Shown here one piece after another: positions 1 through 60,000 of a stretch of 60,000 bases of DNA. The stretch covers positions 1,337,751 through 1,397,750 of the forward strand of contig NW_004754921.1 of NCBI RefSeq assembly GCF_000188695.1. Direction: 5' to 3'. The stretch is from Salpingoeca rosetta. Taxonomy: Eukaryota > Opisthokonta > Choanoflagellata > Craspedida > Salpingoecidae. The notes under the pieces are model-generated. The model searched no databases. It saw only the letters and a program-made list of their open reading frames with translations, and was not told the DNA's origin. The translations under genes and the position numbers were made by a program. Numbering within the stretch: the stretch's first letter is position 1; each line of letters starts with the position of its first letter.

Positions 1-40
1 GTGTTGTTGTTGTGTTGTTGTTGTTGTTGTTGTTGTTGTC

Positions 41-134
<94 letters not shown>
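1..134 (-). repeat. (CAA)n tract encoding polyglutamine at the C-terminal side of gene A
   Basis: The plus strand reads (GTT)n with few interruptions; on the minus strand it continues the gene A frame as polyGln after a helical, basic segment ending near IEQLRIERN. The tract touches the window edge, so its full length is unknown. Confidence 0.85.
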
Positions 135-2856
135 GGTTGCGCTCGATGCGCAGCTGCTCGATAATCTGCCTGCATGCCCACTTCCACCGCTGCACAGCCT
201 CGTGCTGCACGTAGATGTCATCGTAGCAGTACTTGAGCACCCACAGCACAAAGCCCGGGCTTGGCTGGCGACCTTTCATCACATTGCCATACGCTTGCAG
301 CAGCTTCTTCTCTGCCTGGAAGAGCTTCTGCCGTCGCCGCGCTCGCAGCATCACCTGCGATACCTCCTTCAATGGAACGTACACCACAAATGACGAATGA
401 TCATCCGCAATTTGCGCGCTTTCCTGGCTGCTCGTTCTGCTGCTCTCGTTGTTGTCATGTGCACAAATTCCGCTGTCGGCTCTCTGACTAGAGGGCGTAG
501 TTGCCATGCTTCTCTTGTCCGCCGCTTGGTTGGCGTCTCCGCCGTCTTTTTGCTCGCCTCGCGCACGACTGCCGCCTCGAGCACGAAGAAGTGGCGTGCG
601 GGACCCGCCACTTCCTCCGCTGTCGCCACAAACGCCGTGCTGAACACGATCTTCAAGATCATTGTCATCGTCTCGGGGTTGCACGGTGAAGGAAAACGTG
701 GTCACGAGCTTCCGCACTTCGTGCTCCTTCGAGTGCACGCGGTTGATGCGGAGAATGGCGCCGCGCGCCTTTGGCACGGCCTTGGCCAGGTCTTCCAGAC
801 GCAAGAACAGGTATGCGACGCCCAGGAACAGCAGCATAAAGCCGAAGATGGCCAGTTGAAATACGCCCACGGGGATGGTGTCAAAGCCAAAGTCCTCCAG
901 GTAGTAGGCGGGAGACCCAAGCATGCACGCAGCAGTCGGTAAGACGCCCGACTCTTTGTGGCAGTTGGAAGGCACGCCGTCCTGCGACACGCGCGCCAGC
1001 GAAGCAAACGTGTAGAAGAAGGGCGAGATGTAGTAGAACGCCTCCTGTGGCGGTGGCGCGTCCGCTGGGCCAACAAAGTAGCCGCTGAAGACGCCAGCCA
1101 TTCCAACAAATGCCGAGTACATGGTGAGCATGAAGTCGTTGCCCTGGTTGAAGTGGTACGCAACACCGGCCATGCCGCACATCCACGCCGCCGCGATTCC
1201 AAGCGTTTCCATCTGCAGCACCGCAATGGCGGTGAGGCGCGCGGCGCTCACGTGTCCTCCAAAGGCGCAGATGTAGATCACAACGATGGAGATGGTCGTC
1301 AGGGGGATGGCAACTGCGGCCAAGTAGCTGAAGGATGCAACGACCACCTGTGTCAATGTGCGGCAATGTGGTTGGTTGAGAAGTCACATACGCTTGTGTG
1401 CGAATGTGCGCTGGGGATGCATTGCACAAGGAGCACGTGCAAAACGTTTGTCAAGATAACGGCCTCACCATTCATACGAATGCACACTTGCACACCAACT
1501 ACTATTACCAGCAACAAGTACACATGCGCAAGCGCACACATGAACCAACCAACACACATGCAATCGCTTCACACATACACACACACACACACAGTCGCAC
1601 TCACACACGCAACGCAGTCTTTCACGCACACTCCCACAGGCACCCACGCACGCACGCTCATACACACACACGCGCGCGCGCCCTCAAGTGCAAGTACCTG
1701 AAGTGACGAGACAGTCTTGTGCTTCTTTTCCAGGCGGAATGCGTTGAATGTGTTAATGAGGCTGGCAGAGAACGTGAAGTTGACAAGGAGGGGAAACGTG
1801 TACATGATGCTGAAGTGGGTGCTTCCGAGTACAAACGCCGGGTTTGCATCAAAGTACAGCCAAGACATGTAGATCATGCTCAGCAGCAACTGCACCATCA
1901 GGTTTGAACGCAGCTGCCTCGCCATCTCCCGCTGGTATCTGCTGATGAGGGCACGGACACAAAACCACCAGCCCGTGGCGCCGTGCATGTTGTGGGTGAC
2001 AGCGATTGTGCTTCCACCGGTGCCCCCTTCGTGTGTGTTGCCCTGGCGCCAACCTTTGCGCAGCGTGAACTTCTTGCTCAGCCAGTTGTCTCCGCTGTGC
2101 TGTGAATCGGGCACACCCCGACCACCACCACGAGTGGTGCTGATGATGCCGTGGCTGCTGCCGTCGCCACCGCTGTTCGTGTGCTTGTTCTCACGGAACT
2201 GCTTCTTGGTTAGGTCGTTGCTGTTGCCGTAAACATCGCGCACACGCTTGCTGTGAGACTGAGGGGCTGGAACGGACAAGTGCGTGCCGCGTTTGCCTGT
2301 TGGTGATGTCGAAGACACGGGTGTCGAGGCCGACAGTGCGGGCGCGACCGTGTGCTTGCTGCTGATCAGTGCAGAGGAGGATGAGGATGAGGAAGCGGCT
2401 GTGCTTGGTGGCGCACTGTACTGCACCCGTGCCCGCGTCAGCCAAATCTCCCGCACGCGTGCCGCCGCCTTGCGAATGGCGCGCTCAACTCGCTTTCGCA
2501 CCCCCGTTGTTTCGAGGCTGGCCATGACTGCTTCCTCATTCTCCTCCCGCTGCATCTCGTCGAGAATGAGATCCGCCGGGTTCTGGTTCGCGCTCGAGGC
2601 TTCGGTACTGGATTTGCTGGCGTTGCTGGTGTCGCTGCGTGGCTGGACGCAGTCACGCCACTTGCCCGCCAGCTCAACCATCGCACTTGGTTCCCCAGTT
2701 CCAATCAGATGCCCGTTCTTCATGAGGATGACGCGGTGGAACATGTGGAACACCTCCGAGCGCGGCTGGTGAATGGAGATGATGACGGTGTTTCCGCGCT
2801 CAGCAAACGCCCGCAGCCACCGAATTAGGTCCAGTGTACCGGTTGAATCGAGGCCG

Positions 2857-2933
<77 letters not shown>

Positions 2934-4603
2934 TGTGGGTGTGTGGGTGTGTGTGGGTGTGTGTGGGTGTATTGAGAGATGAAAAGGGGAGAGTAGGTTA
3001 CATGCGCACAGCAATGAGTATGTGGCAAACTCAACGACACAAAACACACCCACAAGCCCACGACACATCAATCGCGCAACCACACATGCACAAAACCCGC
3101 CCACACCACCTTGTTGGCTCGTCCATGGCCAGGACAACCGGGTCTAGCAGGAGCTCCATTGCAACCGCCAATTTGCGTTTCTGCCGCGCAAAACGCACCA
3201 ACCATAGCATCGCGTCAATCCGATAACGTACGTCACACGTAGGCCGTGCGGGGCTCAACAAACATGTCCCACATGACATGATCACACACGAACGTGATCG
3301 ACCCAAGCAGCAACACACATCGGAATGCGCGCAAACACACACACACACACACACAAACCGAGCATGTTGTGATCCGATGCTCACACACACTCGCACTCGC
3401 ACACACACTCGCACTCGCACACACACTCGCACTCGCACACACACACACACACACACCTGTCCTCCGCTCAAACCGCCAGATGCTGCGTGCTTGTTGCCAA
3501 CGATCTTCACGCACAACAGGGCATGCGAAGGCACATTGTGCATAATGCAGCCCTTCAGTATACAATCACACTCACAGACCACACAGAGTACACACAGAGT
3601 GCACAAACGCACGCACGCACACACACACACACACGCCTCACCTTCTGCACACAGCACACAGCACACAACACGCACACATTCACGTGCACTCACCACCCTC
3701 ACACTCTCCCCAAAGCACGCACCGTGTCGAGGTGAGCACCGAGGCCGACGGTATGGAGGGTGGAGAGCGCCTTGGCCAGGCGTAACTTCAGTGGCATGGA
3801 GGCTGGCAGGCGCAGCAGGGCAGCGTACATCATGTTCTCCTTCACAGTCAGAGACGGGAAATATGCACCGCCATATTGCGGCACAAACCCCACGCGCACG
3901 CGAAGGCTTTTGTACTCATCGCTCGTCCGCAACAGCCGCCCATTCACGTACACCTTTAACAGCAAGAGGGACATGTACAGTTGGGCGGCGTGGTGGGAGG
4001 TGATGGAAGTGGTGCAAGTGGTGAGAAGTGGCGGTTCGAGTGAACATCATGGCGTGGGAACAACAGAGCAGTCAAGGCAACCGCATAGTTGTGCAGTCCT
4101 CAGTGGTACGTGCATGGTTGGTGCTCAGGTACCATACCATCAACACAGATACGACAAGAAACACACGCAAGAACCACACAAGAAACTCAGGCATGTGTGC
4201 ATATATGCAGACGCTCATATGTGCAGACACTCATGCAAACCAAGCGCTGTCACAAACCTGGCCGTTTCTGTTGTTGGACGGGATCAACCCTGCCATGGAT
4301 TTCAAGAGCGTGGTCTTTCCACAGCCAGATGGACCAAGAATCGCCGTCATTTCCCCTGCACAGATGAAAGCACACGAGCAAGCACGAGGCGACGTGAGTG
4401 CAACAGCAGCGATACAGACGCGTAGCTGTTCTTCGTCTTCAAAGCTACACTGCTGCTGCATGCGCACAATCAACCACAACACCTGATCACGCATGCACAT
4501 AAGCACACTCCAGTACAGCGGACCCACCCAGTGCGTGCATTTAAACACACACACGTACAGAGCCACACACACGCACACACACACACACTCACTCACTCAC
4601 TCC

Positions 4604-4634
<31 letters not shown>

Positions 4635-5637
4635 TCACTCCCCCCCCCCACACACACTCACACTCACACACTCACACACACGCATAGCCCCACTTAGACC
4701 CCCAACACACACGCACACACACACACACACACACAGATGCGCAAAGCGAAACGCACAAGGGTTGACAAAGGCGCTGATGTCATGAAGGAGCTGGCGCTTG
4801 TGCGTGTGCGTCCAGACGTTCAGTCCATACATTGCAATGCTGAGATGCTGTGCCTTCCAGGGATACAGCAGCACATCAGGGTCGGCATCGTACAGCTCAG
4901 CTGCCTCCAACGCTTCTAAATGCGGCGTGTGGATGGTATCCCGTGCCCCGCCTTGCTCGCTCGCGCTCTCGTGCACCAGCTGCTTAAGGAGGGTACGGTG
5001 CTGGCGAAACTTGTACCAAGCACACACGTTGCACATGAACAGCACGACAATGACAAGGATGAAGAAGGCCATGCAAAGGATCGGCAACAGGGAACCATCG
5101 GTCCATAGCCACTCGTCTTCGCTGGTGAGGATGCTGAGCACGGGCGGACACATGGGATCGCAGTCCACCCCTCGACACGCCGGGAAAGATGTGAGGTGCA
5201 AGTGCTGAGTGTCGGTGCTGCTGCTGTTGCTGTTGTTCGTGGTGGCGGGGCTGGTTGCCAGCCACCATCTGTTCACGAACGCGGGCATCGCCACATTGCC
5301 GTTGGCAAAGTATGTGTGCCACATGTCCAAGACGAAGGTGAACTGAAACATGCCATTCCTCACCACCCCGTCGTCTGCCTGCCTATCTCCAACCATGACG
5401 AGAAATCCGTGGTGGAAACAGGGCGACACAAACACGCTCAGAGCCGACACCTGCTGGATAGCCCGCTTGACCTGTGCCAAGGCAACACCGCCATACTCTT
5501 CCGCGAAACTCATCACCTCAGCCAATTCGCTCAGGCTTGGTTTGCTCTGAAGCAGCATTCTCTCGTACCGCTTCACCCCCTCAGCACCAGCATTGAATCC
5601 CTATTGTGTGTGCAAGTGTATGGGGAAAAGGGTAGGT

Positions 5638-5674
<37 letters not shown>

Positions 5675-7047
5675 TGAGTGTGTGTGTGCGAGTGTATGCG
5701 TCAGCAAGAGGGTGTACACGAATTCATGCGAGTGCGTGCATGAGTATGAGTTTGTGTGTTTGCGTGTTCGCATGCGTGTGTGCGCATACGACAACGCAAA
5801 CAGCATGACTGCAGTGCTGACCTGGCAACCACACAAACCACCCAGGGAGGCGCACCAACACCTGCACGCCCTCACCACAAATCCAGACAACCAAGAACGC
5901 GCACTCAAGCATGGCACACACGAACCAGAAACAGCGTGTAAGGGTCGTATTTAGACGTGAGGAGAAGAACCGGAAACGCTGGGTTGTGTGCGTGCAAAGC
6001 TCGCAGGCTGCACTGCACCTCGGCGCAGCAAGGAACAGGGTAGCCTTGGGACGACACTTGACCACACAAGTCGGCGAGCGCCGCAAAGTAGTCTCGCTGC
6101 CATGAGGAAGTGACGGATAAGCCCGTGGCGTTGCCGTTGGCTTGAGTGACGCTGGCAGCAAATGCGTCCAAGCTTGCGTGAACGCGACCGGGCGATGCAT
6201 AGAAGGACAGAAGGTCCTGATTTGTGAGCAGGGCCTCCTCCAAGATGCCATCCTGGTTCACAAACCAAGACGAGTCGACCAGCAGCTGCAGCTGAGCACC
6301 TCGCAGCCACACCATGGTGCTGTTGCTGTGTGAGCTGTTGGTGCCATGGGAGGGCTGCTGCGCCAGCGTGGACAACAGCGCATAAGCATGGGCCACAGCA
6401 GCAGTGCCACCAGCAGAGGTGCCGCTGAGCAGAACGCGCGTGGCTGGCGTGTTGGCGTGCGCGGAGTCGAGCCACTCAAGCGCGGCCATGATGTTAAGAG
6501 CGCCCCGAAACCGCAATGCAGCCAACTTCCTCGAGCTTTGAGTCGCTGTATCGCCATCACCGCCGCTTGATGGTTCAACGGGAATGTCGTCTGCCCGTGC
6601 ACCGAGAAACAGGTCTTGCGAGCAGTAGGGCAGGTACACTTTGTTGGCGTCGTGAAAGGCGGGGTTCAAGGCCGCGTCATGGGAGAAGAGGCCACCAAGA
6701 TCCCAAGCCTCGTACGCGGTCGGGGACTCCTTTGAGGACATGAGACGGGGGCTACTGCTGAAGCGCGTGCGTGCCTCGTCGATCGAGCGGGACAGGGCGC
6801 CTCCCTGCAGGAACAGGATCCAGATGCTTGAGTTGTCGCGTCGCTCCACGAAGAAGGTGTACGGGGTGCCATCCGCACAGCTGCTGGGATATGTCCGGGC
6901 GTCGCTGTCCTTCAGTTGCACCTTCTCCATTTGTACGCCGCCGGCGCACGCATGTTGCTGTTGCGTCAGCGCAAGGACCACGACGAGAGCGACAGCATGT
7001 CTCAGGAGCCCACGAGAAACGGTTCCTCGGCGTACTGTGTACATCAA
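1..7047 (-). CDS. Gene A: PAE/Notum-like hydrolase fused to ABCG-type half transporter, 3' end off the window
   Basis: Eight exons: 7047-5926, 5600-4757, 4355-4258, 3953-3723, 3504-3457, 3180-3110, 2856-1698 and 1347-1, giving 1640 codons in frame to the window edge. The N-terminus has a signal peptide. An ectodomain of the pectin acetylesterase/Notum family follows, with motif YLPYC, nucleophile elbow GTSAGG (Ser211, codon 6415-6417), SKYDPY (Asp368) and CFHHG (His437/438). A juxtamembrane CxGVxCDPxC motif (about 516-525) precedes one helix (about 543-566). The ABC ATPase follows: Walker A GPSGCGKT (about 663), LSGGQ (777-781), Walker B with DE at 801-802, H-loop His834. Then come an ABC2-type membrane domain split by an intron, a long charged tail and polyQ at the edge. 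Domain order NBD-TMD is that of ABCG. The hydrolase should lie outside the cell and the ATPase inside. Substrate unknown; lipid or acylated cargo is a guess. Exon 3 joins as NP-W-EMTAI where the paralogue has Gly. Confidence 0.9.
2857..2990 (-). repeat. (CA)n tract abutting the 3' splice site of gene A intron 6
   Basis: The plus strand shows a (GT)n run of roughly 70 bases followed by GTGTGGGTGT variants. In the sense orientation this is (CA)n leading directly into the acceptor acacacag at 2857, before the exon that starts with the ABC D-loop (SGLDS). The polypyrimidine tract normally expected there is replaced by CA repeat. Confidence 0.85.
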
Positions 7048-7637
<590 letters not shown>

Positions 7638-8268
7638 ATGCACACCAGGGCGAGAGGTCATGCGCAGATGGCTGCTTTCATCTTCACGGTGCTGTTGATC
7701 ATCATCAACAACAACGTGCAGTATGGGGCTCACGCGCAGCACGCGGGCAGCTCAGCATCAGTAACAACAACGGCAACATATCCGCTACCTGGCGCTGGTG
7801 CAAGCACAACAACGAGCATCAACAACACAAACGTCTCCCACACCTCCGGCCACATGCCGGCATCGGCAGAGGCAGGCCCAGTTGTTCCGGTACAAGTCCG
7901 CTCCATCATCAGTAACGCATCGGCCACAAACTGCAGGTGCTTCGACGGCAGTGCCTATCAGTATTGGTACGTGCCCGGTAACGCCAATGCAACGACCACT
8001 GCAAACTTGACGTGGGTACTGTACTTCCAAGGCGGACCCACCTTACAGTCCCTCCGTGATGTTGACCATATTGCGGATGAGTACTTGAGCGTGCCAGACT
8101 TGGAGGACGTGCTGCTTGACGGCGACTTTGGAGACGCATTGTCCAGCAACGAAGACATCAACCCACACCTCGCCAGCGCAACCAAAGCCGTCCTGCCGTA
8201 CTGTCATTTGGATGCATGGACAGGAGCAAGCGACGATGCACACAGCCCCAATGACACTGCCACAAGCA

Positions 8269-8333
<65 letters not shown>

Positions 8334-11300
8334 CCGCCACCTGCGGAACCTGTTTTCCAAGGGTTCACATGCACGCTTCGTGTGATTCAGGACATGCTTG
8401 CCCTCAACGAGCAGCCGCCGGAGCGGGTGGTCGTTGTGGCGCGTGGCTTCAATGGTGCAGGTGCGCTCGCACATGCGACTGCCTTGGCAAGTGCCCTGAA
8501 GCAGCCACCATGGAATGGTGCCACCCAACGGCTCTGGCTGGTGCTGGATGACGTTTGGTACACGGATCACGACAACATTTTGCAGGAGAGCCTGCTGTCT
8601 GTGGAAGACACCATCAGCTTCTACAACCCACCCAATCAAACCACAGCCCCTGTCAACATGCCTGCGTGGGAGGAAACGTACCGAAATGAGTTTGCGCGGC
8701 TGTGCCGCAACAACACGCTTCTCAGTGACAATCACGCCATTCTGCCCTGCTGCCTGGACCCGGCCTGTCTCTTGCAAGAACTTCACGCCGCCACAGACAA
8801 GGCGCGTGTGGCGCTGCTCTCCTCCAAATACAACCCCTACCCCATGTTCCTGGTATGTTCCTGGGCTGATTGCTTTAGTTGTTGCGGTGTGGTTGGGTTC
8901 CTGGTGGTGGGTGGGTGAGTGTGTGGGTGAGTGTGGTTTGTTCAAGTATGATGATGGCTTTCTAATGCCTTGTTTGGGCGCATGTTTGTACACCCGCATT
9001 ATGCGCCATGTGCACGCAATGCAACACACACAAACACAAACATGCACACACACAAATACACACAAACACAAACTGACACAATCATGCATACACGCAAGCA
9101 CACACACGCACACATACATGCCCGGACACAGAAATGCAAGTTCCTTGGGCTCTCCTGTCTGCTCACACCACATCTTTGACACTCCTCGACCCCCTCTCAA
9201 CTTGTGACATGCCGCTGTGTCCTTGCAGGGCTTGTTGAGGGGCGCAAGTGCCACTCAGGCGTTTGACTACCTGACAGAATCGCAGCTGTCCACCGTTCAG
9301 CAGCTGTCGGACCTCAGCAACTTCTTTGAGGAGCACGCCGGTCTTGTAGTGGAACAGCTCACCCAGGCCACAAACAACGCAAACGTGACCCTGCCACCAA
9401 TCATCACGCTTGCGTCCCCGTGCCTGACGTATGGCACCACGGCCCAGACGCAGCTTGATTTTCAGCCCGATGGCGTGCTGGACCCCTCCCTCCTCTCGAG
9501 CAGCGCCGTTGTCAGCTCGTGGAATGTTGTGTTTCCGGGCACGAACACGTCGACACGAGACACTGTCATGGACTGGCTTCTCCGACAGGACGCGCCCTCC
9601 GCCTTCCTCGCCCCTGCTTGCAAGGGTGTTGCGTGTGACCCAAGCTGCCCCAACATCATCGGTAGCGGCTTGACGGCAAGCCCAAGCCAGTGGCTGTCCG
9701 TGATTGACTTTGCCGTCATCGTGTTTGTCGGCACGCTGCTGGCTGCTGGCGTCATCACTGGTCAGATCGCCTGGCTGCGCACGCGCTTCCTCATGCGGAA
9801 GCTGACAAGACTCGAGCTCATGCCTCTGCTCACGGCCACCCACGCCCATAAGCGCAACTCCAAGCCGCATCGCATGTCGTCCCACGTGCGTCGCGTCTTC
9901 CGCAAGCGCCACCTCACCAAGCGATCAGAGGTCCTGCGCAACCAACTCTTTACGCGGCTGGAGCGGTCGCAGCGCATCGGCCTTGCAGCAGACGGCCTCA
10001 GCTACTGGACTCCCGGCGAAAACAGCAAGCAGATTCTTCACAACGTCTCCGTCTTTGCCAATCCCGGTGTGTGTGTGTATGTGTGTGACGGTGCGTGTGT
10101 GTGTGTGTGTGTGTGTGCGTCTTGTGCGTGTGGGTGTACGTGCGTACTTGTGTACTCGAGTGTGGTTGTACTCTTGAGTGCATACACTTTCTGGTGTACG
10201 TGCCTGCAAGAACCACCTTCATGTCTGTCGCTCAACATGTGTCTTTCTTCTTCATCCTCTGTTACCGGCGTGTTATCGCCTCTTGACGTCGGTTGTCTGC
10301 GCAACTGCCACCAGGCCAAATCACCGCCATCATGGGCCCGTCCGGTTGCGGAAAGACGACGCTCATGGACGTCTTAATTGGGCGGCGCAAAGTCGGCAAG
10401 ATACGCGGAAAGGTGGGGACATTTTGTGCGTGTGTGCTCGTGTGTATGTGTGTGTGTTGGTGTGTGTGTTTGTGCGTACATGCATGTGTGTGTGTGTGCA
10501 CCTGCATCGTTAGGAGCTCCCTGTCGTCGTTGCTTGTGTGTGTGCGTGTGTGGTTGTGTGTGCGTGTGTGCGTGTGTTTGCATCGTTGGGTCTGGGTGAA
10601 ACCAGCAAGTCACTTAGCGACGGCTCTCAAGTCACGTGCTTTCCTTGCCTTGCTATTGAACAGTGCATGATCAACGGCTGCGAACTGCACCACAAGTACG
10701 AGGAGCGGACGCTGAAGCATCGCGTGGCGTATGTCGAGCAGTTGTGTGGCGCCTATTTCAACGACATGACTGTCAGGGAAAACGCAATGTTCAACGCCAT
10801 GCTTCGTCTTCCATCGTCCATGCCAACAGAGGAGAAGCTCGTTCGTGCTCTCTCTGCCCTGAAGACAGTCAACCTCCTCCAGTTCGCAGACCAGGTACGC
10901 ACACATGGCCGTGTCGCAGTACCCATGCGTGCGGCGCTCTCTGTGCGTACTACTGTGACGAGTTGTGGGTGCTCGAGTGTGGCGTTGTGTTTGAGAATGT
11001 GTGTGAGGGTGGTGTGTGAGTGTGGCGTGAGTTCCTGCGGGACTGTTGGCGATGTACTACGAGCGCTTGTGCGGCACTGTGTGCACCCGTCACATGTATT
11101 CACAAATGCACTTGTTGTAGATCGTGGACACTGGTTCTGGGGGCCTCAGCGGTGGACAGGTGAGCTGATGGTGAAGTTGTCTGCGTCGACGTTGTTCCTG
11201 ACTGTCGCATATTCCCGTTGCCAACACTGACTATGTCGCTGTCGTGCCTGCGCTCCGCCTTCTTTGATCGCATGCATGCACACACTTGCATGAACACGCA

Positions 11301-14300
11301 TGTATGCGTTTGTCCGTTTGTGCTCCGTACCCGTGCACACGCACCAGCACGTTCGTGACCACACTCGTATGTTCATCACACCCAAATGCATTCTCATGCA
11401 TCCGCCCATACATGCACAGAAACGCCGCTTGGCCGTTGCAATGGAGCTCTTGCTTGACCCGGCTGTCCTGGCCATGGACGAGCCAACAAGGTACAGTGGG
11501 CGGGTCTTGTGCGTGCGTGCGTGTGTGTGTGTGTGGGTGAGTGTGTGTGTGTGTGTTGGTGTGTGTGTGTGTGCTGCTACTGCTGCTGGTTGGTGTGATT
11601 CGTGCCGTGGACTGCGTGGATAGTGTTTCGTTTACACTGTTGAAAACGAGTTGGTACAGATACAGGCGCACTTACATGTGTGGTTTGTACATGTCTACCA
11701 ACCCCCTCACCAAGTGTCAACAAACACACCACAACCACACAACCACATTCGTACATACATACGCGCACACACGCACGCGCACACACATACACGACTTGCA
11801 GCGGTCTTGATTCCAATGGCACGTGGGATTTTATGAACTGGCTGTGGGACTTTGCGCGGACAGGACGGACAATTGTTGTTTCCATCCACCAGCCACGCTC
11901 GGAGGTGTTCCACATGTTCCACCGCGTGATTCTCATGAAGAAAGGCCACGTTGCTGCCTTTGACAAGCCACAAAACCTCGTGAACCTTGCAAACGCGTGG
12001 CGTGCAAAGGCGGAACGCAAGCGCCTGCCCAAGATGGCAAGCTTGGCAGAGGGCCTCAATCCGGCGGACTTTGTGCTGGACCAAGTGAAGCGACCCGACC
12101 TCCACCACATTGTCATCAGCTCGTTCGACCGCACGCGCACACGTGCTCGTGTTGAACGCAGCATCCGGCGTGCCGTGAGCATGCTCAATGCAGCGCGGGA
12201 CACCCTTGCGTACCATCTGGGCGTGTTGCGCCACAGGAAGCACGAACTGAAGCGACTGCTGCACGGCAGCTCTCTGAGCATGAGCAACAGCAACGATCAG
12301 CAACAGCAGCAACACGGTCGGCAACCACATGACCAGCAGCAACATCAGGATTCACTCGATGGCGTCAAAGGGCCAAGGCACTCAGACGATCAGTCTGCAA
12401 GTGCTGCAGTCTGTGGTGATGGCGATGGCGGAAATGGCGATGATACTGAGGGGTTACACCGTTCACACCAGGACGAGGTCGTGGAACGCGTGGTGGACAG
12501 CAGTGATGTTGCAGACATTCTCGATCGAATCCGCGACAACCTGCATCGCTCCGAGAAAGACCTGTATCTGCCAAACGGGGAGGACATACTCACCACGGCG
12601 CATGCACCGCTGCGTGTGCTGTTGCTCACGGGCCGCTTCCTGAAACGCCTGCCGTCGTCTTTCTTCGTGGTGATGGCGCTGAAGGTCCTGGCGAACGCAC
12701 TTGGCTACTCGTGGCTGTACAGCAACGCGCAGGCTGCATACGTGGTGCTGTCATGTAACTTCTCTCTCATGTTTGGATTTCCCTTCCTCCTCGCCAACTC
12801 GTTTGGGTCTCGCATCATGACGTACCTCGAAGCATTTCGCCTCGAGGCCCAGATCGGCGTCGTCAACGCGTTTGAGGTGTGGTTGTTTGTGCGCTTGCGT
12901 GCGTGCGCGCACTTGCGTGTGTGTAAGTGTGCGTGTGTGTAAGCTGTGAGTGTGCGTGTGTGTTGTTTGCTTGTGGGCTGGCATGCGTTTGTACGTGGTG
13001 GTTTGCTTGCTTGCGCGTGAGTGTGTATGTATGCGTGTGAGCACGCGCATTTGCATGCAAGCTTGTTCCTTCGTTTACCTGTCTATACATGCGTTGGCTT
13101 GCTCGCTCTTGTGTGTGTGTGTGCGCAAACACCTTCCATGCTGAGCTTGAACCTTTGTGTTGAAGCTTCACTACTTGTCTTATTTGTCCTGCTCCCATGT
13201 GTGTGTGTACCGATGGATGCTCATCCCCGTTGTACACCGCGCCTGTACAACACCATTCTTGTAGGTGATTCTCGGCATGTTCATTGCAATGAGTGCCAGC
13301 GTGCTGCCCCTCTGTCTTGCGCTGTACACCGTTGTGTACGGCATTGTCTACTGGGACGCCTTTGAGCTTGAGCGTGTGCTGGGGACTTCCCTCATCCAGC
13401 TCCTCAACGTGCAGGTGCTCAACGCACTATTCCTTGCGCTGTGCGGTCTGTGCCACCGCAACAGCCTGAGCGCGCGCCATGCCCTTGCTTACTTCACCTC
13501 CATCGTGGGCGTGTTTGCTGCGCTGAGCGGGTTCCTTGTCTCCCCCGGCGACGCCACAGATCCGCAGCTGGTTCTCTACCACACGTCTCCGCTCTACTTT
13601 GTGTTCAGCGCAGCAGCCAAGATGGGGCTCAACGGCCTGAGCCTGGTGTCGTGCCAGGAAGAGGCTGGGGTGCTGGCCAGCTTCGTGTGCGAGGCGCAGT
13701 CGCCGTCGGGTGTGCTGTCGCTCCGAGGATACGACACGGTCAGTGTTGGCCTGATGCTGCTGGCGCTGCTTGGATGGAACATCTTGCTGCTGATTGTGGC
13801 AGCCATGGCCATCAGTGAATCCCCACTGCCTGCTCTGCGACTGTCACGCGATCACCCGTCTGTGTGGCGGAAAATGAGCAAACAGCGCATCGAGCAGCAC
13901 GGCCAGCGCTACCTCATCAGCTTCATTGCGTCGTCCGGCAATGGCAATGCGAATAACCCACCGGCAACCACATCAACATCGTCGTTATCGTCAACAACAA
14001 CAACAGCGCCATCGCCGCCAAGAGCTACAAGCAGTTTCAAGTCTTCCGCGCCCACGTCTGCAGAGCATCGCCCATCGCTCCCCGTGGTAGACGAGGACGA
14101 TGCAGGCCACGTGTTTGTGCTGCCCGCGGTGAAGCGGCTGACGCGCCCAAGGGGCTTCTTCTCACACTCCACCCAGTCCTCCATTCGCTTCAAGCATCAC
14201 CCGCAGCGTCACCACCATCACCACCATCACCACCACCAGCATGCAAGCCGCCGGTCCACGATGATGAGTGACGACCTGGTGTCCGTGCACCACAGACCCT

Positions 14301-15385
14301 CGATGCTGCTGCCTGTTGCCGAGGTGGCGGAGGAGGGTGAGGAGGAGGCGAAGGAGGAGGAGCAGCCGGGTGCTATGCAGCACGCCAGACAGGGCGAGCG
14401 CGAAGGGCTGATATTGGATGGCGGTGTCATGCCTGATGATACCGCGGCCCGCACATACCCAAAGTGGAGCAGCGTCGGCAGCAACGGCAGCAGCGTTGGC
14501 GGCTTTGACACTGGAGGCACAGCCACGCCCAGCCTGGCGCACGCGGACGGCACAACCCAGCTGGCAGCCACGCAATCCCACCGCAACCCGCGCCCGTCCA
14601 TTGCCGCGCCAGCAGCGGCAGCCGGGATGATGCAGGCGCGTGCAATGGGCAGCCTGTCGTCGATCGGAGCCGAGCTGCGCGGCCTGGCTACTCACGACGC
14701 CGGGTGGGAGGATGTGCGACGGGCAAGTGTGCTGGATCTGATGGACCTGCCAAGCTCGGACGATGAAGACGACGATGACGATGAGCAAGACCTGCAGACG
14801 GCGCAGAACGAGATGCTGATGGCCATCTCGGGCGTGCTCGGGCAGCACTCCACGCGCGCCGTGCACTCGTGGCTCACGCAGCGAGAGAAGAACACGTCGG
14901 CGTTGCTGGAGATGCTGGCAAACCCGCGGAACCGCTGGCAGCGGGCCGTGTACCAGCTGCTCAAGAAGGGCGCGCTGCAAGCGGGCGCACCACAACAACA
15001 AGAAGCAGAAGAAGAGGCGCAGCTACACCAGGCGCACCGTCAACAACAGCAAGAGCAGTGGCAACACGAGACACCAGCAGCGAGTGTGCCTGGTGTGCCG
15101 CCTCAGGACAGCGGCGTCTGCGGTGTGGATGATGTGCCCGCGCACCCCCGTGCATCAAAGAGAGTCGTGGACTTCTCGCTGCCCGCAACACACAGCATTG
15201 GCTCGTATGATGAGAATGATCGTGGAGACGGGCACAAGGCAGCCCACGCTGATAAAAACGACAACAGTGACAACAAGGAAGACGAAGGTGGCAGCGGTGT
15301 TCGACAAACGAGTGTGTCGGCCGTCCGCGGTCCAATGCGGAGGAGGAGGGCGCGGATGTATGGCCGTCGTGCCACGCAAGTGTGA
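7638..15385 (+). CDS. Gene B: paralogue of gene A, with a hydrolase domain lacking the catalytic triad, fused to an ABCG-type half transporter
   Basis: Eight exons: 7638-8852, 9229-10066, 10315-10412, 10664-10894, 11121-11159, 11420-11490, 11802-12876 and 13265-15385, totalling 1895 residues. A hydrophobic N-terminus (ATG 7638, 7668 or the in-frame 7575) precedes the PAE/Notum-like ectodomain (LPYC at about 8193). The nucleophile elbow reads ARGFNGAG with Gly270 where gene A has Ser211; SKYN has Asn399 for Asp; CLTYG has Thr472/Tyr473 for the two His. A CxGVxCDPxC motif and a membrane helix (about 563-585) follow. The ATPase is intact: GPSGCGKT (about 692), LSGGQ (803-807), DE at 827-828, H-loop His860. 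The membrane domain spans the last intron. The roughly 500-residue C-tail is low-complexity, with a His run and acidic patches. A half transporter must pair with a second half; gene A is the obvious candidate. The ectodomain may bind rather than cleave its ligand. Confidence 0.9.
8268..8332 (+). repeat. (TCA)n tract encoding polyserine within the gene B ectodomain
   Basis: A run of TCA codons encodes about 20 serines between the LPYC motif and the degenerate nucleophile elbow. Gene A has only a short Ser/Gly loop at the same place, so this is a loop insertion in the ectodomain. Confidence 0.9.
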
Positions 15386-15418
15386 CGGGCGTGTGTGTGT
15401 GTGTGTGTTTTGCGTGTG

Positions 15419-15515
<97 letters not shown>

Positions 15516-16115
15516 CGCGGGGGGGGGGGGTGCGCGCGTGTGTGGATGTGTTTGCGTGTGATAATGTGTGTGTGTGTGTGTGTGTGATAGTGTGTGTGTG
15601 TGTGAATGTGTTTGCGTGTGATAATGTGTGTGTGTGTGATTGCATGACATGAACTTGGTTTTAGGGTGTTGAATGCACTGCTGGTCAGAGCACGTGGGAT
15701 GTTTCTTTGTGGTTGCTTCGCCTGATTAACTGAACGTATGCATGTTGTTGCTGGATCGCGTGCACATGAGAGTATTTTGATCATATCCTCTGTTGGTTCC
15801 CTCACATACACATTAGCTCTCCCTCGTGCAACTCACACCACCAAATATGTGTGTGTGTGTGTGTGTGGACTCACACAAAAGGACTGTCGTTCTGAGCCAT
15901 GGATGATTGAGGTTTGGAGTGTAGTAATTTGGCGTGGGCACGCCGTCACAACAAGTTGGTGGGAAAGCAGTGGACTGTAAACAGCGCAGTCACAGGAGCA
16001 CACACATCCATGCAGGCAACAGAAGCACGGGCACGGTGCCAGTCAGTGCAGGGAGAGAAAAAACAACATGGAAGGTGGTGGGTGGTGTGTGGAAAGTGGG
16101 TGGCAGGTGACGTGT
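15386..16115. other. Intergenic region between the 3' ends of gene B and the lysozyme gene
   Basis: The two genes converge here. The first part is a long (TG)n tract (about 15390-15514), a G run near 15520-15530, and more TG with TGTGATAATG variants up to about 15640. The remainder to 16115 shows no open frame with recognisable similarity. It should hold both 3' UTRs. I see no gene here. Confidence 0.7.
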
Positions 16116-18084
<1,969 letters not shown>

Positions 18085-19210
18085 CGTGGCTGGTGGGAGA
18101 GGGTGATGGTGGTGGCAAAGTTGGTTCTGGCTGTGGGAAAACAAGTGAGTGAGAGAGATTGTGGAGGAAGAAGACAAAACAAAAACAGGCAGGCCGTGTT
18201 TGGACTACACTTTATGTTGACGTTTTTAACAAGAGGCTAGACTGAATTCAGACTTACACACGTTTGGTCCGTTTTTCGTTTTGTTGGTTGGTGTTTCGTT
18301 TTGAGGGCACGAACGAAGGTTTTCGCACACAACCACCACCCCACGTGCCACTCTTCCTTCCTGTTCTGCCACTGCCCTGGAAGCCACAGCAGCCCAACCA
18401 AAGTCCTGCGGCGTTCCTTCTCCCTCATCATGGGCATGATGAAAGAGAGAACGCATGCGTGATGGCTGCAGCCACCAAGCAAGCCAAGCAGTGTGCCCCT
18501 TGCGTGAGCCTTGTCAGCCCTTGCGTTTCGTTGAGTTGGGCTGTCTGTTTCGCCACCCACACACTTCCAACTTCCAAGAACAACCACCTTTGCCAACCAA
18601 CCAAAGACTACTGCCAGGGTTTCATCAGACAAGCGTTTTCGCCTGCCAAAACTCGCACCAGCACAGCAGACAGACAGACAGACCATCCAGCAGCAGCAGC
18701 ATGAGCAAAGCGCCAGCGTGATGTCAATGCATTTATCACACCATACCACACACCACACCTCACCGCGCTCAATCTCGGCGTGCCAGGGCTTCCCAACACA
18801 CGCGCCCGCCGACAGTGGTTGATGTTTAGTTCTCCTGTGATCAGCCTGAACAACGAAGAGCAGCTGCCGTTCCACAACCAACACACACAACACAAGCGAC
18901 CGAGCAACCAACCCACCAACCCACCAAGCAAGCAGACAAGCAAACAACAGCGCACTCATTTCATCAACACGCTGACAGCTCCCTTGTACACCGAGGTGCT
19001 GGCCTTTCTCGGCGTGCTCTCTCAAACGCAGTCGCTCGCCCTTCGCTGCGCTCAACAGACCCGCTTCGACTCCATTGACAAAATCCCTTCCCCCCCCCCT
19101 CCCTTTCTGATTCACGTCATTCGATCGTGCTTCTCTCCCAGCTCTCCATCCGATCACCAAGCACAGCCAGCCGCGTTTCTTTCCCCCCCCCCCAGCTCTA
19201 TCGCACCGAA
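18085..19210. promoter_or_regulatory. Divergent intergenic region between the lysozyme and gene C
   Basis: About 1.1 kb between the two start codons. No supported coding exon is visible. A strong 3' splice-site consensus (pyrimidine run ending in CCCAG at 19191-19195) lies 15 bases before the chosen ATG of gene C. That suggests gene C has a 5' UTR intron and argues against the more upstream in-frame ATG at 19127. Both promoters must lie here. Confidence 0.55.
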
Positions 19211-20526
19211 ATGCTTCGCCACGGCGGCATGAGCGAGATGGTGCAGCATCTTCCCCCGCCACCGAGCACGGAGCTCACCATGTTTGCAGAGGATTTGCCC
19301 CTGCAGCTCCACGCTCAGGTTGCTACAGCAGGCCAAGCCTTCAGCTTTGGCTTCGACGACGACGACGACGATGACCATGTTGATGATGACAGCAGCAGCA
19401 CAGACTCCTTTGACGTGCAGGATGAGATTAACCGGCAGCTACTCAAGCTGGAACAAATGAAGCGGTTTGCGATGCAGCCCCAACAACATGCCCTGAACCA
19501 TCATCATGATCAACGACAGCAGCTTAAACCACAACAGCTACAGCACCAACAATCACAACGGCAGCAGCAGCAACACGAACCAAACCATCAGCACCAGCAC
19601 CAGCACCAAGCGCCACCGCTGAGCGCGAATGCAAAGACTTGCCCAATTCTTGCTCGTGCTGACGAGGGTGCTGTATCTTGCTCATCAGGAACGTCATCGT
19701 CATCCTCCGCGCCGGCGACGGCAACGCCCCGGCTCCACCAGCAAGCGCACACTCAACCACCTCCCTCCTCCTCATCGCCGTTGAAGCCATTTCCCCAGAC
19801 CCACCGCCTCCAGCATCACGAGCAGCGCCAACAGTCGCCACGCCTGTCCCCGTTTTCGCGATTGCACGAACCAGATCCGCGGCAGCAGGATTCGGCCCCC
19901 CTGACAACAACCCCGCCCAACGCGCAAAGAAAACGGGGCACCACCGGCAGTGTGGAGGTTACCGCACGTGCAACCACGCACAACGGGTTCAGTCCACCGC
20001 CGACTACCTCACACATGCCAGCACAACACGCCCCGCTCCAGTTCCAGCCGTTTGCTGGAGCAACAAAGGGATCAGTGCTGCCTGCAAGCACGAGCAGCAG
20101 CGACCCCAGCGCGGCAGCCACAGCAGCACCTGCAACTGCGTGGCTGTCAACACGAGGTGGTGCTGAAAGCAACCAGCGACGCTCATCACTGCAGAAGGAG
20201 ATTGATCACTTTTTCTCCACACCAGACATCACAATGGAGCTCTCTGGTCTCGGGTCGCTGCCTCCGCTTGATAACTGCGGAAGCGTGTGGTGGTCGCCAG
20301 CACCGTCATCACCGCTACTGCCCCAGTCGTCGTCGCACGCGGCAGACGCAGGGACGGGGCTACCACAGCCCATGCTGTTGCAACAGCAACCACAGCAGCA
20401 ACAAGGCTTGCAACAACAACAACAACAACAACAACAACAACGACAGCAGCAACGACAGCAGCAACAAGACCTGCAGCATCAAGGCTTGCAACAACAACAA
20501 CGACAGCAGCAACAATGCCTCCTGCC

Positions 20527-20619
<93 letters not shown>

Positions 20620-21352
20620 GCAGCAGCAGCAGCACAGGTTGGTGTCAGAGCCAGTGCGTGCACGAATGTCGTCACCTCCAATTCCCGTCAACCACACTAG
20701 CACCATGCCAAAACCAGCAGCGGTGCCACCAGTAGCGACAACGCCAACAAACCTCGCGATGGATGCCGCTTTTGGCACTGCTGCCACTGCACTCAACCAA
20801 GACACGTTGAACGTGTCACCGTCTCCCCTCAGACCAATCGCGTCTCCTGTTCCAAGCCAGCAGCAGACACACCAACAGCGTGCCCACACACTGCACTTCC
20901 ACAACGGCAACATCAGCAACGACGTCAGCAGCAACAGCAATAACAGCAGCACTGCGAGTGCCGTTGCTTGCACTCTGCCGAAGCCACCACCTGCACGCGT
21001 GGTGCAGTGCCCCGTGTGCGGTGGCCGTGGCCGCAAGAGTCGTCACAAGGTGTGCGGCTGCTGCTACAGCGGCGTCTTCAACGACATCAACAAGTACCTT
21101 CGCCACAACGCGCACGTGGTTGCACAGGGTTCATTGACTGTGGATGAGCTGGCGGTTGGCCTCAAGGCCATGCCGCGTGGGTGCCGCAACGGCTACACAT
21201 GCACGCAGGCTGCATTCTCGGGACCCAAGGAAACACGATGCACACGCTGCCGCAGCGTATTTGCGTGCTCTGCTGTTCCAAAGTTTGCACACATGCTTCT
21301 GCGTCGCGCCATTCTCAACGCACGAAAGCAAGCTGCTCGCATGTCAACCTGA
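19211..21352 (+). CDS. Gene C: glutamine-rich protein with C-terminal two-part cysteine (putative zinc) module
   Basis: Single coding exon of 713 residues; the start at 19211 follows a likely UTR splice acceptor at 19195. An acidic patch (FDDDDDDD) near the N-terminus is followed by long Gln/His/Ser/Pro-rich low complexity, with a polyGln run at about 20518-20632. The C-terminal 120 residues are ordered and conserved with gene D: C600-x2-C-x11-C-x2-C618, a 39-residue linker beginning YSGVFNDI, then C658-x5-C-x12-C-x2-C680 with sequence CTRCR, and a basic helix-like end. Two C4 clusters would each bind one zinc. I do not recognise the family. The polyGln context and paired C4 clusters would suit a DNA- or RNA-binding regulator, but that is inference. 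Lack of introns in the module contrasts with five in gene D. Confidence 0.78.
20407..20632 (+). repeat. CAA/CAG polyglutamine tracts in gene C
   Basis: Two blocks: CAACAA/CAGCAA with interruptions (20407-20520) and a nearly pure (CAA)n block ending in CAGs (about 20526-20632). All are in frame in gene C and likely length-variable. Confidence 0.9.
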
Positions 21353-21396
21353 ACTTTGCACTTTGGTGTGTGTGTGTATGTGTGTGTGTATGTGTG

Positions 21397-21427
<31 letters not shown>

Positions 21428-22361
21428 TGGGTGGTTGAGTTAGGTTTGGCTTGTGTCTGCTTCAGGATAGCATCGTTTCCTTTCTGCCTGTGCATTGCGC
21501 TACTTTGCGGTTTGTGCCTCCGCCGCGACCTTCTCCTCATTTCCCTCGTCCTCTTCCTCCTTCCCCCTCCTGTTCCGCACGTGTTTCTCTTTCTTCCTTT
21601 CCTCTTCTTCTTGACTGTGCATGGTCAGTGCTTTTGCTGTGCTGAAGCTGCATTGCGTGCTCTGATTGATTAAACCTTGTACAAAAACTACGACACACTG
21701 ACTGCTTGACCCGGAGCAATGCGACACAAACACACACAAACACAGACACAGACACACAGACACACACACACAGACACAAACACACAGACACAAACACACA
21801 GACACAGACACAGACACAGAGACACACACACGCACATCAATCATCAGTGCTTGGTGGTGGCATCAAGGACCGGCTATCCCTGGCATGCTCTCTTCCCACA
21901 CACAAGAGCAATTGTTCAGACAAGTGAATCTACTCTCCTTGGCTCCGTTCTTGTGCTTGCAAGCACCCGAGTACCCGTGTACCTGCAGTGCGCAGTAAAG
22001 ACACTGAAAGGCAATGCGTCGATGGCGTGGGGGGTTTGTTCTTCATTGTGGACCAGACTGTTGTTGCCTGAGGTGACACAACAATGCCGCCTCCATGCAC
22101 AGTGCGCATGCACAAGCCAATACGTGCATACGTGTTGAATACAGGGGCGGCGCAAGAATGGAACACACAGCCTACATGAAAACAAGTCCGCAAAGGCACA
22201 AGCTAACTTACAACAGGTCTAAGTTGTCATCACAATCGAGGAAACGGCTACAGCGCAAGTGCACACACGGGTATATAGTAGCAAAGTAGAAGGAAGGATA
22301 ACGAGGGGTGAGGAGAGTTGAGTATGGTCGTCGTCGTCGTCGTTATTGTTGTTGTTGTTGC

Positions 22362-22415
<54 letters not shown>

Positions 22416-22523
22416 GGTTGTTGTGGTTGCTGTTGTTGTTGCTGTTGTCGTCATCGAGACGCTGCGATGATGAGGCGCACGGGCCAATTGCGGTGCCCAT
22501 GCTGACGGAAAGGACGTGGCCGT
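21353..22523. other. Intergenic region between converging genes C and D
   Basis: About 1.2 kb between the two stop codons. It holds (TG)n just after gene C (21365-21427), a CACAGA-type repeat (21725-21830) and a (GTT)n tract with CTG interruptions (about 22340-22445), which is (CAA)n on the gene D strand, just past its stop codon. No coding exon is supported. The tract after the gene D stop could be 3' UTR. Confidence 0.65.
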
Positions 22524-23147
22524 TCAGTCTGACGTTGGAAGCACTTTCCGTTCGCGTTGTCGCTCAATCACTGTGCAGCAGCAAGCACACACACGCAGGA
22601 AGAAGAACGTGAGTTGAAGATCCATCACAGTTTTGGGGGCTGGCCTCGGCAGTGCAACGAAAGCGGGTCCACAACAAACAGATCTCACACACACACATAA
22701 TCACACATAATTATCATACACACACATACACACACACACACACGTTGCCGGACGAGTGCGGGGCATGTGCGGGTCAGGGCAATGGACCGACAGCGGGTGC
22801 ACTTGTTGTCCTCTGCGTGAGTTGTTGCGTTGCCATCCACCGAACAGTGACACACAGCAGAAGGGGCCTTTGTGAGCTAACAACGAGAAGCAGCAGCAGA
22901 GGCAGGCAATGTTTCCTGTGTCGAAGAGTCGAGGGCACAACCCAGCAACGTACATGTTTGCTTGTTTTGCTCACCATTGTCGTATTTGTATGCGTTGGGT
23001 GTACACCGGTAATTGTTGGTGCATCCGCGAGATACCGATTGTAAATCTGCACACGCACACATGTGGTTCATTGTGACATGGTCATGATGATACCCCACAT
23101 TAGCATCACAAGTCCGGAAGGACAAAGGGTAGCCACCAAGCGACTTT

Positions 23148-23185
<38 letters not shown>

Positions 23186-23195
23186 TGACATGTCT

Positions 23196-23229
<34 letters not shown>

Positions 23230-23269
23230 ACACGCACACGCACACACACGCACACATACTGACATGTCT

Positions 23270-23302
<33 letters not shown>

Positions 23303-23954
23303 TACTGACATGCCTGCCCACACACATGCCCATGCGGTCGCATGCATACCTCAGAGTGGGCATGTTTCGACACAACTCAGCACATCACAACAACACATCA
23401 CAACTCGCGTACGTACGTGATACGAAAGCTTGCAGGTCTGGGTCTGTGTCTGGTGTGTACTCGGGATGGTTTCGTAGCACTTTGCCAATGTCGTTGTAGA
23501 CACCCCTGAGATGACGATGCGCAGAGTTGCGACGTAGGTGTGAGTGAATGTGTGTGTGTGTGTGAATGTGTGTGTGTGAATGTGTGTGTGTGTGTGTAGC
23601 AAACACGGTAACGGTAAGGATTAAACATGAGTGAGCTGAGAGAGCGATGACGGCTGCTATAGTCGTGTCACAAACATGCATGTTGATGCAAACAACACTG
23701 CAAGCGTAACCCGTGGACAGCTCACAATCAATCAATCAATATCACTCGTGCTAAACTCACCCGTAGCAGAGACGACACACTCTGTGAAGGAGAAGGGTGG
23801 GCGTGGTGAAAAAGGAGAGGTTCGTTTTAACACGAGCGTGAGCTAACGTGAAGGATATCAGTGGCAGGCGTTGAAATCCGGCAAGATCGCATCCAGACCG
23901 AAACACGCATACACACACACACACATACACACACACGCACACGCACACACACAT

Positions 23955-24004
<50 letters not shown>

Positions 24005-25949
24005 GCGCGCGCACAGCTACATACCTGTTGTAGGAGCGCCTGCCGGGTCCTTGGCAGATGGGGCACTGCATGCGCTTGGACTGGTTCTTGTAGAACCAGC
24101 CTTCGCGAACTGTCCGTGCCCGCCCAACACCCGCGTGCTGCCGCCGTCGTTGCTGTGGCTGGTCACCATCAATATGCTCAACACCATCACCCTCACCAGT
24201 ACCCTCATCACCGTCTGTTGTGCCAGGCGTGTGGCGTGTGCTGCGTCTTCTAGGGCGCCTGCGCCTTCTTTGTTTTCTTTGCGTGTGGTTGTGGTGGTCT
24301 CCAGGACAATGCACGCCATCGTTGCACTCACCGCCATCCCCGACGCCGTCAATCCCATCAATGCCATCGATCCCATCAATGCCATCGATCCCATCAATGC
24401 CATCGATTCCATCAATGTGGTCGTCATAATCACCAATGCCATAATTGTCACCATCGCCACCACCACCACCACCACCAACATCACCACCGCCAACACCAAC
24501 ATCATCATCATTACCAACACGGCCTGCATTGCCGTCACCAACACCATCGTTCTGCTGCAGCATAAGCTCGCCATCCTCCAATGCATGCGCCAGACGCATG
24601 TTGTCGTCGCCGTCATCACCATCACCATCACCATCACCATCACCATCACCATCACCATCACCATCACCACCATCACCATCAAGCACACCCAGCCCTAGAG
24701 CACTGCCGATGCTGCCGTTGTTGTCAGTGTTGCCAGTCCTGGTGCCTTGGACATGATGGAATGCGTGTGCCAGGGCCTGCATCGTGTCAGTACGCCCTTC
24801 AGTCGGCGCTGACTGCGTGGGCGGTGTACTTGCTGCAACGCCAGCAAGCGTCGGTTCATGCAGCTGCTGGTGGAGCTGCCATGGGAAATGGAGCGGCAGG
24901 GGCAACGGAAGTTGTTGCTGGTGTTGCTGTGGCGGTGGAGCAATGTTGCCTTCGTCGAGATCAGCTTCAGCAAGGCTGCCGCGGGGCAACCCTTGTTCGT
25001 CAGCATCAGCTGCTGACAGGAATGCCGCTTTGGTGTCAGGCAGCCCGGCGCTTGTTGAGTGTATACGCCGCTTCCCCTGCTGCTTCCCCGCAAACCCGCT
25101 ACTGTTGGTGTTGTTGGTGTTGTTGGTGTTGCTGCTGCGGCCACTGGCGCTCGCAGTGCCTGCCGTATCCGTTGTTTGGTTCGATGGGCGGGGCTGCCTA
25201 CGCTGTGACCGTGTGGGCACAGCAGTAGCAGGCTGCGGCAGCGGTTCCATGGTGCTGGACAGATACGGCATGACGGGCGCGAGTGGTGTTGGTGCTGCAT
25301 TGGGGTGCGCCTGGGCTGAGGGTTGTGCAGGCACACCCACGTGCTGCGGCCACCCAACATGCTGTTGTTGCTGCTGTTCCAGCGTCTGTTGTGGGGAGAA
25401 AAACTGAAGAAGCGCAAGCAAGGCGTCGTTCGGCAGCTGGTCCTGACGATGGGCGTTGCCTGCAGGCACGGTGGATAGCGCAAGACCGCCCCCAACCAAC
25501 CCAGTTGCCGTTGACGGTGCAGGCGCTTGCTGTTGCTGCTGCTGCTGGTGCTGGTGCTGGTGCTGCCGTTGCTGGTACTGTTGTTGTGGTTGTTGTTGCG
25601 CTGTGGCAGGGGGGTTGACTAGTGAAGAGGGGGAGGATGATGACGGGTGCGGGGTGCGCACAGGCGCACTGCCATTGGTGCTCCACCGCACCAACGATGC
25701 AGCGGGTATCGGTGTCTGCTGCACCTGCGCATCAACCACAGCCGGAGCGGACGTGACAGCAACCGAGTTGGGCTGGTGCTGCTGGTGCTGGCGTTGTTGT
25801 TGGTGCTGCTTGTGCTGGTGCTGCTGGTGTTCTGGCAGGGATTGGATGAAGGAGACCAAGCTGGGCGTCGTCAGCGGCGGGTTTCCTTGTGCATCGGGCT
25901 CATGATGCACGTGTGGTGCAAGCAGTGCCTCCAACACCTGCTGCAGCTG

Positions 25950-25980
<31 letters not shown>

Positions 25981-25991
25981 TGTCGTCGTCG

Positions 25992-26026
<35 letters not shown>

Positions 26027-26954
26027 GCTGTTGTTGTTGTTGTTGTTGTTGTTGTTGAGTGATGTGGGTTGGCGCTGCTTGCACGCCGGCCACCACCTGT
26101 CCCTGGTGTGCAGGGGCGGTTGCGCTGCTGGCCTCCCCTTCGACAGGAGCTTGCTGGGTCTTGCTTGTGGTGTCGGCTGTGCGGTCGATGGTGGTATTGC
26201 CATTGACAACACTGCCAGCGGCACTCGTGGCGCTGCTGTGGTGGGCAGGTGCGGCATGGGCGTTGTGTTTGTTGACTGTGGCTGACGCAGGGGATGGTGT
26301 CACTGCCTGCTCTGGCGGGCGTCCGTGCTGCTGAGGATGCTGAGGCTGGGACGGCTGCTGCCATGCGAGAAATGGGGATGCATCGAACGATGGCATGCTG
26401 GCAACACCAACAGCACCGTGTGCCTGTGGGATCGGTTGCTGTGAGCTTGTGGCTCTGCCGGCTTGGCCAACTTGGGTGGAAGCCCTACTCGCAACTTTTG
26501 CGTTACCCTGCTGCTGCTGCTGCTGTTGCTGTTGGAGCGCGCCCTGCAAGATCGCCAGCTGTGACAGTTGCTGGCATGCAACCAGCGCAGCCTGCGGGCT
26601 GGGCCGATTGGCACTGGTCGGGGACATGAGCCATTGTGTGAGGGTGGCAAGTGCCTGCATGTGCTGGGCGTCCGCGCCATGCCCTGTCCGAATCGCTTGC
26701 GCCTGTTGTTGCGGGTGCTGTTGTGGGTGTTGTTGTGGGTGTTGTTGTGGGTGCTGTTGCTGAATGGGATGCAGCGCTTGCGGTTGCAGGGGATCAGAAG
26801 AATGTTGTTGTTGCTGCTGCTGCCGTTGTTGTCGTTGTGAGCGGAGGAGAGTACGAGCCGTCGTGCCCGGGTCGTCCACAGCTTCGGGGGGCAACCAGCC
26901 CGCTCGACGTCGCTGCGGCTGCCGCGGTGGCTGTGTTGGCGGCGGCTTGCCCAT
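22524..26954 (-). CDS. Gene D: large glutamine-rich paralogue of gene C with the same cysteine module
   Basis: Six exons: 26954-24025, 23781-23761, 23505-23417, 23046-22975, 22812-22744 and 22570-22524, giving 1075 residues. The first exon encodes about 900 residues of low complexity: polyGln blocks, HPQQ repeats, DG repeats and IDG repeats, ending in a basic stretch. The conserved module follows: C964-x2-C-x11-C-x2-C, a 39-residue linker starting YGGVYNDI, then C-x5-C-x13-C-x2-C with CTRCR, ending [13 protein letters not shown]. Linker length and first-cluster spacing are identical to gene C. A 21-nt micro-exon (23761-23781) encodes the second CxxC of cluster 1. Five introns interrupt the module, and each junction restores the frame and the similarity to C. 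Function unknown; a nuclear regulator is a guess from composition. Confidence 0.87.
24340..24690 (-). repeat. IDG and DG codon repeats in gene D
   Basis: In the coding strand, GGCATTGATGG-type 9-mers encode repeated IDG (about 24345-24420), and GATGGTGATGG repeats encode (DG)n (about 24610-24685). Plus-strand reading gives the shadow CCATCA repeats. These are in-frame low-complexity expansions. Confidence 0.85.
25940..26060 (-). repeat. CAG/CAA polyglutamine tract in gene D
   Basis: The plus strand shows TGTTGTTGTTGCTGC then TCGTCGTCG and a long (GTT)n. On the coding strand these give a polyGln run broken by three arginines (RRR). Confidence 0.88.
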
Positions 26955-28659
26955 GCTTCATGTATGTGTGCAGCGTTGTCCGAAGATCGGGCCCATGCAG
27001 AGATCAAAGCGAGTTGTTGAATGAGAACAAAGGCCGCCTTGTGGTGTGCAGGTTCACGCGCATGCGCGGACCACAATCCTGAGGCAGCCGGGCCAGCCAA
27101 ATACAGGTGCGAATCAAACGCTTGTTTGGTGATGAATGGGGATGTCCTTGGAGACTGTTGCCTGTACCAGGCACGTGTGGGCGGTGCTGGTGTGGAGATG
27201 GGGCGTTTGGTATCGCGGGGGTGTGGTGTGGTGTGGTGCGACCTTTGTGTGAGCTGTTAGAAAGTGCGCACCGCCCTCTGCTCGCGCATGTGCGTGTGTG
27301 CGTGAGTGTATCTTGGCTGCTGGGGGGGGGGGGTTGCTGTGGCCGGGGTTGCTGGAGGTTGCCTCCTTGGGTGGTGGTTAGAGCTGGTGGGGCAGGTATG
27401 CAAGCAGAGGCAATGATGAAGACGCACGAGTCTGCAATGACGTGCGTGTTATGTACAAACGCGTGGGGCCACACAAAAGAACGCTGGTGTTGTTGGTGTT
27501 GGTGTTGGTGTTGGTGTTGCTGGTGCTGGTGCCGTGAGGTGTGGGTTTGTAGCGGTTGTTGTGCTATTGCTGTATCGACCGCACACACCGAGACAGACAG
27601 CCAGCCACCCGCAGTCCTGTTGGTGCAACCTGAGCGGTGGTTGCTTTGCTGTGGAGGATGATGCAAACACGCGTGCGAGTCTTCCGCGAAGGGTGACGTG
27701 GACGCAACGCAAACGCCTTTTGGACAGGGGAATCAGACGCAATGTTGCACGCTGGCCAAGCAGACAGAGGGTGTGCTTGTTGCTTCTGCGTGGTGTGGCG
27801 TATGCTTGGTGTGCGTCACTTTGGGTGGGGTCGCAACCGGTTTGAAGCGCGTCTTAAGCAAGCTTGTTGGGGCGGTGGTGGGCGAAGGTGGACGCACACC
27901 AAGCAAGCAATCAATCACGTTCGCACACCAATCAAGCAAGCACAACAACCCAAAGCACGATCTCTCAAGTGGATTGGTAACGAGTGGGCGAACACGCGCG
28001 CGAGCACCTCACGAGGGTGGCCAAAACACAACCACAAGCAGGAGGAGGCGGACGAGGCAGAAAAGGCAATCACACACATGCCACACGCACAAACGCGAAC
28101 CACCAATCAATCAGACGCACGCACGCAAGCAAGCACGCGCGAGCAATCGACCCATGAAGATGGGAGTGGAAATAGCAAGAAACACCCTGCCGTTGGCAGA
28201 TGCGCAAGTTTGGCCCAGGCGCAAAGCAGCACAATAACGCAACGCTACCGCGAAGTGGAAATCCAAAACCCATCGCCCCAACGAACCAGGCCAGTCGCCC
28301 GTGATGATGATGATGATGTTTTGCAAGCATGCACCAGCTGCTGGCGTGTGTGTGTTTTCTTGGAAACTAAACGAAACGATTTTGCAATCCACTTCCAAGA
28401 ATCAGCGGGTTTGATGCGACTTTAATGTTGCAAAAAACGCTCACGAAGCAACGCAACGCGGGCGTGAGCAAGCAACAAACACACGCAACCCACCAAACAG
28501 GCACGAAAAACAAAGAGAGGCAACAACGTGTCAACGAAGAGAAGCAACAAGGCAAGAGCGGACAAGCCACATCTCACATCATCACATCAAGGCACGTCAT
28601 GTCTCATGCTGCAGGCAAAGCGCATCTTCCCGCCCCCCTGCCGCTGGCCGCCTTCAGCT
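26955..28659. other. Region between gene D start and cathepsin 3' end
   Basis: About 1.7 kb upstream of gene D and downstream of the cathepsin stop, both on the minus strand. I find GGTGTTGGTGTT repeats near 27483-27530, a G run near 27323 and ordinary sequence, but no frame with recognisable protein similarity. It should contain the gene D promoter and 5' UTR and the cathepsin 3' UTR. No gene is called. Confidence 0.55.
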
Positions 28660-28923
28660 TCAGGATGGCGGCACGCCAATGGTCGGGTAGACGTTGTCGA
28701 AGAGGATGCCGCAGGTGCCGCACACCTATGGCCAAAGCAGACAATAGCACGCGATGTGAATACATGAGCACTTAGGGTCACATCACTCAAGAATGGCATC
28801 GAGTCAAAGCGACGAGAGGTCTGGGGAGGAGGGAGAAGGGTGTTGCAAGCACAACCCAGCAAGCATAACCCCCTCCCGCTTTACATCTCTCCATCTGTCT
28901 CTGTTTCTGTCTCTGTCTCTCTG

Positions 28924-29020
<97 letters not shown>

Positions 29021-29180
29021 CGCGCACACACACGCACGCACCTTGACTTTGTCGGGGCCGCCCTTGCAGCCGCTGCCGTCCTGGGGAGTGATGTCCATGC
29101 CACAGCGACCACCCTGATGGGACAAGCGGGGCGAGGGGGCGAGGAGATAAGGAGGGGGGGGGAGTGAGGGGTGAGAAATG

Positions 29181-29238
<58 letters not shown>

Positions 29239-31177
29239 CCCGACCAATTGTGAGCTGATGAAACACTCAGTTTCACGTCAGACAAAAGCCTCAGACAACA
29301 AAACAACACATACACATACACATGTATATTGTAATCGCACGTACACATTCACACGCCCACAAAGGGGGAGCAAAACAACACACAGGCAGAAGCACACGCA
29401 GTGCAGTACGAATCACATGTCCTCCCTGCTCTTGCAAACACACACACACGCACGCGCGCGCGCGCGTACCTCGTTGGCGGTCCTGCGGATACGGATGTAC
29501 CCGCTCTCACCCCAGTGTGGGGTCCAGCTGTTACGCACGAGCCAATAGCCCTGGGAGTTGTCGTCACCGTAGCCAACAAGCTGCACGGCGTGGTCAATGT
29601 CCGGGTTGGTCTGGTTGCAGCCATCAAAGATGCCGCTCTCGTAGTTCTTCCACTGTCGCCCAGCAGACACGACAACACCGGCAGCAGCAGCAGCAGCAGC
29701 AGCAGCAACAAGAGGGCAGGACCGATGATAACGGCAGAGGTGAGACGGAGCAGCAAAGAAAATTAGCCAAGTGGCACAAGCCTCCAAAATCTCGCACACG
29801 GGCGACAGTCAGCCAAGGACCTTTCGTCGCACAAAGCGACAGCAAGGATGGACAAGGACAGCCGGTAACGGGCGACAGACAACTACGGCGACTCACGGCA
29901 ACGGCCTCGACGCTGATGGAGATGGGGCCCTTGTTGGCAATGGCGTCCATGAGGGGCTCGTACTGGTTGGAGGGAAGCTTGACGTACCCGGTCACGTTCA
30001 CAACGGACATCTGCGCGGGATGCGTGGAAATAGGTTGAGGACCGGGACAGCGGTGTCAGCGTGCGTGCATGTGGAGGCGAGGGAATTACTTTCAGTGAGT
30101 GTGTATGTGTGTGCGTGTGTGCGTGCACAAGAGCAAACTTGAGCAATGCGCGGCGTGCAAGCAGCAGACAACCACGAGCAAGCAAAAGGAATCAAGCACA
30201 CCTCCACAGCTCTGGCTACTCCCGCTCCCCTGGTCTACACCTCGAGCACACCTTCTCCTTGAAGTGGCACTTGTAGTTGTCGCCGTACCAGGACAGGTAG
30301 GGGTAGGTCCACTCGGTCTGGAGACCGCCGTGCTTGGCCATCTAGTCACGCAACGACAACAAACACACAACATGAGCAGCGGATTACAACTTGCTGCATG
30401 CGTGTTTCTTCTCCCTTGTGTACACACACGCTCACACAAAACCACAACCCTGCGAAAACGGATGCGCACGCGCCCACGTCCACAACATGGAACGCACGTG
30501 CTCGTATGCAATCTCGGCGGTGCCGCCCTGGCAGCCGCCAGTGCCGCCGCACTCCTCGGGGTTGGGCGTGCAGTCGAGGATGTTCTGCACAACCAAGGCA
30601 GCAAAGAAAAAGAATGAGAGTGTGTGTGTGTGAGAGAGAGAGTGTGTGTGTGTGTTTGTGTGTGTGAGAGAGAGTGTGAGTGAGTGAGTGAGTGAGAGAG
30701 TGAGAGAGAGAGTGTGTGTGTGTGTGCGACGTTGTTTGTGACAACAAGGTGCTGCTTTGTTTTGTGCAAGCACTTGAACGCGCACAACCGTGCATGACAT
30801 CATCACACGGTGGTGCGAAAAGCTATGCAGTGGAGAATGTGGCACCACCCATCAATGCGTGTTACCACTACGCAGTCAACACGGCTCACCTGCTCGGACA
30901 GAACCTCGAGGGTACCGGTCTGGACGGCGACGTGGCTCTCGAGCGTCTCCGCGGAACCAAACGACCTGCACAGTCACCGCACACACACACACACACATGT
31001 TGATGCGGACAGGGACCAAGTCGCGTGAGCAGATTGTGCGTGTGTGTTTGGGGGGGGGGCTAATTGAGCAGCGCCAAGATGTCAGGACCCACTGAAAACC
31101 AGAAGCAACGCACAAGGGATGCATGCATGCATGCATGCATACAGCAGCAGCAGCAGCAGCATCACCACCACCACAAG

Positions 31178-31228
<51 letters not shown>

Positions 31229-31454
31229 GTGCGCACCAGCAGGAGCCGCACTGGCCCTGGTCCTTGACGGCGGTGACGACGTGCTTGGTGCGCCAGTCGA
31301 CAGAGTCGGGGAGGCCGTTCACATCAACGTTGGCCTGCAGTACAGAAAGACGGAGCGGGAAAGAAAGGGGGGGGGGAACAAGAAAGTGTCGGTTTGCGGA
31401 TGAGCATGCGTACGTAGAAATACGGGTACACCCAACTGACGACAGCAGGCTCGC

Positions 31455-31513
<59 letters not shown>

Positions 31514-32388
31514 TGAAGCCAGGGGGAGTAGGGCGGTGCAGGCTGTAGCCGATGCCCTTGTCATAGCCGAGGAGACGCTTGAACTGCAGGAGGCACAAGC
31601 AAGCAAGGGAGCAAACAAGTGAGCAAGCAAATACAAAAGCAAACGAGTGGGCAGGGAAAGCCAGCCAGCATGCATGAGCGACTGGTTCTGCATTCACACA
31701 CACACACACACACATAGTGTTGTTGTCTCGTATCACGTCACATCATGCCACAACAGACGGAGCGCGCTACATCATACGGAGACGTCAATGTCATGTTGTG
31801 TCACACCTCGCCATCGGTCCAGTCGGACATGTGGTTGATGCCCTGCTTCCAGGTCTTGGTGGGGTCGCTGTTGTGGGCCTTGACAGATGCAAGGGTCTGC
31901 GCAGACAGGCGGTCAGCAGCCACTTGCACGTGAGAACCGCAGTTAAGCCGTGTACAAGGGAAGGGGGCTGGCAGCACTGAGCGCGCAGGTCAAGCAAGGC
32001 ACAGCGCAGATTTCAAAAAACGTACGCGCTCAAACACTTGACGGCGGAAGTCATGCTCCTCAGAAGAGAGGTAGCGCTTGCCGTACTCGGCCTTGAAGTG
32101 CTGTGAACCAAAGCCACACAACAAGCAACCAAGTCGTCCAGTGAGTCAGGAGGTGGTGGTCGCTGTTTGTTGACATTTCGCCACCTTCCTGTTTGCCCTA
32201 GGGTGTTTGCACTAAGCCAAAGCCTGATTGAAACACACACTGCAACACCCACTTTGCAACACGCATTGCTGCACAGGGCACACACGGACCTCAAAGGAGT
32301 AGCCATCGAGCTGGTGCCAGAGGGTCTTGGCAGAGACAGTGGTGGCCACAAGGGCGACCAGAGCCGCAACAACGACAACAGCACGCAT
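28660..32388 (-). CDS. Cathepsin L/H-like papain-family (C1A) cysteine protease precursor
   Basis: Twelve exons: 32388-32290, 32100-32026, 31896-31807, 31583-31512, 31334-31237, 30965-30890, 30584-30498, 30341-30252, 30010-29897, 29652-29470, 29113-29042 and 28725-28660, giving 373 residues. A signal peptide (1-20) is followed by an I29 inhibitor propeptide with an ERFNIN-like pattern and [11 protein letters not shown]. The mature enzyme begins near [10 protein letters not shown]. Catalytic residues are visible: Gln/Cys in DQGQCGSCW (Cys codon 31239-31241), His in [10 protein letters not shown] and Asn in VRNSW. LSEQ then NILDC, and GGRCGMD, are further family landmarks. After GGRCGMD there is an extra tail of about 40 residues with a CGTCG motif on its own exon, unusual for cathepsin L. 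It probably acts in lysosomes or digestive vacuoles. It lies 275 bp head-to-head from NOP56. Confidence 0.95.
28924..29017 (-). repeat. (CA)n tract in the last cathepsin intron
   Basis: Nearly pure CA dinucleotide run on the plus strand, (GT)n in sense orientation, within the intron between 29041 and 28726. It begins a few bases after the donor, which itself reads GTGCGTGCGT. Confidence 0.9.
29181..29237 (-). repeat. (CAG)n tract in cathepsin intron 10
   Basis: About 18 uninterrupted CAG triplets on the plus strand, so CTG repeats in the transcript, wholly intronic between 29469 and 29114. A second, shorter CAG run lies in the intron at 29683-29706. Confidence 0.88.
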
Positions 32389-32663
32389 CGTGTGGCGTAA
32401 GTTTGTCTTTCTCTCTTCCTCCAAATCAGATGTAAAATGAGGGTGAAGCAACAAATGGCCCATCCCTTACAATGAGAGGAAAATCCCATTTGGACAGCCT
32501 TCGACAAATGAGCACTTCTCTCCAATTTCGCGTTGGCCCTCTCGCACTGCAAGCAGACACGTGAGCCAAGGGAACAAGCATCTCCCACGTTGTCTGCCAG
32601 CGAAAGCACACAGACCAACCCCCCCCCCCAACACTCCCAACACACACACACATCATCGCCGCC
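32389..32663. promoter_or_regulatory. Bidirectional promoter between cathepsin and NOP56
   Basis: Only 275 bp separate the two start codons, so both transcripts must start within this interval. It contains a C run near 32621 and a short CA tract directly before the NOP56 start. No TATA box is evident. Confidence 0.7.
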
Positions 32664-32882
32664 ATGTCGATGACAGTGCTGTACGAGTCTGCGGTGGGCT
32701 TTGCCCTCTTCGACGTCGTGGAGACCGAGGAGATTGGCATCAGCCTCCCCTCCGTCCAGGTGTGGTGAATGAGAGCTTGTATCTGTGTATGTGTGTGTTT
32801 GACGTGTACGTGTGTGCGTGGTTGTGATTGTGCGTGGTTGTGATTATGTGTGGTTGTAATTGTGTGTGATTGTCGTGAATGG

Positions 32883-32913
<31 letters not shown>

Positions 32914-34347
32914 ATTGTCGCTCCTCGTGCTCTTGTCGTTCCTCTTGTCGTTCCTCGTCATCTTGTGGAGGGTGCGTGCTGTTTTGTGGATTCGTCATGT
33001 TCATTTGCTGCTGTGCCCCCTTCGCCTTCGTATTGCTCATCGTGCGACACTTGCCTACGGCGACACTTTTTCAGGATGCCGTCAACGACCTCTCCAAGTT
33101 TGGCAAAGTCGTCAAGTTCAAGGCCATCCAGCCATTCCGATCAGCACAGGTGCGCGCGCGCGTGTGTGTGCTTGAGCTGTTGTGTGTGCGTGTGCGTGCG
33201 TAGTGTGCTTGATCTGGTGTGCTTGTGTCGTTGGAGATGGAGGCAGAGCCAGCAGGATCACTTTCAGTGTTTGGAAACACTCGCACCAACGCACAAACCG
33301 CCCCACACCACCTCCATCACCAGCGACAACGCCAATCACGACAAACTCACCTTTGCCCATCACATGACGACCTCCGGGTCGGCTTTCTTTTGTTGTTCAC
33401 TGGCACGTGTTCTGGTGGCCAACAGGAAGCGTTGGAGAGCATCAACGCCGTGAGTGAGGGTGAAGTCCCCGACCTTCTGCAGGACTTCCTCGAGACCAAC
33501 GTCCTGCAAGCCCAGTCCAAGAAGAAGTCGAAGATGGTCCTCGGTGTTGCCGACTCAAAGTGCGTGTGTCTGCGTGTGTTCCGTGTCATGTGATTGATGC
33601 GTTTGATGGTCCACACCTCCTCGCTGATGACAGTAGTATGCGCGCGTCTTTTTGTGTGTGCACTTCTGCCGGCTCACATTGCTGTCATCGTCGTCATCAT
33701 TGCCACCACCCTGCTCACGTTCTGCGCACCACGCACTTCCTCACTCGCCCCACCCGCGGTTTGCTCATGCATCCCCCATCTTCGTCACATCAACAACAAC
33801 GATACAGGCTTGGCCAATCGATTGCACAGGCTGTCGGCTGCAAATGCGACCACACTGGCGTCGTGCCCGAGCTTCTCCGTGGCATCCGCCTCCACTTCAC
33901 CAAGCTGTACCCCAAGCTCTCCGAAGTTGGCCTGGACAAGGCCCAGCTTGGTCTCGGTCACAGCTACTCCCGTGCCAAGGTGCGGCTCCTTTGGCGCAGC
34001 AATCCACACACACGCCCACGCACGCACGGAATACCGTGGCTTTGTTGTGTTTTGCACGATAATCATCTCACCCCAGCTGTGCTTCCTTGGCCGTTGTTGT
34101 TGGGGCTGCAGGTGAAATTCAACGTGCACCGCGTGGACAACATGATCATCCAGGCCATTGCCCTCCTGGATCAGCTTGACAAGGACATCAACACATTCGG
34201 CATGCGCGTTCGGTGAGTCACGCACACGAACCTACACGCGAGATGCGACATTTCACGCGTTGCATTTTTGTCTCGGACTGCACACCTGCTCCGACACATC
34301 CTCCTTTACACCCATTTTCGCTCACGCACATTTCCATTGTCATGGCG

Positions 34348-34384
<37 letters not shown>

Positions 34385-35699
34385 ACCCAGCGAGTGGTAC
34401 GGCTACCACTTTCCGGAGCTGTCCAAGATTGTGACGGAGAACATCATTGTTGCGCGCCTTGCCAAGATGATTGGTCGCCGCTCCTCCCTCACAGAGGACA
34501 GCCTGGAGAAGATTGAGGAGATCACCATGGACTCGGCAAAGGCCGAGCAGATTATGGCTGCGGCCAAGTCGTCCATGGGTACGTCTTCGCCGATTGCTCG
34601 CTGCACTTCTCTCCTTGTTTGCTTCATCATCGCCTTGTGCTTACCATCCATCTTCAACACACATGGACACGCATCATGCCGCACACACACACACTCACAC
34701 ACACGCACTCACACTCACACTCACACTCGCACACATACACACACACACCTGTCTGTGGACTTGCAGGTATGGAGATTTCCGACATTGATCTTGAGCACGT
34801 GGAGTCGTTTGCAAATCGAGTCATCTCCCTCGCCGAGTACCGCGCCAGCCTGCAGGAGTACCTCCGCTCAAAGATGGCCTCCTGTGCTCCAAACCTTGCA
34901 AACCTCATTGGCGAACAGGTGCGCATCCTCCGCACAGAGGAAGTTGTGTGTGTGTGTTGTGCGCTCATGTTGTTTGTCTGTAGTGTGCCCATCTTGGTTT
35001 GTGTGTGTGTGTGTTGTGCGCTCATGTTGTTTGTGTGTGTGCACTCTTTTCGAACGCTCGTTTCAGCAAACTCACTGACACGAACCCCCCCCCCCCAACA
35101 CATTCACACACATTCTTTTGAAACGCGTACTCGTGTCCTCTCGTCGTTTGTGGTCTCAGGTTGGCGCTCGCCTCATCTCCCACGCGGGCTCCCTGACCAA
35201 CCTTGCTAAGTACCCGGCCTCCACCGTCCAGATTCTTGGCGCCGAGAAGGCTCTCTTCAGGTGCGAGCACAATCCCGGACACGCGCCCCGTCGTGTTGTG
35301 CATACATTTACATGTACACGTGAAGCAGTGTGTCGGCAGATGTGTGGTGTGCTGTGCGAGTTTGCCCACACGCTTCACTGTATCTGTTGGTACTGCTTGA
35401 ATGACGCCATCCCCTTCTCGTTCCCTCATAATTGTCGGGGGGGGGTTTTTTTTTTTGGTGCACACAGGGCCCTCAAGACCAAGGGCAACACTCCCAAGTA
35501 CGGCTTCCTCTACAACTCTTCCTTCATCTCCCGCGCTGGCGCCAAGAACAAGGGCCGCATCTCCAGGTAACACAAACTCATTTGACGAATGACGCTCCGT
35601 TGGCTCTGTTTTGACGTCATTTCGCCTCAGCCGCGTGCATGAGTTGCCGTGACGGGCAATGTGTACACCTGCGGCTGACGTTTCATCTTTGTGTTGTGC

Positions 35700-35734
<35 letters not shown>

Positions 35735-36555
35735 TTTTCAGGTATCTGGCGAACAAGTGCTCGATTGCGGCGCGAATTGACTGCTTCTCGGACACGATGA
35801 CGGGCAAGTTTGGCGATGAGATGCGCTCGCAGGTGGAGGAGCGCCTCCAGTTTTACGAGTCTGGCGACCCCCCGCGCAAGAACATCGACGTCATGCACAA
35901 GGTGCCCATCCCATGTGTGTGTGTGTGTATATGTGTGTGTGTATGTGGCTCTGTGTGGCTCTGTGTGGCTGTTTTCAGCTTTGTCATGCTGTCCGTATGT
36001 TGCTTACTTCTCTTCGCTGTGCATCTCACGGTTCATACGTGCCCATGTACTGTTTCGTGTGCTCTTGATCTAGGTGATGGAGACACTGCAAGGGGAGGAG
36101 AGCGCTGCTGAGGAGGAGCCCAAGGATATGGATGTCGATGCCAAGGTACATGCTTTTTTCCCCTTGTAACAACACAGATCGCGCATACTTTCAGTGACAC
36201 GCGTGTACATGGACACAACCTTTCCCCTCTCACACACTCACACACTCACACACGCGCGCGCGGGCGCGCGGGGGGGGGGGATGCCTTTCATCTTAATTCC
36301 ATTGTTTGTCGCTCACGGCACGTGCGCTGCGCCTGCTTTGCGCTTTAGACGCCGGAGAAGAAGAAGAAGGAGAAGAAGAAGAAGGCCAAGCGTACCGCTG
36401 CTGAGGCTGACGCAGACGAGGAGGAGGAGACTGTGGCGAAGACACCAAAGTCAGACAAGAAGAAGAAGAAGAAGAAGTCCAAGGACAAGGACGCCGAGAC
36501 GCCAAAGTCTGCAAAGAAGGACAAGAAGAAGAAGAAGCGAAAGAGCGAGGCCTAA
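32664..36555 (+). CDS. NOP56: Nucleolar protein NOP56 (box C/D snoRNP core protein)
   Basis: Twelve exons: 32664-32759, 33075-33149, 33426-33559, 33808-33979, 34112-34212, 34391-34578, 34767-34918, 35160-35260, 35468-35566, 35742-35901, 36074-36145 and 36349-36555, giving 518 residues; yeast Nop56 is about 500. NOP56 is a scaffold of box C/D snoRNPs that guide 2'-O-methylation of rRNA in the nucleolus. The N-terminus ([12 protein letters not shown]) is the NOP5/NOP56 N-domain. The central coiled coil holds EISDIDL. The Nop domain is clear, with [23 protein letters not shown] and [11 protein letters not shown]. The C-terminus is a lysine-rich KKKxK tail typical of the family. Introns are full of GT tracts; I searched them for box C/D snoRNAs and found no convincing one. 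Confidence 0.98.
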
Positions 36556-37566
36556 TAACCGTTTTCCGTTGTTTGTTGCCTTGGTTTGTTGCCTGTGTTT
36601 GGGATCTGTCCCCCTCTGCTTCGTGTCCCTGTGCTGTGCTGTGTGTGTGTGTGTGTGTGTGTGTTCCTGTGTGGGCTTGATGCGGGTGGACTGTAATCGA
36701 TGATTTGCCTGCATGTGTGTGTTTGTGTTGTGTGGTTTTTGTGTGAGCAGCACAGTTGCTGGGACAGAAGTGTGCTTGCATCACATGCGGTTGTGTGCTT
36801 CAGCTGGTTCCTTCTTTCCTTTGTCGTTTCATACACAGTGTGCCCTCTTGACCATTGATGAGCGAGGGGGGTGGAGATATGAGAGGCAGCAGGAACAACG
36901 CGTGGGCGTGCACGTGTGATGAACGAACGGAACATGGGACAAGTTGTGGCAACAGAGCGCACGAACAACAGACAGCGGATGCTGTCGTTTGCGTTCTGCA
37001 TTTGCTGAGTCAGCACAAATCGTCTTGCGCAATTCTGTGAACGAAAAAAACGCAAGCAGCAATCGACAACAACAGCAGTGCACACACTTCGCTGACACAC
37101 AACGGCTAACCAGCAGCCAGCCTGTGCTCTTGTGTGCACTTCTTCCTTCATCTCTTCTTGCTTGCTTGCTTTGCTTCGCTTCGCTCCCTTGCTGACGTGC
37201 GTGCGTGTTCTCTGCCGCCAACCACAAGAGGTAACAGACCACCACATGTTCCACCACCAAGCAAGGTGCTTGGTGCTTGCATACCATGTTGTTGTTTTTT
37301 GAGCTGATCGTTGTCGTCCAACTGGCCGGCTTGTGCGTGAGCTTCATGCGCAAGCAGGCTGTCAAGCAAGCAAGCAAGTCATCATATTCGTGAGGCTGCT
37401 CTTGTTGTCTTTCTTTGCTTTGCAGACACCCACTTACCGCCGTATTTGTGCTTTGCTCCCTTGCTTGCGTGTGAACTCCTTCCTCAAACGGCACTGCTTC
37501 GCTCGTCGTCGTTCACTACCCTCCCATTCCAGCCAGATCCCACTCCTCCCAACGCCAACAACAACG
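36556..37566. promoter_or_regulatory. Intergenic region between NOP56 and the H-protein gene
   Basis: About 1 kb, holding the NOP56 3' UTR (with a GT tract near 36640-36663) and the upstream region of the H-protein gene. A strong splice acceptor (pyrimidine-rich stretch ending TTTGCAG at about 37425) suggests a 5' UTR intron for the latter, though an in-frame upstream ATG at 37333 exists. No other gene is visible. Confidence 0.55.
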
Positions 37567-39017
<1,451 letters not shown>

Positions 39018-39701
39018 ACGTGGAACTGCCCCTCGCCTCCCTCTCTCTCCCTCTCTGTCTCTGCTTTCAAAGCGTGCCTGCTTGCGCTTGCGTGCCTGCT
39101 TCCGGCAGCCTTCTCTAAGAGTGTGCGCACATGCACACGCACCTTCGCTTTCTCTCTTTGGGATTTCAGCCACGTGCGCATCCGGGTGTCTGCGTATCTG
39201 TGTATCTGTGTATCCGTGTGCGTATGTGTTTTGTTGCACTTGTAGTGATGCTGCTTACTGCATGCATGTCCTCAAACGCAGTAAAACCACTGTTTGCAAC
39301 CCCCCTCCCCCCATCGTCGCCACCGCGCTCTCATGTTGTCAGCGGTTTTATGGTGCAACATGCACGCACGCAAGCAATGCACGCTGCTTGCAAGGTGCAT
39401 CGAGACACCGCGATGTGCCACAACCAAACAACCAGAGAAGAAAAAGGAAAGCAGATAAGTTATGTCATCACGTGTCACGTGAGCATAGGTTAAAATCTCG
39501 CACATCAACAATACACACACATACAGCAAATAGCGCGCGGCACAGGTGAAATCTAACAGCATGCGAAGGGAAGCTCTTCTGATCGAACACACACACACAC
39601 ACATCCATACAACATCAGCGCATCAAAACACATCTTCTGTCTGGTCAAACAATACAATACAGCAAGTTCTCAAAGTCAGGCGCAAGGCACATGTGAATTG
39701 C
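39018..39701. other. Intergenic region between converging GCSH and gene E
   Basis: About 680 bp containing the 3' UTRs of both genes. Pyrimidine-rich sequence follows the GCSH stop. No coding exon is supported. Confidence 0.6.
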
Positions 39702-42273
39702 TCAGTTCTCCGAGGCCTGGCTGTCGTCGTGATCAGTCGTCAGCAGCGACTGCGACGAATCAGCCTGGAGCACACACGCAAACACACACGCACACACACA
39801 CACAGAGGCATATGAATAACAACATCACATTCATCAGCCAATCTAGCAATTACACAAGGGCACATGCACACACACACACACACATACAAACAAACATCCA
39901 AACACACACATGCAACACACATTCATCAACATTCATACATACACAAACATCCAAACACACACACACACACAAAATCAAAAGCCACGCTCACAACACACCT
40001 TCCGACGATGTGCACTGGTGCCTGAGGTGGTGCGGTGCTTGGTCCGATCGTGATGATGTCCACGACGGTGGACGTGACCAGATGATGAGCGAGCATACCC
40101 AGCGTGGTTCATGGCATCACCGTCATCGACGTAATCGTCGTCGTCGTATTCGCCGTCGTCGTCATCGTCATCCTCGACATCATCGTCGTCGTCAGCACGG
40201 CGATGGTAGTCAGCGAGCTCGTACAGCGACGTTGGTGATCCCTGCACACCGCTGCCAGGGCCACCACGCATTTGACCCGTGGCTCCCCGTCGGTCGTCAA
40301 CGTGGTCCGGTGTGCCATGCAACATCGACGATGGCGGTGGCGGCAGCGCAGCAAGGTCGGCTGCAATCTCCAGATCACGATCGTAGGCAAGCGTGGCTTC
40401 AACAGCAGACCCACGCGTGCCCATGCGATTCAGCCCCTGTCGGAGGTACTCCTGCACCTCATCCTGCCCGCCTTCGTGCTGCGTGTGCCGAGCGCGGCTG
40501 CGGTGGCTGCGGTGGCTGCGGTGGGATGAGGCAACACTCTGCGCATCACCACCCCCGCTCCGTTGGCCAGAGGACGCCCCACCACTGCCGCTGCTGGCCT
40601 TCACGCGCCCTTCAAACCGCCGGCGCCGGCTGCTCCGCGCCACATCCGAGTCAGACGAGTTGCCGTCGCTGCCATCGTCATTGCTACTGCTGCTGTTACT
40701 GCTGCTACTGCTTGTGCTGTTGCGACGTGAGCGCACATGCTGGTCCGCGGCGCCATGCCCATCATTGTCGCCGTTGTCGGGGTGGCGGTGGCGACGACGC
40801 TGCGGCACGTTCGCACTTGTCACGGCGTGGGGTGTGCGCATGGGAGTGCGGCCCTTCGGCGTGGCGTAGCTCTGGATGGAATCCCGGTGCACGTGGTGCA
40901 ACCGCTCTCTGTTCAGCTCAAGCAGCCCGCGCGAGCTGCGGTTATCGTCCGTGTCCGTGGCCCGGGTTGGATCGACCGACTGGCGAAGCCGTGGCACTTC
41001 GTCCTGCCACGCAGAGTCTGGGCGGTCAGAGACTCGCGACACGCGGTGAGATGACGGCGGACGCTGGGACGGTGGGGGCGGCAGATGCACGGATGGGTGC
41101 CCGTGGTATGCTGGTGAGCGCGAGCGTGCACGGGACCGCGAGCGCGAACGCTGGCGCATGCGAACATGTTCGTTCTCATCAGCACCGTCGGCGCCATCAA
41201 CATCATCCAGCAAGGTTTGAACGTTCACCGCCGTTTGCGATGTCGGCGTGCGCACGCGCGATGGGGAGCGGCGTACCCCGCTGAACGGCCGTGCAGAGTG
41301 CGCTGGGCTCGGTGGCGGGCGGCTGTGCGGCGTCACGTCCCGTGTGGGCACTGCGCTGGCCACACGCGTGCCCTGGCGCTGCGACGCTCCGCTGCGAACT
41401 GACACGTGGTCATCAGTCTCCCGGCGAATGTTGGAGCTAGAGCGCACGCGGCCAGAGCCGGTGCCCTGGTCGGGAAACGCCTCCACAATCTCCCGGCGGC
41501 GGCGGCGTGGCGTGCGCGTGGGCGTCGTGTTCGCCGTGGCACCATGCGCTGCTGCTTCTGCTGCTGACATTGTCGTCGGCTCGTGGGTGCTGACGGCGCG
41601 GCTTGCTGTCGCTGCTGTTGGTGCCCGGCTTCGGCTTCGGCTTCGGCTTCGACTCCGGCTCGCATGACGGCTGCGGCTGGCTTGGCGGCTCAGCCTGCTT
41701 CGCGGGCGGTGGCCGTGATGGTGGTGGTGGTGGTGGTGGTGATAGTGGTCAGCGGCAGAATCTGGATGCAGGCGGTCCGTCATGTCCACGACCTGGTCGC
41801 CCTCAGGCAGCGGCTGCGCTGCAAACTCCTCGTCCGCACGATGCGCATCGACAATGGTGGGTGGCCCAGCGACCACGGCATACTCGTTCTCCTCCACCTC
41901 AGCACTGCCAGCGACGCTGCCGTGTGTGGACGCCATGTGGCGACTGGCGACGGAGCGTGGTGAAGGCTGGTGCGAGCGCGGTTGCAGCGGGCTGTGCTGT
42001 GGTGCCTGCTGGTCAGCAGGATTGCTGGGCGGATACATTGCCACGGGCTGTTGCGTTGTCACTGGTGGGTGCGCAAGGTGTGATTGTGGCGACGTTAAGT
42101 TTGAGGCGCCATGCCCGTGCTGCGGTGCCGGGGGATACATGCCCGTTGGTGCAAATGCACCGGCATTGTACTGCTGGTGCTGGTGTTGGTGCTGTGGTTG
42201 TGGAGCTGTTTGGTAATATTGCTGCGGCTGCTGTTGCTGTTGCTGATAGTGTTGCTGGTGTTGCTGCGGGTAG

Positions 42274-42317
<44 letters not shown>

Positions 42318-45300
42318 AGGGGCCGCAAATGCATGAGGTGGATGGTATGGCTGAGGTACAGCAATGTGACTGGGAGCATGACTGGGGGCATGGCTAGGGG
42401 CATGGCTAGGGGCATGGCTGTGAGCGTGGCTGGGGGCGTGGCTGTGAGCATGGCTGCGAGTGGACATGGGCGTCGTCGCTCCACCGCCGCGGCCCTGCGA
42501 AGGCATTGGACTCACGCCAGTGTCCCGGACACTTCGGGTGTGAGAGACATTGCCCCGTGCATCTTCACCGAGGGGATCACCCTCAACCGCCCCCGTCTGC
42601 AGGTCTTTGTCGTCAATCAGAAGCATCTGCTTGCTTGGTGTGGCGTGCGATGTGTGCTGATCGTGCTGGTGCGACGCACTTGGTCGGCGAGAGGTGGCAG
42701 CAGCCTCGCTCTCACCATGGCCATCCTTGTCACCGTCGCCATTGTGTGTGCTGGCGTTTGCATCGCTCTTGTTGTTGTCGCCTGCATCAGCAACGCTGCC
42801 ACCTTCGCCGTGCACGTCCACCATCTTGGCGTCCTCAGGATCAAACTTCTCACACGAGAACGAGGCATGCGAGAAGTCAAACCCACACAGACAGCGGTGG
42901 TGGCACTTGCACGTCGGGTGCTCGCACTTGCACTTGTGCCTACATCTGCAGTTGTGGTGCATCTTCCTGTGCATCTTCTTCTTCTTCTTCTTCTTCCTCT
43001 TCTCCTTCGCCTCAGCTTCGGCCTTGGCCTTGGCCTCTGCCTCCTCATCCGTTGTTGGTTCACCATCGTCAGAGGCCGTGCGAAGGCGGAGCGTCACGCC
43101 GTGACCGTTGCTCAAGTACACACGCTGCCGCTTGCGTCGTCGCTTCTCCTCGGCAAGCTTTGCCTCTTCCTCCTCCTTCTGCTTGCGCCTCTGAGCAGCA
43201 AGCCATGCTGCATACTTGAGACGCTTGCAGCGCCAGCAGCGGTTGCGGTCACGCAACGTCTCCGCAAGCAGCATGCGGAAGCCACCATTCAACAGGAACC
43301 CACCCCGCGCACTGCTCTCAGACTCCTCAGAATCATCACTGTCATCACTGTCATCACTGTCGCTGCTGCTGCTCTCACTGCCGCTTGACGAAGAAGACGA
43401 GGAGGAAGACGACTCATCGTCATCGTCCTCCTCATGGCAGTCACACATGCAGCAGTGCTCAGTGTCGCTGCTATCCCCGCTGGAAGTGCTGCCAGAGGAG
43501 CCCGTGGAGCTGCTGTTGGCGCTCTCCGAATCACCATCGTCACCATCCGAGCGAAGTTCAGGAAAGTACAGCTTGAGAATGTCGTACAGCGTGGCGGGGC
43601 GCGCCTTGTCTGCGGCCTTGCGCTTCTGACGACGACGACGACGGCGGCGGCGGCGGCGCTTTTCCTTCGCACGCTCCTCTGCTGCAGCCGCCTCGCGTTC
43701 TTGCTGCTCTTTCTCCAGCGCGCGACGGTACGAGTCAAGCAGGTGGTGGATGCGTGACGCAAGATAGTCCTCAGCCTCGCGGTCTAGCGTGATCTGCGGT
43801 GGAAAGCGCCCGTCAAACTCAACGATGTCGCGCAGAGGAGTTTTTCGCCCAACAAACGGACAGCCGTCACCCGGTTTGCCGTCATCATCCGAGCCATCAC
43901 CGTCGCCCTTGTCGTCTGTGGGCAAGGATTCCAGCACCCACTTCTTGTCGCCAATCTTCACCGTGAACAGCTCGGTGCCCTTCTGCACAGCCCGCGCTTC
44001 TTCCTCGCTGTCCTTCTTCTTGCTCTTCTTGGACTTCTTCTTGCTCTTCTTGGACTTCTTCTTGCCTCTTTTCTTCTTCTTGTCTCCCTCGTCGTTGTCA
44101 TCGTCGTCATTGTTGTTGCTGTTCATGATGAGACGAAAAGCCATCTTGCCTCCACGAGCAGGTCCCAGCTTCACCAGCCGCAGCTTCCCGCGGTCATCAG
44201 CCGTCTGCGAGGGTGTGTACACGTACAGCGCTGGCGTGAGCTTCTCCTCGTCCAGCAGCACAACGGCCTGCTGTTTCTTCACGGGCGACTCAAAGATCTC
44301 CACATCTGCAAGTGGCGGCACGTAGTCGTCCTCGCTCACAAAGATGAGCTCGCGCGCTGATCCTGGTGGCAGCGGCTTGCCGTCTTCACCGGGCATGGGC
44401 ATGGCAAACACCCGCCCCGGCGAGAAGCCAAGAAACCCCGCAGCATCGTCATCCCCATCGCCGCCTTGCTTCTTCTTGTCGCTCTTCTCATCATCCTTGT
44501 CCTTGTGCTTCTTGCTCTTCTTCTTGGGCTTCTTGCCCTTCTTCTTCTTCTTCTTATCATCCTCACCATCCACGACATCACAGATATTGCCGTTCTCGCC
44601 ACAGATCATCTGAAACACCAGCCCATTCCGCAGTCTGCGTCGTTCCTCTTCTTCCTTCTTCTTCTGCTCGGCAGCCACGTGCTTTTTCGCCTTGCGCTCC
44701 TTCTCACGTCGCTTCTTCTCACGCTCCATGTGCAGCTGAAACAGCTCTTCAAACGTGCGGGGCTCCTTCTCCTTTCCCTTCTTCTTCTTCTTCTTCGCCT
44801 TTTCCTTCTCCTCCTTGTCCTTCTTCAGCGGCACAATGCGGATGTGCCCATCAGAGTCAATCTTCACTGTCACTTCATCTCCGCCGTCATCGTCATCGGC
44901 ATCGCTGTCTGAATCGCTACTGCTACTGCTGCTGTCGTCACTGTCATCGCCACCTTGGTGTCCGCACAAGACCATTAGCTGTTCTTCGAGCGTGAGTGGC
45001 TTGTCCTTGTCTCCATGCTTGGATGCGTTCTTGGCCTTCTTGTCCTTCTTCTTCTTCTTCTTTTTCTTTTTCTTCTTCTTGTCCTCCTTGGCATCCGCGC
45101 GTGACTCGTCCACAATCTTGTATTCGTGTCCGTCGATGATGATGGAGGCGTTCCACTTGTCCGCGTCGTCATCCTCCTCCTCATCGTCATCCTTGTGCTT
45201 GTCCTTCTTCTTCTTCTTCTTCTTCTTCTTCGCCTTCTCTTTCTTCTTCTTCTCCCTCTCCGTCTTCTTCTTTTCCTCTTTTGCTGCCTTGAGCAAGTCT

Positions 45301-46836
45301 GCGCGGCTCATGAGCTCCAGCTTGCCGTTTCGCGTCGTAAACACAAACTCATTGGCCAGGCGGTCCTTCACAAACTCCTCCTCGTGCACCTGGTCGTAGC
45401 AGTTGCTGCAGAACAGGTCGCTGCACACAGTCAAGTTGAAGTCGTCGAGCGTGGACGTATCGGCCTGCGACTCCGACGAATCGTCATCAGACTCATCCTT
45501 GTCCTTCTTCAAGTTGTCGAGGTAGAAGGAGACCAGCTTGCACGGGCCAGAGCACGCCGTGGAGGTGGTCGAGTTTGCATCGCCTTCGCTCTCGCTCATG
45601 CAGGACGAGTCAATCGCCGCAAACACGAAGCGGCCCGTGTTGTCGTTGCGGTGGCACTTGGAGCACGATGCCTTCTCCCCGCGCCTCTGCAGTGAGCGGA
45701 ACAGTGCCTGGCGCAGGAGCTGTGGCGACTCGCGCGGAGGGCTGGGCAGTTCTGCAGCCACAAGCCTGGCAAGCTCTTCCTCATGAAGTCGGCACGCCTC
45801 CTTGAACGCTGCCGCTTGCTGCTTCGCCGCTCGCTCGGCGCGCTTCTTGTCCTCCTTGCGCTTCTTCTTGTCCTTCTGCTTGTCCTTCTCATCGTCATCC
45901 TTGGCTTCAATCACCTGCCGCACCAACGTGCCGGAGCGTGTGCGCCGAATCACGAGCTTCGGACGGCACTTTGCATCAGACCCTTCCTGTGCCTCCATCG
46001 ATGCGTTGGACGAGTCTTCAGCATCATCATCGTCAACATCCGTCTCGTGCATGCGTGAGTCCATCAGGCGGTCAAAAACGGCAAACGGATCCTCAAAGTC
46101 GCGCAGCAAATCACCAATGGTGTCCTTTGGCCGAATGCCTGCGGTCAATTGTTTGTGTGAGCGGGGCGTGTGAGTGTGTGATGTGATTGAGTGTGTGAGT
46201 GTGAGTGTGTGAGTGTGAGTGTGCGTTGGGAGTGTGTGAGTGTGAGTGTGTGAGTGTGAGTGTGCGTTGGGAGTGTGTGAGTGTGTGAGTGCGTGTGTGA
46301 GTGTGTAAGTGTGTAAGTGTGTGAGTGTGTGAGTGTGTGAGTGTGTGAGTGTGTGAGTGTGTGAATGCGTGAGTGCGTGAGTGCGTGAGAGAATGTGTGA
46401 GTGTGTGAGTGCGTGAGAGAGAATGTGTGAGTGTGTGAATGAGCCAGTCAGTCATGTGTGTGAGTGTGTGAGTGCGTGAGAGAGCATGTATGTGTGTGCA
46501 AAGTAGAGGCGGTGAAAGACACATGTGCCTGTGACGTACACTCGACTTGTGCACATCATGGTCAGTCGAGCATGCGATGAACACACTCTCCTAGAGATAG
46601 CTCTCCACACGTGAACATGGATATTTCCATAGAACCCTAACCTTGTCGCTTCTTGGTTTCCTTGTCGACCTTTTCTTTGCGTTTCTTGCGCTCTCGACGA
46701 TCGAGTGCATGCAGCGCTTCGAGCTGCTCAGCAGACTGCAAACACGAAACATAATGGCAGCATGCGGAAGTGTTCAGTGTGCATGTGCGTTGTATTTGTC
46801 GCGAGGGTGTTGCATGTTGCGTGTTGCGTGGTGTGC

Positions 46837-46882
<46 letters not shown>

Positions 46883-49800
46883 TGTGTGTGTGGGTGTGTG
46901 TGCTTTGTGTGTGTGTGTGTGCTTTGTGTGTGTGTGTGTGTGTGCTTTGTGTGTGTGTGTGTGTGTATGATGGGATTGGCAATGTACGGGAATACGAGTG
47001 CACGTCAAGTCAGAAGAACACAGACTCACGATACGTTAGGACACACACGCGCGCATGAACAAAGAACTTGCGAGTTGCACCTTTGCAGTTTTGTCATTGG
47101 CCTTTGCCACTTCTTGTTCAAGGTGCTTCTGTCGCACAGCGGCTGCATCGAGCTCCTTCTTGGCTTTCTGTTGTTGTGCAAAATGTGAGTGAAAGATGAG
47201 AGTGAATCGGTGACTTGTAGTCGAGGACACTGAAGACAGCTTTGCCGTTCAAGAACACTCAAGACAAGCTCTGCAGCTATCACGACTCGCAGAGTGCCAC
47301 GCTTGATCACACAAACACGCACACACGCACAGCCACATAAGGTCACACACTTGACACACATAAGGTCACACACCTGTGTTTCGGCCTCATGGGCCTGGTT
47401 TAAGCGGGCCTGCTCAGTCTTCGTCTCCTTGAGCTCCTTCTCAAGCTGTTGCCCGCATGCACACAACAACACGATATCCACGGCATCAGATACGAATCAA
47501 CATCGACCCTTGCATGATGAGATGATGTACTCACATGCGTGTGTCAGCGAGCAAATTGAGTGCAGGGGAGGGGATGTCGTGTTGTGCAATCACACCTTGA
47601 CGCGTTGATCCTCCTCACGGTGAAATTCCATGGAGCGACGCTCTCTCGCCTGCAGCAGAAACGAGCAATGACACGGCATATTGTGGGTGAGTATGCATTG
47701 GAAATGATACAGGAACAGGGAATGGCGTGCGTGCATGCGTGCATGCGTGCATGCGTGCATGCGTGCATGCATCCATCCGCACACATGTACACGTGTGCGC
47801 TTGCGTATGCACACAATTGTGTCGCTGCACGCCCATGCTCGCTATCAACGACAGCTCAGACAGCAGCGTGTTTCACACGGGTACAGTACAAGGCCTCACC
47901 TTGGACAATTTCTCGTTCTCGGCCTTGAGCTGCTCCACTTGCTTGGTGAGTTTCTCCACGTCTGCCCTGAGCGCTTTGTTCTCTGCTTCCAGGCTCTTCG
48001 TCCTCTCCTTCTCCGCGACCAGCTGCCCTTCCGTTGTGGCGAGCTGTAAGCACACGGTACGCACGGAGTGCACAAGAGACAAAAATAGGTTGTTAAAAGC
48101 AGGCGGGCGCAGGATGAGCCATATTGCGACATGCAACGTGACGCAAATGCAGTGCAGTGACGTCACACAAGCAAATATGAGGCGACAAAACTCGCACGCA
48201 CATGTGATCGCAACGCGCGCACACACACGCATGCACACGCGCATGCACACGCGCACACATGCGCACATACACGCATGCACACATGCACACGCACACGCAT
48301 GCACACACATGCACACTCAGGTACATACACCCCAAACACAGAGGTACACGCTCGTACCTTGTTCTCAAGTTGGCGGATGACTTTGCGCAAGTCGCCCTCC
48401 TTGGCCTGGCTGTTCTTGGCCACGTCGTTGTGCTGCTGTGACACCGCCTTCACATCATCGCGCAGGGTCTGAATGGTGTTGTCACGCTCCTCCAACGCAC
48501 GGTTAGCGGCCTGGCAAAACCGAAGCGACAGTTTGATCAGGGGCAGAGGTGCGAGTGAGAATTGCAGCAGACAATGACAAAGGTTGTGCATGCCCGCCCA
48601 AAGAAAACAACAAAAACTTGTATGCAAATGCGCGGCGAGTATGCTTGACCGTTGCACATGTCATCAAGGCCAACAAACAACACAACATGTCCAACCATAG
48701 CACACAGCTTTGGTGAAGCAGAATGCACCGACGACGCAACGAAACAGATTGTGCGTGATTGCATGTCATGGATGCGTGTGTACATGCGATGTGTGTGCGT
48801 GAGTGCATGCGCGACTTACATCCAATGCTTCCTGGAGATGACGAGCTTTGTTCTGCTCGTGCTTGAGCATGCTGCTCAGTGTGTGGTTTTCACCCTCTGC
48901 AAGTATACAAAGTAAGTGGGAGGAGAGAAAGGCGTCAGCATGCACGCACGCAAACATGACAGTTTGAAGGTCACAACTGTATCTCAAAGAAATATTGAGG
49001 ATGTGATAACATGCGTTGCTGATGACGATACAAATTGTTCAGCTTCGTGCATTTGTACGCGTGCATGCGTGCATGCGTGCATGCATCCCACAGTAACTTA
49101 CGCATGCGGTAGGTCTGCTGCTTCAGCATGCTGGCCTCCACTTCTTGCATGTTCCGGTCCGTCTGCATCGGTGGGGGAGGGGAAGGTGTGTTGGTTGGTT
49201 GGTGGTTTGTTTGCGCGTGCGAGTCAAGGATTTCGTGAGTATTTCGAACAACGGTGCTGGAATATGCAACCCTTGGCAGCGAAATAACCATTCGTGACAC
49301 CATACAAATGACGGAAACTCCACGTTACACACATGCACACATGCACACGTTGCACACGTTGCACACATGCACCCAAATAAACAGCAGCCACACAAACAAA
49401 GCAAGCACACACACACACACAAAGCACACGCGCATGTGCACACGAGGAAGCATGCAAACATCCACAATGTCACACGAGCCCACGCACATGTGCGCTCACC
49501 TTGAGGTCTTCAATTTCGCCGCCTGTGGACGAGAGCTTCAGCTCAAGCGCCTGTTTGTCCCTCTTCATGAGCGCAAGCGCCATCTTCAGGTCGGCAATCT
49601 CAGACTTTGCCTTCTCCAGTGCAAGCGCCTCGTCGCTCATGTCCTTCTTGTGTTTGTTCTTGCTCTTGCTCTTGTGCTTGCCTGGTGAAAGCTCCACAGC
49701 CACCTGCTTCTTGGAGGGTGACTTGATCTTGCTGCTCTTGTGTTTGGACTTGGACGTGGGTGATCGCTCCGTCATGTTGCTGAGCGAGAGCACGATTGTG

Positions 49801-50908
49801 GGCGGCGTGCCAACCGACGTGTTGTGCAGCTTGGCGTTGTGGTGGTGATGACGTGCCTTGTCCTGCTTGTCCTTCTTCTTGTGCTTCTTTGCCTTCTTCT
49901 TCAGTTCCTTCGCCAGAATGTTCTCGAGCTCCGTGTCGCGCTCTTCCTCCCGCTGCTCCTGCGCGTCCTGCGCTGTCAGGCGGCTCAACTGTGCAATTCA
50001 GGCAATGTGGTGAGGTGGCGACACATGTGTGTGCTTGTGTGTGAGCATTTTTGTGCTTGTGTGTGAGCATTTGTGTGCTTGTGTGTGATTGTGCTCGTGT
50101 ATGTTTATGTGTGATTGTGTGCTCGTGTGTGTGTGCTCGTGTGTGTGTGTGTGTGCGTATGTAGTGCGAAGGCTTGTGATGTGAAAGCGCAAAACTGTGG
50201 TAACATGTGTTGCGAGTGCGGCGTTCCCCGTACCTCAAGCATCAGTTCCTTAATGGAGTCCTTTGGTTTCCCGGGATGTGTCCTGCAGTCAGCATTGGAA
50301 TGCAAACGTGCACGTCAGCAGCGGGGACAACAACAACAAGAAGTCACAAGCGACTCTCCAATAGCACATGCATTGGACACACGAACGAGGACAGGAGCAG
50401 AAGAATACAAGTGGATTGTCGGGACTCTGGGAATGCCGCTTGCTTGAGGTTCGTACCTGTCTTCGACTTGCATGGGCGTTGGGTCGTGCTGTAGGAGGGA
50501 CTGCATGCTTGGGTCCTTGCGCCTGCTTGGTGTCTTGTATTCAGACTTTACCTGGACGTTGGGAGAAACCAGAGATAGTGCAGGTGTCATTGAGATTGTG
50601 CATGCTCAGTCATAGCGACCAGTTGGCAAGCCCTTCTCTTGCTTCACACAAACTCACTCACTCACTCACGCACTCAGACACATACACAAACACACACTCA
50701 CACACACACACACACAAACACTTACTCACTCACTCACTCACTCACTCAGACACACACACTCACACACACACACACACTCACACTCACACACACACTCACA
50801 CACTTCCTCACTCACACTTCCTCACTCAGACACACACTCACTCAGACACACGCACTCACACACCTTTGTCTGTTGCGGGCTGAGCAAGCTCCGCTCCGCG
50901 GTTGACAT
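39702..50908 (-). CDS. Gene E: very large charged coiled-coil protein with RS-like and CxC-rich segments, family unknown
   Basis: Fourteen exons: 50908-50864, 50551-50457, 50282-50234, 49988-49500, 49162-49102, 48896-48820, 48510-48358, 48043-47900, 47649-47596, 47445-47374, 47167-47081, 46735-46642, 46138-39999 and 39764-39702, giving 2540 residues. Start at ATG 50908 (MSTAERSLLSPQQTK). Residues up to about 470 include KKKAKKHKKKDK and KSKHKSSK basic patches and a long coiled coil. The giant exon 13 alternates polyLys, acidic and polySer blocks, with cysteine pairs (CSKC, CSDLFCSNC, CRRCK-type CWRCK) and a CxC array at 1537-1558, then Gln-rich, PSHAPSHA repeats and RS dipeptides. I recognise no family. 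Composition suits a nuclear scaffold, which is inference. A TTG-started frame at 46148 is only the 5' end of exon 13 and not the gene start. Confidence 0.82.
42885..42950 (-). other. CxC array (metallothionein-like spacing) in gene E
   Basis: Eight cysteines arranged C-x-C-x3-C-x-C-x4-C-x-C-x3-C-x-C with His residues in the gaps, residues about 1537-1558, preceded by a basic KKKKMHRKMHHN stretch. The spacing is symmetrical about the centre. This would be a plausible metal-binding cluster. Confidence 0.8.
46150..46485 (-). repeat. GTGTGAGT repeat block in gene E intron 12
   Basis: Over 300 bases of GAGTGTGT, GAGTGCGT and GTTGGGAGTG units on the plus strand; sense orientation (CACTCA)n. It fills the 3' half of the intron between 46641 and 46139 and reaches almost to the acceptor. 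Confidence 0.88.
46843..46966 (-). repeat. (GT)n with CTTTGTGT interruptions in gene E intron 11
   Basis: GT runs separated by TGCTTTGTGTG spacers on the plus strand; (CA)n in the transcript. Fully intronic, between 47080 and 46736. Confidence 0.88.
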
Positions 50909-51538
50909 GGCTGGTTGTCACTGCCTGGAATCCTCTCCCAAGCGCACGTGAACTAAGCATGTTGATGGTGCAACACAGAACATGGGGGAAGGAAGTGGTT
51001 TGAGCACAGTGAGAGGCTACAAGAACAACACCGTGCACATAACATGCACATAACATGCATATGTAGCACGAGGCAAGTGCATGTGTGTGCAGTGCGGATG
51101 ATGCATGCCACTGCGTTCTATCCATTGTCCCCATGTGTGCCTCTCTGTGTGTCTCCTCCCTGAGCCACCCTCTTCTATCACATCTCCATTTCATTCGGGC
51201 AGATGCAGGAGGAGTCAACGCATCCTTATCATCATCAGCATCATCATCATCCATCGACCTTGTCGTCGCGGAGGAGGTGTGATGATGTGATGTAGGATGC
51301 GATGAAGTGCCGCTGGCTGTTGTTGTGGGTGGAAATGAGGGGCAACAGCAACAACAGCAACTTTTTTTTCGACTCGGCGGCGATTTGAAATTGGCGGTGC
51401 GAAAATTCATCTTTTACTGTGGCGACATCCCAAAGTTTTCACAACAGGGCAAACGAACAGCCCATTTCATCTACTAACACCACAAAATGCAGTGGAGAAA
51501 GCACGCTTGGCTGGCTGGGTGAATGCGAGCGCGCACAC

Positions 51539-51629
<91 letters not shown>

Positions 51630-51668
51630 CACGCACGCACACACACACACACACACACACTATCGGTG
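50909..51668. promoter_or_regulatory. Upstream region of gene E and 3' flank of the golgin gene
   Basis: About 760 bp between the golgin stop codon and the gene E start, both on the minus strand. It contains a long (CA)n block (about 51536-51660) immediately beyond the golgin stop, TCATCA repeats near 51227-51253 and a T run at 51362-51369. A frame starting at 51410 exists but has no recognisable content. Confidence 0.55.
51536..51662. repeat. (CA)n microsatellite just beyond the golgin stop codon
   Basis: A CA run of roughly 85 bases with CGCACACACGCACGC interruptions, ending seven bases before the golgin stop codon on the plus-strand map. In the golgin transcript it would be (GT)n in the 3' UTR. 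Confidence 0.88.
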
Positions 51669-51932
51669 CTATGATGATGCGGGCTGCATGAGGCCCAACC
51701 ATCCTCGGGTGCGAGACGTCGTGGAGTGCAACACCTGCGATGACAACAACAGCAGCAGCGGAGACGGGTGAGGAGATGAGAAGCAATTGCAACTAGACAC
51801 AGATGCATTCGCGAGGATATGTACAGAAATGTGGGTGTTTCTGTTGGTGACGCGAACCTCTTCGTGCTCTTTTGGGGTGAACTGCAGTATCGTGGAAATG
51901 ACCTTGGCCAACTCCTACATGAGCACAAGTGA

Positions 51933-51973
<41 letters not shown>

Positions 51974-52702
51974 AGTGAGTGAGTGAATGTGCGTATGCGT
52001 GTGTGTGAGTGTGTGAGTGAGTGTGTTTGTGTGCAAGGAGTGGCTGCATCTGCGAGACAAAAAAAGTGTTGGGTGTTGGTTGGCATATGCACACACACGC
52101 GCATACGCATACATAACAAACACATACATAACACCACACACACACACACACCCAGCGCGTACCTCCTGGTGGGAGCCAAGCATGTATTGGTAAACGACGT
52201 TCTTGAGATACAGCAGTTGGTTATCGGTGTCGGACCTGTTGGAAGCAATGGAATCACACAGGAAAACGAAGAATGTGCGTGTGTGCGAGTGTGTGGGTGA
52301 GTGAGTGAGTGAGTGAGGGGTGGAGGTAAAGGGGGAGGTAAAGCCAGCATGCACGCACATAGCGACACACCCACGCACACCCACGCACACCCACGCGCAC
52401 ACACGCACACACTGAATAGTGTCACGAATAGCACGCACTTTTGCTGTTGGAGGACAGCGAGTCGATCCTTGAGGTCTTGGATGTGCTGCTGCTGCTGCTG
52501 CGTGGATAAGTCACTGCCAAGCGCAGTCTCGGGGCTGGCCTGCAGCGCAAGCTGATGCGTCTTCACATCCAGCTCGTGTTGCAGCTGTGTGATGTTGGTG
52601 CGATGGCAGGCATAGAGTACATGAGCAAGCCTCACAAACAGGGACACAACCACATTCTCGCATAACAAGACGCACACACACACGCACACACACACACACA
52701 CA

Positions 52703-52743
<41 letters not shown>

Positions 52744-54101
52744 GCATGCACGCATACGCATGCACGCACACACACGCATGCACACACACACGCACGCACA
52801 CGCATGCACACACACACACACCGCAGCGCAGGGCACCTGCTGGATTTCCTCGTCGCGGGCTGTTAGCGCATCATGGAGTTCGTCCACTTGCTGCTGTAGC
52901 TTTTGCAACGCGGCTTCCCGCTCTGTCGCCGCCTCTGTCAACTCAGCAATGTGTTGCTGCTGTTGTTCGACCTTCGCCTCGAGCGCCTGTGCTTGCTGCT
53001 CGTCGCGTTGCCTGTTCTCCTCATCATCATTCTCCTCGTCGTGTGCGGCTGCACTGACAACGAGATCAGCGACCATCGCCACAATGCGACGGGCGCGCGC
53101 CTGCAGCTGCATCTCACTGCCGGCACCACTGCCATCACCATCTTCTTCATCGGCTTCCTCCTCCTCCTCGTCGTCGTCTTTGATGGCGAGATGTTGTTCA
53201 AGATCAGCAAGCAGCGATTCAAACGAACGCCGAACACTCGCAGCAGCGCCTTCCTCAGCTGCCGCCCGATCCTGTTGATTGGTTGTTTGGGATGGGTTGT
53301 TGGCCTTATGTGAGCAAGCGAGTGTGTGTGTGTGTGTGTGTGTACGTGTACTTTGTGTGATGGTGCGAGCAGCGTACGCAGTGTCAACGCAATATGTGTG
53401 TATGTGCAGGGCAGAACCCACAACACCAAAGGTGCATGTGCAACAGCACGTGCTATAACCTGCATGGCGAGCTTCAGCTGCTTGATCTCCGCCTCGTGAT
53501 CATCACGTTCGCGTGTCAACGCTTCAACCCGCGCCTCCAGCTGTATCGTCGCACACATCCGCACAGTGCACGCACATGAAGTGAGCACGCCGACGCTCGT
53601 GCAACCATACACGCACGCGCGCACACACACGCACGGACACACATGCACGCACACTGTTGCACTGACTGCTTGCCCCTCAACCTTCCCTCTCCCAACGTGC
53701 CCTCTCCCAAATACACACTCACACACGTGTATGTGTTCACCTTCTGTGCGCGGTCGTCTGTCTCCTGTGCAGCGTGCTGCTTGTCCTCGTGTGCCCTGTC
53801 CGCCTCCTCCTTCGCCACCTGCAGCTCAAGCTTCACCTCGGCCAGTGCCGCTCGCTCCTCTTCAAGTGCACGTGCAATCTCCTCCGCTTCCGCCGTCTTG
53901 TGCTCAAGCTCGCTGCGCACTGCTACCAGCTGCGTGTCTCTCTCCGCCATCTCAGCCTTGAGCCGCTCCACCAGCACTTCCGTGTCCTCCAGTGCTTGCT
54001 GCATCTCGCCCATCTCCTCCTTCATCTCTGTTGTCGCTGCTGCTGATGACTCATCGCGCACCGCCAGCTGCGCCCGCACCGCATCCAGCTCCTGTGGCGG
54101 T

Positions 54102-54199
<98 letters not shown>

Positions 54200-56117
54200 G
54201 TGACCATCGTAGGGCAACATATACACATGCATGAGAGGTGTGCATGAGGATATGTAAATGGCTTGTCACGCATGCATGCTCAGACACACGCATAACCACA
54301 CACGCACACAAACACACACACACGTACCCGCGCACGCACACACACGCACACGCAAACACAAAGCAAATACACACACACCTGCTGGGCCTGTAGCAGCTCT
54401 TCCTTCTTCGCGTTGAGGGAAGTGATGACAGACTTTGCCTTTGAGCGCAGCTTGGCAATCAACGTTGCGTTGTTCTGTGCATCTTCCTCCAGCTGGGGCA
54501 CCTTCTCTGCCTCCTTTTTCGCCTCTCGCAGCTGCTCCTTCAGCTCGTCCATCTGTCTCGCTGCCGCGTCCTTGTCCTTCAGTTGCTCTCGAAGGTCAGA
54601 CAAGTGCTCGTTCAGCTCCTCTTGATTGCGCGCCTTACTCTCAAGCGCCTTCACTTCCTCCTTCAACGCCTGCATTTCCTCGGCGAGTGCCTCTGCCTGT
54701 TGTTCTTTCTCCTCCTTCGCTGCGGTCACTTCGTCTAGCGTGGCAGCCAACCGGGCCATCTCCTCCTTCGCCTGCTTTCCCTCCTCCTGTGCTGTCTCTA
54801 CTTCACCTTTCGCCGCTTCAAGCTGTGCCTGCAAGGATGCCTTCTCCGCCTGCACCGCCGCCACCTTCTCCTCCGCCTCCACCAACTGCTCCTGTGCGTG
54901 TGCATGTGCGCGTGCTTCTTCTTCCAGTGCGTCAATGCGCTGTGCCAGCTCGTCGCGCGCCTCACGCACCGCTGCAAGCTCACCCTCCAACGCGTCCACC
55001 TTCGCTTCAGCCGCCTCCTTGGCCTCTGTGGCAGCTGCAACCTCTCGTGCCAGGGCCTCTGTGCGCGCCTGCTGTGCCTCTGCTTCCTCCTTTGCAGCAG
55101 CGACAGCGGCGTCACGCTCATCCATTGCCTGCTTCACGCTGTCCATCTCCTTCTGCAGGGCGTCGCGTTCACCCTTGACCTCCTTCAGCTTGGCCTTAAA
55201 CTTGTCAAACAAGTTTGTCTTCTGCTTCGCCGCGTCTGTTGCTTCCTGCAACTGCGCGCGCTCGCTGCTCCACTCCTCAGCCTTCTTTTCCATCGCCTAC
55301 AGATGCAAAGGGAGGACGCAGGTGGATGGGTGAGGGAAGGTGGGAGGGAGAGGTATATTGAGGGAGTGAAGGGGGGAGGTGAAGGAGGAAATGTGTGAGG
55401 GCAGGCGCGTGTGATTGTAAAAGAGGGATGTGTGTGGAACTGTTTGTGCAGTGCATGTGTTCATGTGCACACACTCAGACATTCAAGCAAACAAAAGCAC
55501 ACAAAATAAAAGCACATTGACACGAGTTTCGTATCCCATGGCAACAGCACGTAACAATTAAGCTCCCCGGCCGCACCTGCTTTGCTTCCGTGGCCGTGTC
55601 CAACTCCTTGCTGAGCTGCTCACACTTCTCCTCCAGCTTCCGCGTTGCCTCCACGGCCGCGTTCATCTCCTGCTCGTACAGCTGCGCCCGGCTCTGTGCT
55701 TCCTCTTGCGCCTGCACAGCAGCAGCGCGTGCTGCCTCAAGCTTCTCAAGGTCGTCTGCCTTGGCTTCAAGCTGTTCCCGCAGCGCTGCCACGCCCTCCT
55801 CATTTGCGCGCACCTGCGATGCCAACTGTCCTTGAAGGTCTTCAATCGTCTTCTCCGCCTCTGCGTGCTGTGCCTGCACGGCATCAAGCTTCGCCGCTAG
55901 CTCCTGCGTCTGCTTCCCGCCATCCTCTTGCTCTGTGCGCAGGCGGTTGTTGTCCTCCAGCCAGGCCTTGGCTTTCTCCTTCAACTTTGACAGGCGAACC
56001 TAAATACAAGCGTGTGAGAGCACGGGGTGTGAACGTTACATGGTGTGATGACTCATGTGTATGGAGGGACATCAAACCCATAAAGATTGGGCCTCCCAGC
56101 ACGCACGCACGCACACG

Positions 56118-56163
<46 letters not shown>

Positions 56164-59100
56164 CGCTTTGCACATGCACGCTCAAGCAGACACGTACACT
56201 TACATCCACACATACGCACACAAGCATGTCCACAAGCATGTGCACGCCGCACAGTTCCACATGCACATGCACACGCACACGCACACGCACACGCACACGC
56301 ACACACACGCACGCACGCACGCGTACCTTCAAGGAGTTATTTTCCTCCTCAAGGGCGGTGTGATGCTCCTCCGTTTTCGCTTCAAGTGTGGCCTGCAACC
56401 CCTTCAAGTCGCTGCGCAGCGCCTGCAGCTGTGTCTCCTTCTCTTCAGCAACAGCGATGCTGGATTGCTCGCCGTCCTCCTTCGTTGCTGCCAGCGCTGC
56501 CTGCAGGCTTTCAACCTGTCCTTGAAGGTCCTCCACCTGCTCGCGGGCAGCCTGAGCGCCCTCCGTGGCCGTCGCCAGCTCCTCCTTCACCTCCGCCAGC
56601 TCTGCGGCGATGGCGTCGCGCTCCCTGCACGCCGCCGTCTCGCCCTCCGTCTGCTGCGCGTGCGCGTCTTCGAGCTTCCCCTGGGCGACCTCCAACTCCA
56701 GTGCCAGCTTCTGCACCTCCGCTGTCAGCTCGTCCACCTTGCCCGTCGCCGCCTCCGCTTCGCTCGCCTTCGATTGCAGCGCTTCCGTCAATTCAGCCAT
56801 GTCCTCCCCCAGTTCCTTGCGCGCATCCTGTGCAGCACGCAGCTGCTCCGCCCTCTCCTCCTTGTCCACTTGCAGCGCTGACAGCTGTGCTTGAAGGGAG
56901 GACCGCTCCTCCTCATGCTCGGCCTTCAGTTGTGCAATCTGCTCCTGTACGCCTGCGCTGGACTGCTGGTGCTCCTCGGCCTGCCTGGACGCGGCGTCGA
57001 CCTTCTCCCTGAGCGAGGCGACCTCCTCCCTCGCCGCTTGCAGCGCCGTCGTGGTCGCCTCGAGGTCAGCGCGTACCGCCTGCTCCTTCTCCATCGCAGC
57101 CCGCCCCTCCCGCAGCCACGTCTCCGCCTTGCCCTTGAGCTTCGTCAGGTGCACCTGCAACTCCTTGATCTTCCCCGCTTGCTCCTCCGACCGCTGTGTG
57201 GCTGCCGTGTGGGCTGCCTCTGCCTCACCGCGCACCCGCTGCACCTCCGCCTTCAACGCCGCCACCTCCTCTTCCTTCTGCTGCACAGCGCTCGCCTGTG
57301 CCTCCCTGTCTGCCTTCGCTGCTGCCACCTGGTCGGTCAGCGTTGCGGCACGTGCCTCTGCGTCCTCCTTTGCTGCTGTCAGCTCACGTGCGCGTGCGTC
57401 CAATGTATTTAGCTCCTCTTGCAGTGCATCTCGCTTGTCCTCTGCTTCCTTCAGCGCCGTTTGCAGCTGCTGCATTTGTGTTGTCGTCTCGGCAGCAAGC
57501 TTCTCTCGATCCTCCTCCCCCGCAGACTGTGCACTCTCCAGTGCCGCTTGCAGCTCGCTCACCTGCGCCTCTGCTGTGTCCGCACGATCGCTTGCTGCCT
57601 TCTCCTCCTCCTGTGCACTCTCCAGTGCCGCTTGCAGCTCGCTCACCTGCGCCTCTGCTGTGTCCGCACGATCGCTTGCTGCCTTCTCCTCCTCCTGTGC
57701 ACTCTCCAGTGCCGCTTGCAGCTCGCTCACCTGCGCCTCTGCTGTGTCCGCACGATCGCTTGCTGCCTTCTCCTCCTCCTGTGCACTCTCCAGTGCCGCT
57801 TGCAGCTCGCTCACCTGCGCCTCTGCTGTGTCCGCACGATCGCTTGCTGCCTTCTCCTCCTCCTGTGCACTCTCAAGTGCCGCTTGCAGCTCGCTCACCT
57901 GTCCCTGCATCTGCTGCTTCACTTGCTTGGCTGCCTCCTCGCTGCCCTCCTGCACAGATGCCTGCAGTTCGGCGAGCTGTGTGCGCAGGGCGTCTCGCTC
58001 CTTCTCCGCCGCGTCCACCGCCTGTCGGTGCTCCTGTGATTCCCGCAGCCACGACTGCGCCTGGCACAATGACAACACGTGGGCCGCGAAGCAGAGGTGT
58101 GTGTGTGTGTGTGTGTGTGTGCACAAGTTGACGTAAAGTTCCGTGGTGGCTGCTGTGTGCGAGGGTTGGTTGCGGCACGCCTTGCTTGCTTGCTTGCAAG
58201 CACCACACACTACACACCACACACCGAATGCATACACAGACCTTATCTTTCAGCTTTTGGTGCTTTTCCTGCAGAGACGACAGCGACGCTTCAACGCTCT
58301 CCTTCTGCATGCACAAATACACGCGAGCGCAAGAAAGTTGCAGCATAGGGTGAGCAATCAGCACACGCCTCATGCCTGAGATCACACACGCAAACAAACA
58401 CACAAGCAAACACATGCACGCATGTACGCGCACGCACTGCCAAGGAATCCCGATATTCAGCAAACCACCACCACCACCACCACCACCACGACATCATGTG
58501 TTCGTTTGCACCTGCTCCTGCGCCGCTGTGAGCGCGGCCTCTGCCTTCTCAGCGCGCGACTCCGCAGCAGCCTGCACCAGCGGGCACGTGTGTGTGTGTT
58601 GTGTATTGTGCATTGTGCGTGTGAGTGTGTGTGTGAGTGTGGGTGTGAGTCAGTGAGTGAGTGAGTGGAATCGATGAGTGTGTGATTGCACGAGTGCGAG
58701 AGAGACGCCGAAGGGCGACAACGACAAGGAAAATTGGCATCACACGCATTTGATTCAGGCGCAGGTGCTCGCAGGAACAAAATACCACTCACGAGCTTCT
58801 CATTCAGGCTGGCCATGTCCGCGTTTGAAGCAGCGGCAGCATCAAGAGCGCTTTGCTTCTCTGCCTCAAGTGCCTCCACCTGCTCCTGCGACGCAGCCAG
58901 CTCCTGGCCACGCATAGTCATGGTGATGCAAACACCCTCGTAAGCACGCGCGCTCACGCTTGCACACAGCGACAGCACTGCTGACAACAAAAGTTGTCGA
59001 TTGTGCCACAGCAACAGCACACACACACACACAGAGCCGCAACACACACCTGCTTCAGAGCGGCGATGGCATCATCGTGGCTGGTTTGCAGTTCCTGAGC

Positions 59101-59484
59101 GCTAGCCTCCAGCTCATCAACACGCGCACGCAGCGCTGAGCTTTCGGTCTGGCCCGCGTCTGACCAAGGGACGCGTGATGGTGGCGATGGTTTTGAGATA
59201 TGTGTGCATTGTGGGTGTGATAACGTGTGGATATTTGAGTGGATACGTGTGTGTTTAGGTATGTGTGCATTGTGGATGTGTGGATGATTCTGTCGGAGAT
59301 CAGGGGCTGACACGAACCGAGTTGTTGTTGAAGACCTTTCGCTTCTTCCTTCAGCTTTGCCAGCTCCTCCTATCATGCCATATGCAAGTGAGAACAGCAG
59401 TTAGAATGAGGTTAAAACCCGCATGTAAGGAAGACAGGGTCACAACCAAAACCCACGCCATACACGACGCAGGCACACAATGTG

Positions 59485-59530
<46 letters not shown>

Positions 59531-59791
59531 CTGCATGATTAGCAGTCCGTCTATCCACCGACACCCCCCCCCCCTAGCGGTTACCTGCTGTTGGGCCAAC
59601 TGCTCCTTGAGGGTTGAATTTTCTTGCATCATGTCGTCCATGCGGTGCATCATGCTCTGCTTTTCCTCTGTCACTGTGGCAGTGGCGCTGTCCTTCTGCT
59701 TGCGCATGCGTGCAATCTCATCCTCCAACTCGGCGATTTTCGCCACCTGGCGCGCATGCTCCTCGTCATCCGCATCAGCTGCGTGTGTGCA

Positions 59792-59844
<53 letters not shown>

Positions 59845-60000
59845 GTGTGTGTGTGTGTGTGCATGTGGTGTGTGTGTGTGCATGTGGTGTGTGTGTGTGT
59901 GTGTGTGTGTGCGTGTCAATGTATTGTTGTCTTGGTTGTAGGAGATCGCAGTTGGAAAAGCAGAGAGAACAACCATCCTGTTTCGTGTAAGCATGATAAC
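51669..60000 (-). CDS. Gene F: GRIP-domain golgin (trans-Golgi coiled-coil tether), 5' end beyond the window
   Basis: Sixteen exons are visible: 59778-59585, 59369-59318, 59159-59050, 58903-58793, 58571-58512, 58304-58242, 58060-56327, 55999-55577, 55296-54379, 54091-53741, 53540-53460, 53271-52837, 52584-52439, 52235-52163, 51914-51858 and 51734-51669. Their lengths sum to 1624 codons with consistent phases. Almost everything is coiled coil. The C-terminus is a GRIP domain, split by an intron: [16 protein letters not shown], then [23 protein letters not shown] domains bind Arl1-GTP and recruit golgins to the trans-Golgi network, where the rod captures vesicles; the conserved Tyr is present. 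Length suggests the golgin-245 class. An 84-bp tandem repeat lies in the large exon. The final exon gives a short tail with RGWLGLMQ; reading through the last intron also stays open to the same stop, so that junction is less certain. Confidence 0.93.
54103..54200 (-). repeat. (GAT)n tract in a golgin intron
   Basis: About 32 GAT units on the plus strand, (CAT/ATC)n in sense, lying between the exons 54379-55296 and 53741-54091, close to the 3' splice site. Confidence 0.9.
57529..57912 (-). repeat. 84-bp in-frame tandem repeat in the golgin rod, about 4.5 copies
   Basis: Units start near 57529, 57613, 57697, 57781 and 57865 and are almost identical at the DNA level. Each encodes 28 residues containing [15 protein letters not shown] and then a [10 protein letters not shown] segment. 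Because 28 is four heptads, each copy extends the coiled coil without breaking register. Confidence 0.95.
59488..59528 (-). repeat. (CA)n tract in a golgin intron
   Basis: Short CA run between the exons 59585-59778 and 59318-59369. A second, longer (GT)n block at about 59787-59914 lies upstream of the first visible golgin exon, directly before its 3' splice site in sense orientation. Confidence 0.85.

Follow-up and report, generated by a model that had tools for sequence, protein, structure and literature searches.

The question raised by this locus is whether a Notum/pectin acetylesterase (PAE)-type hydrolase and an ABCG-type transporter are encoded as one protein in Salpingoeca rosetta and, if so, what such a protein might do. 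The original prediction joined the two in a single chain and saw in it a plausible self-contained export-and-deacylate machine. In the window, by which we mean the whole stretch of 60,000 nucleotides analyzed, the gene in question (gene A) reads as eight GT-AG exons on the minus strand, from 7044 to beyond position 1:

5926..7044, minus strand: gene A exon 1, predicted signal peptide and N-terminal two thirds of the Notum/PAE hydrolase; GT donor in frame
4757..5600, minus strand: gene A exon 2, hydrolase C-terminal part, membrane helix, linker and first ATPase strand; one open frame
4258..4355, minus strand: gene A exon 3, Walker A (GPSGCGKTT)
3723..3953, minus strand: gene A exon 4, Q-loop region
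3457..3504, minus strand: gene A exon 5, ABC signature LSGGQ
3110..3180, minus strand: gene A exon 6, Walker B (AMDEPT)
1698..2856, minus strand: gene A exon 7, D-loop, H-loop, long cytosolic linker, predicted membrane helices 1-2
1..1347, minus strand: gene A exon 8, predicted membrane helices 3-6, long cytosolic tail, poly-Q; extends past the window edge

The readable part amounts to 1639 residues, with poly-Q at position 1 and then a run of N beyond the window. The ATG lies at 7044 and not, as originally read, at 7047, and across the proposed 5926/5600 and 4757/4355 junctions the frame is kept by GT-AG splicing.

The gene A protein carries, in order, a signal peptide, the Notum/PAE hydrolase, one membrane helix (residues 544-562, exon 2), an ABC ATPase, and a putative ABCG-like membrane domain. 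Judged by eye, the hydrophobic core of the signal peptide spans about residues 17-26, with likely cleavage after ACA, and positive residues follow the N-terminal membrane helix; these features support the topology proposed originally, in which signal peptide, ectodomain, and one helix would precede a cytosolic ATPase and the membrane domain. Exon 1 holds Ser210 in GTSAGG and Asp367 in SKYDPY, and exon 2 holds His437 in SPCFHHG and the Cys-rich end CRGVDCDPMCP. Exon 2 consists of 281 open codons (chance about 3.5e-5 at this base composition), and since the hydrolase His/Cys region, the membrane helix, and the first ATPase strand follow one another in its single frame, the join of the two domains is independent of any predicted splice. 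Two separate genes, each with its own start and stop in the stretch between exon 2 and exon 3, are thereby made less likely, because exon 2 already joins the hydrolase to the ATPase. When the first 1600 of the 1639 residues were searched against Pfam, both PAE (PF03283, 91.4 bits, cut-off 26.6) and ABC_tran (PF00005, 91.5 bits, cut-off 25) were found in the same chain. At the level of the predicted protein, the fusion of hydrolase and transporter in a single gene A product is thus confirmed, and the layout is repeated in a paralogue.

This paralogue (gene B, plus strand, 7638-15385) has the same architecture as gene A and lies head-to-head with it:

7045..7637: intergenic region of genes A and B, 593 bp between the start codons, head-to-head; CA/TG array at 7381-7540
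7638..8852, plus strand: gene B exon 1, predicted signal peptide and Notum/PAE-like domain; Gly270, Asn399; PF03283 32.2 bits
9229..10066, plus strand: gene B exon 2, hydrolase C-terminal part (Tyr473), Cys-rich end, membrane helix, first ATPase strand
10315..10412, plus strand: gene B exon 3, Walker A
10664..10894, plus strand: gene B exon 4
11121..11159, plus strand: gene B exon 5, LSGGQ
11420..11490, plus strand: gene B exon 6, Walker B
11802..12876, plus strand: gene B exon 7, H-loop, linker, predicted membrane helices 1-2
13265..15385, plus strand: gene B exon 8, predicted membrane helices 3-6, low-complexity tail of about 500 residues, stop TGA

Gene B was absent from the original prediction. 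All seven splice junctions of the two genes fall at an identical alignment column and phase. In blastp, the proteins share 32% identity over A residues 32-936 (E 1.4e-129) and 27% over A residues 1104-1395 (E 1.1e-37), with about 30% identity in the ectodomain, where PF03283 extends over residues 52-229 of A and 89-200 of B. At the positions aligned with the catalytic Ser, Asp, and His, gene B has Gly270, Asn399, and Tyr473, i.e., all three are lost, yet the 10 ectodomain cysteines that follow the signal peptide in A are all invariant in the A/B alignment. For these two reasons, gene B, a PF03283 family member by Pfam, looks like a pseudo-hydrolase.

In gene A, all three catalytic positions (Ser210, Asp367, and His437) are kept. 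The Ser was aligned directly to Notum, the Asp was placed through a chain from A to the PAE gene on C21 and from there to Notum LFDEAQM, and the His was taken from the C-x-x-H pattern alone, without a scored alignment; on this basis the triad of the gene A ectodomain is apparently complete. The closest kin of the ectodomain among PDB sequences is Notum, which accounts for all eight distinct matches at E up to 0.01 (Notum chains at E 5e-14 to 3e-11, with 4uzj at E 5.3e-14), in an alignment that takes in the GxSAGG elbow as well as the PYCS region. When a profile of exon 2 was searched against the PDB, there was no match. The structure prediction that had been suggested for the ectodomain is consistent with this kinship, in that a low-confidence model of exon 1 alone (pLDDT 37.5) matched Notum at ranks 1-9 of a fold search. 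The Cys-rich end is also similar to that of Notum SCPWPHCNPSCP, with an alignment piece (with gene B) that scores -5.1 bits and is not significant. In contrast, Notum has no transporter part, whereas here the hydrolase domain is fused to one. Furthermore, the position of Notum Trp128, a residue of the oxyanion hole/pocket according to PMC8172013, is Ala in gene A (QGGALS in the alignment), so that activity and lipid preference are uncertain.

Plant pectin acetylesterases (CE13) share the Pfam family with gene A and likewise differ from it in having no transporter part. Their motifs GCSxG, NxayDxxQ, and HCQ, as given in PMC5465549, have the counterparts GTSAG, SKYDPYT, and SPCFHH in gene A and are not exactly matched. 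We did not adopt a classical plant-type PAE identity: the PDB matches are all Notum, with no plant PAE among them, so closeness to the plant enzymes is unmeasured.

On the transporter side, one ABC ATPase was found per chain by Pfam (gene B at 100.9 bits for PF00005), it precedes the membrane domain in both genes, which is the ABCG order, and Walker A, SGGQ, Walker B, and H-loop are intact and in order in both. The closest PDB sequences, among the best 60 of 362, are ABCG25, followed by CDR1, ABCG16, a yeast-type pleiotropic drug transporter, and ABCG5. The ABC2 membrane domain claimed originally fared less evenly. In its favor are six hydropathy peaks after the ATPase in A (gene B has nine above 0.9 within 1093-1372, six of them at the A positions), a sub-threshold ABC2_membrane match in B (8.6 bits, E 1.7, cut-off 26.9), and a fold search with a low-confidence single-exon model of membrane helices 3-6 (pLDDT 47.1), in which the best four PDB matches were ABCG8, ABCG25, ABCG2, and ABCG2 at E 0.15-0.79, none of the PDB matches reaching E up to 0.001. 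In addition, the best match of an A/B profile was a known ABCG membrane ORF of S. rosetta (E 1.3e-4 in a small set and over 39 positions only). Against it, Pfam gave no ABC2_membrane match in gene A, and searches of the S. rosetta genome listed 14 places for PF01061 and 4 for PF19055, with neither A nor B among them, a result that speaks against a membrane domain of the standard ABCG kind. The membrane domain is putatively ABCG-like, divergent, and below the Pfam threshold, and is the weakest part of the predicted architecture.

Against the whole genome, exon 2 of A matched, besides itself, only gene B below E 0.1 (E 2e-11), and exon 1 matched only itself, gene B, and the C21 PAE gene (E 0.003); a further exon-2 match (on C8, E 0.2) was treated as chance. 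As the two exons match nothing beyond A, B, and the C21 PAE gene, a widespread fusion family was not seen, and the S. rosetta assembly yielded no fused copy beyond A and B, the search counts being lower bounds. S. rosetta has three further PAE loci, where the ATPase/linker exon of A, used as query, matched nothing; the C37 PAE locus is only partly readable (5175 of 9901 bases are N), and the other PAE loci were judged by eye from lists of ORFs of at least 90 or 100 amino acids and by this exon search. Searches of prokaryote genomes, viral contigs, and plasmids found no relatives, one of the prokaryote scans, with a piece of the C21 PAE as query, being insensitive, since it missed relatives though PF03283 matches 1 of 14 control genomes. 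Rfam gave nothing in the window.

Among known systems, the two genes resemble ABCG half-transporters, especially ABCG5/ABCG8, in having the ATPase before the membrane domain, six likely helices, and one ATPase per chain, and differ from them in their divergent membrane domain. One ATP site of ABCG5/ABCG8 is degenerate, whereas those of A and B both look intact. ABCG5 and ABCG8 are also paralogous genes that lie back to back, as A and B do in divergent orientation with their ATGs 593 bp apart, and PMC1796892 describes their co-regulation by a bidirectional promoter. Our search of the open PMC literature found no ABCG protein with a hydrolase ectodomain. A second point of comparison is the Adp1-type ABCGs (yeast Adp1 and some plant ABCGs), in which a signal peptide, a sizeable luminal domain at the N-terminus, and one helix precede the ATPase. 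By hydropathy and predicted topology, A and B share these three features; to our knowledge, the N-terminal domains of the Adp1 type are not hydrolases.

Our leading explanation, which we hold tentatively and at a little under an even chance, is that the two paralogous genes encode an ABCG-type half-transporter pair with a tethered Notum/PAE ectodomain and the extra helix as its anchor, in which A would cleave and B would be non-catalytic. It draws on the fusion, the common gene structure, the Ser-Asp-His set in A and its loss in B, and the intact ATP-site motifs in both. A and B would be co-expressed from their common intergenic region and would form a dimer, much as ABCG5 and ABCG8 do; homodimers are equally possible, because the ATP sites of both look canonical. 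Movement through the membrane domain, driven by ATP, would then deliver cargo that is hydrophobic or acylated to the outer leaflet, or take it up there, and the A ectodomain, placed over the outer mouth, could cleave an ester on the cargo or on a nearby surface acceptor, and the B ectodomain could bind cargo or hold the dimer without catalysis. A coupling of hydrolysis to transport is plausible, and is purely what we infer. In a more specific version, which we regard as unlikely, an A:B exporter would flip or export an acylated lipid, glycolipid, or lipidated peptide that B captures and A deacylates at the exit. Of the machine proposed originally, the fusion and the predicted topology stand, as does an apparent triad, and the inactive partner gene points to two subunits more than to a self-contained machine. 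As to the substrate, S. rosetta is described in PMC4054682 as lacking Wnt pathway components, and therefore Wnt is not the substrate; together with the Ala at the Trp128 position, this means that Notum's substrate cannot be assumed for A.

Other explanations were weighed against this pair of half-transporters. Choanoflagellates are bacterivores, and the hydrolase could act alone, for instance as a surface esterase on acylated glycans or glycolipids of bacterial prey or extracellular matrix, with the transporter moving unrelated cargo or a small product and the fusion serving mainly surface display and co-localization. This is possible, if somewhat improbable: PAE/Notum enzymes do work without a transporter (Notum on Wnt, PMC8172013; plant PAE on pectin, PMC5465549), as the three further S. 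rosetta PAE loci may also illustrate, but a second transporter with this layout has kept an apparently folded, inactive copy, which suggests a role tied to the transporter.

That inactive copy would also suit an ectodomain that, in A as in B, serves mainly for ligand binding or gating and not for catalysis, with a vestigial triad in A, as would the missing Trp at the oxyanion position of A. We consider this quite improbable, however, since A keeps the triad and the GxSAGG elbow at about 30% identity to B, which would be unlikely without selection for catalysis. Finally, the gene models come from DNA alone and the C-terminus of gene A falls in a run of N, so one could suspect a pseudogene or two adjacent genes read together. 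Such an artifact is very unlikely indeed: all exons are open as far as readable, and every splice junction lies inside a domain, none dividing a complete hydrolase from a complete transporter. We rejected the two-gene version on the join within a single exon (exon 2 of both paralogues, in one frame), the conserved paralogue, and the seven introns shared in place and phase.

S. rosetta belongs to the choanoflagellates, single-celled organisms closely related to animals. If real at the protein level, the combination, which was not found in the open PMC literature, would place a Notum-type hydrolase on an ABCG-type transporter in a lineage without Wnt. Two questions would then become testable in a tractable laboratory organism, namely the role of Notum/PAE enzymes before Wnt and whether an ABC exporter is able to modify its cargo chemically at the exit, with the active/inactive A/B pair as a built-in control. 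Should A and B indeed form a processing exporter, a transporter would edit its cargo on leaving, and the Notum fold would have had a pre-Wnt use beside a lipid transporter. Altogether, the predicted architecture points to a transport machine at the cell surface that would carry its own arm for cutting esters.

The minus-strand gene that extends from window 7044 past position 1 (gene A) comprises eight exons, joined in frame with GT-AG borders throughout. The original prediction had placed here, at 1..7047, a pectin-acetylesterase (PAE)/Notum-type hydrolase fused to an ABCG transporter; its junction coordinates are exact under the GT-AG model, and the start codon moves from 7047 to 7044. As far as it is readable, the protein has at least 1639 residues, and its frame continues through poly-Q into a run of N just beyond the window edge (2280 N in the flank). 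On the plus strand, the poly-Q array appears as TGT at window 1-135, next to about 2.3 kb of N. A plus-strand paralogue of the same architecture (gene B, 7638-15385), absent from the original prediction, encodes a complete protein of 1895 residues from eight exons, and the two start codons lie 593 bp apart in divergent orientation.

Exons of gene A (GT-AG and in frame) and of gene B
7044-5926, minus strand, gene A exon 1
5600-4757, minus strand, gene A exon 2
4355-4258, minus strand, gene A exon 3
3953-3723, minus strand, gene A exon 4
3504-3457, minus strand, gene A exon 5
3180-3110, minus strand, gene A exon 6
2856-1698, minus strand, gene A exon 7
1347 to window edge, minus strand, gene A exon 8
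7638-8852, plus strand, gene B exon 1
9229-10066, plus strand, gene B exon 2
10315-10412, plus strand, gene B exon 3
10664-10894, plus strand, gene B exon 4
11121-11159, plus strand, gene B exon 5
11420-11490, plus strand, gene B exon 6
11802-12876, plus strand, gene B exon 7
13265-15385, plus strand, gene B exon 8

Downstream of gene B lie long GT, ACAT and AAC arrays (15391-15638, 16331-16521, 17087-17235). Elsewhere in the window, three minus-strand frames were noted: a 2158-residue open frame at 39978-46451 without a Pfam match at E 1e-4; a frame at 51796-53499 whose Bestrophin-like match stays below threshold (PF14023, 25.0 bits, cut-off 32); and a long frame at 56075-58249, where an intermediate filament match, likewise below its threshold (23.2 bits against a cut-off of 40), perhaps reflects a generic coiled coil.

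The hydrolase occupies exons 1-2, the ATPase exons 2-7 and the membrane domain exons 7-8; since the domains overlap exon borders in this way, each splice junction falls within a domain. In both genes, exon 2 carries the hydrolase end, a membrane helix, a linker and the first ATPase strand in a single open frame, and 281 consecutive open codons have a chance of about 3.5e-5, as estimated from base composition. The fusion has its best control in gene B. By blastp, it matches gene A at 32% over A residues 32-936, from the ectodomain to the ATPase end (E 1.4e-129), and at 27% over A residues 1104-1395 in the membrane domain (E 1.1e-37), with little conservation in the linker and tails; all seven splice junctions are shared (7/7), in identical alignment column and phase. 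Given the single frame of exon 2, the same layout in the paralogue and the junctions inside domains, the predicted union of hydrolase and transporter in one protein is real at the level of sequence.

Whole-genome searches with gene A exon 1 returned itself, B at 5e-19 and, at 0.003, a further PAE-family gene on contig C21 (3/3 scored); exon 2 returned itself, B at E 2e-11 and then a chance-level 0.2 (3/3 candidates scored); and exon 7, covering the ATPase end and linker, returned itself, B in two places, and ABC places on contigs C38, C7 and C2 (6 matches, 15 candidates scored). By these searches, as far as their sensitivity reaches and outside N stretches, the fused architecture is represented in the assembly by one divergent gene pair. 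ORF lists read by eye gave no sign of an ABC fusion at three further PAE-family loci (C21:1008000-1017900, C37 and C1), the C37 locus being more than half N. The C21 gene adjoins an apparently actin-related reading frame (read by eye). The genome's single microbial-rhodopsin match encodes a domain that is identical, at 221 of 221 residues, to PDB 7cj3/7d7q (molecule name 'Phosphodiesterase'), the S. rosetta rhodopsin-phosphodiesterase; on this one gene, assignment to S. rosetta is strong. Pattern-based searches of prokaryote, virus and plasmid collections found no relatives of exon 2, and full-text searches of open PMC papers found no account of a PAE/Notum-ABC fusion; a passage of PMC3091767 names the two Pfam domains separately. 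Both families are known, and their combination is apparently new to us and not necessarily restricted to S. rosetta.

The PAE Pfam score is 91.4 bits for A and 32.2 bits for B. Against PDB, all eight distinct sequences matching the A ectodomain at E up to 0.01 are Notum (8/8; best E 5.3e-14, residues 47-221), the B ectodomain matches Notum weakly (0.0018), and a profile of exon 2 gave no match. An AlphaFold2 model of A exon 1, of low confidence (two input sequences, pLDDT 37.5), ranked Notum at 1-9 in a Foldseek search of PDB, with TM-scores no better than about 0.3 and with other alpha/beta hydrolases in the ranks below; since such models can be misleading, we count this ranking as mild support.

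Human Notum uses the triad Ser232, Asp340 and His389, with Trp128 in the oxyanion hole (PMC8172013), and plant PAEs carry GCSxG, NxayDxxQ and HCQ motifs (PMC5465549). In A, Ser210, within GTSAGG, aligns directly with Notum in the PDB match. Asp367, within SKYDPY, reaches Notum in two steps, through LVDAW of the C21 gene (hhalign probability 32, E 5e-4), itself aligned to Notum LFDEA. His437, at Cys434 +3, matches the His spacing of SCRTH in the C21 gene, a pattern rather than a scored alignment; that gene retains GGSAGG, LVDAW and SCRTH. In A, Ala stands in place of Trp128, which argues against full Notum likeness. Gene B has Gly270, Asn399 and Tyr473 at the triad positions. All ten A ectodomain cysteines past the presumed signal peptide, which contains the uncounted Cys33, are invariant in the A/B alignment (A residues 56, 141, 327, 339, 340, 345, 434, 515, 520 and 524). 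Because its triad is replaced yet these cysteines are kept, the B ectodomain looks like a folded pseudo-hydrolase.

Among the best 60 of 362 PDB matches to the ATPase, the nearest are ABCG25, then CDR1, ABCG16, a pleiotropic drug transporter and ABCG5. The best NCBIfam match of the exon-7 pieces is TIGR00955, pigment precursor permease (62.4 and 50.3 bits, against a cut-off of 736 meant for whole proteins). Both genes keep an intact Walker A, signature, Walker B and H-loop. In these gene models, the codon spanning the splice before Walker A (window 4355/4757 in A) encodes Trp in A (NPWEM) and Gly in B (NPGQI); a Trp here is unusual among ABC proteins. At a loose hydropathy threshold of 0.9, A has an anchor helix and six peaks past the ATPase, and B has nine peaks within residues 1093-1372, of which six coincide in position with those of A; we take the six common peaks as membrane helices. 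The Pfam membrane domain matched B alone, below threshold (8.6 bits), and neither A nor B was among the matches when PF01061 and PF19055 were searched against the genome. A model of B TM3-6 (pLDDT 47) had no PDB match at E up to 0.001, its four best being ABCG8, ABCG25, ABCG2 and ABCG2 (E 0.15-0.79). Taken together, the ATPase, TIGR00955, motif, hydropathy, membrane-domain and fold results make A and B likely ABCG members with a divergent membrane domain. The positive residues past the anchor helix and the even count of later helices suggest an external ectodomain, with the ATPase and tail on the cytosolic side.

We propose that A and B would form a half-transporter pair at the cell surface, A carrying a predicted working esterase arm and B a non-catalytic one. 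Like ABCG5 and ABCG8, which are co-regulated through a bidirectional promoter (PMC1796892), A and B are probably co-expressed and perhaps paired. The esterase would cut acylated cargo at its exit, or a neighbouring surface acceptor; we infer this activity and cargo, like the pairing and any coupling of transport to hydrolysis. Wnt components are absent from S. rosetta (PMC4054682), which excludes Wnt deacylation as the activity in this organism. The striking feature of the fusion is its pair of genes, A predicted to be active and B inactive.
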